From Niveibacterium sp. SC-1 (GTDB taxonomy: Bacteria; Pseudomonadota; Gammaproteobacteria; Burkholderiales; Rhodocyclaceae), in NCBI RefSeq assembly GCF_038235435.1, contig NZ_CP151275.1, forward strand, positions 868,001 to 932,000: a stretch of 64,000 nt of DNA, in the 5' to 3' direction. Each line of letters starts with the position of its first letter. Positions within the stretch are counted from its first letter, which is position 1. A program made the translations under genes and the position numbers. Under the pieces are notes generated by a model. That model ran no database searches. It saw nothing but the letters and a program-made list of their open reading frames with translations, and was not told where the DNA came from. Below are positions 1 to 64,000 of this stretch, piece after piece.

Positions 1-925
1 GGCCAAGCGCCTGGCCTGCTACGACGCGCTGGGTGAAGACGCTGCCGTCCCCGCGCCGCCGCCCTCCGACCCGGTAGCGGGCGGCGGCCCTCCGCCGGCC
101 AAGCACCAGCTGGGCAGTTCGCTGTCCGAGCGCTGGGAGCTCGACCCTGAAGACAAACAGGGCACGTTCATCTTCCGGCCCTATCGCTCAGTGTACGTCC
201 TGCCGGTGCGCTGGATGAACAGCCCGAACAACACGCCGCAAAGTCCGAACCCGACGAACTCGTCGAGCGCGGATCTCAATCTCCAGAACATCGAAGCCAA
301 GTTCCAGATCAGCTTCAAGACCAAGCTGTGGCAGAACATCTTCAGCAGTCCGGTGGACTTCTGGTTCGGCTACACCCAGCGCTCGTTCTGGCAGGTCTAC
401 AACAAGGAAGAGTCCTCACCCTTCCGCGAGACCAACTACGAGCCCGAGCTCTTCTTCACGATCCCCTCGGACCTGCGCCTGGGCAGCCTCGGCTGGCGCT
501 ACACCAACCTCGGCATGGTGCACCAGTCCAACGGCCGCGCCGATCCGTATTCGCGGTCCTGGAACCGACTGTACGCCGCCTTCGGCTTCGAGTCCGGCGA
601 CTGGGCTTTCCAGATCCGCCCCTGGCTGCGGATCAAGGAAGATGCCGCCAAGGACAACAACCCGGACATCGAGAACTATGCGGGGCGCGGCGACGCGGCA
701 TTGATCTACAAGCATGACGGCCACATCGTCACGCTCTCGGGTAATCACAGCCTGCGGGGCGGCGACGAGAACCACGGCGGTCTGCAGGTCGAATGGGCCT
801 TCCCGATCGCCGGCTACCTGCGCGGCCATGTGCAGGCCTTCACCGGCTACGGAGAGTCCCTGATCGACTACAACCATCGTCAGTCCTCGATCGGTCTGGG
901 CGTGTCCCTGGTCGAGGCGCTCTAG
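1..925 (+). CDS. pldA: Outer membrane phospholipase A1 (PldA), 5' end missing
   Basis: The reading frame is open from the window edge (codons start at position 2) to a TAG at 923-925, so the start lies outside. Outer-membrane phospholipase A hydrolyses acyl ester bonds of phospholipids that reach the outer leaflet. The family active site is clear: H-x-S-N-G with His at 521-523 and Ser at 527-529, then S-R-S-W-N-R with Asn at 563-565. The Ser-to-Asn distance is 12 residues, as for E. coli H142/S144/N156. The rest alternates aromatic and polar residues, as expected of a 12-strand barrel. The upstream LACYDAL segment is usual in the N-terminal part of proteobacterial relatives. The next gene starts at the base after the stop. 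Confidence 0.93.
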   Translation, partial: AKRLACYDALGEDAAVPAPPPSDPVAGGGPPPAKHQLGSSLSERWELDPEDKQGTFIFRPYRSVYVLPVRWMNSPNNTPQSPNPTNSSSADLNLQNIEAKFQISFKTKLWQNIFSSPVDFWFGYTQRSFWQVYNKEESSPFRETNYEPELFFTIPSDLRLGSLGWRYTNLGMVHQSNGRADPYSRSWNRLYAAFGFESGDWAFQIRPWLRIKEDAAKDNNPDIENYAGRGDAALIYKHDGHIVTLSGNHSLRGGDENHGGLQVEWAFPIAGYLRGHVQAFTGYGESLIDYNHRQSSIGLGVSLVEAL

Positions 926-2668
926 GTGTCGCGCAGCGAGGTCCTGTCGCGCTTGCGGCGCATCGCGCCGGGGCTGGATCTGTGCTTGAACTACCGGCGC
1001 GAGGACCTGCGCTACGACGTGCAGGCCGGGGTCTCGGTCGCTGCCGTGGCGGTGCCGGTGGGCATCGCCTACGCGCAGCTCGCCGGTTTTCCGCCCGCGA
1101 TCGGCCTGTACGCCACCATCCTGTCGATGGTGGCGTATGCCCTCTTTGGTAGCTCGCGCCAGCTGATGGTGGGGCCCGACGCGGCGACCTGCGCGCTGGT
1201 GGCGGCGACGCTGGCGCCGCTCGCGCACGGTGATGTCGAGAGCTACGGGACGCTGTCCGTGGCGCTGACCTTCCTCACCGGCGTGTTCTGCATCCTGGCG
1301 AGCCGGCTGGGCCTGGGCGTACTGGCGGACTTTCTCTCCCGCCCCATCCTCACCGGTTTTCTCAACGGCATCGCGGTGTCGATCATGCTCGGCCAGGTCG
1401 GCAAGCTCCTGGGCTTCAAGCTCGATGCCCAAGGCGTGTGGGATCTGATCGTGGAGATCATCCAGCGCCTGCCGCGTTCGCATTGGCCGACCCTGGGGGT
1501 CGCGCTGGGCACCTTCGCGGTGCTGGCGCTCTCGCGACGCTTCATCCCGCGCCTGCCCGCGGTCCTGGTAGCGATGAGCGCGGCGACCGTCGCGGTCGGT
1601 GTGTTCGGCCTGCAGCGTCATGGCGTCGCGGTCGTGGGCGAGGTGCCCGCCGGTCTGCCGCACCTGGTGTTGCCGGAGCTGCGCGTGCCGGATTTCGCCC
1701 GTCTCGTCTTCGCAGCCGCCGGTATCGCGCTGGTGAGTTTCTCGAGCGCTACGCTCACCACGCGAAGCTTTGCCGCCAAGAACGGCTACGAGGTCGACAC
1801 CGATCGCGAGCTCGCCGCCCTGGGTGCGGCCAATATCGGTTCCGCGCTGCTTGGTGGCTTCGCGATCAGCGGCGCCGACTCGCGCACCGCGACCAACGAT
1901 TCTGCCGGTGGCCGCACTCAGCTAGTGAGCGTGGTGACCGCGGCGACCGTGGCAGCCACCTTGCTTTTCCTCACGCCAGCGCTGGCTTACCTGCCGATCG
2001 CCGCGCTAGGCGCGGTGCTGGTCTCGGCGGCTCTGTCCCTGGTGGACCTCAAGATGTTGCGCTGGCTCTTCCGGGCCTCCCGGGGCGAATTCGCGCTTGC
2101 GATCGGTACGCTCTTTGGCGTCGTGGTGGTCGGCGTGATCGATGCCATTCTGGTCGCCGTAATGATGGCGCTGCTGCGCTTCATCCGCGCCACCGCACGT
2201 CCGCGCCTGCAGGTATTGGGGCGCAGCGAGACTCAGGCGGGTTGGTATCCGGTGTCGCTGGAGCAGGGGCTGGCGCTGCAGCCCGGCGTACTCGCGCTGC
2301 GTTTCGACGGCCCGCTGGTTTTCTTTAATGCGCCGCACTTCAAGCAGGAGGTGCTGGCGACGGTCGCGCGTGCGCCGCAGGTGCGCTGGGTGGTGCTGGA
2401 CATGTTGCCGGTCAGCAAACTCGATGTGACCGGCATCACCGTGCTTTTCGAGCTGGGCACGACGCTGAACGCGCGCGGGGTGCGGCTCACACTGGCGGGG
2501 CGCCGCGAAGAGCTGATCGCGCAGGCCGAACGCCGCGGCATCGAGCTGGGCGAGGCGCAGCGCGGGCGCATCTTCCCGACACTCAAATCGGCCCTGCGTG
2601 CCTACCGGATGCTCCACGATCAGCCGGCCGTCCCGCCGACGTCGCAGAACGAGGCTTCAGACGCCTGA
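926..2668 (+). CDS. SulP family anion transporter with STAS domain
   Basis: This 580-residue protein has the SulP architecture: about 10-12 hydrophobic helices (residues about 35-430) and a cytoplasmic STAS domain (about 445-560). The N-terminal signature around VGIAYAQLAGFPP and the downstream GSSRQLMVGPDA segment are typical. SulP proteins import sulfate, bicarbonate or other anions; the substrate cannot be told from sequence. The start is GTG, directly after the pldA stop, which suggests co-transcription. In the STAS domain the stretch KLDVTGI occupies the usual DSSG position, so the canonical phospho-acceptor serine is Thr here. The 3' end overlaps the convergent downstream gene by 12 bp. 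Confidence 0.93.
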   Translation: MSRSEVLSRLRRIAPGLDLCLNYRREDLRYDVQAGVSVAAVAVPVGIAYAQLAGFPPAIGLYATILSMVAYALFGSSRQLMVGPDAATCALVAATLAPLAHGDVESYGTLSVALTFLTGVFCILASRLGLGVLADFLSRPILTGFLNGIAVSIMLGQVGKLLGFKLDAQGVWDLIVEIIQRLPRSHWPTLGVALGTFAVLALSRRFIPRLPAVLVAMSAATVAVGVFGLQRHGVAVVGEVPAGLPHLVLPELRVPDFARLVFAAAGIALVSFSSATLTTRSFAAKNGYEVDTDRELAALGAANIGSALLGGFAISGADSRTATNDSAGGRTQLVSVVTAATVAATLLFLTPALAYLPIAALGAVLVSAALSLVDLKMLRWLFRASRGEFALAIGTLFGVVVVGVIDAILVAVMMALLRFIRATARPRLQVLGRSETQAGWYPVSLEQGLALQPGVLALRFDGPLVFFNAPHFKQEVLATVARAPQVRWVVLDMLPVSKLDVTGITVLFELGTTLNARGVRLTLAGRREELIAQAERRGIELGEAQRGRIFPTLKSALRAYRMLHDQPAVPPTSQNEASDA

Positions 2669-4468
2669 GGTCGCGAGCCGATCCTGCTGCAGGAGCTGCT
2701 CGAACTCGCCCCAGGGCAGCGGTCGGCCGAGGTAGTAGCCCTGGACCTCGCAGGCATGGACGCTGCGCAGGAAGTCCAGCTGCGCGGCGGTCTCCACGCC
2801 TTCCGCCGTGACTTCCAGCTGGAAGGTGCGGGCGAGTTGCAGGATCGAGCGGGTGATCGCGCTGTCGGCCGCGCTGCCCGGCAGTCCGACCACGAAGCTG
2901 CGATCGATCTTCAGGCGCTGGATCGGCAGGCGCTTGAGATAGGCGAGGCTGGAATAGCCGGTGCCGAAATCGTCGATTGCCAGTCGCACTTGCAGAGCGC
3001 GCAAGGCGTGCAGGGTGTCGAGCTTGGTGTCGATGTCGGTCATCAGCACGCCCTCGGTCAGCTCGAGTTCCAGCGCTTCGCCGGGGACGCCGGCCTCCTT
3101 GAGCCAGCGCGCAAGGCGCTCGGCAAAGCCGGGTTCGGAGAACTGCAGGCCGGAGATGTTGAGGGCCAGCCGCAGTTCCCGGTGGCCGATCTTGCGCCAG
3201 CGGGCCAGCTGCAGCAGCGCTTCACGGATCACCCAGGTTCCCAGCGCGTCAATCAGCCCGGTTTCCTCCGCCACGGGAATGAAGAGCCCCGGCGGTAGCG
3301 GCGGCTCGCGCCCGTCGACCAGGCGCAGCAGGCATTCCGCGGTGACGATACGGCCACTGGCGCCGTCGAAGATCGGCTGATAGTGCAGGGCGAAGGCGCG
3401 TCGCTCCAGGGCTTCGCGCAGGCGTTGCTCGATGCTCCGGCGCTGCGCGGTCTCGCTGGCGAGCGTCGGCTCGAACCACTGGAAGCGGTTGCGCCCCAGG
3501 GCCTTGGCCCGGTGCAGCGCGAGGTCGGCATGCTTGATCAGGCTGAGCCGGTCGCCGCCGTGCTCCGGGTAGGCCGCAATGCCGAGGCTGCTGCTGATGG
3601 CGTAGCGATGGTGACCGAGATGGCAGGGGCCACTGATTGCGCGGGAGATCGTCCCCGCCACGATATCTATCGTCCCCCGGTCGGCTTCGCTCATCGGATG
3701 CAACACCAGGAATTCGTCGCCCCCCAGCCGTACCAGCATGCAGCCGGCGGCCACCGACCGGCGCAAGCGCTGTGCGAGCACGCGCAGTAGCTCATCGCCG
3801 ACGGCATGGCCGTCGGTGTCGTTGATCAGCTTGAAGTTGTCCAGATCGATCAGCAGGGCGGCGAACTGCGGCGTGCGTTCGGCGAAGGCGCTGAAGGCCT
3901 GTTCCAGGTGACGACGATTGTGCAGGCCGGTGAGCGGGTCGCGCAGCGCGAGGTATTCGATCTGCTGTTCGTAACGCTGCCGCAGGGTGACATCGCGTGC
4001 CACGCCCACCGTGCCGATGATCCTGCCCTGCGGGTCGTGCAATGGCCGCTTGCGCGTCTCGGAATAGCCGATTTCCTCCGGCGTGTGCTGCACCTCTTCG
4101 AGCAGGCGCAGGGCGCGGCCCTCGGCGAGGACGCGTTGGTCGTCGGCGCGATAGCGGTGGGCGGCGGGCGCGGACGAGAGGTCGAAGTCGCTGGCGCCTA
4201 CGAGTTCCTCGGGCTTGCGACCGAAGAGCTCCGCGAACTTGTGATTGACCCGGGTGAAGCGGGAGTCGCGATCCTTGAACCAGGCGAGGTCGTCGACGCA
4301 GTCGAGCAGGCCCTGGAGCTGGGCCTGCAGCAGCCAGCGCGGGGTGTCGTCGAGCGCCCCCGGGGGAGGCGGCGCAACGGGCGCGCGAGCCGCGCGCCGG
4401 CCGCGGAAGAGCCACCCGAGCATGAACGCGAGCATCGCAGCAGCCGCGATGATGAGGGCATAACCCAT
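2657..4468 (-). CDS. Membrane-anchored PAS-GGDEF-EAL cyclic-di-GMP enzyme
   Basis: The 603-residue protein has one N-terminal transmembrane helix (residues 3-22), a PAS domain (about 48-165), a diguanylate cyclase domain (about 170-335) with intact GGDEF at 249-253, and an EAL phosphodiesterase domain (about 345-595). No RxxD inhibitory site precedes GGDEF. The EAL signature reads E-C-L-L-R (378-382): the metal-binding Glu is kept and Ala is replaced by Cys. The other catalytic motifs (NISGLQF, ELTEG, DDFGTGYSS, KIDRSF, AEGVE, QGYYLG) are all present. Both activities may be functional, with PAS sensing deciding which dominates. Cyclic-di-GMP commonly controls exopolysaccharide output, so a link to the eps locus 6 kb away is possible but only inferred. 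Confidence 0.93.
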   Translation of the reverse strand: MGYALIIAAAAMLAFMLGWLFRGRRAARAPVAPPPPGALDDTPRWLLQAQLQGLLDCVDDLAWFKDRDSRFTRVNHKFAELFGRKPEELVGASDFDLSSAPAAHRYRADDQRVLAEGRALRLLEEVQHTPEEIGYSETRKRPLHDPQGRIIGTVGVARDVTLRQRYEQQIEYLALRDPLTGLHNRRHLEQAFSAFAERTPQFAALLIDLDNFKLINDTDGHAVGDELLRVLAQRLRRSVAAGCMLVRLGGDEFLVLHPMSEADRGTIDIVAGTISRAISGPCHLGHHRYAISSSLGIAAYPEHGGDRLSLIKHADLALHRAKALGRNRFQWFEPTLASETAQRRSIEQRLREALERRAFALHYQPIFDGASGRIVTAECLLRLVDGREPPLPPGLFIPVAEETGLIDALGTWVIREALLQLARWRKIGHRELRLALNISGLQFSEPGFAERLARWLKEAGVPGEALELELTEGVLMTDIDTKLDTLHALRALQVRLAIDDFGTGYSSLAYLKRLPIQRLKIDRSFVVGLPGSAADSAITRSILQLARTFQLEVTAEGVETAAQLDFLRSVHACEVQGYYLGRPLPWGEFEQLLQQDRLATSGV

Positions 4469-4644
4469 TGGCAGTGGAGCGCCTGCTTGTCGTTGTTGTG
4501 TTGCGGCTCGTGCGTGCGGGGGCGAAGGCCCTGGCGCACGGCCGCATGTCGGGGTACTGCGGTCCGGACTCTACCTTGACATCATGCCGTGCGGGTAGCG
4601 CCGCGCGTCGGTTGGCTCGCGGCGCGATAAAGTTTCGACGGGCT

Positions 4645-5055
4645 TCAGCGCAACAGGGTCGCGAGGAAACTCTGTCCCTGGCTCAGCAAGGGCGCGGCAT
4701 CGTCCACCGAGCCAGAGGGCGTGAGACGGTCGATAAGCTGGGGCAGGAGGCCGGCGAGCGTGCTGGCGACATGCGAGCTGTCCTGTCCGAGCTCGCCGGA
4801 GATGCGGCGGATGACGTCCGGGCCCAGTGCGGCGGCGAGCTGCGACGCGCCCACGGGGAGGTTGCTGCCAGTGCCGATCCAGGACGAGACCTCCTGGCCG
4901 AGCCCCGCGCCTTCAAGCTTGGAGAGGAAACCGCCGAGGCCGCCTTCATGCTGTTGCAGCAGGTCCAGCGCCACGCGGGCGATACCGCCCTCGCTGCCAT
5001 CCATCGCGCCCTGGGTGCCCAGTACCTGGGCGGAAAGTTGATCCAGCAATCCCAT
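4645..5055 (-). CDS. YidB-like DUF937 family protein
   Basis: The 136-residue soluble protein is rich in Gly, Leu, Gln and Ser and begins with a helix followed by gly-rich turns (EGGLGGFLSKLEGAGLG). It then carries the family's G-x-N-L-P-V motif and a helix about LGPDVIRRISGELG. This matches the YidB/DUF937 family, whose function is not established. It stands alone between divergent or unrelated genes and no signal peptide or membrane segment is visible. Confidence 0.85.
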   Translation of the reverse strand: MGLLDQLSAQVLGTQGAMDGSEGGIARVALDLLQQHEGGLGGFLSKLEGAGLGQEVSSWIGTGSNLPVGASQLAAALGPDVIRRISGELGQDSSHVASTLAGLLPQLIDRLTPSGSVDDAAPLLSQGQSFLATLLR

Positions 5056-5493
5056 CGCACACTCCCGTGAATAGTGGTGGATGAACGGGCGCAGGTGCTG
5101 CGCGCTGACCGCGTTCGCTTAAGTAAAGGCCGCGTCCGGGGGCTTGTCACGTCGGGGATGGGTCAAAGTGTGGACCACGGCGGCGCGCGAGGTTCACGTG
5201 CTGGACGCGGGCACTTCTCGCGCGGCACTGCTTGCAGCGACAGGCCGGCCGCCCGGGCTGGCCAGGAGCGATCCGGCGCGCATCGACGTGCACCGCAATC
5301 GCCATCCGGCGCGCGCCTGTGGGGGCAACATCCGGCAGGGCAGCATCCTCGCCCACGCCGTGCGGCTGACAACAGTGGGATTCCTACTGGGACGAGAATG
5401 CGATGGGTACGGTGCAAGGAGTGCCGCTGCTGGTCGGCCTGTTCGCGAGCCGGCCGGCGGGGGGTCGTCTTGACGTCTCTGGCGCAGCGCCAG
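5056..5493. other. 438-bp intergenic gap, no supported gene
   Basis: Only low-complexity GC-rich open frames occur here on both strands (up to about 109 codons, rich in Arg, Ala and Gly). None has a recognisable product, a good ribosome binding site or a conserved-looking composition. The segment next to 5056 must hold the promoter of the YidB-like gene. No repeat or clear terminator was found. Confidence 0.5.
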
Positions 5494-6657
5494 TCAGGTG
5501 AGGCCCACGACTGCGGGCTCTTCGCGCCACTTGTGGATGGCCGCGCGCAAGACCGTTTCGAAGTCCGCGATTACCGCGTCCCAGGCCAGGGGCAGGACGC
5601 TGCGGCGTGCGGCCTCGCCGAGCCGCAGGCGTTGTGCCGGGTCGGCGGCCAGCTGGCGCGCCGCGGCGACGAAAGCCGAGGCGTCGTTGGCGGGCACATG
5701 GCGACCGTTCTCGCCGTCACGGATGAGCAGCGCGGCCGCGGCATCGTTGTAGGCGAGCACCGGCAAGCCGCTGGCCATCGCCTCCACGGTGACATTGCCG
5801 TAGGTCTCGGTGAGGCTGGGGAAGAGGAAGAGATCCCCCGACGCGTAGTGCGCGGCAAGATCCTCGTCGAAGCGTGCGCCGGCGAAATGGTGGTCGCTGT
5901 GGGCGCGCACCAGGGAGGCGTGCGCAGGGCCGTTGCCGACCCAGATCATGCGCGCCCCGGGGGTCTCGGCCGCGATCGCGTCGAAGGCGCGCTCCACCAG
6001 GGCGAGGTTCTTCTCCCGGGCGATGCGTCCCACGTAGAGCACAGCGAGATCGTCATCCCCGACGCCCCAGCTGCGACGCAAGGCCATGTCGCGCCGTGCC
6101 GGCGAGAAGAGCCGCGTGTCCACGCCGCGCCCGACCACGGCGACGCCCGGCACACCGGCCTCTTCCAGCGACTGACGCAGCGAAGGTGTCGGCACCAGGG
6201 TGGCGTCCGCACGCCGATGGAAGCTGCGCAGCCAGCCACCGACCAGCGGGCCAATGACCCCTACGCCGTAGTGACGGCTGTAGTGGTCGAAGTTGGTGTG
6301 ATAGCCACTGGTGATCGGCAGCTTCAGCGCGCGCGCCGCACGCAGTGCGGACCATCCCAGGGGGCCTTCGGTGACCACGTGCACCGCATCGGGGCGGCGG
6401 GCGGTCCAGGCGCGCTTGAGCGCGGCCTCTGCCGGCAGGCCGAAGCGCAGGCCCGGATAGCCGGGCAGGGGCAGGCCACCGACCAGGTGCTCGTCCGCGC
6501 CGCCGCGCTCGGCGCGCGCCTGGCGTGGGCGCACCACCGACACATGGTGGCCGCGCTCGCGCATGCCGCGGATCAGTCGGCCCACGGTCATCGCCACGCC
6601 GTTGACTTCGGGCGGATGGGTTTCCGTGACCAGGGCAATCTGCAGCGGCTCGCTCAT
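5494..6657 (-). CDS. GT4 glycosyltransferase (second GT of the lipid operon)
   Basis: The 387-residue GT-B fold enzyme begins with VTETHPPEVNGVAMT, an acceptor-side motif common in GT4 enzymes acting on lipid acceptors. Its nucleotide-sugar-binding C-terminal half carries LYVGRIAREKN and the E-x7-E region TETYGNVTVEAMASG. It is the last gene of a minus-strand operon, 10 bp after dgkA, behind another GT4 gene and a PlcP/LpxH-like phosphoesterase. From that context it may glycosylate diacylglycerol or a lipid made from it; the sugar and acceptor are not determined by sequence. Confidence 0.88.
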   Translation of the reverse strand: MSEPLQIALVTETHPPEVNGVAMTVGRLIRGMRERGHHVSVVRPRQARAERGGADEHLVGGLPLPGYPGLRFGLPAEAALKRAWTARRPDAVHVVTEGPLGWSALRAARALKLPITSGYHTNFDHYSRHYGVGVIGPLVGGWLRSFHRRADATLVPTPSLRQSLEEAGVPGVAVVGRGVDTRLFSPARRDMALRRSWGVGDDDLAVLYVGRIAREKNLALVERAFDAIAAETPGARMIWVGNGPAHASLVRAHSDHHFAGARFDEDLAAHYASGDLFLFPSLTETYGNVTVEAMASGLPVLAYNDAAAALLIRDGENGRHVPANDASAFVAAARQLAADPAQRLRLGEAARRSVLPLAWDAVIADFETVLRAAIHKWREEPAVVGLT

Positions 6658-6667
6658 GCGGGTTCCT

Positions 6668-7036
6668 TCAGTTGATCAGCACACAGCTCCAGACCACGAC
6701 CACATTCAGCAGCGCAATGAAGACGGCGGCCGAGCCGATGTCCTTGGCGCGCTTGGAGAGCCGGTGATGGTCCAGCGAGATGCGGTCCACCGCGGCCTCG
6801 ATCGCCGAGTTGAGCAGTTCCACGATGAGCACGAGCAACACGCTTGCGACCATCAGCGCGCGCCCCAGCATGCTCACCGGCAGCAGGCAGGCGGCCGGGA
6901 TCATCAGTACGGCGAGCAGGACCTCCTGGCGGAAGGCGTCCTCGTTTTTGTATGCGGCGCGCAGTCCATCCATCGAATAGACCAGGGCGTTGAGTACGCG
7001 CCTTAAGCCTGTCTTGCCCTTGAAGGGGCTTTCCAT
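6668..7036 (-). CDS. dgkA: Diacylglycerol kinase DgkA
   Basis: The 122-residue integral membrane kinase phosphorylates diacylglycerol to phosphatidic acid with ATP. It shows the three-helix DgkA pattern, the N-terminal amphipathic segment with GLRAAYKNEDAFRQE, the active-site helix VELLNSAIEAAVDR and the KRAKDIGSAAV motif. Its length equals the usual 120-130 residues. The start lies 34 bp inside the upstream glycosyltransferase gene, so the two are probably translationally coupled. Placement between two GT4 genes and after a PlcP-like gene suggests it recycles diacylglycerol in this pathway. Confidence 0.96.
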   Translation of the reverse strand: MESPFKGKTGLRRVLNALVYSMDGLRAAYKNEDAFRQEVLLAVLMIPAACLLPVSMLGRALMVASVLLVLIVELLNSAIEAAVDRISLDHHRLSKRAKDIGSAAVFIALLNVVVVWSCVLIN

Positions 7037-8211
7037 GCCGGATCCTTCTCGCCGCGGGCGGCGTGCAGTTCTCGATAGAGGGAGGCCAGCCGCGCGGTGA
7101 GCGCATCGTCCGACCAGTCCGCGGCCAGCACGCGTGCCGCTTGCCCCATCGCAGCGCGCAGCGGCGCATCCGTGGCGAGGGTGCGCATGGCCTGGGCGAA
7201 GTCCGTGAGGTCGTCACGCGGGATCAGGGCTCCGCGCCCGCTGGCGAGCAGGTCTCGCGTGCCCATCTCGGCGAGCGCAACCACCGGCAGCCCTGCGGCC
7301 ATGGCCTCGATCAGCACGAGGCCCTGGGTCTCGGTGCGCGAGGCGAAAGTGAAGAGGTCCGCCGCGGCATAGCAGTCGGGCAGGTCGCGGGCTCGGTCCA
7401 GATAGCCGATGAAGCGCACATGCGCGCCCTGGCCCCGGGCTTCTGCACGCTGGTGCAGGTCCTCCAGCGCGGGGCCTTCGCCGGCCACGACCAGGATCAG
7501 TTCCGGCGTCTGCTGGCGGGCGATCGCGAGGGCGTCGATCAGGAAGCCGATGTTCTTCTCGTGCGCCGCGCGCCCCACGAAGAGCGCGACGGGCTGCTCT
7601 GCGGGAATCTTGTAGCGGGCGCGGAAGCGGGCCCGTTGCGCGGCACGGTCGTGTACCGCGAACTGGTTCAGCGGCACGCCGGTGGGCAGCACGCGCATCG
7701 GCGTCTTCACGCCGTAGCTGGTCAGTCGCTCGACCATCGCGGCCGAGGGCACGACGATCGCATCCAGGGCGTTGCACTGGCTCGCCGAGAGTCGCCGCGC
7801 CAGCCCACGCAGCAATCCCTGGGGCAGGCGACGCGCGTAGAGATGCAGGTATTCCTCGAACAGCGTGTGATAGCTCGCGATCACCGGCAGGCCGAAGGCC
7901 CGCGCGGCGGAGAGCCCGGTGTAGTGCGCGGCGAACGGGGTCTGGATGTGGATCAGGTCGGCATGCTCGGCCGCGCGACGGACCACGCTGCGCAATGCGA
8001 TCGGCGAGACGATGCGGTCTTCAGGGTCGAAGGGTACGCGCCAGCCGGGGAGGCGGGTGATGCCCTGGGTGTCGTCCTCGTCGTCGTAGCGCGGCGCGAT
8101 CAGGTTCACCTCGAAACCGTGGCGGACAAGCCCGGAGCGATAGGTTTCGATTGCCGTGGAGACGCCGTTGACGCGTGGAAAATACACGTCGGAAACCATC
8201 AGGATGCGCAC
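7003..8211 (-). CDS. GT4 glycosyltransferase (first GT of the lipid operon)
   Basis: The 402-residue protein starts with MRILMVSDVYFPRVNGVSTAI and has the GT-B architecture. The C-terminal half contains LFVGRAAHEKN and SRTETQGLVLIEAMAAGLP, where the two Glu residues of the E-x7-E motif bind the nucleotide sugar. It starts 3 bp after the phosphoesterase gene and runs 34 bp into dgkA. It resembles lipid-directed GT4 enzymes, including the Agt type that glycosylates diacylglycerol. That function is inferred from neighbours and family, not proven. Confidence 0.9.
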   Translation of the reverse strand: MRILMVSDVYFPRVNGVSTAIETYRSGLVRHGFEVNLIAPRYDDEDDTQGITRLPGWRVPFDPEDRIVSPIALRSVVRRAAEHADLIHIQTPFAAHYTGLSAARAFGLPVIASYHTLFEEYLHLYARRLPQGLLRGLARRLSASQCNALDAIVVPSAAMVERLTSYGVKTPMRVLPTGVPLNQFAVHDRAAQRARFRARYKIPAEQPVALFVGRAAHEKNIGFLIDALAIARQQTPELILVVAGEGPALEDLHQRAEARGQGAHVRFIGYLDRARDLPDCYAAADLFTFASRTETQGLVLIEAMAAGLPVVALAEMGTRDLLASGRGALIPRDDLTDFAQAMRTLATDAPLRAAMGQAARVLAADWSDDALTARLASLYRELHAARGEKDPAWKAPSRARQA

Positions 8212-8214
8212 GAT

Positions 8215-8994
8215 TCAGACTTCTCCGGCGAGGACGGTTTCGAGCGCCGGCGTGCTCACCTTCCCCAGCCATTGCACAAGTTCGAGCCGGCCGTCCATGT
8301 GTTCGACGATCGCAGTGCAGGAATCCACCCAGTCACCGCAATTGACGTAGAGGAGCCCTTCGATCTCGCGCAGCGCGGCCCAGTGGATGTGGCCGCAGAC
8401 GACACCGTCGAGGCCGCGGCTGCGCGCGGCGTGGATGACGCTCTGTTCGAATTCGAAGATGAACTCCAGGGCTTTCTTGACTTTGCGTTTCGCGTAACCC
8501 GCGAGCGACCAGTAGCCCGATACGCCCAGCTTGCGGCGGCCCCAGGACAGCCAGACATTGATCCGCACTAGCAGGTTGTAGGCCATGTCGCCCAATACCG
8601 CCACCCACTTGTGGTAGCGCGTCACCTGATCGAATTCATCGCCATGCACCAGGAGGAGGCGGCGACCGTCGGCGGTCTCGTGCACCCATTCGGATTCCAC
8701 CCGGATCTCGCCGAAGACGGTGCCGACATAGTCGCGCAGCGCCTCGTCGTGGTTGCCGGGGATGAAGATGACCTCTTCGCCGTGGCGGGCGCGTCGCAGG
8801 ATCTTCTGCACCACCGTGTTCTGCGCCGCACTCCAGTGGATGCTGCGGCTCATCGACCAGAAGTCGATGATGTCGCCCACGAGGTAGAGGCGGTCGGCCG
8901 GGTGCTCACGCAGGAAATCGAGGAGTCGATCGGCCTGGCAGGCGCGGGTGCCGAGGTGGATATCCGAGAGGAATACGGTGCGTACGCGGGGCAT
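8215..8994 (-). CDS. PlcP/LpxH-like metallophosphoesterase
   Basis: The 259-residue calcineurin-type phosphoesterase keeps all metal-ligand motifs: SDIHLG (Asp11, His13), GDIIDFW (Asp41), GNHDE (Asn81, His82), VHGDEFD and GHIHW. Automated annotation usually calls this family UDP-2,3-diacylglucosamine diphosphatase. Its length, the TRACQADRLLDFLR segment and the NCGDWVDSCTAI C-terminal region match the branch that includes the phospholipase C PlcP of Sinorhizobium meliloti. It is the first gene of an operon with two GT4 genes and dgkA, which fits release of diacylglycerol from phospholipids better than lipid A synthesis. No Pho box was recognised upstream. Confidence 0.82.
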   Translation of the reverse strand: MPRVRTVFLSDIHLGTRACQADRLLDFLREHPADRLYLVGDIIDFWSMSRSIHWSAAQNTVVQKILRRARHGEEVIFIPGNHDEALRDYVGTVFGEIRVESEWVHETADGRRLLLVHGDEFDQVTRYHKWVAVLGDMAYNLLVRINVWLSWGRRKLGVSGYWSLAGYAKRKVKKALEFIFEFEQSVIHAARSRGLDGVVCGHIHWAALREIEGLLYVNCGDWVDSCTAIVEHMDGRLELVQWLGKVSTPALETVLAGEV

Positions 8995-9053
8995 CGGCGC
9001 GCACTATCGCCGCGTGATGTTGCAGGGGCGTGAAGCCGTCGCGGGTGCTCCGC

Positions 9054-9059
9054 TACAAT
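9054..9059 (+). promoter_or_regulatory. Putative -10 element of rpiA
   Basis: TACAAT lies 27 bp before the chosen rpiA start and would give a leader of about 20 nt. No good -35 is visible at 17 bp spacing, so the call rests on the -10 hexamer and position only. Confidence 0.35.
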
Positions 9060-9086
9060 CGGCGCTTTCCCGCTCGGTGTGCAGGT

Positions 9087-9761
9087 ATGGACCAGAATCA
9101 GCTCAAGCGGCTCGTCGGAGAGGCCGCCGTGGATTACGTGGCGGCGCGCGTGACGCGCGACAGCATCATCGGCGTCGGCACGGGTTCGACCGCCAATTGT
9201 TTCATCGATGGCCTTGCCCGTATCAAGGATCGCTTTGCTGCGGCGGTGTCCAGTTCGGAGGCCAGCAGCCAGCGTCTGGCTGCGCTGGGCATCCGTGTGC
9301 TGGACCTGAACGATGTGAGCGAATTTCCGGTGTACGTGGATGGCGCGGATGAAGTCGATCCGGGCCTGCACGCGATCAAGGGCGGTGGCGCGGCGCTCAC
9401 GCGCGAGAAGATCGTGCGTTCGGTCGCGCAGGAGTTCGTCTGCATCGCGGACGCGAGCAAGCGCGTGCCGGTGATGGGGCGCTTCCCGCTGCCGGTGGAG
9501 GTGATCCCGATGGCGCGCGCGAGCGTGAGCCGCGCCCTGCGGGCTCTGGGCGGCGACCCGCGCTGGCGCGAGGGCGTGGTGACCGACAACGGCAACATCA
9601 TCCTGGATGTGCACGGCTTTTCCATCACCGACCCGGTTGGCCTGGAAAGCGAGATCGACCATATTGCAGGGGTTGTGACCAACGGGCTCTTCGCGCGCAG
9701 GGCGGTCGACGTCCTCCTGGTCAGCAATGCAGAGGGCGTAGAGCAGGTGAAACGTTCCTGA
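9087..9761 (+). CDS. rpiA: Ribose-5-phosphate isomerase A
   Basis: This 224-residue enzyme interconverts ribose 5-phosphate and ribulose 5-phosphate in the pentose phosphate pathway. It has the phosphate-binding [12 protein letters not shown] loop, the catalytic DGADEVD motif and the [11 protein letters not shown] motif. The frame is open 19 codons further upstream (to 9030), but the ATG at 9087 gives the normal family length and N-terminus and lies just downstream of a plausible -10. phoU follows after a 49-bp gap. Confidence 0.97.
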
Positions 9762-9810
9762 AATCTTCGTGCGCTAGCATGGCGCGCTCACGCAAGAAAG
9801 GATTCCCTTG

Positions 9811-10515
9811 ATGTCCGATCACACTTCCAAGCAGTTCGACCTCGAGCTGGAAAGCATTCGTACCCGCGTCCTGCAGATGGGCGGCCTGGTTGAACAGCAG
9901 ATTGCACGCGCCGTGCTCGGACTGATCGAAGGGGATGCTTCGCTGATCTACGCAGTGATCGAGGATGACCACAAGGTCAACCAGCTGGAGGTCGAGCTCG
10001 ACGAGGCCTGCACGCAGGTGCTCGCCAAGCGCCAGCCTGCCGCGGTCGATCTGCGGCTGATCACCACCGTGATCAAGACGATCACCGATCTGGAGCGCGT
10101 CGGCGACGAGGCGAAGAAGATCGCGAAGATGGCCAAGGCAATCCGCGACGGTTCGCTTGCCGTGCCCGATGTGCAGGTCCGCCACATGGCCGATCTGGCG
10201 GTCGCGCAGCTGCGCCATGCGCTGGATTGCTTCGCCCGCCTGGACATGGAGGGCGCGACCGAAGTGGTGCGCCACGACAAGCGCCTGGATGCCGAATTCA
10301 AGGCGGTGATGCGCCAGGTCATCACCTTCATGATGGAAGACCCGCGCATGATCTCGGGTGGCATCGACATGATCTTCGTCGCCAAAGCCCTCGAACGGAT
10401 TGGCGACCACGCCAAGAACATGGCTCAGTACGTGTTCTACATGGCCAAGGGCGAGGACATGCGTCATGCCCAGCTCGAGCAGATCGAGCAGGCCGCGCAG
10501 GCCGCGCGCGCCTGA
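9811..10515 (+). CDS. phoU: Phosphate signalling protein PhoU
   Basis: The 234-residue all-helical protein is a duplicated three-helix PhoU domain that restrains PhoR/PhoB signalling and phosphate uptake. Recognisable segments are QMGGLVEQQI near the start, VDLRLITTVIKTITDLERVGDEAKKI in the first repeat and FVAKALERIGDHAKNMAQYV in the second; both repeats hold the acidic metal-binding E/DxxxD-type motifs. ATG at 9811 has a good AAGAAAGGA site 9 bp upstream. The pst genes are not next to it in this window. A strong terminator follows. Confidence 0.97.
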   Translation: MSDHTSKQFDLELESIRTRVLQMGGLVEQQIARAVLGLIEGDASLIYAVIEDDHKVNQLEVELDEACTQVLAKRQPAAVDLRLITTVIKTITDLERVGDEAKKIAKMAKAIRDGSLAVPDVQVRHMADLAVAQLRHALDCFARLDMEGATEVVRHDKRLDAEFKAVMRQVITFMMEDPRMISGGIDMIFVAKALERIGDHAKNMAQYVFYMAKGEDMRHAQLEQIEQAAQAARA

Positions 10516-10552
10516 CGGGGTTGGCGGCGCATTGCGCGCCGCGCCCTCAAGC

Positions 10553-10584
10553 AAAAAGGCGATCCGCAAGGATCGCCTTTTTTT
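10553..10584. terminator. Bidirectional intrinsic terminator after phoU
   Basis: A perfect 13-bp stem (10553-10565 with 10570-10582) closes a GCAA tetraloop and is flanked by A and T runs. It can end phoU transcription and also that of the convergent small ORF at 10632-10823. Confidence 0.93.
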
Positions 10585-10631
10585 GTTGTCGCGCCCGCGC
10601 GGCTTCTACGCCGTGGGCAGGGTGCCGCGCT

Positions 10632-10823
10632 TCACGCGACCCAGCTGACGCTGGCGTAGGCCGCGTCGTCCTCGTCGTAAGGGTCGTCGAGCGGGGCATC
10701 GGCTTCGTTGGCCGCCACGCGCATGGCGGCGAGCAGTTCGGCGTCAGTGATGCGGAGCAGGCGTGCCGGCTGCGCAGTGTCGCTACGCAGGTCGCGTGAG
10801 TGGGGGGTATCGAACATCATCAT
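10632..10823 (-). CDS. Small acidic hypothetical protein (63 aa)
   Basis: The ORF begins with three ATG codons in a row and encodes 63 residues with an acidic C-terminal half (LDDPYDEDDAAYASVSW). The family is not recognised, and no signal peptide or membrane helix is visible. A GAGAG element sits about 13 nt before the first ATG. The ORF is convergent with phoU and shares its bidirectional terminator, which supports it as a real transcription unit. Confidence 0.5.
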   Translation of the reverse strand: MMMFDTPHSRDLRSDTAQPARLLRITDAELLAAMRVAANEADAPLDDPYDEDDAAYASVSWVA

Positions 10824-10946
10824 GATGTGTAGGTCTCTCGTCGTGTCGTTAGCGCCGCGAAGCCTAGCGCACGCACGTTGCGGGAAGATTGCGCCAAGGC
10901 CTTGGCCGCGGGCTCGAGTGGAAAGAACGCCCCGGGGGCGGAGCGC

Positions 10947-12341
10947 TCAGTAGGCCGTGTCGTCCTTGACCACCAGCAACGCGGTCTTCACGACGATCCA
11001 CAGATCCATGCCGAGCGACCAGTTGCGCAGGTATTCGAGGTCGAACTCGATGCGCTTCTGCATCTTGTCCACGGTCTCGGTCTCGCCGCGGTAGCCATTG
11101 ACCTGGGCCCAGCCCGTGATGCCGGGCTTGACCTTGTGGCGGACCATGTAGCCCTTGATCAGCTTGCGATAGGTCTCGTTGTGGGCGACGGCGTGGGGGC
11201 GCGGACCGACGATGCTCATGCGTCCCTGCAGCACGTTCATGAACTGCGGCAATTCGTCCAGCGAGGTCTTGCGGATGAAGGCCCCGAAAGGCGTGATGCG
11301 CGAGTCGTTGCGCGTCGCCTGGGTCACTTTCTCGCCATCCTCGGTGACCCGCATCGAGCGGAACTTGTAGACGATGATCTCCTTGCCATCGAGGCCGTAG
11401 CGGCGCTGGCGGAAGATGATCGGGCCTGGAGACGACATCTTCACCCCGATTGCCACGCCGAGCAGGATCGGCGAGATCAGCACCAGGATGATCAGCGAGA
11501 GCAGGATGTCCTCGCAGCGCTTGAGGATGCCATTGAAGCCGGTGAAGGGCGTATCGCAGACCGCCACGACCGGCATGCCGGCCATGGTTTCCATGCGGCC
11601 GTTGATGAGGTCGGTGACGAAGATGTCCGGGGTGAAATAGATCGAGGCGGTGGTGTCCTTGAGGTCGTCGAGCAGACTGAGGATGCGCGGCTGGGTCGCC
11701 ATCGGCAGGGCGAGATAGATGCGGTCCACATGGTGCGTCTTCACGTACTCGGCCAGGCCGGAGAGATTGCCAAGCAGGGGTGCGTCACCGATCTGCTTGA
11801 GCCGGTCGCGCTCGCGATCGTCGAAGTAGCCCAGGAAACGCACGCCCAGGTACTTGTTCTCGCGGAACTGGGTGGAAAGCTGTTGGCCGATTTCATTCAC
11901 GCCGCAGATCACGGCGTTCGCCTCGGATTCGGACAGCACCAGCATGCGCGGCACGGCGACGCGCGCGATCATCTGCGTGCCGAACTGCAGGAAGGGCAGG
12001 CTGATGAACCAGGCGAACAGCGCCCTATCCGAGAAGCTGTCCAGATAGCCGCTGGCGTAGCCGAAGAGGATCAAGACGCCAGCGAGCGTCATGGAGCTCA
12101 TCAGGGCCTTGCGCGCGACCCGCCGCGGCGATTCGCTCAGCAGCATGTCGCCAGGGAAGCTCAGGGAGAAGGCGATGAGCGCCAGGATCACATAGCGCGC
12201 ATCGAGGGTCTCGCCATAGATCGCCGCGCAGGCGAACAAGGACCCCACCACGACGGCCGGATCCAGGAAGGATTCCACCGCACCGGCCAGGGTGATGGTG
12301 CTGCGAAGAGGGGTGCGCTGCTTGTCGAGGGTGCCGAGCAT
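10947..12341 (-). CDS. Undecaprenyl-phosphate sugar-1-phosphate transferase (priming enzyme of EPS)
   Basis: The 464-residue polyisoprenyl-phosphate hexose-1-phosphate transferase has the WcaJ/PssY-type layout: four N-terminal membrane helices, a Rossmann-like CoA-binding-type domain (about 135-260), another helix and a bacterial sugar transferase domain (about 270-464). The catalytic domain shows SSPGPIIFRQRRYG, YKFRSM, DELPQFMNVLQG, SIVGPRPHAVAHNE and KPGITGWAQVNGYRGET. Such enzymes load the first sugar phosphate, usually glucose, on the lipid carrier. It is transcribed away from epsL and starts the repeat unit for the EPS locus. Confidence 0.93.
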   Translation of the reverse strand: MLGTLDKQRTPLRSTITLAGAVESFLDPAVVVGSLFACAAIYGETLDARYVILALIAFSLSFPGDMLLSESPRRVARKALMSSMTLAGVLILFGYASGYLDSFSDRALFAWFISLPFLQFGTQMIARVAVPRMLVLSESEANAVICGVNEIGQQLSTQFRENKYLGVRFLGYFDDRERDRLKQIGDAPLLGNLSGLAEYVKTHHVDRIYLALPMATQPRILSLLDDLKDTTASIYFTPDIFVTDLINGRMETMAGMPVVAVCDTPFTGFNGILKRCEDILLSLIILVLISPILLGVAIGVKMSSPGPIIFRQRRYGLDGKEIIVYKFRSMRVTEDGEKVTQATRNDSRITPFGAFIRKTSLDELPQFMNVLQGRMSIVGPRPHAVAHNETYRKLIKGYMVRHKVKPGITGWAQVNGYRGETETVDKMQKRIEFDLEYLRNWSLGMDLWIVVKTALLVVKDDTAY

Positions 12342-12377
12342 GAGTTCGTGAATCCGTTTGCGATGTCAGCCTTGCCA

Positions 12378-12393
12378 AGGCACGAATGTTGCG
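12378..12393 (+). promoter_or_regulatory. Sigma-54 (RpoN) promoter of epsL
   Basis: AGGCACGAATGTTGCG matches the RpoN consensus TGGCACG-N4-TTGCW at all core positions except the first and last base, with exact GG-N10-GC spacing. Transcription would start at about 12404, giving a leader of about 35 nt before the epsL ATG at 12439. XrtB/PEP-CTERM EPS systems are often tied to sigma-54 activators of the PrsR type; none is encoded in this window. Confidence 0.72.
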
Positions 12394-12438
12394 GGGATGG
12401 CAGTGATCTCTTGTCCTTCAATCAGAACAACGACCGCC

Positions 12439-13680
12439 ATGCCGCCCATGCCCATTCCCTATAGCAAGAAGTCTTCCAGTTCTCGCCTGTTGCGCGCACT
12501 CCTTGCCGGATCCGGTTGCGGCCTGCTGCTGCAGTCGCCCGCCTTGCGTGCGGATGAGGGGGACGCGTTCCGCTATGGCGGTGGCGCCACCGTGCAGTAC
12601 GAGAGCAACGTTTTTCGCCGCAGCGACGACTCGCCAGCGGGCGCGCCCTCGGATACGTCGTTCCGCGGCTACGGGCTGCTGGGTTTCGACAAGACCTGGA
12701 GCCGCCAGCGCTTCTATGGGGATTTCATCTTCGGGCGTGTGCACTACGCCGAGTTCTCGGAGCTCGACTACAACCGGCAGGACTTCAACGCCGGCTGGAA
12801 GGGGAATTTCCCCGGGAACATCAACACCGGTCTCGACTGGAAGCAGACGCAGTCGCTGGCCAACCTCTCGGACCTTCTGGTCAAGCGCCGCAACGTGATC
12901 ACGCGCGACAACATCGACGGCACCCTGGACATTCCCCTGGTCGCCAACTGGCACCTGCTGGGGGGCGCCGGCTACCAGCAATCGCGCAATTCGAACGACA
13001 TCGACAAGGTCAATGACCTGAACGGCGTCTATGGCGAAGGCGGCGCGCGCTACCTGACCAACTATGGCAACCAGTTCGATCTGGTCTACCGGGAGCTGCA
13101 TTCCGAATACGTTCGGCGGGACACCAGCGCGCGCGTGGATACCCGCTACGTCGAACGTTCGGCCGATCTGCGGGTGCGCTGGGCGCCCACGGGAAACAAC
13201 AGCCTGGAGGGCTTTGTGGGCTTCGTGCGGCGCGAGCACGAAACTCTCGATTACCGGAATTTCGCAGGCCCCAGCTTCCGCCTCAGCGACACCTGGACCC
13301 TGGGCGGATCCACGACCCTGGTCACTACGATTTACCGCACCATGGGCGCCGCGGGTGACAGCGAGTTCGACTACGCAGTGACCAAGGGCCTGCGGATCGC
13401 GCCGACCTATCAGATCAGCGCGAAAATGAGCCTGACGGGCGCGTTTGAATGGCAGGACCGCCGTTACTTCGGCAGCTACTCCAGCGAGGTCCTGAACCTG
13501 CCCAATGTCGCGTCGGGGCGCACCTACGACGACAAGACGCTGGAGCTGGGGCTCAACTACCAGGCCCTGCGTTGGCTGAGAACGCGATTGTCATATATCG
13601 GGCAACGTCGAGATGCCCAGACCGCCTTGTCCGAATTCAGTTCGCACACGGTGTTGCTGGATGCACAACTGAGCTTCTGA
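12439..13680 (+). CDS. epsL: EpsL-like outer-membrane beta-barrel EPS protein
   Basis: The 413-residue protein starts with a signal peptide (about 1-35, cleavage after ALRA) and continues as an outer-membrane beta barrel with alternating residues and many Tyr, Arg and Asp turns (GGATVQYESNVFR, WRQ-type repeats, final LLDAQLSF with terminal Phe). It fits the EpsL family associated with exosortase-B EPS loci, thought to form or assist the polymer exit route. The frame is open back to 12358, but the predicted sigma-54 transcript begins near 12404, so 12439 (or 12448) is the likely start. It is divergent from the priming transferase. Confidence 0.85.
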   Translation: MPPMPIPYSKKSSSSRLLRALLAGSGCGLLLQSPALRADEGDAFRYGGGATVQYESNVFRRSDDSPAGAPSDTSFRGYGLLGFDKTWSRQRFYGDFIFGRVHYAEFSELDYNRQDFNAGWKGNFPGNINTGLDWKQTQSLANLSDLLVKRRNVITRDNIDGTLDIPLVANWHLLGGAGYQQSRNSNDIDKVNDLNGVYGEGGARYLTNYGNQFDLVYRELHSEYVRRDTSARVDTRYVERSADLRVRWAPTGNNSLEGFVGFVRREHETLDYRNFAGPSFRLSDTWTLGGSTTLVTTIYRTMGAAGDSEFDYAVTKGLRIAPTYQISAKMSLTGAFEWQDRRYFGSYSSEVLNLPNVASGRTYDDKTLELGLNYQALRWLRTRLSYIGQRRDAQTALSEFSSHTVLLDAQLSF

Positions 13681-14315
13681 GTATCGAGGTCGCGAAAGCC
13701 TGTCGTGTCATGGCGACAGCGCCGATTGCCTTGTCTGGCGCGGGTTTCGCCGTTTTGACCTCCGCCGCTGGCAATGTTGCTGCGCGGCAAAGCACGGTCA
13801 GCCTGTCGTGTTCGGGCAACAGTGGAGCGCCGCAAGGTTTTGTGCTCCTCCTGCCCCTGCCTGTTTCCTGCATGGGGTGATCGTACGCAAGCCGGACGGT
13901 TTGCGCGCTTGCTGTCGCGAGGGGCCCCAAGGGCCGTGCTTCCGCAGGCCTTGATGGAGCCGTGCGTGTGTTTCCGCACGTCCGGTTCGCTGTCTTGGCA
14001 TGCGGCGTGCTACTCAAGAATCGAATCTGCTTTACGCCTTTGCTCCTGACCTTGCTTTCAGTCCACCAGGTGATGCCGCCGGCATCCCGTTTCTGCTTCC
14101 GACCCCCGCACACGAACGTCCAAAGAACGCAAGTGCCGTGCGATGGTGCAAAGCAGCAATTTGCGCACCGCTTCGGTGCTGGCGGAAATTCGACACGGGG
14201 GCCGAGTCCTTTTGTGGAAAGGCTTGACAGCTGATTGTGCTGTAACGGCCGATGTTGAAAATCCTGCTGTGATCATGTGCGATCGCAGCAAATTTGTGCA
14301 GTAAGGAGTCGCCCC
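13681..14315. other. 635-bp intergenic region between epsL and epsD
   Basis: No ORF here has a recognisable product; the open frames are GC-driven. It contains a sigma-54-like site (13996-14011) and a TTGACA (14224-14229) without a matching -10. Its A+T content looks higher than in neighbouring genes near 14150-14310. It is probably a long regulatory leader or the remnant of a lost gene. Confidence 0.5.
13996..14011 (+). promoter_or_regulatory. Candidate sigma-54 promoter upstream of epsD
   Basis: TGGCATGCGGCGTGCT has GG-N10-GC spacing and matches TGGCACG-N4-TTGCW except at two positions (C to T, T to G). A start near 14022 would leave a long leader of about 290 nt before epsD. It is weaker than the site before epsL and may be chance in GC-rich DNA. 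Confidence 0.35.
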
Positions 14316-15215
14316 ATGAACCGAATGCTCCATTCTCTTCGACCCGTTTCCCTGGTGTTTCTGTGTGCCTTGCCCGCCGCTTGCGCACGTCACGACGCCG
14401 CGCCCAGCGGTCAGGTCGTCGCCAAGGTCAATGGGAGCGAGCTGACCGTGCATCAGCTCAATTACGCGATCCAGCGTTCGGGTGGCGCGGGCGGTGAGGC
14501 CGGCTCGCGAGCCCTGCTTGATCGGCTGGTGGATCAACAGCTCCTGGTGACGGCCGCAGAAGAGAAGAAGCTCGATCGCGACCCTCGCGTGGTCCTCGCG
14601 CTGGACGCTGCGCGCCGCGAGGTGCTTGCGCGCAGCTACCTGGAGCAGATGGCCGCCACGCCCGCCAGCGCCGACAGCAAGGCGGTGCGCGACTACTACC
14701 AGGCTCATCCTGAGCTCTTCGCCGAGCGCAGCATTTATCGCTTCAAACAGATCGTTGTGCCGGGGCAGCTCACGCCTGCCGCGAAGGCCGCGACTGCGAG
14801 CGCCGCCACTCTGGATGGTGTTGCGGCTGCACTGCGCAAGGAAAACGTCAAGTTCACGGAGTCGCAGCAGCAGCGCGCCGCAGAGCAGCTGCCGATGGAG
14901 GTCCTGCCGCGCATGCATGCGCTCAAGCCGGGGCAGCTCCTGACTATTCCTGCAGATGACGGCGTCATGTACGTGGAGCTCGTCGACGCGCGCGTCGAAC
15001 CCATGGACGAGGTGGCAGCGCGACCCTTGATCGAACGTTTCCTCGGCAACAAGGAGCGCGGCGATGCGGCACGCACCGAACTGGCGCGCCTGAAGGCGGG
15101 TGCGAAGGTCGAGTATCTGGGGCAGTTCGCCAAGGCCGATTCGCCCGTCGTGCCGGTGAGCATCGAGCCGACGGCGGATCGTGGCGACGCCTCGGTTCTC
15201 AAGGCCCTCAAGTGA
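14316..15215 (+). CDS. epsD: EpsD-family lipoprotein peptidyl-prolyl isomerase
   Basis: The 299-residue lipoprotein has a lipobox (LPAAC, Cys23) and a SurA/parvulin-like layout: an N-terminal helical chaperone part (about 35-130) and a parvulin-like segment (about 140-260). The isomerase part is degenerate, which is usual for the EpsD family of exosortase-B EPS loci. It probably acts in the periplasm on EPS secretion proteins. ATG at 14316 follows a TAAGGAG site 7 bp upstream; the frame is open to 14277 but without a ribosome site. epsE follows 84 bp later. Confidence 0.86.
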   Translation: MNRMLHSLRPVSLVFLCALPAACARHDAAPSGQVVAKVNGSELTVHQLNYAIQRSGGAGGEAGSRALLDRLVDQQLLVTAAEEKKLDRDPRVVLALDAARREVLARSYLEQMAATPASADSKAVRDYYQAHPELFAERSIYRFKQIVVPGQLTPAAKAATASAATLDGVAAALRKENVKFTESQQQRAAEQLPMEVLPRMHALKPGQLLTIPADDGVMYVELVDARVEPMDEVAARPLIERFLGNKERGDAARTELARLKAGAKVEYLGQFAKADSPVVPVSIEPTADRGDASVLKALK

Positions 15216-15299
15216 CGCACTTCACGCGAGCCCGGTCTCTGCTTGCTCAGTGTCAGGGGCGGGATGAGGTGCTGGCCCGAATCTTGAATCAGGGAACGC

Positions 15300-16178
15300 A
15301 TGCGATACCTAACTGCTTCTGACCTCGCCCACGCTGAGCCGGCCCCCGGGTTCGTGCGGCGCCTGTTCCTCGGTATGTGCGCGCTCCTGCTCGTCAGCCT
15401 CGCGCATGCGCAGGCGGCCCAAAGCGAAGGCGCACCGAAGTCCACCGACGCCCCCGAGTACGCGATTGGCGCAGGTGACGTCCTGCGCGTCAGCGTCTTT
15501 CAGAATCCGGACCTCACGCTCGAGACCCGCGTCTCCGAGAACGGCAGCATCTCGTACCCGCTGGTGGGGACGGTGTCGGTTGGCGGCGAGTCGCTGAGCG
15601 CCGCGGAGAAGAAGATCGCGCAGCGCCTCAAGGATGGCGGCTTTGTGGTGCAGCCGCAGGTCACGATCTTTGTGCTGCAGATCCACGGCAACCAGGTTGC
15701 GGTTCTGGGGCAAGTGAACAAGCCCGGGCGCTATCCGTTGGACACGGCCAACAGCCACCTCTCCGACCTGCTCGCGACGGCGGGCGGCATCGCCAGCACT
15801 GGCGCCGACGTCGTGATCTTCACCGGCGTGCGAGGCGGCAAGCCCGTGCGCCGCGAGATCGACATCGCCTCCATGTTCCTCTCGAATGAGCGCGACAACG
15901 ACATCGTCATGCAGGCGGGCGACATCCTTTACGTGCATCGCGCGCCCGTCTTCTACATCTACGGCGAAGTGCAACGGCCGGGGGTTTTCCGTCTGGAGCG
16001 CGGCGTCACGGTGATGCAGGCGCTGGCCACCGGCGGTGGCCTGACGGCAAAAGGCACGCAGCGCGGGGTCCGGATCCAGCGGCGCGATCCGCAAGGCAAG
16101 GTTCTGGCGGTCGAGCCCCTGCTCGACGAACAGCTGCGTCCCGACGACGTGGTGTACGTCAAGGAAAGCATCTTCTGA
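15300..16178 (+). CDS. epsE: Polysaccharide export protein EpsE (Wza-like)
   Basis: The 292-residue periplasmic/outer-membrane export protein has a membrane-targeting N-terminus (hydrophobic about 22-36, cleavage likely after AHA), a Poly_export domain (about 52-135, starting YAIGAGDVLRVSVFQ) and two SLBB-type beta-grasp repeats (LGQVNKPGRYPL and YGEVQRPGVFRL). No lipobox Cys is seen, unlike Wza. It would form the periplasmic export channel that works with EpsF and EpsL. epsF begins 8 bp after its stop. Confidence 0.93.
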   Translation: MRYLTASDLAHAEPAPGFVRRLFLGMCALLLVSLAHAQAAQSEGAPKSTDAPEYAIGAGDVLRVSVFQNPDLTLETRVSENGSISYPLVGTVSVGGESLSAAEKKIAQRLKDGGFVVQPQVTIFVLQIHGNQVAVLGQVNKPGRYPLDTANSHLSDLLATAGGIASTGADVVIFTGVRGGKPVRREIDIASMFLSNERDNDIVMQAGDILYVHRAPVFYIYGEVQRPGVFRLERGVTVMQALATGGGLTAKGTQRGVRIQRRDPQGKVLAVEPLLDEQLRPDDVVYVKESIF

Positions 16179-16186
16179 GGTCCGCG

Positions 16187-17608
16187 ATGAGCATCGAACA
16201 ACTCTTGCACGTACTGCGTTCGCGCTGGAAGCTGGTGCTGCTGAGCACGGTTCTGGTGTTTGCCGTGGCCCTGATCGTGAGCGCGGTGCTGCCCAAGCGC
16301 TACACCGCGACGGCATCCGTGCTTGCCGAAGCGCGCTCGATCGATCCGGTTTCCGGCGGATTGGCCTCCGTAACCATGCTGCCGGGATATGTGGCGACTC
16401 AGATCGACATCATCTCGAGCGAACGCGTGGCGCGTCGCGTGGTGAAGATGCTGGGTCTGGACAAAAGCCCCGAGGCGGTGCAGCGCTGGCGGGACGAAGC
16501 CGAGGGGCTCGGTACAGTGGAGAACTACTACGCTGGCCTGCTCGCGAAGGGCCTGGAAGTCGTTCCGGGGCGCGAGTCAAACGTGATCTCGATTTCCTTC
16601 CATGGCGCCGACCCCAAAGTCGCTGCATCGATCGCCAACGCCTTCGCGCGCGCCTACGTTGAGACCTCGCTCGAGCTGAAGGTGGACCCCGCCCGTGAAT
16701 ATGCGTCATGGTTCGTCGATCGGACCAAGCAGCTTCGTGACAATCTGGAGCAGGCTCAGACCCGTCTCTCCGCCTTTCAGCGCGACAAGGGCATTGTCTC
16801 CGTCGACGATCGACTCGACGTCGAGAACGCGCGACTTGCCGAGCTGAGCACACAGCTGGCCGCCTCGCAGGCACAACGTGCAGACACGGCCTCGCGGCAA
16901 CGCCAGGCTTCGTCGAGCATGGACACCTCGCCCGATGTGCTGCAGAACCCTGTTGTCTCAGCACTGCGCGCGGACGTGGCACGTCAGGAGGCAAAGCTAA
17001 AGGACTTGTCTGGCCAGCTGGGCGTCAACCACCCGCAGTATCAACGCTCGCTGGCTGAGCTCGTCGAACTCAAGGCCAAACTGGACGCGGAAATGCGCCA
17101 GGTGGCCGCCTCGGTCGGTTCCGCGGCGCAGGCCAACGTCTTTCGCGAAGGGACGATCCGGGGCACGATCGATACGCAGAAGCAACGCATTCTTGCCTTG
17201 CGGCAGCAGCGAGACGAGCTGGCGGTTCTCCAGCGCGACGTCGAGAGCGCGCAAAAAGCCTATGACCTCGTTGCGCAGCGACTCTCGCAACTGAGCCTGG
17301 AGAGCCAGTCTCAGCAGACCAACATCAGCGTCCTCGATGCCGCGGCCGAACCGACTTCGCCGTCGAGCCCGAAGAGCTTGCGCAACGCCCTGCTTGGCCT
17401 CGTGCTCGGTTGCGCGCTTGGCGTCGGGGTTGCGCTTCTGCTCGAGCTGATCGATCCGCGCGTTCGCAGCGTCGGCGATCTGCGCCACTACGCCGGAGTC
17501 CCGGTGCTCGCAGAACTGCCCGAGATCCGCCCGTCGGGCATCCGTCGTCGCAAGGTTCGCCGTGCGGCGGCGGAGCCGACTCTCGCTCAAGCAGGAGCGC
17601 ATGTATGA
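16187..17608 (+). CDS. epsF: Chain length determinant protein EpsF (Wzz-type copolymerase)
   Basis: The 473-residue inner-membrane protein has a Wzz domain with a first helix at about 14-37 and a second at about 398-420 (LGLVLGCALGVGVALLLE), separated by a long periplasmic coiled-coil region. The proline-rich approach to the second helix (EPTSPSSPKS) is typical of polysaccharide copolymerases. It sets polymer length and links the polymerase to the EpsE channel. The C-terminus lacks a fused kinase domain; that role belongs to epsG, whose ATG overlaps the epsF stop (ATGA). Confidence 0.93.
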   Translation: MSIEQLLHVLRSRWKLVLLSTVLVFAVALIVSAVLPKRYTATASVLAEARSIDPVSGGLASVTMLPGYVATQIDIISSERVARRVVKMLGLDKSPEAVQRWRDEAEGLGTVENYYAGLLAKGLEVVPGRESNVISISFHGADPKVAASIANAFARAYVETSLELKVDPAREYASWFVDRTKQLRDNLEQAQTRLSAFQRDKGIVSVDDRLDVENARLAELSTQLAASQAQRADTASRQRQASSSMDTSPDVLQNPVVSALRADVARQEAKLKDLSGQLGVNHPQYQRSLAELVELKAKLDAEMRQVAASVGSAAQANVFREGTIRGTIDTQKQRILALRQQRDELAVLQRDVESAQKAYDLVAQRLSQLSLESQSQQTNISVLDAAAEPTSPSSPKSLRNALLGLVLGCALGVGVALLLELIDPRVRSVGDLRHYAGVPVLAELPEIRPSGIRRRKVRRAAAEPTLAQAGAHV

Positions 17609-18486
17609 ATGCCCCTTTGAATCCGATGCCCCCCCAGCATGCCCATCGCTCCATCGGCGCCATTCTTGTTGATGCGGGACGAATGAGCATCGAGGACGCC
17701 GAACGGGTACTGAAGCTGCAGCACGAGGCGGGGCTCCGATTCGGCGACGCGGCACAGCGCCTGAAACTCGTCAATGACGAAGACATCGATTTCGCGCTCG
17801 CAAGCCAGTTTGACTACACCTATCTCAGCCCCGGACGGAGTGCGGTCGACGCTTCGGTGGTCGCCGCGTACTCGCCCTTCTCTCCGGCCGTGGAGCGGCT
17901 TCGAGCCTTGCGCAGTCAGCTCATGTTGCGTGGTGTCGGGGGTGGTGGTGAACACAAAGGGCTGGCCAAGGGTCTCGCGGTGCTCAGCACACGCCGGGGC
18001 GACGGCCGTACATGGCTGGCAGCCAATCTCGCGGTGGCCTTCACGCAGATAGGGCAGCGCGTGCTCCTGGTGGACGCGGACATGAGAAATGGACGCCTGC
18101 ATCGCCTCTTCGCCGTCGAGGACAAGCTCGGCCTGTCTTCGTTGCTCGCGGGGCGAGTCGGCAGCGACGCCATTCAGCGGGTGACGGATCTGCCGGGTCT
18201 CTCCGTGCTTTCCGCGGGCGCGCGGCCCCCCAATCCGCAGGAGCTCCTGAGCCGATCCCGCTTCGAGGAGTTGCTGGCGCGCGCAGCCTCTGCCTTTGAT
18301 CTGGTGATTTTCGATACGCCTGCCGTGGATGACTTTGCCGACGCCTACGCTGTCGCGCGTCATGCCGGAACGGCAGTGCTCGTGGCTCGCAAGAATGTGA
18401 GCCGCGCACGCGCCATCGCTTCGCTGGCCGAAGGAGTGCAGGAAGTCGGAGCCTCGTTGGTTGGTGCAGTCGTAAACGAGCGCTGA
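17605..18486 (+). CDS. epsG: EpsG, tyrosine-kinase-like partner of the copolymerase
   Basis: The 293-residue protein joins a short GspE-N-like domain (about 15-75) to a ParA/BY-kinase fold (about 85-290). Walker A' is clear (VLLVDADMR), but the P-loop reads TRRGDGRTWLAAN, with Arg where the catalytic Lys normally sits. The protein ends VNER, so the C-terminal tyrosine cluster of BY-kinases is absent. The same substitution is, as far as I recall, usual in the EpsG family, so it is probably a regulatory rather than a classical kinase. ATG at 17605 overlaps the epsF stop and a GCAGGAG site lies just before it. Confidence 0.88.
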   Translation: MNAPLNPMPPQHAHRSIGAILVDAGRMSIEDAERVLKLQHEAGLRFGDAAQRLKLVNDEDIDFALASQFDYTYLSPGRSAVDASVVAAYSPFSPAVERLRALRSQLMLRGVGGGGEHKGLAKGLAVLSTRRGDGRTWLAANLAVAFTQIGQRVLLVDADMRNGRLHRLFAVEDKLGLSSLLAGRVGSDAIQRVTDLPGLSVLSAGARPPNPQELLSRSRFEELLARAASAFDLVIFDTPAVDDFADAYAVARHAGTAVLVARKNVSRARAIASLAEGVQEVGASLVGAVVNER

Positions 18487-18534
18487 AGCACAAACGAGCC
18501 GCGAAGGCGGCTACCTCGACCCCTTGAGAGTTTG

Positions 18535-19431
18535 ATGAGCGGCCATCCCCCAGCCACTCCCGCCCCTGGTGCCGTGACCCCGCGTCCGGACGTGCTCCTC
18601 GCCGTGCCGATCTTGATCGGCATGGTCGTCCTGTATGTGCCCACGGTGGTGAGTCTGTTCCAGGACATCTGGCTCAGCGATGAGCAGGGCCACGGTCCCA
18701 TTGTCCTGGGCCTGGTTATCTGGCTCTTCCATCGTGCGTGGCCGAAGATCTACGCGGCCCGCTCGGGAGGGGCGGACTCTGGGGTGCTGTGGGGAGTCTT
18801 CGCGCTTTCGCTGTGCGCCTATGCCCTGGGGCGTTCGCAAGGCATAGACCTGTTGGAGGTGGGCTCGGCGATCGGCGTAACCGCGGCACTGTTCGGCCTG
18901 GTCTGGGGGTGGTCCTCCCTGCGTAGCGCGATATTTCCGCTGTGTTTCATGTTCTTCCTGGTGCCGCTGCCGGGCGCCATCGTTGACGCGGTGACGATGC
19001 CGATGAAGATCGCCGTGTCCAACGTGGTCGAGTGGGGGCTGCACGGTCTCGGATATCCGATCGGCCGATCGGGCGTGGTGCTGCAGATCGGTTCGTACTC
19101 CTTGCTGGTTGCGGATGCCTGCGCCGGCCTGCACACACTCTTTACGCTCGAAGCGCTGGGGTTGCTCTACCTGAACCTGGTGCGCCACCACTCACGCCTG
19201 CGGAACGTGTTTGTCGGTGTGCTGGGCATACCCATCGCGTTCGTCGCGAATGTGACGCGCGTCGCTGTGCTCGTGCTTCTGACCTATTACTTCGGTGACG
19301 GCGTAGGGCAGGGGTTCCTGCATGGTTTCGCCGGCTTCCTGCTGTTTGGCACCGCCTTGCTTCTGCTCTTGGCGGTCGATACGGGGATTCGACGCCTGTT
19401 GCCGCGGACTGAGCAGGAATCTGACGCATGA
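18535..19431 (+). CDS. xrtB: Exosortase B (XrtB/EpsH)
   Basis: The 298-residue membrane protein has about 8 helices and the exosortase catalytic triad: Cys196 in DACAGLH, Arg242 in NVTRV and His263 in FLHGFAG. Exosortases cleave the C-terminal sorting signal of PEP-CTERM-type proteins and anchor them at the cell surface; the B type travels with EpsI and EPS genes. The start at 18535 is preceded by GAGAG. epsI overlaps its stop by ATGA. No protein with an obvious PEP-CTERM tail is encoded in this window, so substrates must be elsewhere. Confidence 0.95.
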   Translation: MSGHPPATPAPGAVTPRPDVLLAVPILIGMVVLYVPTVVSLFQDIWLSDEQGHGPIVLGLVIWLFHRAWPKIYAARSGGADSGVLWGVFALSLCAYALGRSQGIDLLEVGSAIGVTAALFGLVWGWSSLRSAIFPLCFMFFLVPLPGAIVDAVTMPMKIAVSNVVEWGLHGLGYPIGRSGVVLQIGSYSLLVADACAGLHTLFTLEALGLLYLNLVRHHSRLRNVFVGVLGIPIAFVANVTRVAVLVLLTYYFGDGVGQGFLHGFAGFLLFGTALLLLLAVDTGIRRLLPRTEQESDA

Positions 19432-20168
19432 GCTCTGGAGGCGTTGCCATGATTCAGGCCCCCACCGTCATGCGCAGTCCCCGCGCGGGCCTCGTAAGGG
19501 CTCTCGCGATCTTGTTGCTGATGGTTTCCGCCAGCGCTTGCGCAATGTTGCTCAAGCCCACGCGTCGCCTGGCCGACGAAGGGCCCGTCCTGCGACTTGA
19601 ACAGGTCATGCCTGCCCGCGTGGGGGACTGGTCTTGGGACCCCGCGCTGTCCACACCTACGCCGCCACCGCAGGCAGGCACCCTGGCCGCCCAGATCTAC
19701 AGCCAGGTTCTCGAACGCACCTATGTGAACTCACGCGGCTATCGCCTGATGGTCAGCGTGGCCTACGGGCCTGATCAGCGGGAGAGCATGCAGGTTCATC
19801 GGCCGGAGTTCTGCTACGTGGCGCAGGGCTTCGCCGTTACGTCATTGGGCTCTACGCGGATGGACACCGAGGCCGGCGAGGTGCTCGTGACGCGGCTCGA
19901 CACCCAGGCCCCGAACCGCATCGAGCCCGTCAGCTACTGGACGACCATCGGAACGCACCGGGTCACGGGGGGCAGCCAGCGCCGTTTCGAACAACTCCGC
20001 TACGGACTCGACGGTGTGATCCCCGACGGACTGGTGTTTCGGGTTTCGTCTGTCGATAGCCGGCGCGATGACGCCTTTGCTGCGCAGGGGGACTTCATCG
20101 TAGCCCTCGCGCGCCAACTTCCTTCCGATCTTCGTGACCGCCTGATGGGAACGCCCAGCCATGGTTGA
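19428..20168 (+). CDS. epsI: Exosortase B-associated protein EpsI
   Basis: The 246-residue protein has an N-terminal membrane anchor (about 23-40) and a periplasmic EpsI/DUF3485 domain. The family motif H-x-P-E-x-C-Y is present as HRPEFCY near residue 125, followed by a beta-rich region with YWTTIG. It is an accessory factor of EPS synthesis, usually fused or adjacent to exosortase. It overlaps xrtB by 4 bp and the next gene by 8 bp. Confidence 0.93.
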   Translation: MSSGGVAMIQAPTVMRSPRAGLVRALAILLLMVSASACAMLLKPTRRLADEGPVLRLEQVMPARVGDWSWDPALSTPTPPPQAGTLAAQIYSQVLERTYVNSRGYRLMVSVAYGPDQRESMQVHRPEFCYVAQGFAVTSLGSTRMDTEAGEVLVTRLDTQAPNRIEPVSYWTTIGTHRVTGGSQRRFEQLRYGLDGVIPDGLVFRVSSVDSRRDDAFAAQGDFIVALARQLPSDLRDRLMGTPSHG

Positions 20169-20850
20169 ACTGCCTGTTTCTGAGTTGTTTGATCTCTCGC
20201 CCGAGACGCTATCCGTCATCTGCGCGACCGGTGGCCTTTCCGCCAAACGTTTGGTCTTCTGGTTGCGTTTCTCCTGCAGCGCGATTCGGTTGGTGCCACA
20301 CGCGCTTCTCATGCTCCGAGGGCCGGGTCGGGAGATCGTTGCTCTGGACGTGAACCGGTGGTCCGAGATCATCCAGCGGCGCACTCCGAAAGGCCTTGCA
20401 CAGCGTCTCTACACCTTTGTCTTCCTGATGACGGACTACGGCGAATTCCGGAATCTTTTCTACTACCGCACAGGGACGGTGGGAAAAGCCTTCCGCTTCC
20501 TTTGCCCGCCACTGAACACGCTCTTCATCCGATCCGGAAAAATCGGTCCGGGCCTGTTCATTCAGCATGGGTTCGCCACGACGATCGGCGCTGAGGAGAT
20601 CGGCGCCAACTGCTGGATCAACCAGCAGGTGACGATCGGTTGGGCTGACGGAAGCGGTCGGCCGCGAATCGGGGACAACGTGCGGGTAAGCGCCGGAGCA
20701 AAGGTCCTTGGCAACATCAATGTGGGCTCGAATGTCGCGGTCGGTGCGAACGCTGTGGTCATAAAGAGCGTGCCAGGGAACTGTACGGTGGTTGGCGTCC
20801 CCGCGCGCATCGTTCGGCGCGAAGGAAAGCGCGTGGAGGAGGCTCTGTGA
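20161..20850 (+). CDS. Serine acetyltransferase-like hexapeptide acyltransferase
   Basis: The 229-residue protein has a helical N-terminal part and a left-handed beta-helix of hexapeptide repeats (about 120-205: IGPGLFIQHGFATTIGAEEIGANCWINQQVTIG). It is built like CysE-type O-acetyltransferases, but in this setting it more likely acetylates a sugar of the EPS. The catalytic-type His sits in FIQHGFATTIG. It overlaps epsI by 8 bp, which points to one operon. Sugar position and donor cannot be told. Confidence 0.82.
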   Translation: MVELPVSELFDLSPETLSVICATGGLSAKRLVFWLRFSCSAIRLVPHALLMLRGPGREIVALDVNRWSEIIQRRTPKGLAQRLYTFVFLMTDYGEFRNLFYYRTGTVGKAFRFLCPPLNTLFIRSGKIGPGLFIQHGFATTIGAEEIGANCWINQQVTIGWADGSGRPRIGDNVRVSAGAKVLGNINVGSNVAVGANAVVIKSVPGNCTVVGVPARIVRREGKRVEEAL

Positions 20851-20898
20851 TCGGCCTCGCGGACCGCATGTCGAAGCGCCGGAACTCGGGGAGCCTGG

Positions 20899-22188
20899 GT
20901 GTCGACGCTTAGAAACATCGCCTATGTTGGCACGGGGACAGCAGTGCGACTTGGCTGCGGGATCCTCAACTTTGTCGTCATGCCACGCATGCTCGGCCCT
21001 GAGGCATTCAGCGTCTTCATGCTGTGGTTTTCGGTGGCGATGCTGATCGCGCTGCTTACCAACTTCGGCTTCCCCACTTATGTCCTCCGAGAGGGGAGCG
21101 CTGCGCGGGAGCGGTTGAGCCGTCTCCTCGGCGAGGTGGTGACCGCCAACCTGCTGATCAGCTTGACCGTCCTCGTCGTCAGCGTTTGCGCCTTGCCCTT
21201 CATTCCGCAAGAGCACTGGCCAATCTTCCTGGTCCTCCTGCTCGCGAAGCTGGTGGATTCCGCGGGAGAAATTCTCAGCGTCGGTTACCGCGTGACAGGC
21301 CGATTCGACACTGAGGCGCGCATCGCGGTGGTTACCTCCCTCTGCCAATTGCCAGTGACAATCGGCGCGCTGTACCTGTACAGAGACCCCCTGTCAGGGG
21401 CCGTCGCATTCTTGCTCGTGCGCGTCAGCGTTCTGGTCTTCACGATTCGGACCCTTCGCGGATACCTCGCTGACATTCATCTCGGCCGAGTGAAGGCTGC
21501 GCTGGGGCACTTCCGGAACGCGTGGGCCTACGCCGCGGACTTCGGCTTGCAGAACTTGTTCGGTCAGATCGACAGCGTTGTGCTGGCTCAATACATCGGG
21601 GTGTCTGCCGTCGGCGTGTACCAGGCGGGAATGCGTCTCTTCGTGGGCGCCGCCCAGGCGGTATTCGTTCTGGGCACCGTGTTCGTGCCGAAGGCCACCG
21701 CGGCCTATACCGCAGGTCAAGGCGCAGAACGGGTCCTGAAGCAGTTGCAGCTGAGCTTCTTCGTCGTGGGCTGCGCCGGATCGATGGTATTCGTGCTGTT
21801 CGCTGCGCCCATCACCAACCTGCTTTTCGGGCATCGGTTCGCGGGCCTGGCCGAACTGCTGCCGATCTTCGGCCTGTTGTTCTTCATGCGTTGCCTGTCG
21901 GCAGTCTGGGGTGTTGCTCTGACCATCATCGGGCGACAGGGCAGTCGCTTCAAGCTTGCCGCGCTTCATTGGGTGCTGATCTTCGCGGCTTCGGCCTATC
22001 TGGTGCCCGAGTACGGCGTATCGGGATGGCTCTACAGCCTGATCCTCGGCAACGTCTTCCTCGCTGCGGGCTATGCCGTGACCTGCGCAGCGTCCTGGAA
22101 GGGCGTGCCAGTGAAATCCGGCGCGGCTATCGCCGCAACCTATTTCGCGATCTTGTTGACGGTGATGTCCGCGGGGGCGTTCCGATGA
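20899..22188 (+). CDS. Oligosaccharide flippase (Wzx-type)
   Basis: The 429-residue protein has about 12-14 hydrophobic helices and the MATE/Wzx pattern, including an N-terminal amphipathic stretch then a first helix with [16 protein letters not shown]. It would move the lipid-linked repeat unit across the inner membrane. The start is a GTG at 20899, 48 bp after the preceding stop, with GGGAGCC before it. The next gene starts within its stop codon (ATGA). Confidence 0.86.
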
Positions 22189-22826
22189 AGCGGTTCCTTC
22201 AGCGACGACGCCTGGTGCGCGAGATGCGCAACGAGATGGAGAGCCTGTGGCTGCGCGCGTACTTCCGCAGTGAGCACGACATCGACGTCGGCCTGTATTC
22301 GTACGGATGTTTCGATGCGCGACGCATGGCGCGCGGCATGGTCATCGGTCGTTTCTGCTCGTTCGCGCCGACCTGCCACTTTCTCAACGGCAATCACGGC
22401 CTGACGTTCCTGAGCCTGCACCCCTATCTGTACAACACCGCGCTGGGCATCGTGCAGAAGGAGACCATTTCACGCACACGCTTCGTGGTCGAAGATGACG
22501 TATGGATCGGCCACAACGCAATCGTGTTACCTGGTGTCAAGCGCATCGGACGTGGCGCGGTAATTGCTGCAGGAGCGGTGGTGACAAAGGACGTGCGCCC
22601 TTACGAGATCGTCGGTGGCAACCCGGCGCGGCACATCCGTATGAGGTTCGACGCGGAATGCATTGCGCAGATCGAAGCAACCCGGTGGTGGGAAGGAAGC
22701 CGGGCGGACCTTGCGAGGTTGATCGCGCACTCCCCGTCGCTTGCGTACTCGCCGGCGGACTACTTCGCCGAGCGCGTCAGTGGCACTGCACGGATTCAAG
22801 AGCATCTAGAGGTCATCGCATCATGA
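22185..22826 (+). CDS. CatB/xenobiotic-type hexapeptide acetyltransferase
   Basis: The 213-residue protein is a left-handed beta-helix acyltransferase of the colanic-acid/NodL/CatB group ([62 protein letters not shown]). The His in NGNHG is the likely general base. The frame is open far upstream inside the flippase gene; the ATG at 22185, overlapping the flippase stop, is the real start. It probably O-acetylates the EPS. The next gene again overlaps by ATGA. Confidence 0.85.
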
Positions 22827-24043
22827 GTGGAGTGGATATCGTTTCTCGCGTCGTCTCAAAGGGCTTGTGCACGGGCTGCGGCTTGTGCGAGTCCCTCGCG
22901 GCACCAGGACAGATACGCGTCGAAATGAACGACGAGGGCTATCTGCGCCCGGTGGTACTCCACAAGCTCCAGCGCTCGGAGAACGCCCGAATCGAAGCGT
23001 TATGCCCGGGTGCCCGCGTTGAGCATGGCCCCAATGCCGTGCCGCGTGATCCGCTTTGGGGGCCGTTGGTGCGTTCCCGCACTGGTGCCGCAACCGACGG
23101 CGCGGTTCGCAGGCAGGGATCATCGGGCGGTGTGATCTCGGCGCTGGCGATCTTTCTGCTGGAGAGCAAGAAAGTCGACTTCGTTGCGCAGATCGCTGCG
23201 AGCACGAGCGATCCGCTCGCCAACGAACTGCAGCTGAGCTACTCCGCGGAGGACGTCCTTCGCGCTGCGGGATCCCGCTACGGCCCGTCGGCACCTTTGC
23301 GCCAGATGCGCGAACTGCTCGGCAGTGGCAAGCGCTTTGCGTTCGTCGGCAAGCCGTGCGACGTCGCCGCACTACGCCGCTACATGCAGACAGACCCGGC
23401 GATCAGCCAGCAGATCCCCTACCTCCTGTCGTTCATTTGCGCGGGTGTGCCCAGCCTCGAAGGCACTCACAAAGTCATCGAGAAACTCGGGGCCGACCGT
23501 ACCCAGTTGGCGAGCTTCCGATACCGCGGCGACGGTTGGCCAGGCATGGCTCGGGCCGTGCAGCAGGACGGGCAGGTCTTCGAGATGGACTACTCCACTT
23601 CGTGGGGAACGATACTCAATCGGCATCTTCAGTTCCGCTGCAAGATCTGCCCGGATGGGACGGGTGAGTTTGCTGACGTCACTTGCGCGGATGCGTGGTA
23701 CGGCAAAGACGGCTATCCCGATTTCGCGGAGCGGGATGGCCGCAGCATGGTGCTTTCGCGGTCCGAAGCGGGCGAGGCTCTGGTCAGGGAAGCGGTTGCC
23801 GCTGGCGCGATCACGGTCGAGGACCTGGGGGTCGGTGAGATCGCCAAGATGCAGCCGTATCAGGCGGAGCGGAAGAAGATGGTGCTGGGGCGCGTGATGG
23901 CAACGCGGCTTGCGCTGGGCTTCGCGCCGCGCTACCGCAGGCTGGGTCTGTGGCGCAGCTCCCTGATGGTGAGCCCCTTGGCCTGGCTAAAGAATGCCGG
24001 TGGCACCTACCGCAGGATTCACAGGTCTTTGAAGACTACTTAA
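22823..24043 (+). CDS. F420H2-dehydrogenase/hydrogenase beta-subunit-like Fe-S flavoprotein
   Basis: The 406-residue protein has an N-terminal ferredoxin-like cluster motif (CTGCGLC, residues 16-22), FrhB/FdhB-type motifs ([29 protein letters not shown]) and the second cysteine pair [20 protein letters not shown]. Members are found in EPS loci next to polysaccharide pyruvyl transferases, where a role is not known. It is coupled to the preceding acetyltransferase and lies 13 bp before the pyruvyl transferase gene. A redox step on a sugar nucleotide or lipid-linked sugar is possible. Confidence 0.8.
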
Positions 24044-24056
24044 TTGGGGCTAAACG

Positions 24057-25301
24057 ATGAGCAAAGCATCGAATGACAAACGAATCACCGTGGGCTTGCT
24101 GTGGCACTCCCTGTCGTCCAGCAACTTCGGCGTAGGAGCCCTGACCGAGTCGCAACTGGCGATCTGCGAATCCGCTGCTCGGCGGGTAGGCGTGGAGCTT
24201 GAGTACGTCGTGTTCGGAACCTCCGGGGACAGAAGCTATGTTCCGGCAGGCCTGCGGATTCGCCAGGGTGCATCGATTCCCTTGCGGCAGCTGCTTTCCG
24301 GCAGGACGCCGTTCCAGCGGCAGTTGTCGGAATGTGATCTCGTCCTCGACATTGGCGAGGGTGACAGCTTCACGGATATCTACGGCGTGCGCCGGTTCCT
24401 TTCGCTCACGACGAGCAAGGCCGCCGTACTGCTTAAGGGCATTCCGCTCGCGCTCAGCCCGCAAACCATCGGGCCCTTCAACAAGGCATGGACACGCACC
24501 CTGGCAAGCCTGGTGATGCGCGGATGCAAGACCGTGATCGCGCGTGACGGGCAATCCGCGGCCTACTTGAAGAAACTGGGCATCAAGAAGAACGTTGCCG
24601 AGTTCGTGGATGTTGCTTTCAGACTGCCTTTCGAGCGGCCCGCGCCGCGCAACGACGGAAAGGTGCACATCGGCCTGAACGTCTCCGGCTTGCTGTTCTC
24701 CGGCGGGTATGAGGGTAGCAACCAGTTCGGCCTCACCCTGGATTACCCCAAGCTGATTCGCACGCTTCTCGAGACCTGGACTGCGGACGCGAACAACGTG
24801 GTGTGGCTGATTTCGCACGTCGTTCCGGACAATTGGCCGAAGGATGACGATCGCATCGCTGTGGAGGCGCTGCTCAAGGAGTTTCCGCAGGCGCGCAGGG
24901 CTCCGGACTTCCGCAGTCCGAGCGAGGCGAAGTCCTTCATCTCGGGCATGGATTTCGTTACCGCCGCGCGGATGCACGCGTGCATCGCCGCATTCTCGGC
25001 CTCGGTCCCGGTTGTCCCGCTCGCATACAGCCGCAAGTTCAACGGTCTCTTCGAGACGCTGGGCTACCCGTGGTTCGCCGACGGGAAAGCGATGACGACC
25101 GAGCAGGCGCTCGAACGCATTCAGGACGGATTTGCGCGACGCGACGAACTGTCGCGCGGGCTTGTCGACGGCAATCAGGTCGCCGCCCGGCGTCTCGCGG
25201 ACTACGAAGCCCTGGTGTGCGGATTGCTAGAGGACGTAGTGCAGCGTCGCGCAGGCGGGCTGCCTGCCGTGCGTCCCGCGGACTCGCGCAGCAGTGCCTG
25301 A
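24057..25301 (+). CDS. Polysaccharide pyruvyl transferase family protein
   Basis: The 414-residue protein matches the WcaK/CsaB-type pyruvyl transferase family: GLLWHSLSSSNFGVGAL near the start, LDIGEGDSFTDIYG, LSPQTIGPF, and the C-terminal TAARMHACIAAFSASVPVVPLAYSRKF (R-x-H motif). It would add a ketal pyruvate from phosphoenolpyruvate to a sugar, giving an acidic EPS. It pairs with the Fe-S flavoprotein just upstream. The sugar acceptor is unknown. Confidence 0.87.
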   Translation: MSKASNDKRITVGLLWHSLSSSNFGVGALTESQLAICESAARRVGVELEYVVFGTSGDRSYVPAGLRIRQGASIPLRQLLSGRTPFQRQLSECDLVLDIGEGDSFTDIYGVRRFLSLTTSKAAVLLKGIPLALSPQTIGPFNKAWTRTLASLVMRGCKTVIARDGQSAAYLKKLGIKKNVAEFVDVAFRLPFERPAPRNDGKVHIGLNVSGLLFSGGYEGSNQFGLTLDYPKLIRTLLETWTADANNVVWLISHVVPDNWPKDDDRIAVEALLKEFPQARRAPDFRSPSEAKSFISGMDFVTAARMHACIAAFSASVPVVPLAYSRKFNGLFETLGYPWFADGKAMTTEQALERIQDGFARRDELSRGLVDGNQVAARRLADYEALVCGLLEDVVQRRAGGLPAVRPADSRSSA

Positions 25302-25328
25302 CATGCGCGCTCACCGGTGGAGAGGCAA

Positions 25329-26351
25329 ATGACGGAACCCAAGACTTCGCAACCCCATGTCACGGTCGTCCTGCTGAACTGGAATGGCTGGCGCGACACG
25401 CTCGCCTGCCTCGAGAGTCTCCTGCGCAGCGAGTACGGAAACGCGTCGGTGGTCGTCGTCGACAACGCTTCCACGGACGGTTCCCGGGCGCATATCGAGT
25501 CCTGGGCGGCGACCGAGCGGACGCCTGGCTTCGCGCGGGCGGCCTTCATCGCGGCCGGGGAGGCGCTGCCTTTTGGCGCCCTCGCGGCGGGGGATCTTCT
25601 GTACGTCCAGTCCCCCGTAAATGGCGGTTTCGCGGCCGGCAACAACCACGGAATTCGCGCGGCTCTGGCAGGCGGGGCCGACTATGTCTGGATCCTCAAC
25701 AACGACACCGAGATCGACTGTCGTGCGCTCTCTGCCCTGGTGCAAAAGGTGGAGGACGACCCGCGGATCGGCATGTGCGGATCCCTGCTTGTCTACTACG
25801 ACGCGCGTGAGCAGGTGCAAGCCTGCGGAGGAGTCTCATTCAGCTACTGGCGAGCACTTGGCCAGCAAATTGGCTACGGACTGAATCCGGCCAACATTGA
25901 TTCGGGACGCATACTGCAGCAACCGCTGACCTATGTGGCAGGCGCATCTTTGCTTGCCCGAAGCGCAATGATTCGCGAGGTCGGTGCGTTCGAGGAACGC
26001 TACTTCCTGTACTACGAAGAGATCGACTGGGCGGAGCGTGCTGCACACTGGAAACTCGCCGTCGCGCTGGACAGCGTGGTGTATCACAAGGAAGGTGGGT
26101 CTATCGGGACTGCGAGCCGCCAGAAGCGCTCTCCGCTCTCGCAGTACTACCTCAACCGCAATCTGATTCTCTTCTACGGTCGCTTCCACAAGATGCGGCT
26201 GCCCGTGGCCATCATGCGGGTGTGCAAGGAACTGGCCCAGAGGATCAAGTACGGCGACTACCACCTCGCGCGAGTGACATGGCGGGCCTTGGTGGACGGC
26301 GTGCGCGTCAGCGATGGGCCGATCGATCGCACTCTGCTGGAGAGAGCATGA
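25329..26351 (+). CDS. GT2 glycosyltransferase
   Basis: The 340-residue GT-A enzyme begins with VTVVLLNWNGW and has the VVDNASTDGS donor region, NNDTEID in place of the DxD-type metal site, and the EERYFLYYEEIDWAERA motif with the acidic catalytic residues. A hydrophobic C-terminal part is absent. ATG at 25329 follows GGAGAGGCAA; an in-frame GTG at 25317 is less likely. The downstream gene overlaps by ATGA. It resembles rhamnosyl-type transferases. Confidence 0.9.
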   Translation: MTEPKTSQPHVTVVLLNWNGWRDTLACLESLLRSEYGNASVVVVDNASTDGSRAHIESWAATERTPGFARAAFIAAGEALPFGALAAGDLLYVQSPVNGGFAAGNNHGIRAALAGGADYVWILNNDTEIDCRALSALVQKVEDDPRIGMCGSLLVYYDAREQVQACGGVSFSYWRALGQQIGYGLNPANIDSGRILQQPLTYVAGASLLARSAMIREVGAFEERYFLYYEEIDWAERAAHWKLAVALDSVVYHKEGGSIGTASRQKRSPLSQYYLNRNLILFYGRFHKMRLPVAIMRVCKELAQRIKYGDYHLARVTWRALVDGVRVSDGPIDRTLLERA

Positions 26352-27430
26352 GCGCGTCCTATGAAGTCGCCAGGGCAGCTCCGGCGAGCAGCGAAGCAGG
26401 TGGGTCTGCGCGCAAGTCTCGGATTCTCTATTCGGGATTCCGTTGGGACCACCACGACGAACACTCCGGGTACCACCATGTCGTCGGCGCCCCGGACGCC
26501 TATGTGGACGGTGGACGCCTGTTCGGGGGTACGAGCCCGATCGGTTCGCGCGCGCGCAGGATCAATTTCCTGTTGATCGATTGCCTGACCGTGCTGCGCG
26601 CCTTGCCCTACAAGGCGGTGCTGCTCTTCTATCCCGAGCAGACGAGCTATCTGTCGGCCCCGTTGCTGCGCCTCATGGGCAAACGGGTCGTCTATGTACT
26701 GCATCTGGGCGAGGATTACTGGTTCGATCGCGCAGACTCCTTCTTCCTCAAGATCAAGCGCTTCAACCTGCGTTTCGTTAGCCGCTTCGTGGTGCTGACG
26801 GAGCAGCAGCAGCGCGTTTTCGATGCGCACTTTCCGGGTCGGGTGCTGCGCATCCCGCATGGAGCCTGGTGCGAACAGAAGGAATCTCCTCGGAGCACAC
26901 GCGACGAAATTGCTCCGAACAGCATTACCGTTATCGGAGACACCTACCGCGACTATGCCCTGCTGGCTGAACTGATCCGGGTCCTGGGCCAGCGCATGCC
27001 GGATCTCAGGATCAATCTGGTGGGCATGAAGTACGAGAAGCTAGGCGAGGCGCGTCACAGCCACAACGTGGTCTGTCACCCGCGCCTGGGCAAGACCGAG
27101 TACGACGAAGTCATCCGCAGTGCGCTTTTCATCGTCCTGCCCCTCTCGTTTGCGACCGCCAACAATGCCTTGCTCGAAGGCTTGGCGATGGGGGTTCCGG
27201 TGCTGTGCAACCGGGTGCACGGGGTGGGCGAATACTTGCCGAGCGAGCGCTACATTTTTGAAGATGGCGAAGACCTCGTGCGCCGGATCGAGGCGCAGCG
27301 GATGAAGTCGCTAAAGGACCGCGAAGATGAGGCCGAGGAGCTGGCCCGCCATGTGACGGAACACTATTCGTGGCCGCGCGTGCGGGAGCGCATTGAAGCC
27401 TTCTGCCTCGACGTGGAGCCGCGCTCATGA
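26348..27430 (+). CDS. GT4-like glycosyltransferase
   Basis: The 360-residue GT-B protein has an unusual N-terminal part (YSGFRWDHHDEHSGYHHVV, typical of a subset of EPS glycosyltransferases) and a Rossmann C-terminal half with RINLVGMKYEKLG and the NNALLEGLAMGVPVL motif in the E-x7-E region. The start at 26348 overlaps the preceding stop. Its own stop overlaps the start of a 54-codon ORF. Confidence 0.82.
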   Translation: MSASYEVARAAPASSEAGGSARKSRILYSGFRWDHHDEHSGYHHVVGAPDAYVDGGRLFGGTSPIGSRARRINFLLIDCLTVLRALPYKAVLLFYPEQTSYLSAPLLRLMGKRVVYVLHLGEDYWFDRADSFFLKIKRFNLRFVSRFVVLTEQQQRVFDAHFPGRVLRIPHGAWCEQKESPRSTRDEIAPNSITVIGDTYRDYALLAELIRVLGQRMPDLRINLVGMKYEKLGEARHSHNVVCHPRLGKTEYDEVIRSALFIVLPLSFATANNALLEGLAMGVPVLCNRVHGVGEYLPSERYIFEDGEDLVRRIEAQRMKSLKDREDEAEELARHVTEHYSWPRVRERIEAFCLDVEPRS

Positions 27431-27591
27431 ATACGGCTGAGCGCGATTTTGGCTCCGACTTCAATGGTCTGTTCAATCTCGCCGCAGCGTCCGGTCCCAG
27501 CCATGCGCTGCGTGCTCCGCAGCAGGCCCGTGCCGCGCGAGGCGTTCGCCCGGCGGCGACTGCCGTCTCCATGAAGGGGAGTCCCAAATGA
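27427..27591 (+). CDS. Unrecognised 54-residue protein, coupled on both sides
   Basis: A 54-codon ORF starts with ATG overlapping the glycosyltransferase stop (ATGA, 27427-27430) and ends with TGA overlapping the rfaE1 ATG (ATGA, 27588-27591). GTGGAG lies upstream of its start and GGGGAG, the likely site for rfaE1, lies near its 3' end. The product has an acidic/aromatic N-terminus (ERDFGSDFNGLFNL) and an Arg/Ala-rich, disordered-looking C-terminus. No family, signal peptide or membrane helix is recognised. It may be a small regulatory or scaffold protein, or simply a translational link. Confidence 0.6.
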   Translation: MNTAERDFGSDFNGLFNLAAASGPSHALRAPQQARAARGVRPAATAVSMKGSPK

Positions 27592-28520
27592 AGCTGCCCG
27601 ATTTCACCCAGTACAAGCTTGTCGTCGCCGGCGACGTGATGCTGGATCGCTACTGGTTCGGCGATGTGAGCCGGATCTCGCCGGAGGCTCCGGTCCCGGT
27701 CGTGAAGATCGAGCGCCAGGAAGAGCGCTCAGGCGGTGCGGCCAACGTCGCACGCAACATCGCCACGCTTGGCGGCCGAACGTCGCTTCTGACCGTGGTG
27801 GGCAACGACGACGCCGGGCGGCGACTGCATAGCTTGCTCAAGCAGGATGACATCGAACCCTCACTGCATATCGACAGCCAGATTGACACGACAGTGAAGC
27901 TGCGTGTCATTGGGCGGCAACAGCAGTTGCTGCGGATCGACTTCGAAACCACGCCTTCAGATGAAGTGTTGTCGGCGAAGTTGCGCGATTTCGCGCGCCG
28001 AGTGGCGGACGTCGATGTGGTCGTGCTCTCTGATTACGACAAGGGTGGGCTGCGGCAGGTCAGGGAAATGATCCGCATCGCCAAGGAGGCAGGCAAGCCC
28101 GTGCTAGTGGATCCCAAGGGCAACGATTTCTCAAAGTACGAGGGCGCCACGCTGATTACGCCCAATCGCGCGGAACTCCGCCAGGTCGTGGGTTCTTGGG
28201 CGTCCGAGGAAGAGTTGGCGCGCAAAGCCCTGGGCCTGCGCAACGCGCTAGGCCTGGATGCCGTGCTTGTGACGCGCAGTGAGGAAGGCATGAGCCTTTA
28301 TGGCGACGGGGAGACCGTGCATCAACGAGCCGTGGCACGTGACGTGTTTGACGTGACGGGGGCAGGCGACACGGTTATCGCCACCATGGCGCTGATGTAT
28401 GCGGCCGGTGCGGACTGGACGTCGGCGATGCGCGTGGCCAGCGAGGCTGCGGGCATTGTCGTCGGACGTCTTGGTACCGCAGCCGTCGACCGTGAAGAGC
28501 TTGAGCAGGCGCTTGCCTGA
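27588..28520 (+). CDS. rfaE1: D-glycero-beta-D-manno-heptose-7-phosphate kinase
   Basis: The 310-residue PfkB/ribokinase-type enzyme matches the HldE N-terminal domain: VVAGDVMLDRYWFGDVSRISPEAPVPVV, the RSGGAANVARNIATLGG motif and the C-terminal DVTGAGDTV catalytic signature with GAGD. It phosphorylates heptose 7-phosphate to the 1,7-bisphosphate. The ADP-transferase domain of full-length HldE is absent, which is the split RfaE1 form. gmhA follows 28 bp later. GmhB, RfaE2 and HldD are not in the window. Confidence 0.95.
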   Translation: MKLPDFTQYKLVVAGDVMLDRYWFGDVSRISPEAPVPVVKIERQEERSGGAANVARNIATLGGRTSLLTVVGNDDAGRRLHSLLKQDDIEPSLHIDSQIDTTVKLRVIGRQQQLLRIDFETTPSDEVLSAKLRDFARRVADVDVVVLSDYDKGGLRQVREMIRIAKEAGKPVLVDPKGNDFSKYEGATLITPNRAELRQVVGSWASEEELARKALGLRNALGLDAVLVTRSEEGMSLYGDGETVHQRAVARDVFDVTGAGDTVIATMALMYAAGADWTSAMRVASEAAGIVVGRLGTAAVDREELEQALA

Positions 28521-28548
28521 GGCGGATTGTCATAGCGGAGATGAACCC

Positions 28549-29145
28549 ATGTTCGATGTAGTCCTGAAGAACCTGACTGAGGCCCGGAATGCGCTGGATC
28601 GTCTTTGCGATGACGAAGCGACGGTCCGCCAGATCGCCACGGCGGGCGAAGCTCTCGCCGACGCCCTGCAGCGGGGCGGCCGTGTCTATTCCTGCGGCAA
28701 CGGCGGCTCGATGTGCGACGCCATGCATTTTGCCGAGGAGCTTTCCGGCCGATACCGCGATAACCGTCCCGGCTTGCCCGCTACGGCTATCAGCGATGTC
28801 GGCCACATGACCTGCGTCGGTAACGACTACGGATACGACTTTGTCTTCTCGCGCTACGTCGAAGCGCATGCTCGTGCCGGCGACTTCCTGCTGGCAATCA
28901 GTACCAGCGGGAAGAGTCCTTCGATCCTGAACGCGGTCGATGCTGCCCAGGCGCGTGGCGCGAAGGTGATTGGCCTCCATGGCCGGCCAGGAAGCCTACT
29001 CGACTCGAAAGCGGACTTCAGTATTTGCACGCAGGGCGGAACGGCCTACGCGGATCGAATTCAAGAGCTCCATATCAAGGTCATTCACATCCTGATCGAG
29101 CTTGTCGAGCGCAGCCATTTCCCGGAGAACTACAAGGCGGCATGA
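28549..29145 (+). CDS. gmhA: Phosphoheptose isomerase GmhA
   Basis: The 198-residue SIS-domain enzyme converts sedoheptulose 7-phosphate to D-glycero-D-manno-heptose 7-phosphate. Motifs are CGNGGSMCDAMHFAEELSGRY, the LAISTSGKSPSIL phosphate-binding loop and the C-terminal QELHIKVIHILIELVE helix with the metal-binding and active-site residues. ATG at 28549 lies behind AGCGGAG. The downstream polymerase-like gene overlaps its stop by ATGA. Confidence 0.95.
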   Translation: MFDVVLKNLTEARNALDRLCDDEATVRQIATAGEALADALQRGGRVYSCGNGGSMCDAMHFAEELSGRYRDNRPGLPATAISDVGHMTCVGNDYGYDFVFSRYVEAHARAGDFLLAISTSGKSPSILNAVDAAQARGAKVIGLHGRPGSLLDSKADFSICTQGGTAYADRIQELHIKVIHILIELVERSHFPENYKAA

Positions 29146-30341
29146 GGATGCGCGCGACCGGAATGACCCTACCCACGTCCGTGTCATGGCCCGCCCCGCG
29201 GCAGGGCATGTCTGGTGCCGCTCACCGTTACTGGATGTTGGCGGGGATGCTGCTCATTCCCTTGCAGAATGTGAAGCTCGGGCCGGCTCAGCCGGCCCAT
29301 CTCTGGGCGCTGGCATTTCTCGGCATTCTCGTTTTGCACAAGGAGATCCGGGCCACCGCCTGGGAATTGTTCGTCTATGCATTGTTCATGGCTGTGGCGC
29401 TGGTCAATACGCGCTATGGCGGATTCGAACACATCAAGGCGGGCGAACAGATCATGAAGTTCGGGTTGATCTATCCCGCCTTCTATCTCGTTGGGCGTGC
29501 GTACGGGGAGCAGGGGGATGGCCGCTTGCCCGTAGGCCTGAAATATCTGTTCGTGTTTGTCGCGGTGCAATTTGCTGTCGAATGGTTCAAGCCCCCTGTT
29601 CTCTACAGAACGACGAATTTCGCGGTCGGGGCCATGCACGGCACATTCCTTGAGCGCGGTTGGCTCGCGAACTACGTGTTGCTCGTTGCCTACCTGTGGT
29701 ACCTGCGAACGGACCGGGCGCTCAGGGCAACCGTGGCCTTCCTCGCGGTGAACATCCTGCTCGCCTTGCTGACCCAGTCGAAGTCCACGTTGGTGCAATG
29801 CGGCTTGTTGCTGCTCTTCACGATGCGCGCCCCGATCGGCCTGAAAATCTCACTGGTGATCGCGGGGGGATTTGCCTATTGGGCGTACTTCTCGGCGCAG
29901 CTGACGGGCGACATGCTGAGAGTACGACTGGAAGAGGAGCGTGGTCTCGCGATGGCGGAGACCGTTCGGGTGCTCGCGCGTGATGGGTGGGGACACGGAT
30001 TCGGCTTTGTCGAGAGCTACTTTTCACGGCTCTGGTTTTCAGTTCGAGGGCTGGGGCTGGGTGCGAACTCTATTTTCTGCGCTCCGGTCGATCTGGCCGT
30101 CATAGCGGGTTTCGCCGGCGTTCTGTTCTGGGCCGTCTTCTTCGGTGGACTCGGGCTGTCGTCGCTGCGCTACATGACGCCCATTGCTGCAGGTTCAATC
30201 ATCAATCCCTTTCACCAGGGGGAGCTGATCTATCTCTTTGCTGGCCTGCTCATTGCATACGGTCTGCGCGAGGCGCGCGCAAAGCGCGGCGCTGTTTCCT
30301 CAAAACAGGAATCTCCCCCAATCTTGTCGAGGCCCACATGA
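29142..30341 (+). CDS. Wzy-like EPS polymerase / O-antigen ligase-family membrane protein
   Basis: The 399-residue protein has about 10-12 hydrophobic helices with a larger periplasmic segment near residues 265-330. It contains the polymerase-like features FLERGWLANYVLL and NPFHQGELIYLFAGLLIAYG, but sequence identity to named Wzy proteins is not evident. Its place beside flippase, copolymerase and glycosyltransferases makes it the best candidate for polymerase. It is coupled to both gmhA and the next glycosyltransferase by ATGA overlaps. Confidence 0.72.
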   Translation: MRMRATGMTLPTSVSWPAPRQGMSGAAHRYWMLAGMLLIPLQNVKLGPAQPAHLWALAFLGILVLHKEIRATAWELFVYALFMAVALVNTRYGGFEHIKAGEQIMKFGLIYPAFYLVGRAYGEQGDGRLPVGLKYLFVFVAVQFAVEWFKPPVLYRTTNFAVGAMHGTFLERGWLANYVLLVAYLWYLRTDRALRATVAFLAVNILLALLTQSKSTLVQCGLLLLFTMRAPIGLKISLVIAGGFAYWAYFSAQLTGDMLRVRLEEERGLAMAETVRVLARDGWGHGFGFVESYFSRLWFSVRGLGLGANSIFCAPVDLAVIAGFAGVLFWAVFFGGLGLSSLRYMTPIAAGSIINPFHQGELIYLFAGLLIAYGLREARAKRGAVSSKQESPPILSRPT

Positions 30342-31174
30342 AGTTCTCTCTCGTCATGGCGACGCTGGGGCGCAGCGTCGAAGTCGAACGCCTCTTCGAC
30401 TCGCTCGCCGCCCAGACCTATCGCAACTTCGATCTGATCGTGATCGACCAGAACGAGGACTCGCGAGTCCGCGACCTGGTCACGCGATTTTCGGACCGTA
30501 TGTCGATCATCTACCTGCGTTCGGCCAAGGGGCTCTCGCGGGCACGCAACGTGGGCTTGAAGCATGTGTTCGGGGATCTGGTCGCGTTCCCCGATGATGA
30601 CTGCTGGTATCCCCCAGACCTGCTCCAGTTTGTCGTGGATCACTTCTCCCGCGACGCGCAGCTGGAGGGGCTCACCGGTTGCAGCATCAACGAACGCGGC
30701 GTGCTGTCGCAAGGGCGCTGGCTGTCGGAGCGGGTGCGCGTAACGCGCAAGAACCTGTTCACCTGCGCGACCTCGTACACCATCTTCCTGCGGGCGGATG
30801 CGGCGCGTCTTGCCGGTGAATTCGACGAGGCACTGGGCGTGGGCAGCGGCACCCGCTGGGGCGCTGGCGAGGAGACGAACTACCTGTTGCGGGTGATCGA
30901 TGCGGACAGGAAGGTCTGCTACGACCCCGAGCTGCGCGTCCGTCATCCGGAACCGGTGGTCGAGATGGACGAGCGGACCTACTCGCGTGCCCGGCTCTAC
31001 AACCGCGGCTTCGGCCGCGTACTGGGCCTGAACCGGTTTCCCGCGCACACGGTGCTCTATCACGTCGGGCGCGCCATGGCCGGCGGAGCAGTTTCGCTCG
31101 CGCGGCTGGATGTGAAGCGCGCGCGCTATCACTGGATCGCCGCGACGCAGCGCTTCCTCGGCTGGGTGGACTGA
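30338..31174 (+). CDS. GT2 glycosyltransferase
   Basis: The 278-residue GT-A protein starts MKFSLVMATLGRS and has the nucleotide-binding and DxD motif as AFPDDDCWYP. The later GAGEETNYLLRV segment supplies the catalytic Glu pair. The start overlaps the preceding stop (ATGA) and the stop precedes a GT9 gene by 2 bp. Confidence 0.88.
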   Translation: MKFSLVMATLGRSVEVERLFDSLAAQTYRNFDLIVIDQNEDSRVRDLVTRFSDRMSIIYLRSAKGLSRARNVGLKHVFGDLVAFPDDDCWYPPDLLQFVVDHFSRDAQLEGLTGCSINERGVLSQGRWLSERVRVTRKNLFTCATSYTIFLRADAARLAGEFDEALGVGSGTRWGAGEETNYLLRVIDADRKVCYDPELRVRHPEPVVEMDERTYSRARLYNRGFGRVLGLNRFPAHTVLYHVGRAMAGGAVSLARLDVKRARYHWIAATQRFLGWVD

Positions 31175-31176
31175 TC

Positions 31177-32286
31177 ATGTCTGCCGACACTGCTCTGGAC
31201 CGTGGGAGCCGGGCGCACAGGCCTGAAGAGGACATGCTCGCTGGCACGCATTGCGTGGCGATCGGCATCTATTCCGGTCTCGGCGATATCGTCTGCGCGC
31301 TGCCTTCGGTCATGCGACTGCGCGCGAGCGGACGCCGCGTCATCCTGGTGATGTCCGTCGGCATCCATAGGGTCGCCGCAGAGCTGCTGGCGCAACATCT
31401 TCCGCCTGGCGATGTGCTTACCGTGCAATGGCCGCCGGGGAAGAACCTGAAGTCGGTCTGGGGGCTCGTACAGGCTCTGAGGCGTGAGAGGGTGCAGGCC
31501 TTTCTCGTGTCGCCACATCCTCAGCTGGTGCACGCGAGTCGGAAACTGCCCTGGCTCATGGCGGCGTTGCGGGGTCTCGGCATGCGCGTGCTGGGAGCCC
31601 AAGCCGATCACCGCTCGTGGGTGTATTCGCACAAGGTGGCCGTGGATCGGGACCTGCCGATCGCGACGCGTGAGTGGCAGTTTCTCGCCGACCTGAGCGG
31701 CCATCGCGAACGTGGGAGTTTTGACTGGGAGCCCTTCCGGCCGCAGCGCGTCGCCCAGCGCAGTGGGGGCGTGTTGATCCACGTCGGCGCCTCGAAGCCG
31801 AATCGACGCCTGCCCACAAGGACGGTACTTGATCTGATCCGCCAGCTGGAGACCGAAAGGCCGGTGCGGGTGGTCGGGCTTCCCGCCGAGCTCCAGGAGC
31901 TCAAGGCGCTGTACGCGGAAAGCACGCCCGCGCCAGGTGCGGACGTTGCCTTCGTATCGGGATCCCTGGTGCAGGCGCTGGATACGCTCAAGCACATGGA
32001 TTGCTCAATCACCATGGACAGTGCCTTTGCTCACTTGGCCGCAGCCTACGGTGTCCCGCAGGTAATTGTGTTCGGTCCGTCCGACCCTGTTTCGAACCGT
32101 CCCGTTACATTCGTGCCGCAGACTCCCGTAATCCAGGAGACGCAGAAGTTGCCCTGTCAGCCATGCGGATTGCATACCTGCGAGCTGGGTGATTTCCGCT
32201 GCATGAACCTGATCTCTGCGGCCCAGATCCATGCCGCGGTGAACCGGATGTTGGCTGCCCGGCCCGAAGCGGCCGCGGCGGTATGA
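31177..32286 (+). CDS. GT9 (heptosyltransferase-family) glycosyltransferase
   Basis: The 369-residue protein has the GT9 GT-B layout: GIYSGLGDIVCALPSVMRL near the N-terminus, IHVGASKPNRRLPT, the STMDSA-type motif as CSITMDSAFAHLAAAYG and a Cys-rich C-terminal QKLPCQPCGLHTCELGDFRCM. GT9 members transfer heptose from ADP-heptose in LPS core synthesis. Its presence next to rfaE1 and gmhA suggests heptose enters this EPS, but rhamnose or hexose is not excluded. Confidence 0.83.
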   Translation: MSADTALDRGSRAHRPEEDMLAGTHCVAIGIYSGLGDIVCALPSVMRLRASGRRVILVMSVGIHRVAAELLAQHLPPGDVLTVQWPPGKNLKSVWGLVQALRRERVQAFLVSPHPQLVHASRKLPWLMAALRGLGMRVLGAQADHRSWVYSHKVAVDRDLPIATREWQFLADLSGHRERGSFDWEPFRPQRVAQRSGGVLIHVGASKPNRRLPTRTVLDLIRQLETERPVRVVGLPAELQELKALYAESTPAPGADVAFVSGSLVQALDTLKHMDCSITMDSAFAHLAAAYGVPQVIVFGPSDPVSNRPVTFVPQTPVIQETQKLPCQPCGLHTCELGDFRCMNLISAAQIHAAVNRMLAARPEAAAAV

Positions 32287-32297
32287 AGGAGAGGTCG

Positions 32298-33149
32298 ATG
32301 AGCGCACTCGCCGGGCGTGTGAACGCCGTGATCGTCAACTACCGCACGCCGGATCTGGTCTTCAAGTGCGTGGCCTCCATCGAGGCGCAGGGCATCGCGC
32401 TGGGGCAGGACATCATCGTCGTGGAGAACGCTTCGCCGGATGATTCCTTTGCGCGTCTGGAGGCCGGCCTGAGCGGCCAGCGGCTGATCAAGTCCGAGCA
32501 CAACGGCGGCTTCGGAGCCGGCGTCAATCTCGGCGCGGCCGCCGCGGACAAGGAGTTTCTCCTGGTCCTCAATCCGGACACGTATTTCGAGAGCGATAGC
32601 GTGTCGGACGTGGTCGCGATGCTCGATACGGATCCAGGCGTGGGGCTTGTAGGACTGGATCTCGTTTATCCCACGGGAGAACGACAGTACTCCGCGCGAC
32701 GTTTCTACAGTTGGGCAGATATCGTGGGGCGTCGCACTCCGCTGGGCCGCTACTGGCCCTTGCGCGGGCGCATCGACCGGCACCTGATGACCCAGGCATG
32801 GATGCCGGGACAGCCTTTCGATGCGGAGTGGGTGATGGGTACCGGCTTCATCATTCGCCGGGATCTTTACGGATATTTGGGTGGCATGGATGAGGCGTAC
32901 TTCCTATACATGGAGGACGTGGATCTCTGCGCGCGTGTCTGGCAGTCCGGCCATCGTGTGGTGACGGTCCCCGGCGCGCGGCTCGTCCATGATCACCAAC
33001 GCAGCAGCGCGGCAGGGCCGTTGAGTTGGGCCGGGCGCATGCATTTGCGCAGCTTGATGCGGTTTCGCAGCAAGTTCCGGTTGCCCTTGCTGCGGCAGCC
33101 GGGTGTCAGCGGTCTGTGGCGCCACCCGCTTCCGGTCGGGCGGAGCTGA
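32298..33149 (+). CDS. GT2 glycosyltransferase (rhamnosyltransferase-like)
   Basis: The 283-residue GT-A protein has VNAVIVNYRTPDLV, VENASPDDS, SEHNGGFGAGVNLG, VLNPDTYFES and the GGMDEAYFLYMEDVDLCARV motif, the arrangement of WbbL-type rhamnosyltransferases. ATG at 32298 lies 7 nt behind AAGGAGAGG; an in-frame ATG at 32283 overlaps the GT9 stop and could also serve. rfb genes for dTDP-rhamnose lie downstream. Confidence 0.88.
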   Translation: MSALAGRVNAVIVNYRTPDLVFKCVASIEAQGIALGQDIIVVENASPDDSFARLEAGLSGQRLIKSEHNGGFGAGVNLGAAAADKEFLLVLNPDTYFESDSVSDVVAMLDTDPGVGLVGLDLVYPTGERQYSARRFYSWADIVGRRTPLGRYWPLRGRIDRHLMTQAWMPGQPFDAEWVMGTGFIIRRDLYGYLGGMDEAYFLYMEDVDLCARVWQSGHRVVTVPGARLVHDHQRSSAAGPLSWAGRMHLRSLMRFRSKFRLPLLRQPGVSGLWRHPLPVGRS

Positions 33150-33171
33150 ACGTCCGAAAGGAAGGTGTTCC

Positions 33172-36030
33172 ATGCGATGTAGAGAGCGGTTTGCGAGGCT
33201 CGCAAGAGCGCTCGCAGGGGTGGGTTTTGCCTCGCTGTTCTTGACCACGGGTTTCGCGAATGCGGCGGATCCCATCGTCAAGAACGGCGGATTCGAATCC
33301 GGAGCTGCCCCTTGGTGGGGGGCGTCCTCGAATACCGTGGTCACCGGCGCTGCCGCAGAGGGCAGCAGCGCACTGCGGGTCAGTGGCGGATACACGGTCC
33401 AGGACAGAATGGCCGTCACTGGCGGGCAGCGTTACAGGATCAGCTTGAAGGTCAAGGCCGAAGATGCGCCGGACGATTCCGTCTTCGTTCAGCTGAGCTA
33501 TCGCGGCGCCGCAGGCCTGCCGACCCAATGGTGGGGCGTTGGACGGGTCGATTTCGGCACCAAGACGGAGCCGGCGCTCCTCGTGACGGGCAACGGGCCT
33601 TGGCGCAGCTACTCCTTGGTCGTCGAAGCCCCCGCTCTTGCCAACCAGATGCTTCTGTACCTGCGCAAGAAGGACGGCACGGCCGGTGCCGCGTATTACG
33701 ACTCAGTGGACGTGTCGCCAACATCCGACGCCGTAACCTCCGCGTCAGAGCTGCGACGGATCGAACTAGCCGCGCGCTACTTCGCCGGGGCGCTGCCGAA
33801 CCAGCCTTCGGGTGGAGCGCCGGGCCTGGTGGTGCAGAGCTCGAGCACATATATGCGCGTGTTTGCGCAGCGGAATGCGGACGTAGTTACGCTTGGGGCC
33901 GCGGGGGAACTAGCCAAGTATCTGGGGCAGATCTCCGGCGCGAGTTTCCTGCCGTTGGCTGCCGACGACACAGCGGGGCAGTGGCCATTGGTCATCGTAG
34001 GCAAGGAGGCCGCAATTGCGCGGGGGGCCGTCGCGGCGTCGGCGTTCAACGACTTGGATGGCGACGGTTTTATCTTGAGGCGCAACGGCAAGGATCTGGT
34101 TCTGGCTGGCGCGACGCCACGCGGCACGCTCAACGCCGTCTATTGGTTCCTCGATCGCAAGCTTGGTGTGCGATGGTTGGCGCCCGACGCCACACGCGTT
34201 CCCTCTCTCCCCACCATTCAGCTTGCCGTAACGGACGAGAGGCACGTGCCACGGTTTGCATACAGGGAGGTCCTGAATACAGAGGGAGAGAACAAGGCCT
34301 TTCGCGCCCACAACCTTCTCAACGGAGAATCGCACGGCTATTCGTTCACGCCGACAACGCCGGAGCTCGATGTCTGGGACCACAGCTGGTCCGCAAAGGG
34401 CGGTGCGGCGAACTTCTATGACCTCCTGCCGCCTGCGACCTATCAGGTGTCGCATCCGGAGTGGTACCCGGGCGGTCAGGTCGCGATGATGAACAGCGGC
34501 GTGCGAGACCTCATGGCGCAGGCCATCGTCCAGAAATTGCGGGCGCTGCCCGACTACCGACAGGTCTGGTTCTACCTTGATGCCATGGATTGGGGCTGGG
34601 ACATGGATGCCGCCAGCCAGGCGTTCGCCAACGCTCACGGTGCAACGGCCGGGGCGCCGCGCCTGGACATGGCCAATGACATCATTCGTCGGGTCCAGAC
34701 GACACTGCCTGGCGCGCGGCTCGCGTTCAACGCCTATCAGTGGAGTTTTGCGCCGCCAACGGACATGACCGTGTCCTCGGATGTCACGGTTGTTCCGATG
34801 ACCGTCCAGATCGACTACAGCACTGCGATGAACGTCGGCCGCAACGTGGCTCTGGGGCAGGGCATAGCGCGCTGGAGCCAGATGTCATCGCGAGTGTTGG
34901 TGTGGGACCACATCACCAACTTTGCTGGCTTCATCCAGCCGACACCCAACATCTATCCGATCGGTTCCAGCATCCGCTGGCTTGCCACGCTGCCAAACGT
35001 GATCGGCTACTTCGGCGAGGGTGCTTGGAATACCGCCGGCGCGGAATTTTCCAACCTGCGCCTCTGGATGATCTCAAGGCTGTTGTGGAATCCAGAGCTG
35101 GAGGCGAGGGATCTGGTCGCTGACTACTGCAATGCCTATTACGGCGCGGCAGCCGGGCCGATCATGTTGCGCTACATCGACCTCATGCACAGCACGGCTG
35201 CATCGCATAGCGATATTGTGGGTGTGCGGACCACGCCGGACGCCGCGATGTATGACCTGGCCTTCATCCGCTCGGCCGACGGCCTCCTCAACCAGGCGGA
35301 GACTGCCGCCAACGGTGACGCGCCCGCACTTGCCCGCGTACGCGCGGCGCGCATGGGTGTCGACTACCTTGCTTTGGTCAGGAGGCAGAGCTACCAGGAG
35401 GAGGCCGCGCGCAGTGGAAGTACCTGGAACGCCGACGTGAGCGGGCGTAGCCAGCGACTGGCGGCGACCGCAACCGCGAGCAAGCTGACACAGTATCGCC
35501 AGGGGGGCGGTGTTGCGGAGATGAACGCGATCGTTGCGCTTGAGCGCACGGCGTCGAAGCCGCCGGCCTACGTGGGAGGGCTTGCCGCCACCGATTGGGC
35601 GGAGATTCCGGATCTGGCGTTCTGGCGGTTCGACACTGCGACGCTGGTCGCCGACGCAGCGGCTTCCGATGGCGTAGCGGCGCGGATGAGTGGCGCCTCG
35701 ACGGCTTGGGCGATCCAGGTCCGCATGGACAAACTGCCGGCCGCGGGAAGTTGGGACGTGTTTGCGGATGTGCGCGTGGAACCGGAGGGCACGACGCCTG
35801 CCACTGAAGGCCTGAGGGTAGGTACGACGCCTCCCATGGGACTGTACAACGCAGTGCCTGCTAGCCTGGTGGCCGGCACCTCCTACCAACGCGTCAAGCT
35901 GCCCGGGGGACCGTTCAGGAACGAGTTCAACGTGCAGAAGGGTTGGTACATTCAGGCTCCTGGAGGCAAGACCATCCGCTATGTCTACGTCGACAGGCTC
36001 ATTGCGGTGAGGGCGGGCTTGATTCAATGA
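33172..36030 (+). CDS. Large secreted DUF4838/GH67-like protein with N-terminal CBM-like domain
   Basis: The 952-residue protein has a signal peptide (about 1-30, cleavage after NAA) and an N-terminal jelly-roll module like CBM4/9 (NGGFESGAAPWWG; YRISLKVKA; about 32-175). It then has a GH67/GH20-like helper domain (DVVTLGAAGELAKYLGQISGA, WFLDRKLGVRWLAPDATR, about 200-350) and a DUF4838 core barrel (about 350-680). A C-terminal beta-rich part follows (about 790-950). DUF4838 proteins resemble alpha-glucuronidases and bacterial hexosaminidases; activity is not proven. It may trim or modify the polymer in the periplasm. ATG at 33172 follows AAAGGAAGG. The frame is open to 33103 but without a signal sequence there. 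Confidence 0.78.
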   Translation: MRCRERFARLARALAGVGFASLFLTTGFANAADPIVKNGGFESGAAPWWGASSNTVVTGAAAEGSSALRVSGGYTVQDRMAVTGGQRYRISLKVKAEDAPDDSVFVQLSYRGAAGLPTQWWGVGRVDFGTKTEPALLVTGNGPWRSYSLVVEAPALANQMLLYLRKKDGTAGAAYYDSVDVSPTSDAVTSASELRRIELAARYFAGALPNQPSGGAPGLVVQSSSTYMRVFAQRNADVVTLGAAGELAKYLGQISGASFLPLAADDTAGQWPLVIVGKEAAIARGAVAASAFNDLDGDGFILRRNGKDLVLAGATPRGTLNAVYWFLDRKLGVRWLAPDATRVPSLPTIQLAVTDERHVPRFAYREVLNTEGENKAFRAHNLLNGESHGYSFTPTTPELDVWDHSWSAKGGAANFYDLLPPATYQVSHPEWYPGGQVAMMNSGVRDLMAQAIVQKLRALPDYRQVWFYLDAMDWGWDMDAASQAFANAHGATAGAPRLDMANDIIRRVQTTLPGARLAFNAYQWSFAPPTDMTVSSDVTVVPMTVQIDYSTAMNVGRNVALGQGIARWSQMSSRVLVWDHITNFAGFIQPTPNIYPIGSSIRWLATLPNVIGYFGEGAWNTAGAEFSNLRLWMISRLLWNPELEARDLVADYCNAYYGAAAGPIMLRYIDLMHSTAASHSDIVGVRTTPDAAMYDLAFIRSADGLLNQAETAANGDAPALARVRAARMGVDYLALVRRQSYQEEAARSGSTWNADVSGRSQRLAATATASKLTQYRQGGGVAEMNAIVALERTASKPPAYVGGLAATDWAEIPDLAFWRFDTATLVADAAASDGVAARMSGASTAWAIQVRMDKLPAAGSWDVFADVRVEPEGTTPATEGLRVGTTPPMGLYNAVPASLVAGTSYQRVKLPGGPFRNEFNVQKGWYIQAPGGKTIRYVYVDRLIAVRAGLIQ

Positions 36031-37121
36031 CAGGGACTTCCGCGCATTCGGCAGGAGGGGCGGAGCGGTCGCAATGGATGGATCGCATCAAGGCTATTGG
36101 CATCGTTCTCGTTGTTCTGGGACATGCGCCGGGGTTCGACCCTCGCGTGACGACGTTCATCTACAGCTTCCACATGCCCCTCTTCTTCTTCGTGTCGGGC
36201 TATGTGCTGAGTCGGGCCCGCCTCGATGAACCCTGGTGGTCCTACGTGCGCGGCCGGGCAGGGGCCCTCCTGCCACCGTACGTCCTGTTTTTCGTTCCGA
36301 GCTACGCCTATTGGCTGCTGGCACGCAACCAGGGCAGTCATGCTGGAGCGCAGGGCATACTCCCGTGGTACGACCCGCTCATCGGCCTCCTGCTGGGATA
36401 CGGGCCAGCGCTCTATGTGAACACGGCGCTCTGGTTCTTTTGCGGACTGCTCGTCAGCCTTGCCCTCTATCACGCGATCTGCAAGCGATTTGGCGCCGGT
36501 GTGGCGCTGCTTGTCTGCGCCTTGATCGCACAGGCAGCCGTGCTCGTCTTTCCCCTCCGAGGCGTTCGTCTGATTTGGTGCATGGAGAATGCTTGTGTGG
36601 CCGCGTTCTTCGTGGCGCTGGGGCAATGGTGCGCGTCGCGTCACCTGGATCTGAAGGCCGCGCAACACCCCAAGGTGAGCATTCCCGTTCTGGCCCTTGC
36701 GCTAACGGCGACCGTGGTGCTCTGCCTGATCAATGGCCGCACCGACCTCAACAAGCTTGAGTTCGGGCTCTTCCCGGCGCTCTACTTGCCCAATGCAGTT
36801 GTCGGTATCGTGACGGTCGCATTACTCGCGCGCTTGATGACCGACAACCGAGCGCTCGCGTGGCTGTCGGCGAATACTCTTATCATCTTCCCTTCGCACT
36901 TGTTGATGTTCAACGTCTTCACGGCTGTTGGCGTCCTCGTGTTTGGCTTGCCTCTGGACTTCAAGGCGTCGTCCGCCTGGTTTGGCGTGATCTATGCCGC
37001 GGCTGCGCTGCTGCTGAGCGTCCCACTCGCCTACGCCCTGGCAAAGATCTTGCCTTCTGTTTTTGGTGTCGGACGGCCCAAGGCGGGCCCGCGCAGTGCG
37101 ACGCTTGCTGATATCCGGTAG
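36027..37121 (+). CDS. Acyltransferase family 3 membrane protein
   Basis: The 364-residue protein has about 10 membrane helices and the family-3 signature near the N-terminus: [19 protein letters not shown] (catalytic His in VLGH) followed by [13 protein letters not shown]. Such enzymes O-acylate sugars of EPS or LPS in the periplasm. It overlaps the DUF4838 gene by ATGA and ends the glycosyltransferase/modifying block 41 bp before rfbB. Confidence 0.88.
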
Positions 37122-37162
37122 TCGGGTCCACCTTCTTCCCCTTAGTTTTCCTTTGGATAACC

Positions 37163-38236
37163 ATGAGCATTCTTGTAACCGGCGGTGCCGGCTTCATCGG
37201 CGGCAATTTCGTGCTCGACTGGGTCGAACAGAGCGATGAGACAGTCATCAACCTGGACAAGCTGACCTACGCAGGCAATCTACAGACGCTCGCGTCGATC
37301 AAGGGCAGCGCGCAGCATGTGTTCGTCGAAGGGGATATCTGTGACCGCGGGCTTGTCGATGCCCTGCTCGCAACGCACAAGCCCCGGGCGATCGTGCACT
37401 TCGCGGCGGAGTCCCATGTGGATCGCTCGATCCACGGCCCTGGCGAATTCGTGCGCACCAATGTCGAAGGGACCTTCGCCCTGCTCGAGGCAGCTCGTGC
37501 CTACTGGAGTGAGTTGAAGGACGACGAGAAGGCGGCCTTCCGCTTTCACCACGTCTCGACCGATGAGGTGTACGGTTCCCTGGGGCCGCAGGATCCTCCC
37601 TTTGCCGAAACGAACCCCTACGAACCGAACAGCCCTTACTCGGCGAGCAAGGCGGCGTCCGATCATCTGGTACGCGCCTGGCATCACACCTACGGGCTTC
37701 CGGTCACGACCAGCAATTGCTCGAATAACTATGGTCCGTTCCATTTCCCCGAGAAGCTGATCCCCTTGATCATCACCAACGCGCTGGCAGGCAAGCCGCT
37801 GCCGGTTTACGGCGACGGTCAGCAGGTGCGCGACTGGCTGTACGTGAAGGATCACTGCAGCGCGATCCGCGCGATCCTCGCGGGCGGTCGGCTTGGCGAG
37901 GTCTACAACGTGGGCGGCTGGAACGAGAAGCCGAATATCGAGATCGTGAAGACCGTGTGTGCGCTGCTCGATGAACTGGCGCCCAGCGCGGAAGGTAGCT
38001 ACAGCCGCCTGATCACCTACGTCACCGACCGCCCGGGCCATGACCGTCGCTACGCGATTGACGCCCGCAAGATCGAGCGCGAACTGGGCTGGCGCCCGGC
38101 AGAAACCTTCGAGACCGGCATCCGCAAGACAGTGGCCTGGTATCTGGAGAACACCGAATGGGTGCGCAACGTCCAGAGCGGCGCGTATCGCGATTGGGTG
38201 GCGAAGAACTACGCGGATCGGGCGGAGGCCAAATGA
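37163..38236 (+). CDS. rfbB: dTDP-glucose 4,6-dehydratase
   Basis: The 357-residue short-chain dehydrogenase-type enzyme has [11 protein letters not shown] (NAD binding), STDEVYG with the catalytic Asp-Glu, and YSASKAASD (Tyr-x3-Lys). It makes dTDP-4-keto-6-deoxyglucose, the second step of dTDP-L-rhamnose synthesis. rfbD begins within its stop codon. Confidence 0.97.
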
Positions 38237-39129
38237 AGATCCTGCTCCTCGGCAAAGGTGGTCAGGTCGGCTGGGAACTGCAGCGCTCGCTCGCGCCGCT
38301 GGGCGAGCTGGTTGCGGTGGACTTCGACAGCTCGGATCTGTGCGGTGATTTCACGCGTCCTGACGCCGTCGCCGACACGGTGCGTCAGGTCGCACCACAG
38401 CTGATCGTGAATGCCGCTGCGCACACGGCGGTGGACAAAGCGGAAAGCGAGCCGGATCTCGTGCGCACCATCAACGCGACGACGCCGGGCGTCATCGCGC
38501 GAGAGGCCGCGAAGCTGGGCGCGCGACTGGTGCACTACTCGACCGACTATGTATTCGACGGCAGTGGCGCCGCGCCACGTGATGAGCAGGCGCAGACCTC
38601 ACCGTTGAGCGTGTACGGCGAGACCAAACTGGAAGGCGAGGCGCTGATCCGCGAGGCGCGCTGCGCCCACTTCATCTTCCGCACCAGCTGGGTCTATGCG
38701 GCGCGCGGCGGCAATTTTGCCAAGACCATGCTGCGGCTCGCGCGTGAGCGGGAGCGTCTGACCGTGATTGACGACCAGATCGGTGCGCCGACCGGCGCGG
38801 ACCTGCTCGCAGATGTGACTGCCCATGCGGTCCGTACCGCGGCCGCTGCCGCGCCGGGCGCCCTGGACGGGACCTACAACCTCGTAGCGGGTGGCGAGAC
38901 CTCCTGGCATGGCTACGCGACTTACGTCATCGACCTCGCGCGCCAACTCGGGGAAGAATTGAAGGTCTCCGAGATCGCACCGGTCCCCACCTCTGCCTTC
39001 CCGACGCCGGCAAAGCGTCCGCACAACTCGCGCCTGTCGACGCAGAAGCTGCAGGCCGCGTTCGGACTTGTGCCGCCACCGTGGCAAGTCGGTGTTGAGC
39101 GCTTGCTGGTAGAGATCCTCGGTCGCTGA
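38233..39129 (+). CDS. rfbD: dTDP-4-dehydrorhamnose reductase
   Basis: The 298-residue SDR enzyme has [15 protein letters not shown] at the start, STDYVFDG, and the YGETKLEGE motif (Tyr-x3-Lys). It carries out the NAD(P)H reduction that gives dTDP-L-rhamnose. It overlaps rfbB by 4 bp; rfbA follows after 81 bp. Confidence 0.96.
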
Positions 39130-39210
39130 GGGTTGGGACTGGAGCTCTGGATTTCCATTAACGAGCCGACGGACGACGTATCTGCCGGCCTCAATCAACG
39201 CGGAGCAGTG

Positions 39211-40107
39211 ATGAAACCTACCCCGAAGGCCCGCAAGGGCATCATCCTCGCCGGCGGTTCCGGAACCCGCCTGCATCCCGTGACCCTGGCCGTGAGCAAG
39301 CAGCTCATGCCGGTCTATGACAAGCCAATGATCTACTACCCGCTAAGTGCGCTGTTGCTGGCGGGGATCCGCGAAATCCTGATCATCTCCACGCCGCAGG
39401 ACACACCGCGCTTCGAGCAATTGCTCGGCGATGGCAAGCGATGGGGGCTCGATATCCGTTACGCCGTGCAGCCCAGTCCGGATGGACTCGCCCAGGCCTT
39501 CGTCATCGGTGCGGACTTCGTCGGCGATGCGCCTTCGGCCCTGGTGCTCGGCGACAACATCTTTTACGGGCACGACCTCGGTGCCCGCCTCGAAGCGGCC
39601 GATGCCGCAACCGAGGGCGCGACGGTGTTCGCCTATCCGGTGCACGACCCGGAGCGTTACGGTGTGGTCGAATTCGATGCGAGTGGTCACGCGGTGAGCC
39701 TGGAAGAAAAGCCGCGCCAGCCGAAGAGCCGCTACGCGGTGACCGGCCTCTATTTCTATGACCAGCAGGTGCTGGAGTTAGCGCGCAATCTGAAGCCTTC
39801 CGCACGCGGTGAGTACGAGATCACCGACCTCAACCGGCTCTACCTTGAGAAGGGCCAGCTGGACGTACAGGTGATGGGCCGCGGCGATGCCTGGCTGGAC
39901 ACCGGGACGCACGACAGCCTGCTGGAAGCCGGCCAGTTCATCCAGACGCTTGAAAAGCGGCAGGGCCTGAAGATCTGCTGTCCGGAAGAAATCGTGTGGC
40001 GGCAGAAGTGGATCAGCACAGAGGAGCTGCTCGCACTTGCCAAGCCCTTGGCCAAGAGCGGCTACGGCCAGTACCTGCAACGCATCGTCGAAGACCACGT
40101 CTTCTGA
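39211..40107 (+). CDS. rfbA: Glucose-1-phosphate thymidylyltransferase
   Basis: The 298-residue nucleotidyltransferase has [16 protein letters not shown] and the downstream [13 protein letters not shown] motif, [10 protein letters not shown], and [12 protein letters not shown]. It makes dTDP-glucose from dTTP and glucose 1-phosphate. The start at 39211 follows CGGAGCAG; the frame is open back to 39133. Its length matches the RmlA short form. It is followed by a second nucleotidyltransferase. Confidence 0.96.
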
Positions 40108-40126
40108 GCGCCGGGACAGAACGAGT

Positions 40127-41230
40127 ATGACGAAGGGATTGATTCTCGCGGCGGGTCAGGGCACCCGTGTGCGACCGCTGACCAAGAACATGCCCAAGCC
40201 GATGATCCCCATCCTCGGCAAGCCGGTGATGGAGTACCTGATCGAGCATCTTGCGCGTTACGGCGTCCGCGAGATCATGGTCAACGTGGCGTTCAATCAC
40301 TGGAAGATCGAGAACTACTTCGGGGACGGCCATCGCTGGGGTGTCGAGATCGGCTATTCCTACGAAGGCGGTCGGGAGCATGGTGACATCGTGCCCAAGC
40401 CCTTGGGTTCGGCCGGCGGCATGAAGCGCATCCAGGAGATCGGCGGCTTTTTCGACGAGACGACGCTGGTGATCTGCGGCGACGCGCTCATCGACCTCGA
40501 CATCGGGGCCGCGCTGCACGAGCATCGCAGCAAGGGCGCAATCGCGAGCGTGGTGACGCTTGACGTCCCGCGCGACGAAGTGAAGAACTACGGCATCGTA
40601 GTCACCGACACGGAAGGCCATGTGCGCTCCTTCCAGGAGAAGCCAAAGCCGGAGGAAGCCAAGTCCACGCTCGCCAGTACCGGCATCTACATCATGGAGC
40701 CGGACGTCCTCGATCTCGTGCCCGCAGGCAAGGTGTTCGACATTGGCTCGGAGCTCTTCCCGATGCTGGTCGAGCGCGAGTTGCCCTTCTATGCGCAGAA
40801 GCGCTTCTTCAACTGGATCGACATCGGTCGGGTCACCGACTACTGGACGGTTCTCCAGCGTGTGCTGCGCGGCGAGGTGGCGCAGATGGACATGCCGGGC
40901 AAGGAAATTCGCCCGGGCGTCTGGGTTGGCTTGAACACCGCTATCGCCTGGGACAGCGTGCAGATCAGCGGACCGGTGTACATCGGTTCGAACGTGCGCA
41001 TCGAGCCCGGCGCGTCGATCACCGGACCGGCCTGGATCGGCCACGGCTGTCATATCCGTGCCGGCGCCAAGGTCACGCGCAGCGTGCTCTTCGAGTACAC
41101 CCGCATCGGCGAAGGCATGAGCTTCTCCGAGATGATCGTCTCCTCGCAGTACTGCGTGGATCGCAAGGGTGAAACCATCTATGTCGGTGACGAGCGGACG
41201 CCCCTGCGTTGGGGCGACGCTCGCGCTTGA
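40127..41230 (+). CDS. NDP-sugar pyrophosphorylase, mannose-1-phosphate guanylyltransferase-like
   Basis: The 367-residue protein has an N-terminal nucleotidyltransferase domain (GLILAAGQGTRVRPLTKNMPKP; KPLGSAGGMK; FFNWIDIGR) and a C-terminal left-handed beta-helix (about 265-345, GPVYIGSNVRIEPGASITG). This is the architecture of GDP-mannose or heptose-1-phosphate guanylyltransferase-like proteins. It interrupts the rfb order between rfbA and rfbC. With manC present, a distinct sugar nucleotide is more likely than a duplicate of GDP-mannose. Confidence 0.85.
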   Translation: MTKGLILAAGQGTRVRPLTKNMPKPMIPILGKPVMEYLIEHLARYGVREIMVNVAFNHWKIENYFGDGHRWGVEIGYSYEGGREHGDIVPKPLGSAGGMKRIQEIGGFFDETTLVICGDALIDLDIGAALHEHRSKGAIASVVTLDVPRDEVKNYGIVVTDTEGHVRSFQEKPKPEEAKSTLASTGIYIMEPDVLDLVPAGKVFDIGSELFPMLVERELPFYAQKRFFNWIDIGRVTDYWTVLQRVLRGEVAQMDMPGKEIRPGVWVGLNTAIAWDSVQISGPVYIGSNVRIEPGASITGPAWIGHGCHIRAGAKVTRSVLFEYTRIGEGMSFSEMIVSSQYCVDRKGETIYVGDERTPLRWGDARA

Positions 41231-41247
41231 GCAAGGAAACAGATCGA

Positions 41248-41796
41248 ATGAATGTCGTGAGAACGGAGATCCCTGAAGTCCTCATTCTCGAACCGAAGGT
41301 GTTCGGCGATGCGCGGGGCTTCTTCATGGAAAGCTTCAACGCGCGGACTTTCCAGTCCTGCACCGGACTCGATATGTCCTTTGTGCAGGACAACCATTCG
41401 CGCTCCGGTCGGGGCGTGCTGCGTGGCCTGCACTACCAGATCGAGCAGGCCCAGGGAAAGCTTGTGCGGGTGACCAGCGGCAGGGTCTTCGACGTCGCCG
41501 TCGACATCCGCCGCAGCAGCCCGAATTTCGGCAAGTGGGTAGGGGTCGAGCTCAGCGGCGAGAACCATCGTCAGCTGTGGGTGCCGCCGGGCTTCGCGCA
41601 TGGCTTTGTTGTATTGTCCGAGACCGCCGATTTCCTCTACAAGACGACGGACTACTACGCGCCGCAGTTCGAGCAGTGCATCCGCTGGGATGATCCCGCG
41701 CTTGCAATTGCCTGGCCGGTCGAGAATTTGGTGCCGCAGGTCTCAGCCAAGGACGCACAGGGCAAGACTCTCGCGGAAGCGACGGTATTTGACTGA
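41248..41796 (+). CDS. rfbC: dTDP-4-dehydrorhamnose 3,5-epimerase
   Basis: The 182-residue RmlC cupin enzyme contains FGDARGFFMESFN, QDNHSRSGRGVLRGLHYQ (catalytic His), FDVAVDIR and PPGFAHGFVVLSETADFLYKTTDYY. It converts dTDP-4-keto-6-deoxyglucose to the L-rhamno epimer. Start at 41248 follows GCAAGGAAAC. It completes rfbB, rfbD, rfbA and rfbC for dTDP-L-rhamnose. Confidence 0.96.
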   Translation: MNVVRTEIPEVLILEPKVFGDARGFFMESFNARTFQSCTGLDMSFVQDNHSRSGRGVLRGLHYQIEQAQGKLVRVTSGRVFDVAVDIRRSSPNFGKWVGVELSGENHRQLWVPPGFAHGFVVLSETADFLYKTTDYYAPQFEQCIRWDDPALAIAWPVENLVPQVSAKDAQGKTLAEATVFD

Positions 41797-41823
41797 TTTT
41801 TGGGGTTAGTTGGGAGTAGTGAT

Positions 41824-43260
41824 ATGAGCATTCAACCGGTGATTCTCTCGGGCGGATCTGGCACCCGTCTGTGGCCGGCATCGCGCGAGCAGTACCCGAA
41901 GCAGCTGCTGCCGTTGGCGGGTAGCGACACTCTGCTGCAGGCGACCGCGCGTCGTCTGGAGGGCCTGGTCGGCACCGTGGTAGCGAAGACCTTGGTGGTC
42001 AGCAACGAGGAGTACCGGTTTTCAATCGCGGAGCAGCTGCGCCAGATTGGACAGGAGGGTCGCGTCCTGCTCGAGCCCGCCGGCCGCAATACCGCCCCGG
42101 CCCTGACGCTGGCCGCTCTGGCGGTTCGCGACAGTGGCGTGGACCCCGTGCTGCTGGTGATGCCTGCGGACCATGTGATTGCGGATCTGGCAGCTTTTCA
42201 GTCGGCTATCCTCGAGGGCGAACGCCTTGCCGAGACCGGTGCTTTCGTGACCTTCGGTATCGTGCCCGCGCGCCCGGAGACCGGCTATGGCTACATCCGT
42301 GCAGGCGGCGTCGTTGCCGGTGCGCAGACCGGACGCAGCCTCCAGGCTTTCGTCGAGAAGCCGGATGCGGCCACCGCCGCACGCTACGTCGACAGCGGCG
42401 AATATCTCTGGAACAGCGGCATCTTCATGATCAAGGCCTCGAGTTGGCTGGCTGCGATCGAGCACTTCAACCCGGCGATTGCGCAAGCCTGTCTGGCAGC
42501 AATGGAAGGCGCCAAGGACGACGGCGATTTCATCCGGCTCGACAAGACAGCGTTCCTGGCCGGGCCGTCGGATTCGATCGACTACGCGGTGATGGAAAGG
42601 CTCCCTGCCGCGCCGCAGATCGGAGAGGGCGTGGTCGTGCCGCTTTCGGCTGGCTGGTCGGACGTCGGCGCTTGGGACGCCTTGTGGGAAGTCTGCGACA
42701 AGGACGCCAACGGCAATGTGGTGCGCGGCGAAGTCATGCTCGAATCCAGCGAGAACAGCATGGTCCTCGCCGGTACGCGCCTGGTGGCCGGGATTGGGCT
42801 GAAAGACCTCGTGATCGTCGAGACGGTTGACGCGGTAATGGTCGCGCACAAGGACCGTACGCAGGACGTGAAGAAGATCGTGGCGCGCCTGAAGGCAGAG
42901 GGGCGCAGCGAGGCGGCGAGCCACCGCAAGGTCTTCCGGCCCTGGGGCTGGTATGACTCCATCGACAGCGGCGAGCGCTTCCAGGTCAAGCGCATCGTGG
43001 TCAATCCGGGTGCCAAGCTTTCACTACAGATGCACCACCACCGTGCCGAGCATTGGATCGTGGTCAAGGGCACGGCCGAAGTTACCAACGGTGACAAGGT
43101 GTTCCTGCTGACGGAGAACCAGTCGACCTACATTCCCCTTGGCCACACCCACCGCCTCGCCAACCCGGGCAAGGTGCCGCTGGAAATCATCGAAGTGCAG
43201 TCGGGTTCCTATCTGGGTGAAGACGACATCGTGCGTTTCGAAGACACGTACGGTCGCTAA
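41824..43260 (+). CDS. manC: Mannose-1-phosphate guanylyltransferase/mannose-6-phosphate isomerase
   Basis: The 478-residue bifunctional type II enzyme has LSGGSGTRLWPASREQYPKQ, the FVEKPD motif and LWNSGIF in the transferase half (about 1-345), then a cupin isomerase half (about 370-475: QVKRIVVNPGAKLSLQ, HHHRAEHWIVVKG). It makes GDP-mannose. GGGAG lies before ATG 41824. It is the last gene before a perfect terminator at 43283-43323. Confidence 0.95.
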   Translation: MSIQPVILSGGSGTRLWPASREQYPKQLLPLAGSDTLLQATARRLEGLVGTVVAKTLVVSNEEYRFSIAEQLRQIGQEGRVLLEPAGRNTAPALTLAALAVRDSGVDPVLLVMPADHVIADLAAFQSAILEGERLAETGAFVTFGIVPARPETGYGYIRAGGVVAGAQTGRSLQAFVEKPDAATAARYVDSGEYLWNSGIFMIKASSWLAAIEHFNPAIAQACLAAMEGAKDDGDFIRLDKTAFLAGPSDSIDYAVMERLPAAPQIGEGVVVPLSAGWSDVGAWDALWEVCDKDANGNVVRGEVMLESSENSMVLAGTRLVAGIGLKDLVIVETVDAVMVAHKDRTQDVKKIVARLKAEGRSEAASHRKVFRPWGWYDSIDSGERFQVKRIVVNPGAKLSLQMHHHRAEHWIVVKGTAEVTNGDKVFLLTENQSTYIPLGHTHRLANPGKVPLEIIEVQSGSYLGEDDIVRFEDTYGR

Positions 43261-43282
43261 ATCGCAGCGGTTGTAGGACAAA

Positions 43283-43323
43283 AGGCCTGTCCGCGCCCTG
43301 CGCGGACAGGCCTCGCGTTTTTT
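43283..43323 (+). terminator. Intrinsic terminator closing the EPS locus
   Basis: A perfect 13-bp stem (43283-43295 with 43301-43313), 5-nt loop, is followed by CGCG and a run of six T. It ends the transcript that includes rfbBDAC and manC. Confidence 0.94.
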
Positions 43324-43436
43324 GCGGGCCGGAAGCCGATCAAGGCTCCCGGGCCGTGCGGTATTTCACGCAACGCGGATGCGCTGGCGGAGCGTTCGGC
43401 TGACACTGGCAGCGATTCATCTACTCCGGATACGCA

Positions 43437-44879
43437 ATGACGAGTTTGCAGGACGCGCGCCGCTTGGGGGCTGCTGGCCTGGTGGCCCAGATCCGAGAGC
43501 GTGACATGCCCGCTTTCGGGCGAACGGTGGACTCGATCCGCGACCTGGCCGAGGACGAGAAGGCTTCTGCAACGACACTGGCAGAGATCATCCTGCGCGA
43601 CGCGGCGCTCACCACCAAGGTGCTCAAGCTCGCGAACAGTGCCTTCTTCAATCCGGCCCGGGCGCCGATCAACACAGTGAGCCGCGCCCTGGTGGTGCTG
43701 GGCTTCGATGCGGTCGCCAACATGGCGCTGTCGCTCATGCTGATTGACGCGCTGCTGGGGAGCGGTGTGCGCGAGCGGGTCGTGGCCGAAATGGCGCGTT
43801 CGTTCCACGCCGCGGTGCAGGCGCGCACGATCGCGAGCCTGCGTGGCGATCCGAACCCCGAGGAGGTCTTTATCAGCGCGCTGCTCGGCAAAGTGGGTGA
43901 GATGGCGTTCTGGTGCTTCGGCGATGAGGCGGCCCAGTCGCTGGATGCCGCGCTTTCCACCGGCGTGCCACCGGAGGTCGCCGAGCAGAACGTGCTGGGC
44001 TTCCGCCTGCGCCAGGTTACGGCGGGGCTGGTTCGCGAATGGCGTATCGGCGGTTTGCTCAGCAGCCTCATCGAGCGCGGCGAACAGGCGGGAACCCGCG
44101 AAGCCAGCGTCGCCATGGCCCAATCCCTGGCGCGCGCCGCCGAAGCGGGTTGGGAATCGAACGCGGCGCGCGACGTCATGGCACGGATCGAGAAGCATGT
44201 CGACCGGCCGCTGGACGAACTCCTCCCGATGTTCGCGCAGAACGCGTTGGCGGCCGCCCAGGCGGCCAGCAGCTACGGCGCCCCGGAAGCCGCTCGCCTG
44301 ATCCCGACGCTGGGCGCACGCAGCATCGAGGAGGAGCCCGGCGAAGACGAGCCTGCCGGCCCCAACCCCGCCCTGCAGCTGAAAATCCTGCGTGATCTGT
44401 CGATGCTGATCGCGAGCAAGCCGAACCTGAACGAATTGCTCACGCTGGCCCTGGAGGGCATCTATCGTGGCATCGGCATGGACCGGGCGCTGTTTGCGAT
44501 GGTCTCGGCCGACCGCCAGCAACTCGCCGGCAAGGGGGCGCTCGGCAACGGGGGGAGCGCGCTCTGCCGGGCCTTCCAGTTCACGCTGGATGGTGCTCCG
44601 GGCGAGCTCATCAACAGCGTGATCCTGCGCCACGAGCAGTTCTGCGTCGGCCATGCCTTCGAGGCTCCGGTACGCCTGGATCGCCTGACCCGCGCCGGCG
44701 GCATGGCGCCCTTTGCGATCGCGCCGATCATGGTGCAGGGACGCGCGATCGGCTGCTTCTACGCCGACAGGGTCAAGCCGGAGCCGCTGTCCGACGACGA
44801 CGCCCAGAGCTTCCTGTTGTTCGTGCAGCAGGCTTCTCTCGGGTTCGAGCACCTCATCGGGCGCGGCGCACGGGGCTGA
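43437..44879 (+). CDS. HDOD domain protein with C-terminal GAF-like domain
   Basis: The 480-residue soluble protein has an HDOD domain (about 20-210; SILRD-type region as EIILRDAALTTKVLKLANS; INTVSRALVVLGFDAVANMALSL). The typical HD catalytic pair is absent, as in HDOD proteins. A C-terminal GAF-like sensory domain (about 318-475) follows. HDOD proteins act in signalling networks, often linked to c-di-GMP or stress control. No partner is adjacent. Confidence 0.87.
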   Translation: MTSLQDARRLGAAGLVAQIRERDMPAFGRTVDSIRDLAEDEKASATTLAEIILRDAALTTKVLKLANSAFFNPARAPINTVSRALVVLGFDAVANMALSLMLIDALLGSGVRERVVAEMARSFHAAVQARTIASLRGDPNPEEVFISALLGKVGEMAFWCFGDEAAQSLDAALSTGVPPEVAEQNVLGFRLRQVTAGLVREWRIGGLLSSLIERGEQAGTREASVAMAQSLARAAEAGWESNAARDVMARIEKHVDRPLDELLPMFAQNALAAAQAASSYGAPEAARLIPTLGARSIEEEPGEDEPAGPNPALQLKILRDLSMLIASKPNLNELLTLALEGIYRGIGMDRALFAMVSADRQQLAGKGALGNGGSALCRAFQFTLDGAPGELINSVILRHEQFCVGHAFEAPVRLDRLTRAGGMAPFAIAPIMVQGRAIGCFYADRVKPEPLSDDDAQSFLLFVQQASLGFEHLIGRGARG

Positions 44880-44945
44880 TCCGCTAGACTTACGGGTTCT
44901 CGGCGGGCCGCATTCCGCGGCCCCGACTTTGCCCTGGAGCCCCTC

Positions 44946-46184
44946 ATGCCCGTGAATCTGAATCCGCCCCTCGCATCCGATCTGCTGCCGGTCGCCGGCG
45001 TCCGACTCGGCGTGGCGGAGGCGGGCATCCGAAAGGCCAACCGCAAGGACGTGACGCTCATCGAGCTGGCGCCCGGTTCGCGCGCCGCGGGCGTGTTTAC
45101 CCTCAATCGTTTCTGCGCCGCACCGGTGCAGGTCTGCCGCGAACACATCGCCGACGCGGACATCCGCGCCCTGGTCATCAACACCGGCATCGCGAACGCA
45201 GGCACCGGAGAATTGGGCCTCGCCAACGCGCGCGCCACCTGCGAAGCGGTGGCCGCGGCGTTCGGCATCCAGACGCAGCAGGTCCTGCCGTTTTCCACCG
45301 GGGTGATCCTTGAGCACCTGCCCATGGATCGCCTGGTCGCCGGCCTGCCCAAGGCCAAGGCCGACCTGCGCGCCGACGGCTGGTTCGACGCCGCCCACGG
45401 CATCATGACCACCGACACGGTCGCCAAGGTCGCCTCGCGCCGGATCCAGCTCGGCGGCAAGACGGTGACGCTCACCGGCATGTCCAAGGGCGCCGGCATG
45501 ATCAAGCCGAACATGGCGACGATGTTGGGCTTCCTCGCCACCGATGCTGCGGTGGCGCCCGAGTTGCTGCGCGCACTGGTGAAGGAAGCCGCGGATCTGT
45601 CCTTCAACAGCGTGACGGTCGATGGCGACACCTCCACCAACGACTCCTTCATCCTGATCGCGACCGGCGCCAGCGGTGCGTCCGAGATCACCGACGCGGG
45701 CTCCGCGGATTTCGCCACCTTGCGCGCCGCAGTCGTCGATCTTTCGATCTGGCTCGCCCAGGCGATTGTTCGCGATGGCGAAGGCGCGACCAAGTTCATG
45801 AGCATCGTCGTGGAAGGCGGCCGCGATCGCGATGAGTGCCGCAAGGTCGGCTACGCCGTGGCGCATTCGCCGCTGGTGAAGACGGCCTTCTTCGCCTCCG
45901 ACCCCAACCTCGGCCGCATCCTGGCGGCAATTGGCTACGCCGGCATCGCTGACCTGGATGTGGCAGCGCTCAAGGTCTGGCTCGGCAATGGCAGCGAAGA
46001 GGTGCTGGTGGCGGAGCTGGGCGGTCGTGCGGCGAGTTACGACGAAGCGGCCGGCGCGCGCATCATGAAGTCCGCCGAGATCGGTATCCGCATCGACCTC
46101 GCCCGAGGCAAGACCGGCGCGACCGTATGGACCTGCGACTTCTCCTACGACTACGTGAAGATCAACGCCGACTACCGCAGCTGA
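44946..46184 (+). CDS. argJ: Bifunctional ornithine acetyltransferase/N-acetylglutamate synthase ArgJ
   Basis: The 412-residue enzyme shuttles acetyl groups in cyclic arginine synthesis. The autocleavage region [16 protein letters not shown] is present, with cleavage before Thr in M-A-T-M-L. Other motifs are [20 protein letters not shown] and the C-terminal [23 protein letters not shown] terminator follows. Confidence 0.97.
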
Positions 46185-46197
46185 TCGGCGTTGTCGG

Positions 46198-46238
46198 AAG
46201 CAAAAGGCCCGTCTTGAGGACGGGCCTTTTGCTTTTCA
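46198..46238. terminator. Bidirectional terminator between argJ and apaG
   Basis: A perfect 16-bp stem (46198-46213 with 46219-46234), 5-nt loop, with A and T runs at either end of the arms. It lies between convergent genes and can stop both. Confidence 0.93.
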
Positions 46239-46257
46239 GTGCTGGACGCGCCCTGCC

Positions 46258-46641
46258 TCAGTGCAACTGGCTGGGCGCAGCGAGAACGAACTCAGGGATC
46301 ACCGCGTCGAACTGTTCGCCTTCGTCGGTACGCATCTGGTAAGTGCCATGCATGGTGCCGACGGGCGTTTCGAGCACACAGCCGCTGGTGTATTCGAAGG
46401 CTTCGCCCGGCTCCAGCCGCGGTTGCTCGCCGATCACGCCGCGGCCGCGCACTTCCTGCACCTGGCCGCTGGCGTCGGTGATGATCCAGTGGCGGTTGAT
46501 CAGCTGGGCAGGTGTTTCGCCCTCGTTGCGTATTGTCACCCGGTAGGTGAACACATAGCGGCCCGCATCGGGATCCGATTGCTCGGAGATGAACTGGGCG
46601 ACGGCGAGGACCAGAATGTTGCGTCCGGGTACGGGGGGCAT
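46258..46641 (-). CDS. apaG: ApaG (Co2+/Mg2+ efflux-associated) protein
   Basis: The 127-residue protein has the ApaG/FNIII fold with RYVFTYRVTIRNEGETPAQLINRHWIITDA, EVRGRGVIGEQP, LEPGEAFEYTSGC and MHGTYQM. The frame is open to 46764, but the ATG at 46641 gives the family length and has GAGAGTGAG in front. The function of ApaG is not well defined. It is divergent from rpe, the usual betaproteobacterial arrangement. Confidence 0.93.
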   Translation of the reverse strand: MPPVPGRNILVLAVAQFISEQSDPDAGRYVFTYRVTIRNEGETPAQLINRHWIITDASGQVQEVRGRGVIGEQPRLEPGEAFEYTSGCVLETPVGTMHGTYQMRTDEGEQFDAVIPEFVLAAPSQLH

Positions 46642-46745
46642 GCGGCTCACTCTCAAGGCTGTGGGACAATCCGGAGTCGTCAGCGACGTGCTCCAGCCGT
46701 GATTCTGCCGGCTTTGCAGCGCAAATTGAATGAAGGAGGACTCCG

Positions 46746-47450
46746 GTGAGCTACCGCATCGCACCCAGCATCCTGTCGGCCGACTTTGCGCGCCTGGGCG
46801 AGGAGGTCAATCATGTCATCGCCGCGGGCGCGGACTGGATCCATTTCGACGTGATGGACAACCACTACGTCCCCAACCTCACCATCGGTCCGCTCGTCTG
46901 CGAGGCACTGCGTCCGGTCACGCAGGCGCACATCGATGTGCACCTGATGGTCGAGCCGGTGGACGCCCTGATACCGATGTTCGCCAAGGCGGGCGCCAAC
47001 TCGATCACCTTCCATCCGGAAGCCTCGCGCCACGTGGATCGCACCCTGGCCCTGATCCGCGACCACGGTTGCATGGCCGGTCTCGTCTTCAACCCGGCCA
47101 CACGCCTGGACTGGATGGACCACGTCATGGACCGTCTGGACATGATCCTCCTGATGTCGGTGAACCCCGGCTTCGGCGGTCAGAGCTTCATCCCCGAGAC
47201 GCTCGAGAAGCTCGCTGCCGCACGCGAGCGGGTGAGCGAGTGGGAAGTGCGTACTGGCAAGAGAATTCTGGTCGAGGTCGATGGCGGGGTGAAGGCCGAC
47301 AACATCGCGCAGATCGCCCGTGCGGGGGCGGACACCTTCGTGGCGGGCTCGGCGGTCTTCGGCGCCGCCCGCGCGGAAGACCCCAATCGCTACGACACAG
47401 TGATCGCGGCGATGCGCGGCGAACTCGCCCGCGCACGGGAGCGCGACTGA
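46746..47450 (+). CDS. rpe: Ribulose-phosphate 3-epimerase
   Basis: The 234-residue TIM-barrel enzyme interconverts ribulose 5-phosphate and xylulose 5-phosphate. It has [35 protein letters not shown] (metal His/Asp), [12 protein letters not shown] and [10 protein letters not shown]. The start is GTG at 46746 behind a strong AAGGAGGA site. gph starts in its stop codon (TGATG). Confidence 0.97.
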
Positions 47451-48142
47451 TGGCCCGCTTCGACGTCGAGGCGGTGCTCTTTGACCTGGACGGCACGCTG
47501 CTCGACACGCTGCCGGATCTCTTCAACGCCTCCAACGCGATGCTGGCCGAACTGGGTCATGCGCCGCGCTCGCTCGACGAGATCCGCCGCTTTGTCGGCA
47601 AGGGCATGCCCAATCTGGTGATGCGCTGCCTGACCGAAGACCGCGTCGCCTCCGAGGGCGCGGTCGAAGCGGCGATCCCGGTCTACAAGCGCCACTACGC
47701 CGCCATCAACGGCGACGCAGCGCGCATCTACGACGGTGTTGAACCCACGCTACTCGCTCTGGCGCAACAGGGCATCCAACTCGGCTGCGTGACCAACAAG
47801 CCGGCCGACTTCACCGTGCCGCTGCTTGAGCGCGTCGGCCTGGCGCGCTACTTCGGCGCGATCATCGGCGGCGACAGCCTGCCGCAGAAGAAGCCGCACC
47901 CCGCGCCCCTGCTGCGTGCCTGCGAAATCCTGGGGGTCCCTTCGGGTCGCGCGCTGATGGTCGGCGACTCCGCCAACGATGCCGAAGCCGCCCTGGCGGC
48001 GGGCATGCCGGTGCTCCTGATGACCTACGGCTACAGCGAGGGCCGGCCGGTGGACACCATCGAATGCGACGGGTTAGTATCGGCGTTCCCTGAGCTGCTG
48101 CGCCATATCGGGCGCGCCTCGGCGGGTACATCCCACTCATGA
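47450..48142 (+). CDS. gph: Phosphoglycolate phosphatase
   Basis: The 230-residue HAD hydrolase has LFDLDGTLLDTLPDL (nucleophile Asp), TNKP (Thr motif II), KKPHPAPLL and GDSANDAEAALAAG. It dephosphorylates 2-phosphoglycolate. Overlap with rpe is 1 bp. It is followed by a 210-bp region before trpE. Confidence 0.94.
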   Translation: MARFDVEAVLFDLDGTLLDTLPDLFNASNAMLAELGHAPRSLDEIRRFVGKGMPNLVMRCLTEDRVASEGAVEAAIPVYKRHYAAINGDAARIYDGVEPTLLALAQQGIQLGCVTNKPADFTVPLLERVGLARYFGAIIGGDSLPQKKPHPAPLLRACEILGVPSGRALMVGDSANDAEAALAAGMPVLLMTYGYSEGRPVDTIECDGLVSAFPELLRHIGRASAGTSHS

Positions 48143-48220
48143 CCAGCAAGAGCCTGAAGATCGGAAAGGAGCACTCCCCGACCTGCGCTGCGCCACAATG
48201 GCAGCGTACCGGGTGCTCGT

Positions 48221-48240
48221 GGCGCGTCAGCTGACGCGCC
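48221..48240. repeat. Perfect 20-bp palindrome upstream of trpE
   Basis: GGCGCGTCAGCTGACGCGCC is its own reverse complement. It lies between gph and trpE, about 115 bp before the trpE start. It could be an operator, but resembles no TrpR box; no known regulator can be named. Confidence 0.7.
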
Positions 48241-48298
48241 GGAGCCGCGCCAGCGGTTCCATGCTGCGCGCCTAGCGCGCAACCGATCCAGGCAAGAC

Positions 48299-48338
48299 AA
48301 GCAACGAAGCGCAAGGCCCCGTTGGCCCGCCGTTGCTT
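48299..48338 (+). repeat. Inverted repeat in the trpE leader
   Basis: AAGCAACG (48299-48306) pairs with CGTTGCTT (48331-48338) around a GC-rich loop, ending 17 bp before the trpE start. A regulatory hairpin or attenuator is possible; no leader peptide with Trp codons was found. Confidence 0.4.
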
Positions 48339-48355
48339 CAAAATGCGGAGTCATG

Positions 48356-49843
48356 ATGACCGAATCCGAATTCCTCGCGCTCGCGGAGCAGGGCTATAAC
48401 CGTATTCCTGTGACGCTCGAGACCTTTGCCGATCTCGACACGCCGCTCTCCATCTACCTGAAGCTCGCCAACGAGCCCAACACCTACCTGCTCGAATCCG
48501 TGCAGGGCGGCGAGCGCTTCGGCCGCTACTCCATCATCGGCCTGCGCGCCAACACCCGGCTCGAAGCCTACGGTCGCTCGGCGCTGCTGGTCTCCAATGA
48601 CCGCATCGTCGAACGCCGCGACTACGGCGATCCACTCGCCTACGTGGGCGAGTTCATGCAGCGTATCAAGGTGCCGCCGCGTGCCGGACTGCCGCGCTAC
48701 TGCGGTGGGCTCGTCGGCTGTTTCGGCTATGACACGGTGCGCTATATCGAGCCGCGCCTGGCCAAGCACGAGCCCGAGGACGAACTGGAAACGCCGGACA
48801 TCGTCCTGCTGCTCTCCGAAGAGATCGCGATCGTCGACAACCTCTCCGGCAAGCTGACCCTGGTGGTCTACGCGGAGCCGGAAGTCCCCGGTGCCTTCAA
48901 GCGCGCGCAGCGCAGGCTCAAGGAGCTGCTGGGCCGCCTGCGCGAGCCGGTGGAGATCCCGCCGGATACGCAGACCGACCCCAAGCCTGTCGTATCCGCG
49001 TTCGGTGAGGCCGGCTACAAGGCGGCAGTGGAGCGTGCCAAGCAGTACATCGTCGACGGCGACATCATGCAGGTGGTGCTCTCGCAGCGCATGAGCAAGC
49101 CGTTCGCGGCCACGCCGCTGGCGCTCTACCGCGCGCTGCGTACGCTCAACCCCAGCCCCTACATGTTCTATTTCAACTTCGAGGACTTCCAGGTCGTGGG
49201 CGCCTCGCCCGAGATCCTGGTCAAGCTCGAAGAGGGCACGGTCACCGTGCGTCCGATCGCCGGCACGCGTCCGCGCGGTGCCACGCCGGAAGAAGATCTG
49301 GCGTATGAGAAAGACCTGCTGACCGATCAGAAGGAGCTGGCCGAACACCTGCAACTCCTCGACCTCGGCCGCAACGACGTCGGCCGCGTGGCGAAGACCG
49401 GCACCGTCAAGGTGACCTCGCAGTACGAGATCGAGCGCTATTCGCATGTCATGCACATCGTCTCGCAGGTCGAGGGCAAGTTGCCGGAGACCGGGGACAA
49501 GCGTGCCGCCGCGCTCGCGGTGTTGCGCGCGGCCTTCCCGGCCGGCACGGTCTCAGGCGCGCCGAAGGTGCGTGCGATGGAGATCATCGACGAGCTCGAA
49601 CCGGTCAAGCGCGGCATCTACTCGGGAGCGGTCGGCTACGTTGGCTTCGACGGCGAGCTCGATGTCGCGATCGCGATCCGCACCGCGGTGATCAAGGACG
49701 GGCAGCTGCACGTCCAAGCGGGCGCCGGCATCGTCGCGGATTCGAATCCCGACTCCGAGTGGCAGGAGACCCTGAACAAGGCGCGCGCCGTCCTGCGTGC
49801 CGCCGAGATGGCCGAGCGCGGCCTCGACACCCGCTACGGCTGA
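48356..49843 (+). CDS. trpE: Anthranilate synthase component I
   Basis: The 495-residue enzyme condenses chorismate with ammonia to anthranilate. It has the N-terminal feedback region ([19 protein letters not shown]), [31 protein letters not shown] and [26 protein letters not shown] 48356 is 5 nt after GCGGAG; an adjacent ATG (48353) is too close to it. The P4H-like gene follows 30 bp later, before trpG. Confidence 0.97.
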
Positions 49844-49873
49844 TCCGCTGCGACGCGAGCAAGGAGCCCGGGC

Positions 49874-50725
49874 ATGGATGCGCTGGTTTCTCCCGAGTGG
49901 CAGCAATGGCTGCGCGAAAACGTGGCACGCGGCTGTTCGCCCGAGTCGATGGTCAAGGCGATGACCGAGGGCGGCTACGGCGCCGAGCCAGCGCGCCGGC
50001 TGGTGGCGTTCGCGCTCAAGCGCGGTGTCGCGCAGGAGGCCGTGCCGGCCGCCCAGCCGGTCTACCGCTACGAACCGCCCCGGCTGGTGCTCGACGGGCA
50101 CGCAGTGGTGCTCGACGGCCAGACGATCCGCGTCTCCATGCGGGTCGAACAGCCGCGGGTCATGGTCTTCGACGACCTGCTGTCGGCCCAGGAGTGCGAG
50201 CAGTTGATCGCCGACTCCCGCGCCCAGCTCAGGCGCTCGACCATCGTCGATCCGGCGAGCGGCGAGGAGGCCGTGATCACCGCGCGCACGAGCGAGGGCA
50301 CGAGCTTCCAGCGCGGGGCCAACCCGCTGGTGGCACGCATCGAGGCGCGCCTGGCGGCCCTGATGCAGGCGCCGGTCGAGCATGGCGAAGGCCTGCAGAT
50401 CCTCCACTACAACCAGTCGGGCGAATACCGGCCGCACTACGACTACTTTCCGCCGCAGGACTCCGGCAGCGCGCGCCATCTCGCCAAGGGCGGGCAGCGC
50501 ATCGCGACGCTGATCATGTACCTGAACGACGTGGATGCCGGCGGCGAGACGATCTTTCCGAAGATCGGGCTGTCGGTCACGCCGCGCCGGGGCTCCGCCG
50601 TGTACTTCGAATACTTCAATTCGCACGGCGAGGTCGATCCGGCGACGCTGCATGGTGGCGCGCCGGTGACGCGTGGTGAGAAATGGATTGCGACCAAGTG
50701 GCTGCGCGAACGTCCCTACGTCTGA
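49874..50725 (+). CDS. Prolyl 4-hydroxylase-like 2OG-Fe(II) dioxygenase
   Basis: The 283-residue protein has a helical N-terminal part (about 1-75) and a P4H-type dioxygenase domain (about 95-283). The Fe(II) ligands are visible as HYDYF (His, Asp) and LHGGAPVTRGEK (distal His, 2OG-binding Lys), with SGEYRPHYDYFP and LNDVDAGGETIF of the family. It could hydroxylate proline in a protein substrate. It lies inside the trp cluster, but a link to tryptophan is unlikely. The gap to trpG is 83 bp. Confidence 0.87.
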   Translation: MDALVSPEWQQWLRENVARGCSPESMVKAMTEGGYGAEPARRLVAFALKRGVAQEAVPAAQPVYRYEPPRLVLDGHAVVLDGQTIRVSMRVEQPRVMVFDDLLSAQECEQLIADSRAQLRRSTIVDPASGEEAVITARTSEGTSFQRGANPLVARIEARLAALMQAPVEHGEGLQILHYNQSGEYRPHYDYFPPQDSGSARHLAKGGQRIATLIMYLNDVDAGGETIFPKIGLSVTPRRGSAVYFEYFNSHGEVDPATLHGGAPVTRGEKWIATKWLRERPYV

Positions 50726-50808
50726 CGCGCGCCGACTGAATGAGTCGCTGAACGAATCGAATTGTGTGCCCGTGACGGCCGATGCCCGCGGGAGCGAAAG
50801 GAATCGAA

Positions 50809-51372
50809 ATGCTGCTGATGATCGACAACTACGACAGCTTCACCTATAACCTGGTCCAGTACTTCGGCGAGCTGGGTGCCGACGTGCGCGTGTATCGCAA
50901 CGACGCGATCACCGTCGAGCAGATCGAGGCGCTCAAGCCCGAACGCATCGTCGTCTCGCCCGGCCCGTGCTCGCCGGCGGAAGCCGGCATCTCGGTGGCG
51001 GCGATCAAGCACTTCGCCGGCAAGCTGCCCATCCTGGGCGTCTGCCTGGGTCACCAGTCCATCGGTGCGGCCTTCGGCGGGAAAATCGTGCATGCGCAGA
51101 AGCTCATGCACGGCAAGACCTCGCCGATCGAGCACAAGGACACCGGCGTGTTCCGCGGCTTGCCGCAGCCCTTCACTGCGACCCGCTACCACTCGCTCGC
51201 GATCGAGCGCGAGAGCTGCCCCGACTGCCTGGAAGTGACCGCCTGGACCGCCGACGGCGAGATCATGGGCGTGCGCCACAAGACGCTGGCGATCGAGGGG
51301 GTGCAGTTCCACCCCGAGTCGATCGCCACCGAAGGCGGCCACCAGCTGCTCAAGAACTTCCTCGAGAGCTGA
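50809..51372 (+). CDS. trpG: Anthranilate synthase component II (glutamine amidotransferase)
   Basis: The 187-residue class I amidotransferase has the catalytic Cys in [10 protein letters not shown] and His-Glu in GVQFHPESI, with [15 protein letters not shown] at the start and [12 protein letters not shown] at 50809 follows AAAGGAATCG. It supplies ammonia to TrpE. The tautomerase-like gene follows after 7 bp. Confidence 0.97.
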
Positions 51373-51379
51373 GCCCGCC

Positions 51380-51769
51380 ATGGCCCAGGTCAAGATCCAC
51401 GGCTTGCGCCACCGCCTTGCGCCGCGTCGCGAGGCGGTCTCGCAGACCATCCACGCCTGCGTGATGGAAGTGCTGGGCATGCCCGCCGACAAGCGCGCCC
51501 ACCGCTTCTTCCATTTCGAGGCCGAGGACTTCCTCGCGCCGGGCGGCCGCAGCGAGGACTACACCATCCTCGAGATCATGCTGATCAGCGGGCGCACGGT
51601 GGAGACCCGCAAGCGTCTGGTGCGGCGCCTCTTCGAGCGTTTCGAGTCCGAGCTGGGCATCGCCCCGGTCGATCTGGAAATCACGCTGATCGAGAGCGAA
51701 GCCGCCAACTGGGGCTTCCGTGGCCTGCACGGCGACGAAGCCCAACTGTCCTATGCGATCAAGGTTTAG
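51380..51769 (+). CDS. Tautomerase-superfamily protein lacking Pro1
   Basis: The 129-residue protein resembles the Tautomerase_2 group (VMEVLGMPADKRAHRFFHFEAEDFLAPGGRSEDY, LISGRTVETRKRLVRRLFERFE, NWGFRG). The mature N-terminus is Ala-Gln-Val instead of the catalytic Pro1 of active tautomerases. Function is unknown. It sits between trpG (7 bp) and trpD (12 bp), so it is probably co-transcribed with the trp genes. Confidence 0.82.
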   Translation: MAQVKIHGLRHRLAPRREAVSQTIHACVMEVLGMPADKRAHRFFHFEAEDFLAPGGRSEDYTILEIMLISGRTVETRKRLVRRLFERFESELGIAPVDLEITLIESEAANWGFRGLHGDEAQLSYAIKV

Positions 51770-51781
51770 AGGAAAACGAGA

Positions 51782-52807
51782 ATGACACCCCAGGAAGCCC
51801 TGCAGCGCGTCATCGAACATCGCGAGATTTTCCACGACGAGATGGTCGACCTGATGCGCCAGATCATGTCGGGCCAGGTTTCGCCCTCCCTGATCGCGGC
51901 CATCCTCATCGGCCTGCGCGTGAAGAAGGAAACCATCGGCGAGATCGCCGCCGCCGCTACGGTGATGCGCGAGCTCGCCACCAAGGTCGACGTCGCCAAC
52001 CCCACGCGCCTGGTCGACACCTGTGGCACCGGCGGCGATGGATCGCACACCTTCAACATCTCCACCACCGCGATGTTCGTCGCGGCAGCGGCCGGGGCAT
52101 CGATCGCCAAGCACGGTGGCCGTTCGTCCTCTTCGCTCTCGGGCTCGGCCGACGTGCTCGAAGCCCTGGGCGTGAACATCAGCCTGCCGCCCGAGGTCGT
52201 GGGACGCAGCATCGACGAAGTGGGCGTGGGCTTCATGTTCGCGCCCAACCACCACAGCTCGATGAAGCACGCCGCCCCGGTGCGTCGCGAACTGGGCGTG
52301 CGCACCATGTTCAACATCCTGGGGCCGCTGACCAATCCGGCGGGTGCGGCCAACCAGTTGATGGGCGTGTTCCATCCCGACCTGGTGGGCATCCAGGTGC
52401 GGGTGCTGCAGCGCCTGGGTAGCCGCAACGTCATGGTGGTGCACGGCGTCGAAGGTCTCGACGAGCTTTCGATCTCCGCACCCACCCTGGTGGGCGAGCT
52501 GCGCGACGGCGAAGTGCGCGAATACCGCGTGAGCCCGGAAGACGTGGGCCTCGCGATGCACGGCGCCTCCGCGCTGCGCGTGGCCAACGTGGAAGAGTCC
52601 AAGGCGATGCTGCTCGCCGCCCTGGAAAACCGCCATCCGGCCGCACGCGATATCGTTGCGTTCAACGCCGGCGCCAGCCTGTACGTTTCGGGGGTGAGCG
52701 ACAGCCTCGCCGGCGGGGTGGAACTCGCCCTGGATACGATCGCCAGCGGCGCTGCGCGCGCCAAGGTCGACGAGCTGGTCGCCTTCTCGAAGCAGCAGGC
52801 CGCCTGA
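51782..52807 (+). CDS. trpD: Anthranilate phosphoribosyltransferase
   Basis: The 341-residue enzyme has [22 protein letters not shown] (PRPP loop), [21 protein letters not shown] and the [35 protein letters not shown] region. The usual KHGNR motif reads KHGGR. It transfers phosphoribose to anthranilate. Confidence 0.97.
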
Positions 52808-52892
52808 ACCGGCATGCGGCGTGCTGGCATCATGGATGCCCCGCGTCTGTCCACACACTGCCGCGCGCAACATCCGTAGGAAACAGGAACCG

Positions 52893-53723
52893 ATGTCCGA
52901 CATTCTCCAGAAGATCCTCGCCACCAAGCGCGAGGAAATCGAGGCGGCCGAAGCGCTGATTTCGCGCGAAGCCATCGTCAAGCGCGCCCGCGGCGGCGCT
53001 GCGCCGCGCGACTTCACCGGCGCCGTGCGCGCCAAGATCGCGACCGGCAAGGCCGGGGTGATCGCCGAGGTCAAGAAGGCCAGCCCCTCCAAGGGCGTGC
53101 TGCGCGAGGACTTCCGCCCCGCCGAGATCGCGGTGTCGTACGAAGCCGGCGGCGCGGCCTGCCTCTCCGTGCTCACCGACAAGCAGTACTTCCAGGGCGC
53201 GCCCGAATACCTGCAGGCCGCGCGTGCCGCCTGTGCGCTGCCGGTCTTGCGCAAGGACTTCCTGGTCGACAGCTACCAGGTGTTCGAAGCCCGCGCGATG
53301 GGCGCGGACTGCATCCTGCTGATCGTCGCAGCCTTCCTCCCGCCCGAAGGCGTGACCTCCAGCTCCGCGGCGCGTGCGGCCCAGGCCGGCCTCGCCGAAC
53401 TGGAAACGCTGGCCCACGACCTGGGCATGAGCGTGCTGGTGGAAGTGCATGACGCGGCCGAGCTCGACATCGCGCTCGAACTCGCCACGCCGCTCCTGGG
53501 CATCAACAACCGCAATCTGCGCAGCTTCGAAGTCAGTCTCGACACCACGCTCTCGCAGCTGGGCCGTATCCCGCAGGACAAGGTCGTCGTTACCGAGAGC
53601 GGCATCCTCGCGCCGGCCGATGTGCAGCGCATGCGCGACGCGGGCGTGAACGCCTTCCTGGTGGGCGAGGCCTTCATGCGCGCGCCCGACCCGGGCGCCG
53701 AGCTGGCGCGGCTCTTCGCCTGA
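52893..53723 (+). CDS. trpC: Indole-3-glycerol phosphate synthase
   Basis: The 276-residue TIM-barrel enzyme has [59 protein letters not shown] and VTESGI. ATG at 52893 follows AGGAAACAGGAA. tamB starts 18 bp after the stop. trpF, trpB and trpA are not in the window. Confidence 0.97.
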
Positions 53724-53741
53724 GCGCAAGACACCGGCACG

Positions 53742-56700
53742 ATGCCCGGGCCGCACGAGCCGGACGACATCCCCGAAACCGCCGAAGGTGCAGGCGGCGA
53801 GGCGCCCCCTGAGGAGGGCGCTGCTTCCGCCCCGGAAACCCCGGCGGCGCCACCCCGCCGCCCCTGGTGGCGCCGCGCCCTGTCGCGGCCGATCGCGATG
53901 TCGCTTGGTCTCGCGGCCGCCGTGCTGCCCTGGTTCGGCCTGTACTGGGTCGTCGGCACCGAGGAAGGCTTTCGCGCGACCGCGCGCTTTCTCGACCACC
54001 TGACGCGTGGCGAACTCCACATCGAACGTCCTGCCGGGCGCCTGCTCGACGGTTTTTCGGCCGAACACTTCCGGCTGCACGCGGGCCCGACACGGGTGGA
54101 ATTGAGCGGAGTCGCGATCCGCTGGCGGCCGGTGGGTCTGCTGCGCGGCATGATCGACATCGATCGCGCCTCGGTGCGCACCCTCACGGTCAGCCATACC
54201 AGCGTGCCCAAGCCGCCCAGCACGCCGCTGTCCTTCGCGCTGCCGGTGACGATCCATGCGCGCGAGCTGCAACTGCAGCACTTCGATCTCTTCCTCAACG
54301 ACGTAGGCGAACCGAGCAAGCGGGTCTTCGGCCTGCGCGACGCCTCGGCTTCCGACCTGCGCCTGGACCTGGCGCGCTGGCAGGCCGCCCGCATCGACGC
54401 GCAGACCGACTGGGGGCGCGCCAACCTGCGCAAGGTGGACATGGCGCCGCTGGCGCCCTTCAAGCTCACGGCCGACGGCGGTTTCGCGACCCGCTACGAC
54501 GTGCACGACGCACAGTTCGCCGTGACGCTCTCCGGCAGCCTCAGCGCTCTGGACGTCGATGCCCGTGGCGGCGTCGACCGCATGGCGGTCAAGGCCCAGG
54601 CGGAGATCCGCAGCTTCGATCACATGCCGATAGGCCGCCTGGCGCTGGAGGCGGGCGAGGTGGATCCGCACAACTTCTCGCCCCATGCCCCGCACGCGGC
54701 CCTGACCCTGCGCGCGGACCTGCGCCCCGTGCCCCTGCCGCACGGCGTGCCGGAAGCGGCGCACTTTGGCGGCCTGCGGGTCGAGGGGCCGATCGAAATC
54801 GTCAACGGCGCGCCGGGCCTGGTCGACGCCGGCCGCATTCCGGTGCAGCGACTGGCAGGACAACTGTCGGCCACCGGCTCCGAGATCGGACTGCGCGGAC
54901 TCGACCTGCGGCTCCTGGGCAGCGGCATCGTGCGCGGGGACGTGCGCTGGCAACCCTCTTCCGACACCAAGACCGACCCGATCGGCAAGGTCGAGGGCGA
55001 GTTGCTCTTCCAGGCGATCGACCCCTCGCAGCTTTATGCCGGGCTGCCCGCGGCCAGCCTCGCCGGGCGCGCCCAGGCCCAGGCGACGGCCGGGCGGCAG
55101 ACCCTGCAGACCACGCTTTCGGACGGCCGTTTCGCGCTGGACCTGCGCGGTTACCAGCACGCAGGCAAGGTGGTGGCCGAAGCCTTCGCGCTGCGCTCGG
55201 CGGATTCCCGGCTGGAAGGCAAGGGCAGCATCGAGCTGTCCGGCAAGCAGGCCTTCGCGGCCGACATCCAGACCACCGCCTTCAATCCGCGCGCCTTCTG
55301 GAAGCAGGCGCCCGAAGGCGCCATCACCGGCAGCCTGCGTGCGCAAGGTGCAGTGCTGCCGCACCTGAGCCTGGATGCTGACCTGTCCCTGACGCAGAGC
55401 CAGCTGGCGGGCTACCCGCTGGTCGGGGAGGGCAAGCTGTCGCTGGACGGCAAGCGCCTGAGCAAGGCCGACGTGCAGCTCGAAGTGGTGGGCAACAAGG
55501 CCACGGTGAGCGGGGCTTTCGGCGCGCCCGGGGACACCCTCAACTTCCGCGTCACGGCCAACGAGTTGCAGCGTCTGGGCAAAGGCTTCAACGGCCGGGT
55601 GCGGGCGCGCGGCACGCTCACCGGCAGCCTGGCGCAGCCGGCCGGACGGCTGGAGGTCTTCGTGGCCAAGCTGGAGGCGCCCGGGGGACACCGGCTCGAC
55701 GCCCTGAACTTCAGCGGGGAGCTCTCCGAAGGCCGCAACGGCACCTACGACGCACGCCTCACGGTGGCGGGATACCGGCCACCGAACTCGGCGACGCCGC
55801 TGCTCCGGCGCGCCTCCATGGTTGCCAAGGGCGTGCGCGACGACCACGCGGTACAGCTGGAGGCGGAGTTCGCCGGCAGCCGGTCGATCGCGTTCCAGGC
55901 CCAGGGCGGTTTCGCGCACGGTTCGGACTGGAAGGGCGAGCTGAAGAAGGCTGCGCTCAACCTGGAGACCGAACTCGTCCTGACCGAACCGGCGCCGCTG
56001 GAATTCGGACCGACGCACTTCCTGCTCGACGCCGCGCACTTTCGCGGCGAACACGCCGAGCTCGACATGGAGCAGTTGCGCTGGACGCCGGCGCAGGCCA
56101 GCGCCAAGGGCAAGCTCACCGGCCTGCGCCTGGGCCTCACCCTCAATGACGCGCAACAGGTCGTCGCGCGCGGCGACACCTTGCAGCTCGGGGCAGAATG
56201 GGATCTGGACCTGCGCGAGCACGCCAACGGGCTGGTGCGCGTGTATCGCGAGGCGGGGGACATCATCCTGGAGGGCGACTCGCCGGTCGCGTTGGGACTC
56301 ACGGAGCTCGAAACCATCTTCGCCGCGAACCAGGATCAGGTCGCGGTCTCGGTCTCGGCGGCGGGCAAGCGCATCGGCGTGATCTCCGCGTCCGCCACCG
56401 CGAGCCTGCGCCGTGCCGGCAGTTTCTGGGAAATCGCCCGCGAGGCGCCACTGCTGGGTAGCGCGCGGATCGAGGTGCCCTCGATCGACTGGATCGGCCC
56501 GGTGATCGACCCCAACATGCGCAGCGGCGGCAGCGTGCAGGGCGACTTCTCGCTTGCCGGCACGCCGGCCGACCCGGTGGCCTCCGGTTCCATCTCGGGC
56601 TCCGGGCTCAAGATCATCCTGGCCGACCAGGGCCTGCGCCTGACCGATGGCGTGCTCAAGGTTGGCTTCGAAGGCGGACGGATCAAGCTCGACGAGATGT

Positions 56701-57842
56701 CCTTCGTCTCGCCGATCCGGGTGCGGCCGGACGAGAAGCGCATCCTGTCGCGGATCAACGCTTCGCAGCCAGGTCGCATCCTGCTCAAGGGCGACATCGA
56801 TCTGGTGACTGGCGTGGGCGACTTCCTGCTCAACGTCGACCGGGTGGCGGCGGCACAGCGCCCGGACCTGTGGCTGATGGTTTCGGGCGACGGCCGGCTA
56901 CGCACCAGCGGCAAGGAGGCCACGCTCAACGCCAAGATCGCCGCCGTGGCCGGCTACATCGGTTACGCCCGCAAGCCACCGCCGCGGCTGGATCCCGACG
57001 TGCAGGTGCGCGGGCGGGCGACCGAGGTCAAGGAGCACCGCTTCCGCACCACGGTAGACGTCGAGCTGGACATGGGCGACGCGCTCTACCTCAAGGCGCT
57101 GGGCGTGGACACCCGACTGGCCGGCAAGCTGCAGCTCTTCGCGCGGCCTGGCGAGGGTTTGCGTGCCACCGGCCAGATCGAGGCGCGCGACGGTGTCTAC
57201 GACGCCTACGGCCAGCGCCTGGCGATCGACGAGGGCCTGATCACCTTCCAGGGCCCGGTGGCCAATCCGACCCTCTCCGTCCGTGCCCTGCGCAAAGGCC
57301 TGCAGGTCGAGGCGGGGGTGGAGATCAGCGGCTCGGCGCAGCGTCCGCGGGTCAAGCTCGTGTCCAGCCCCAATGTGCCGGATGCCGAGAAGCTCTCCTG
57401 GATCGTGCTCGGCCGCCCGCCCAACAACAGTGGCAACGAAGGCGATGCGGCCTTGCTGGTTGCGGCGGCGGGCGCCTTGATGGGCGACACCGCGGGCGGC
57501 ATCACCAACGACATCCAGAAGGCCTTCGGCTTCGACCAGATCATGATCGCGCAGGGCGACACCAAGGGCCTGGGCGGCGCCGCGGTGAGCCAGGTCACCG
57601 GCTCGGCGACGGGCTTCTCCAGCAGTACGGCCGCGGCCGGTGCGCAGGATTCGGTAACGGGTGAGGTGATCATGATCGGCAAGCGGGTCACCGATGACGT
57701 CTACCTGTCCTTCGAGCAGAGCCTGCAGGGGACGGAGAGTCTGGTGAAGCTCACGTATGCGCTGACGCGTACGGTGTCGGTGATCGTGCGCGGCGGGACC
57801 GACGTCGCACTGGACCTGAACTACAACGTGAGTTTCCGCTAG
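53742..57842 (+). CDS. tamB: TamB/DUF490 translocation and assembly module protein
   Basis: The 1366-residue protein has an acidic cytoplasmic N-terminus with Pro/Glu repeats, a single helix (about 50-72) and a very long beta-rich periplasmic body. The C-terminal DUF490 domain (about 1000-1366) contains ARPGEGLRATGQIEARDGVYDAYGQ and ends in RGGTDVALDLNYNVSFR. TamB bridges inner and outer membranes and moves lipids or assembles outer-membrane proteins. A tamA gene is not adjacent, which differs from the common tamA-tamB pairing. Confidence 0.93.
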   Translation: MPGPHEPDDIPETAEGAGGEAPPEEGAASAPETPAAPPRRPWWRRALSRPIAMSLGLAAAVLPWFGLYWVVGTEEGFRATARFLDHLTRGELHIERPAGRLLDGFSAEHFRLHAGPTRVELSGVAIRWRPVGLLRGMIDIDRASVRTLTVSHTSVPKPPSTPLSFALPVTIHARELQLQHFDLFLNDVGEPSKRVFGLRDASASDLRLDLARWQAARIDAQTDWGRANLRKVDMAPLAPFKLTADGGFATRYDVHDAQFAVTLSGSLSALDVDARGGVDRMAVKAQAEIRSFDHMPIGRLALEAGEVDPHNFSPHAPHAALTLRADLRPVPLPHGVPEAAHFGGLRVEGPIEIVNGAPGLVDAGRIPVQRLAGQLSATGSEIGLRGLDLRLLGSGIVRGDVRWQPSSDTKTDPIGKVEGELLFQAIDPSQLYAGLPAASLAGRAQAQATAGRQTLQTTLSDGRFALDLRGYQHAGKVVAEAFALRSADSRLEGKGSIELSGKQAFAADIQTTAFNPRAFWKQAPEGAITGSLRAQGAVLPHLSLDADLSLTQSQLAGYPLVGEGKLSLDGKRLSKADVQLEVVGNKATVSGAFGAPGDTLNFRVTANELQRLGKGFNGRVRARGTLTGSLAQPAGRLEVFVAKLEAPGGHRLDALNFSGELSEGRNGTYDARLTVAGYRPPNSATPLLRRASMVAKGVRDDHAVQLEAEFAGSRSIAFQAQGGFAHGSDWKGELKKAALNLETELVLTEPAPLEFGPTHFLLDAAHFRGEHAELDMEQLRWTPAQASAKGKLTGLRLGLTLNDAQQVVARGDTLQLGAEWDLDLREHANGLVRVYREAGDIILEGDSPVALGLTELETIFAANQDQVAVSVSAAGKRIGVISASATASLRRAGSFWEIAREAPLLGSARIEVPSIDWIGPVIDPNMRSGGSVQGDFSLAGTPADPVASGSISGSGLKIILADQGLRLTDGVLKVGFEGGRIKLDEMSFVSPIRVRPDEKRILSRINASQPGRILLKGDIDLVTGVGDFLLNVDRVAAAQRPDLWLMVSGDGRLRTSGKEATLNAKIAAVAGYIGYARKPPPRLDPDVQVRGRATEVKEHRFRTTVDVELDMGDALYLKALGVDTRLAGKLQLFARPGEGLRATGQIEARDGVYDAYGQRLAIDEGLITFQGPVANPTLSVRALRKGLQVEAGVEISGSAQRPRVKLVSSPNVPDAEKLSWIVLGRPPNNSGNEGDAALLVAAAGALMGDTAGGITNDIQKAFGFDQIMIAQGDTKGLGGAAVSQVTGSATGFSSSTAAAGAQDSVTGEVIMIGKRVTDDVYLSFEQSLQGTESLVKLTYALTRTVSVIVRGGTDVALDLNYNVSFR

Positions 57843-57899
57843 GGCTGAGCGGGCAGGCAGGGCAGGGAGGGCGGCGTGGCAACGCCGCCACGGAGTGAC

Positions 57900-58088
57900 T
57901 CAGCGCCGCCACCGGGCGACGTGCGCACGCACCAACATTTCGGCCGACAGGCGACTCTTGCAGATGCCCAGCGTCTTGCCATCGGCGTAGGCGACCCAAT
58001 CTCCGTAACGATCGTCGAGCTGACCCAGTACCTCGCCCGCGCTGCCGCGTACGATCCAGGTCCCGTCCCTTTGTTTCTCCAGTTGCAT
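57900..58088 (-). CDS. Small hypothetical protein (62 aa)
   Basis: The 62-residue product (MQLEKQRDGTWIVRGSAGEV...) has a plausible composition but matches no family I can name. There is no clear Shine-Dalgarno site in front of its ATG. It lies antisense to the gap between tamB and msrA and ends just 58 bp after the tamB stop. Confidence 0.45.
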   Translation of the reverse strand: MQLEKQRDGTWIVRGSAGEVLGQLDDRYGDWVAYADGKTLGICKSRLSAEMLVRAHVARWRR

Positions 58089-58237
58089 GGGGAGAATCTT
58101 ACAGGTGCCGAGACCCTGTCAGGCCGGCCGGCCGCGGGTTTTTCGATTCTTCACAGCCTCGCGCACAGCGAGCGGTGGTGCGGCTCTCCGGGCCGCGGCC
58201 GGATGTGTGCGACTGGCGCCAGACAGGAGGTTGTCCC

Positions 58238-58789
58238 ATGTCCCAAAACACCCAGACCGCGCTCCTCGGAGGCGGCTGCTTCTGGTGCCTGGAGGCGGTG
58301 TTCGAACGCCTTCGTGGCGTGCAGTCGGTGCGCTCCGGCTACGCCGGCGGCCATCTGCCCGACCCGAGCTACGAACGCGTCTGCGATGGCGACACCGGCC
58401 ATGCGGAAGTGGTGGAGGTGCGCTTCGATCCGGACGAGATCAGCTACCGCGACCTGCTCGAAGTCTTCTTCGCGATCCACGATCCGACCACGCTCAACCG
58501 CCAGGGCAACGACGTCGGCACCCAGTACCGCAGCGTGATCTACTGGACCGACGCCGCCCAGAAGGCCGAAGCCGAGGCCATGATCGACCTGCTCGCGGCG
58601 GACCAGACCTTCGATGGCACCATCGTCACCGAACTGGTGCCCGCGCCGCACTTCTACGTGGCGGAGGACTACCACCAGGGCTATTTCCGCGCCCATCCGC
58701 AGCAGCCCTATTGCAGCTACGTGGTTGGGCCGAAGGTGGCCAAACTACGGCGGAAGTTCGTTCGCCTGTTGCGCGACGGCGAAGGTTGA
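58238..58789 (+). CDS. msrA: Peptide methionine sulfoxide reductase MsrA
   Basis: The 183-residue enzyme has the catalytic GGGCFWCLEAVFERL motif (nucleophile Cys in GCFW), a TGHAEVVEV stretch, FFAIHDPTTLNRQGNDVGTQYRS and AEDYHQGYFRAHP. It repairs methionine-S-sulfoxide. ATG at 58238 follows CAGGAGG. Confidence 0.97.
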   Translation: MSQNTQTALLGGGCFWCLEAVFERLRGVQSVRSGYAGGHLPDPSYERVCDGDTGHAEVVEVRFDPDEISYRDLLEVFFAIHDPTTLNRQGNDVGTQYRSVIYWTDAAQKAEAEAMIDLLAADQTFDGTIVTELVPAPHFYVAEDYHQGYFRAHPQQPYCSYVVGPKVAKLRRKFVRLLRDGEG

Positions 58790-58822
58790 CCAATCCGGGG
58801 AGGCGGGCGAGCCCCTTTACAC

Positions 58823-58828
58823 TACAAT
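58823..58828 (+). promoter_or_regulatory. Putative -10 of the DUF47-pit operon
   Basis: TACAAT sits 33 bp before the DUF47 start. No good -35 is present at 17 bp, so the call is tentative. Confidence 0.3.
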
Positions 58829-58860
58829 TACGGTTTTGTTTCAGAGGCTTGCCCCCCGCC

Positions 58861-59487
58861 ATGTTCTCGCGCCTGATGCCCCGGGAGGGGCGTTTTTACG
58901 AGTATTTCGACAAGGTCGCCACCAAGGTGGTCGAAGGCTCTCGTGAACTTGCCGCCCTGATGGGCGATATCGATCAGCTCCCCAGCCGCATGCGCCGCAT
59001 CGAGCAGCTGGAAAAGGAAGCGGACGTCTACACCCACGACACGCTCGAACTGCTGCACAAGACCTTCATCACGCCGATCGACCGCGACGACATCCACGCC
59101 CTGGCCACCCGCCTGGACGACATCCTGGACATGGCGCACTCCTGCGCGGCGACGATCTACGAGTTCGACATCCAGAAACTCACGCCCGAGGCCAAGCATC
59201 TGGCCGACCTGTGCCTGCAGGCCAGCATCCTGGTCAAGGACGGCGTGGCCCTGATGCCCGACATGAAGAACGCCAACCGCGTGCTGGAGATCTGCAAGGA
59301 GATCGGCCGCATCGAGGACGAGTCCGACCATGTGATGCGTGCCGCCATGGCGCGTCTCTTCCGCGAAGAGCCGGAAGTGCGCCAGGTGATGAAGCTGCGC
59401 ACTGTCTACGAGCGGCTGGAAGACATGGCCGACCGCTGCTACATCGTTGCCACGATCCTCGAAGGCATCATTTTCGAGAACGCCTGA
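58861..59487 (+). CDS. DUF47/PhoU-like Pit accessory protein
   Basis: The 208-residue all-helical protein has the DUF47 motifs (YEYFDKVATKVVEGSREL; RIEQLEKEADVYTHDTLELLHKTFITPIDRDDIHALATRLDDILDM). Members are paired with Pit transporters and modulate phosphate uptake. pit follows 40 bp after the stop. Confidence 0.93.
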   Translation: MFSRLMPREGRFYEYFDKVATKVVEGSRELAALMGDIDQLPSRMRRIEQLEKEADVYTHDTLELLHKTFITPIDRDDIHALATRLDDILDMAHSCAATIYEFDIQKLTPEAKHLADLCLQASILVKDGVALMPDMKNANRVLEICKEIGRIEDESDHVMRAAMARLFREEPEVRQVMKLRTVYERLEDMADRCYIVATILEGIIFENA

Positions 59488-59527
59488 GGCGTCCCCGGAA
59501 ATCTGCGTCCCCCTACGGCCTGTCCCG

Positions 59528-60550
59528 ATGACCTTCCAGTTCCTGCTCGTCCTTATCCTGCTGGCCCTGCTGTTCGACTTCATGAACGGCTTCCACGACG
59601 CGGCCAACTCCATCGCCACGGTGGTCTCCACCGGCGTGCTGCGACCGCAATGGGCCGTAATCTGGGCCGCCTTCTTCAACTTCGTTGCCTACTTCCTCTT
59701 CGAGCACACGGTGGCCGCCACGATCGGCAAAGGCACCATCGACCCGGCCATCGTCGATCACTACGTGATCTTCGGGGCGCTGCTCGGCGCCATCGCCTGG
59801 AACGTGATCACCTGGTATTTCGGCATCCCGTCGAGCTCCTCGCACGCGCTCATCGGCGGGCTGGTGGGTGCCGCGATCGCGAAGTCGGGCACCGAGTCGC
59901 TCATCTCCTCGGGCCTGGTCAAGACCGTCTCCTTCATCGTGATCTCGCCGCTGCTCGGCATGCTGCTCGGCTCGCTGATGATGCTGGCGGTCGCCTGGAT
60001 CGCTCGCCGCGCCACGCCGCGCCGCGTCGACAAATGGTTCCGTCGCCTCCAGCTGGTTTCCGCCGCGGCCTACAGCCTGGGCCACGGCGGTAACGACGCG
60101 CAGAAGACGGCCGGCATCATCTGGATGCTACTGATCTCCGCCACGCTCACCAATCCGGAAGTGGTGCCGCATTGGATGCAGGCCAACAGCGGGCACCTGC
60201 CCGCCTGGGTGGTCGTGATGTGCTACATCACCATCGGCGCGGGCACCATGTTCGGCGGCTGGCGCATCGTCAAGACCATGGGGCAGAAGCTGACCAAGCT
60301 CAAGCCGGTCGGGGGGTTCTGCGCCGAGACCGGTGGTGCGCTGACCCTGTTCATCGCGACGCACTGGGGGATCCCGGTCTCCACTACCCACACGATCACC
60401 GGCGCCATCGTCGGCGTCGGCTCCTGCGAAAGCCCCAAGGCCGTGCGCTGGGGCCTGGCCGGCAACATCGTGATGGCCTGGATCCTGACCATCCCGTGTT
60501 CGGCCTTCATGGCCGGCATCGGCTGGGAGATCGCGCGCCGCGTGTTCTGA
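59528..60550 (+). CDS. pit: Low-affinity inorganic phosphate transporter Pit
   Basis: The 340-residue protein has about 9-10 helices and the duplicated PHO-4 motifs: FMNGFHDAANSIATVV and YSLGHGGNDAQKTAG. It is a metal-phosphate:proton symporter. ATG at 59528 gives the family N-terminus. A strong terminator follows. Confidence 0.95.
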   Translation: MTFQFLLVLILLALLFDFMNGFHDAANSIATVVSTGVLRPQWAVIWAAFFNFVAYFLFEHTVAATIGKGTIDPAIVDHYVIFGALLGAIAWNVITWYFGIPSSSSHALIGGLVGAAIAKSGTESLISSGLVKTVSFIVISPLLGMLLGSLMMLAVAWIARRATPRRVDKWFRRLQLVSAAAYSLGHGGNDAQKTAGIIWMLLISATLTNPEVVPHWMQANSGHLPAWVVVMCYITIGAGTMFGGWRIVKTMGQKLTKLKPVGGFCAETGGALTLFIATHWGIPVSTTHTITGAIVGVGSCESPKAVRWGLAGNIVMAWILTIPCSAFMAGIGWEIARRVF

Positions 60551-60569
60551 GCGGGTGTTGCATTTGCAG

Positions 60570-60610
60570 ACAAAACGGCGGGTCCGCAGCGCGGCCCGCC
60601 GTTTTGTTTC
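60570..60610. terminator. Intrinsic terminator after pit
   Basis: ACAAAACGGCGGG (60570-60582) pairs with CCCGCCGTTTTGT (60595-60607), with an inner CCGC/GCGG extension and a one-base bulge; T runs follow. Confidence 0.92.
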
Positions 60611-60719
60611 GTGCGATCATTTTTGTCGCGAACCCGCGCCCGCGCGGGGGGTCACAGAAGGCCGGTCTGGTGGCTCATCCCGATTGGCCTGTTTGCTTTT
60701 CTTAGCTGGAGTTCAAGAC

Positions 60720-60941
60720 ATGAAGAAGTCACCCCTGGCACCGCGCAATCCAGTGCTCGTGCCCGCCCTCATGCGCCAGGCTGGCGCCCATGGCAAGTCC
60801 AAGAAAGCCCTGCGTCGCGAAGCCCAGATGCAGTTACTGCGCGAGTTCAAGGCCTTCCGCGGCGATCGCTCGGATGAGGGCGGTTCTGGCTCCGGTTCAC
60901 GCTGCCAAGCGCATGCCTCCGGCGTGTGCTTCGCAGCCTGA
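60720..60941 (+). CDS. Small basic protein, family unknown (73 aa)
   Basis: The 73-residue product has a strongly basic N-terminal half (APRNPVLVPALMRQAGAHGKSKKALRR) and a Gly/Ser-rich tail. The N-terminal half reminds me of small conserved betaproteobacterial hypothetical proteins with an N-terminal SPLAPRNP motif, function not known; I cannot verify this. No membrane helix is present. The ATG at 60720 lies inside a longer open frame (60555) that has no ribosome site. Confidence 0.6.
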   Translation: MKKSPLAPRNPVLVPALMRQAGAHGKSKKALRREAQMQLLREFKAFRGDRSDEGGSGSGSRCQAHASGVCFAA

Positions 60942-61094
60942 ATCCGAGCCCGGATCGCGGTCCGGATTTCGGCCCCGGTTTCGGACCGAATCGCCGCCAA
61001 CCGACTCGCGAGCCGCTCACTCGGGATCTGGCCCCGCCCGCAGCGAAGCCTTTCGGGGCTTCAATCGTCGCCGTAGCTTCCTTCCGTGCCCGCC

Positions 61095-62906
61095 ATGTCC
61101 CAAGCCGCAGACGCCCAGACCACCCTCGAACGCCTGGCCGCCCTGCGCGGGGCGATGGCGCGCCACGACGTCGCCGGCCTGATCCTGCCCTCCAGCGATC
61201 CGCACCTGTCCGAATACCTGCCGGCGCACTGGCAGGCGCGCCAGCACTTCTCGGGCTTCACCGGGTCCATGGGTACCCTGGTGGTGACCGCGGATTTCGC
61301 CGGCGTGTGGGCGGACAGCCGTTACTGGGAGCAGGCCGAGCGCGAACTCGCAGGCAGTGGCATCGCGTTGATGAAGATCGGCAGTGGCGGCGCAGTTGCG
61401 CACTTCGACTGGCTGGCCGAGCGCCTGCCGCAGGGCGCCACCGTCGCGGTGGACGGCCAGTGTCTCGCCCTGGGCCAGGCGCAGCAGCTGCGCGATCGCC
61501 TCGCGCCCCGCGGCATCACCCTGCGCACCGAGCTCGATATCGCTGGCGAAGCCTGGGCCGCGCGCCCATCGCTGCCCGCCGCGCCGATCTTCGAGCAGCC
61601 TCAGCCCTACGCCGATCGCCCGCGGGCTGTCCGGCTTGCCTTGGTGCGCGAGGCCATGGCGGCGCGCAGTGCGCGCTGGCATGTGGTGTCTTCCCTCGAC
61701 GACGTGGCCTGGATCCTCGGCCTGCGTGGCAGCGATGTGCCCTATAACCCGGTCTTTCTCGGCCACCTGCTGATCGGGCTCGCCGACGCGCAACTCTTCG
61801 TCGATGCGACGAAGCTGCCTGCTGAACTCAAGGCCGCGCTCGCCACCGACGGCGTGCGGATCGCGCCTTACTTCGGCTTCGCCGCGGCGCTCGCCGGCCT
61901 TCCGGCCGAGGCCGTGCTGCTGGACCCCGCACGGGTCACGCTGGGCACGCGCGAAGCACTGTCCGCGGGCGCGCCCACCGTGGAGACAATCAATCCCTCG
62001 ACCCTTCTCAAGTCGCGCAAGACGGACGTCGAAGCGGCTTTCGTGCGGGAAGCCATGGAGCGCGACGGCGCCGCCATGTGCGCCTTCTACGCCTGGTTCG
62101 AAGCGGCGCTGGGGCACGAGCGGATCACCGAACTCACCATCGACGAACGCCTCTCCGCCGAGCGTGCGCGCCAGCCGGGCTTCGTCAGCCTCTCCTTCCC
62201 GACCATCGCGGGCTTCAATGCCAACGGCGCGCTGCCGCATTACCGTGCGACGGAAGCGGCGCACGCGGAAATTGCCGGCGACGGCCTGCTGCTGATCGAC
62301 TCCGGCGGGCAATACCTCGGCGGCACCACCGACATCACCCGCGTCTGGGCCATCGGACAGCTCGGCGACGCGCAACGGCGCGATTGCACCCTGGTGCTCA
62401 AGGGCATGATCGCGCTCTCCCGCGCGCGCTTCCCGCGCGGCACGCTCTCACCCATGCTCGACGCGATCGCCCGCGCACCGATCTGGGCCGAATGTCTGGA
62501 CTACGACCACGGCACCGGCCACGGCGTGGGCTACCTCATGAATGTGCACGAAGGCCCGCAGTCGATCTCCAAGGCCGTGCCCAACGCGAACATGGCGATG
62601 GAGCCGGGCATGATCACCTCCAACGAACCTGGCCTCTACCGGCCTGGGCAGTGGGGCGTGCGGATCGAGAACCTGCTGCTCAACGTGCCGGTCGAGGCCA
62701 ACGCCTTCGGCGACTTCCTCGGCTTCGAGACCCTCACGCTCTGCCCGATCGACCTGCGTTGCATCGACACGCGCCTGCTCGATGCCGCCGAACGCGCCTG
62801 GCTCGATGCTTACCACGCCGAGGTGCTGCGTCGCCTGCGTCCGCATGTGAGCGGCGCCGCCCGCGACTGGCTGGAGGCACGCACCGCCAGCTTGGGCGGC
62901 GCGTAG
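61095..62906 (+). CDS. M24 family aminopeptidase P (Xaa-Pro)
   Basis: The 603-residue protein has two creatinase-like N-terminal domains and a pita-bread catalytic domain. The five metal ligands are visible: Asp in DSGGQYLGG, Asp in TTDITR, His in GTGHGVGYL, Glu in SNEPG and Glu in RIENLL. The long form with a third C-terminal segment (about 600 aa) matches the eukaryote-like APP subfamily. It cleaves N-terminal residues ahead of proline. Confidence 0.93.
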   Translation: MSQAADAQTTLERLAALRGAMARHDVAGLILPSSDPHLSEYLPAHWQARQHFSGFTGSMGTLVVTADFAGVWADSRYWEQAERELAGSGIALMKIGSGGAVAHFDWLAERLPQGATVAVDGQCLALGQAQQLRDRLAPRGITLRTELDIAGEAWAARPSLPAAPIFEQPQPYADRPRAVRLALVREAMAARSARWHVVSSLDDVAWILGLRGSDVPYNPVFLGHLLIGLADAQLFVDATKLPAELKAALATDGVRIAPYFGFAAALAGLPAEAVLLDPARVTLGTREALSAGAPTVETINPSTLLKSRKTDVEAAFVREAMERDGAAMCAFYAWFEAALGHERITELTIDERLSAERARQPGFVSLSFPTIAGFNANGALPHYRATEAAHAEIAGDGLLLIDSGGQYLGGTTDITRVWAIGQLGDAQRRDCTLVLKGMIALSRARFPRGTLSPMLDAIARAPIWAECLDYDHGTGHGVGYLMNVHEGPQSISKAVPNANMAMEPGMITSNEPGLYRPGQWGVRIENLLLNVPVEANAFGDFLGFETLTLCPIDLRCIDTRLLDAAERAWLDAYHAEVLRRLRPHVSGAARDWLEARTASLGGA

Positions 62907-62956
62907 CACTGAACGGCGGCGCCCGTTCAGCCTCGTATCGGACGCGTGGTCACCGG

Positions 62957-63346
62957 CTAGCACCCGCACCGGACCGCCTTGCCTGCCCTGGCGTCTTTGC
63001 CGTGCGTCTCGTAGCCGTCACGGCGCCACCAGTCGAGCCCACCCAGCAGCTCTTTTACGTTGAACCCGAGGGACGCCAGCTTCAGGGCGCCGCGGGTGGA
63101 CGCATTGCAGCCAATGCCGTCGCAGTAAGTGACGTAGAGCTTTGAGCGATCCAGCTGCGCGGTTGACTCCGGTGTCATGGTGCGATGGGGAAAGCTCACG
63201 GCGCCGGGAATGTGCTCGGCCTCGAAGGCTTCGTTGTTGCGCGCGTCGATGACCACGACAGCGGCGCCAGCATTCAGCGCCTCGCTCAGATCCCAGGAGT
63301 CGGTCTCGAACTCAAGCTTGGCTTTGTAGAACGCGATCCGGTCCAT
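62957..63346 (-). CDS. Rhodanese-like domain protein
   Basis: The 129-residue single-domain rhodanese has VVVIDARNNEAFEAEHIPGAVSFPH and the active-site Cys in YVTYCDGIGC, followed by LGFNVKELLGGLDWW. The frame extends to 63652, but the ATG at 63346 coincides with the stop of the DUF2917 gene (TGATG) and gives the right N-terminus. The C-terminus ends in CGC. Confidence 0.9.
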   Translation of the reverse strand: MDRIAFYKAKLEFETDSWDLSEALNAGAAVVVIDARNNEAFEAEHIPGAVSFPHRTMTPESTAQLDRSKLYVTYCDGIGCNASTRGALKLASLGFNVKELLGGLDWWRRDGYETHGKDARAGKAVRCGC

Positions 63347-63639
63347 CAGAAACTCTCCCCGTAGTAAGTAAGCGACCTCTGCAGGACCTGTGCGCCGCCC
63401 GCGGTCGCGAGCAGTCGCAGGCGCGTGTGTCCGCGTCCTTCCACCAGCACCTTTCCGGCTCCCCGCAAGGCATGACTGCGACCCGCATCCAGCAGGATGT
63501 CGACGGTGCCGCCGGCCTCTGTGATCCATAGCTGGCCGCTCTCGCACCGCACTGCCCAGCCGCGCGCCGCATCTAGCGAGAGGAGCGATCCGGGCTCCAG
63601 CTCCAGCACCACGTTTGTGAGATCTGCTCGCATGTTCAT
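63346..63639 (-). CDS. DUF2917 domain protein
   Basis: The 97-residue protein is a small cupin-like beta protein with RGWAVRCESGQLWITEAG and a downstream DILLDAG-type region, as in the DUF2917 family. It is co-transcribed with the rhodanese gene and divergent from a LysR-type regulator, a common arrangement for this family. Confidence 0.85.
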   Translation of the reverse strand: MNMRADLTNVVLELEPGSLLSLDAARGWAVRCESGQLWITEAGGTVDILLDAGRSHALRGAGKVLVEGRGHTRLRLLATAGGAQVLQRSLTYYGESF

Positions 63640-63712
63640 GTCCGCACCTCATTGGGATGCTGAATTCTTGGCGCAGCGGCGCTAGAGTTCAAACGATCAT
63701 TTTTCTAGAGTC

Positions 63713-63729
63713 TGTGAGATGAACTCACA
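63713..63729. repeat. Inverted repeat over the LysR gene start
   Basis: TGTGAG-N5-CTCACA overlaps the ATG at 63719-63721. It looks CRP-like but the core spacing is TGTGA-N7-TCACA rather than N6, so a CRP site is not supported. Autoregulation by the LysR protein is a possibility. Confidence 0.4.
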
Positions 63730-64000
63730 AATGGAAGCGCCAGCCCGACTCCCGCCCCTGAGCGCCTTGCGCGCCTTCGAAGCCGCCGCGCGCCTGGGCA
63801 GCTTCAGCCTTGCCGCCACGGAACTCTTCGTCACGCACGGCGCGGTGAGTCACCAGATCCGCGGGCTGGAGGCGCAGCTGGGCTTCCCGCTCTTCGTCCG
63901 CGAGGGGCGGGGCGTGCGGCTCACGCCGGCGGGGCAGGAACTGGCCGAACGCACCAATGCGGCCTTCTGCGAGATCGGACGCACCGTTGCGATGCTTCGC
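63719..64000 (+). CDS. LysR-family (GcvA-type) transcription regulator, 3' end missing
   Basis: The open frame runs to the window edge (94 codons). The product starts with the typical winged [52 protein letters not shown], followed by [10 protein letters not shown]. This resembles GcvA-type LysR regulators. It is divergent from the DUF2917-rhodanese pair, which it may control. Confidence 0.93.

Follow-up and report, generated by a model that had tools for sequence, protein, structure and literature searches.

A four-gene operon on the minus strand

The window analysed here, a 64,000-nt stretch of the Niveibacterium sp. SC-1 genome, carries four consecutive genes on its minus strand. The first, plcP (8215-8994), encodes a metallophosphoesterase of the PlcP clade (Pfam PF12850/PF00149), predicted to be an intracellular phospholipase C releasing diacylglycerol (DAG). 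It is followed by GTA (7003-8211), a GTG-initiated gene for a GT4 glycosyltransferase (PF13439/PF00534) that is a candidate DAG glycosyltransferase whose clade is distinct from that of Agt; by dgkA (6668-7036), encoding an integral-membrane diacylglycerol kinase; and by GTB (5494-6657), encoding a second GT4 protein according to Pfam, a candidate second glycolipid glycosyltransferase. The ORF coordinates place plcP and GTA 3 nt apart and dgkA and GTB 10 nt apart, and the end of GTA overlaps the start of dgkA by 34 nt (7003-7036, minus strand). All four protein classes scored above the curated Pfam cut-offs, and the four-gene operon of the initial annotation, with its gaps and overlap, stands as claimed. 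Matrix scans located a degenerate candidate Pho box (GCTTCAC-N4-CTGCAAC) at 9019-9036 on the minus strand, starting at position −42 regarding the plcP ATG, and a sigma-70 promoter scan of positions 4500-9900 detected none.

Conservation of the gene cluster

The four-gene arrangement is not due to chance and recurs in same-genus genomes: an identical gene order was found on a single contig in five out of six of them. The sixth, G004, has a contig break within GTA, with the expected neighbours present on both pieces. In other family members the gene order is shuffled and the linkage is retained. GTA (E ≤ 1e-100) was present in 16 of 41 genomes, all of which also have PlcP and GTB, and in none of the 14 genomes devoid of PlcP; 11 of the 27 PlcP genomes lack it. 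A GT4 match of 34% identity in genome G034 (E 2.3e-54) was not scored as GTA.

Linkage was also quantified in the best 80 of 570 confirmed loci. These were ranked by likeness to GTA and hence not drawn at random, and they share L103 with the relatives set. Within 10 kb of GTA, these 80 loci contained plcP in 65 cases, GTB in 47 and dgkA in 35, with partial matches at contig ends (e.g. PlcP in L129) scored as absent. No plcP was within reach of GTA in 15 of the 80, four of them with full flanks. The 34-nt overlap between the GT4 gene and dgkA was exact in 10 of 44 scored loci, window excluded (nine distinct loci, L103 and L047 being one and the same contig), and four further loci of the 44 showed a 4-nt GTA/dgkA overlap. 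Dechloromonas denitrificans and Rhodocyclus purpureus (loci L118 and L157) both carry all of plcP, GTA, dgkA and GTB in one place, together with a clear Pho box. In some Azonexus- and Dechloromonas-type loci, extra genes were observed between GTA and dgkA, encoding an opposite-strand cNMP-binding-like protein and outer-membrane-like proteins that were deemed unrelated by eye.

The phoU gene, whose proximity to the operon had been pointed out initially, does lie 0.8 kb away, as part of a divergent rpiA-phoU pair. Five of the six same-genus loci have this pair next to plcP, and a phoU relative appeared in the flanks of 14 of the best 80 of 570 loci. The distance was correct, the proximity is mainly a genus trait, and phoU was dropped as a member of the module.

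The phosphoesterase belongs to the PlcP clade

In a tree of 47 rows, including ten LpxH loci fetched for comparison, the 11 LpxH rows split off with support of 100/100, and the window protein was placed among the 36 rows of the PlcP side together with the PlcP proteins from Sinorhizobium meliloti and Pseudomonas aeruginosa. The dividing branch is long, and the internal order of the PlcP side is partly unresolved. A long-branched Thioclava row was omitted from this tree, and a plcP copy with two in-frame stops (G038:C7) was omitted from all trees. The protein is 51% identical to S. meliloti PlcP, 54% to P. aeruginosa PlcP and 28% to the LpxH of its own genome. Its metal-site motif reads GNHD, versus GNRD in LpxH; the histidine was found in 37 of 37 PlcP-type rows (counting the omitted Thioclava row) and the arginine in 11 of 11 LpxH rows. 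This residue may separate the functions of both groups. The LpxH model gave 44.7 bits for the window protein, under its curated cut-off of 190.35, and 252.5 bits for a true lpxH product encoded elsewhere in the genome (G000:C1:3084727-3085401). By sequence, the phosphoesterase is PlcP and not LpxH, an identity ruled out by score, tree, motif and the separate lpxH. The PlcP-type membership proposed at the outset was thereby borne out, and the situation that would have spoken against it, grouping with LpxH in a genome lacking another lpxH, did not arise.

Two GT4 glycosyltransferases outside the Agt clade

The best NCBIfam match of GTA was NF049988 (alpha-monoglucosyl-DAG synthase), which it covered at full length with 138.9 bits, far under the cut-off of 400. 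GTB reached 87.9 bits with this model and 148.5 bits with NF053787 (cut-off 480). The validated Agt1 scores just 50.7 bits with NF049988, indicating that this model misses some DAG glycosyltransferases. An ORF of a polysaccharide cluster (26222-27430), picked by eye as a glycosyltransferase control, matched no NCBIfam family and is therefore of no value as a control. In the GT4 tree, GTA and GTB fell into two separate clades, each supported by 100/100, and the Agt-type rows constituted a third one (100/98). GTB, which over 318 aa is 36% identical to Agt1 of P. aeruginosa, is closer to Agt than GTA is, yet it falls outside the Agt clade. The tree thus rules out an Agt identity for both GT4s, contrary to the Agt-type glycosyltransferases invoked in the initial annotation. 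Since neither protein reaches a curated cut-off or joins the Agt clade, DAG is considered here as their putative acceptor. A helical-moment scan of the GT4s gave modest values, to which no weight is given here.

The diacylglycerol kinase

The dgkA product matched PF01219 with 121.7 bits (cut-off 22.3) over residues 20-120 of 122, and the diacylglycerol kinase structure 3ze5 from the PDB with an E value of 1.1e-32. A dedicated DgkA paralogue was sought and not found: the genome search returned this single match, and in the tree the cluster-borne copies intermix with ordinary family dgkA genes located elsewhere. Of the 41 genomes, 32 have DgkA, among them some that lack PlcP. As the sole DgkA of the genome, it probably does housekeeping work as well, and the presence of two MdoG matches in the genome suggests that it may mainly serve the turnover of osmoregulated glucans.

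These observations are in line with DgkA being a passenger of the operon, that is, a housekeeping kinase recycling DAG from osmoregulated glucan synthesis, with phosphate-controlled glycolipid formation carried out by PlcP, GTA and GTB: the copy is unique, both MdoG matches are present, cluster and non-cluster dgkA genes are mixed, and PlcP-less genomes also carry the gene. A mere passenger is harder to reconcile with the recurrence of dgkA in clusters of many arrangements (12 of the 16 GTA-bearing genomes and 35 of the best 80 of 570 loci), with its location beside GTB and away from plcP in G038, and with the 14 loci, out of 44, in which it overlaps GTA by exactly 34 or 4 nt. On balance, we regard the passenger role as a serious alternative, although not the one we would favour. 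A role of DgkA in remodelling is suggested by the position of its gene, given that the protein is an ordinary family DgkA and the only copy. Regarding the additional DgkA branch proposed initially, the gene is indeed in the operon, but by descent its product is not a dedicated branch enzyme.

A degenerate candidate Pho box upstream of plcP

No Pho box had been recognised in the first inspection of this DNA. The scans with motif models revealed a candidate box upstream of plcP, weak in the window, and clear boxes in relatives. Seven of its 14 consensus positions deviate, and the generic matrix gave 5.28 bits (p = 0.365). With a family-trained matrix, built without same-genus loci, it scored 9.84 bits (p = 0.009) and was the top site in the 120 nt upstream; seven of 127,966 window positions, the plcP box included, reach at least this score. 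The same matrix assigned 10.22 bits (p = 0.016) to the phoB box and 15.54 bits (p = 0.001) to the pstS1 box of this genome, both outside the training set, and found no box for a second PstS gene. A whole-genome search with the generic Pho pattern, allowing up to three mismatches, resulted in no match at plcP, and in 120 matches overall versus 47 for the reversed pattern. The genome encodes one PhoB above cut-off.

Among relatives, the generic matrix reached p ≤ 0.01 in 47 of 95 distinct plcP upstream regions, compared with 16 of 339 control stretches. Best sites by this matrix were in phase in 55 of 72 family regions, in comparison with a mean of 12.1 and a maximum of 52 for 300 permuted matrices; the set of 72 includes the region upstream of the G038:C7 copy. 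The plcP rows at contig ends (L112 and L129, and L176 without upstream DNA) were left out of these scans. Training from permuted seeds likewise converges on sites locked in position, with a comb mean of 45.7 and a maximum of 57 against a real value of 57, so that only the comparison with the untrained generic matrix is independent.

The degenerate state of the window box, together with the moderate generic p values in same-genus loci (0.015 to 0.395), would fit an operon that makes a membrane glycolipid constitutively, with no response to phosphate starvation in this genus and the box as a decayed relic. We consider this improbable, as the −42 site is the top-ranking one in five of the six same-genus loci and takes third place in the remaining one, is in phase with the clear family boxes, and in the window scores close to the phoB box of the genome. 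PhoB control of the operon in this genome is a prediction.

A proposed operon for phospholipid remodelling

We consider it probable that these genes constitute a PhoB-controlled operon for the remodelling of phospholipids into glycolipids, with a branch returning DAG to phosphatidate. Upon a drop in phosphate, PhoB would bind the box ahead of plcP, leading to expression of all four genes as one message. PlcP would cleave phospholipids inside the cell into DAG and a phospho-alcohol, releasing phosphate. GTA and GTB would add sugars to DAG, resulting in phosphorus-free glycolipids, either as two distinct monoglycosyl lipids or through sequential sugar addition. DgkA would convert unglycosylated DAG to phosphatidate, which would re-enter phospholipid synthesis, and DAG build-up would be avoided. 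The comparisons establish the gene content and order, the PlcP membership, the linkage and the Pho boxes of many relatives; PhoB control in this genome, the enzyme activities of the four proteins, the sugars and the role of DgkA are predictions. These comparisons support the core idea of the initial annotation, namely a module of PlcP type for phospholipid remodelling, without the Agt-type glycosyltransferases, a dedicated DgkA branch enzyme, or phoU as more than a genus neighbour.

Since PlcP and DgkA would be produced together under PhoB, the operon might behave as an adjustable cycle instead of a one-way switch, with DAG shared between sugar lipids and phosphatidate, head-group exchange (e.g. 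from phosphatidylethanolamine to phosphatidylglycerol), and a quick return when phosphate recovers; we put this forward tentatively, as a rather doubtful extension. Relatives that store polyphosphate and live under phosphate swings, namely Accumulibacter and Dechloromonas, would be the place to see such a cycle, if it exists.

Public annotation names proteins of this type LpxH or UDP-2,3-diacylglucosamine diphosphatase, and taken at face value this would make the phosphoesterase a second UDP-diacylglucosamine hydrolase accompanied by GT4s of lipopolysaccharide synthesis, a reading that the sub-cut-off LpxH score, the true LpxH encoded elsewhere, the tree and the GNHD motif render extremely unlikely. 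The LpxH label instead hides what appears to be a plcP-type remodelling operon.

Comparison with known systems

Lipid remodelling through PlcP has been described, in the portions of the literature available to us, in alpha- and gammaproteobacteria and marine Flavobacteria. In P. aeruginosa, plcP and the GT4 gene agt are accompanied by Pho boxes and the lipids were shown with mutants, with similar systems in Methylosinus and marine bacteria (available text of PMC8528852, PMC9239053 and PMC4796936). The window operon resembles the plcP-agt operons of P. aeruginosa (PA3219-PA3218), Pelagibacter and Methylosinus in that PlcP is followed by a GT4 and, in the case of P. aeruginosa, in a PlcP of the same clade; ahead of plcP, P. 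aeruginosa has a Pho box and the window its degenerate candidate. The window operon differs in having two GT4s of other clades instead of Agt, plus dgkA. The plcP gene from S. meliloti (SMc00171), under PhoB regulation according to the available text of PMC10315480, encodes a protein of the same clade and is preceded by a Pho-type site (17.7 bits), but in the locus examined the annotation shows neither a glycosyltransferase nor a dgkA gene up to about 5 kb from it. Arrangement types 3 and 5 in PMC4796936, with plcP directly upstream of putative glycosyltransferases, resemble the window operon in arrangement, and the available text on them mentions neither dgkA nor betaproteobacteria.

GTA has alpha-monoglucosyl-DAG synthase as its best, full-length model match, yet by the cut-off of that model it is a non-member. 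DgkA belongs to the same family as other prokaryotic DgkA proteins, with a near full-length match to solved structures, and differs from them by its location in a plcP operon. If our reading is correct, a group of freshwater, soil and wastewater betaproteobacteria also remodels its lipids via PlcP, and its version uses glycosyltransferases of other clades and a DAG-recycling enzyme in the same message.

Organization of the plcP operon

The genes plcP, GTA, dgkA and GTB form a head-to-tail run on the minus strand, encoding a calcineurin-like phosphoesterase (plcP, 8215-8994), a first GT4 protein (GTA, 7003-8211), a prokaryotic diacylglycerol kinase (dgkA, 6668-7036) and a last GT4 protein (GTB, 5494-6657), all assigned by Pfam above the curated cut-off. 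These ORF positions and Pfam classes confirm the four-gene operon proposed in the initial annotation. The host genome is one contig of 5.17 Mb, with the window at 868-932 kb. GTA and dgkA overlap by 34 nt; in 44 loci GTA is followed by dgkA on the same strand, and of these, 10 (9 distinct) had exactly this length and four an overlap of 4 nt. The recurrence of these exact overlaps speaks for the operon genes being read as one message with coupled translation.

Elsewhere in the window, a phospholipase A-like gene (191-925, plus strand; 209 bits vs a cut-off of 369) is possibly clipped by the window edge or the start choice, and the stretch 10947-17608 holds the beginning of an Eps-type exopolysaccharide cluster with WcaJ, EpsL (XrtB type, just under the cut-off), EpsD, EpsE and EpsF.

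The phosphoesterase groups with PlcP

The sequence of the window phosphoesterase identifies it as PlcP. It was 51% identical to the PlcP reference of S. meliloti (a gene with an acyl-homoserine-lactone synthase and a LuxR-type regulator in its vicinity) and 54% identical to that of P. aeruginosa (a gene followed by a GT4 and then a cyclase-domain gene), the two references being 47% identical to each other. From their neighbourhoods, we take these references to be SMc00171 and PA3219, respectively. SMc00171 is named a phospholipase C (PMC3596328), and PA3219-PA3218 are described as plcP-agt1 (PMC8528852). In a tree of 47 rows, the 11 LpxH (UDP-2,3-diacylglucosamine diphosphatase) rows separated at 100/100 and the window protein fell on the PlcP side, within which the branching was resolved in part only. 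In addition, all 37 PlcP-type rows carried the motif GNHD and all 11 LpxH rows GNRD. Uliginosibacterium and Niveibacterium were among the best organism-labelled matches, so the host is taken to be a betaproteobacterium of Rhodocyclaceae type.

An identity as LpxH was rejected on the tree position, the GNHD motif and a score of 44.7 bits on the LpxH model (cut-off 190.35). A separate true LpxH is encoded at 3,084,727 (252.5 bits) and is 28% identical to the window protein. The PlcP placement of the initial annotation was thus borne out, and grouping with LpxH in a genome devoid of another lpxH did not occur.

Linkage of plcP, GTA, GTB and dgkA

Among 41 genomes (own and 40 relatives), PlcP was found in 27 (E <= 1e-80) and GTA in 16 (E <= 1e-100). 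All 16 GTA genomes also contained PlcP and GTB, with plcP and GTA within ~10 kb, and GTA was found at this level in none of the 14 PlcP-less genomes; 11 of the 27 PlcP genomes were without GTA. Gene order varied, as in G007 and G013 (map order plcP, GTB, dgkA, GTA). In 12 of these 16 genomes dgkA was a cluster member; in genome G038 it adjoins GTB at a different place. Among the best 80 of 570 GTA-seeded loci from named genomes, plcP accompanied GTA in 65, GTB in 47 and dgkA in 35 (36, 26 and 24, respectively, in the 40 of these with full 10-kb flanks), and the gene order of the window was the most frequent arrangement (25/80). Altogether, these data indicate that the four genes belong together.

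Several loci were observed besides. Four from Thauera/Aromatoleum (L147, L148, L150, L166) had GTA and no plcP, dgkA or GTB in their flanks, some of them short; Thauera PlcP is nonetheless among the protein matches of the window phosphoesterase. Genome G038 carries an intact plcP at contig C57 and a second copy with two in-frame stops adjoining a GTA gene (L059/L014, contig C7). The P. aeruginosa plasmid pHPA0698-2 (NZ_CP137508.1; L035) holds a chromosome-like block with plcP and an adjacent GT4, and plcP is present on two more P. aeruginosa plasmid records. A phoU relative was located in the flanks, mostly 3-8 kb from plcP, of L104, L105, L106, L113, L116, L117, L120, L126, L136, L137, L143, L149, L158 and L159.

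A predicted Pho box upstream of plcP

The generic Pho matrix (CTGTCAT-N4-CTGTCAT) yielded sites at p <= 0.01 upstream of plcP in 47 of the 95 distinct regions taken from relatives, vs 16 of 339 control stretches. In 72 distinct family regions, same-genus loci being left out, 55 best sites lay at -40 to -42, -51 to -53 or -62 to -64 relative to the plcP start codon; 300 permuted matrices placed 12.1 there on average and 52 at most. The regions belong to genomes that are related and do not represent independent events. The untrained comparison is the independent one, since permuted seeds converge under training too.

The initial annotation had recognised no Pho box; we found a degenerate site at -42 of the window plcP. 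With the generic matrix it reached 5.28 bits (p = 0.365) and differed at 7 of 14 consensus positions, and the same place held the best site in five of six same-genus loci and the third best in the sixth. The matrix trained on the 72 regions ranked it first within the 120 nt scanned (9.84 bits, p = 0.009), and 7 of 127,966 window positions, itself included, scored at least as high; in 20 other loci, a nearly identical matrix gave scores >= 9.9 at 0.009 per 103 positions. Outside the training set, the trained matrix detected sites in the own genome before pstS1 (-64, 15.54 bits, p = 0.001) and phoB (-62, 10.22 bits, p = 0.016), and no box before the second PstS gene (p = 0.57). A predicted, though weak, Pho box before plcP is likely, as is Pho control of the operon.

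The top-scoring Pho-box-like site in the window (58827-58844, minus strand, 19.6 bits) has an msrA-like gene on one side and a DUF47/PhoU-like gene (ATG 58861) on the other, both assigned by eye. The DUF47/PhoU-like gene is followed by a PitA-like transporter (59447-60550, below cut-off), and the site is oriented opposite to these genes. Elsewhere in the genome, two tandem Pho-like boxes adjoin genes resembling type VI secretion components by eye (L075, near 2,502,140), and tandem boxes precede a small PEP-CTERM-like secreted protein gene (L077, near 3,948,028), the next gene resembling, by eye, a secreted 5'-nucleotidase.

Predicted functions of the glycosyltransferases and DgkA

The top curated matches, nearly full length and far under the cut-off, were alpha-monoglucosyl-diacylglycerol (DAG) synthase for GTA and N-acetylglucosaminyl-phosphatidylglycerol synthase for GTB, and the same two models ranked top for Agt1, the GT4 of P. 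aeruginosa plcP-agt (51 and 60 bits). The solved structures matched by the GT4s included phosphatidylinositol mannosyltransferases, beside other GT4 enzymes. The Agt-type link drawn in the initial annotation did not hold in a 37-row tree, where GTA, GTB and Agt-type proteins formed three clades (100/100, 100/100 and 100/98). Of the two, GTB was the closer to Agt1, with 36% over 318 aa vs 27% over 374 aa for GTA. In a Propionivibrio locus (L134), GTA and dgkA are separated by a gene for a GTB-like protein that matches Agt in length (355 aa, 36%). DAG glycosylation is thus the likely reaction of GTA and GTB, and glycolipid synthesis by the operon is likely. In addition, the PF13444 acyltransferase family, which includes ornithine-lipid synthases, had three matches in the genome (4,611,587; 4,135,734; 1,516,833), so the host may make other phosphorus-free lipids.

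The window DgkA is the sole one of its genome. In a 30-row tree, much of it unresolved for this short protein, cluster copies formed no separate clade and intermixed with relatives' dgkA located elsewhere; dgkA was present in 32 of 41 genomes, PlcP-less ones included. These data indicate that an ordinary kinase was recruited into the operon. E. coli DgkA recycles DAG left by glucan synthesis; with two MdoG matches in the genome, DgkA probably has two jobs here. Its known reaction would add a DAG-to-phosphatidate branch, a candidate means of tuning remodelling.

Comparison with described plcP systems

In the literature searched (titles and abstract starts, with few subscription papers), neither dgkA within a plcP operon nor PlcP remodelling in Rhodocyclaceae was found described, which is no proof of absence. 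The accessible part of PMC13086504 has dgkA in a gene list and discusses plcP apart from it. Earlier descriptions cover plcP-agt as well as plcP combined with other glycosyltransferases: PMC4796936 distinguishes six arrangement types, in two of which (types 3 and 5) plcP precedes putative glycosyltransferases, and in PMC8528852 and PMC9239053 mutants link plcP and agt to the glycolipids.
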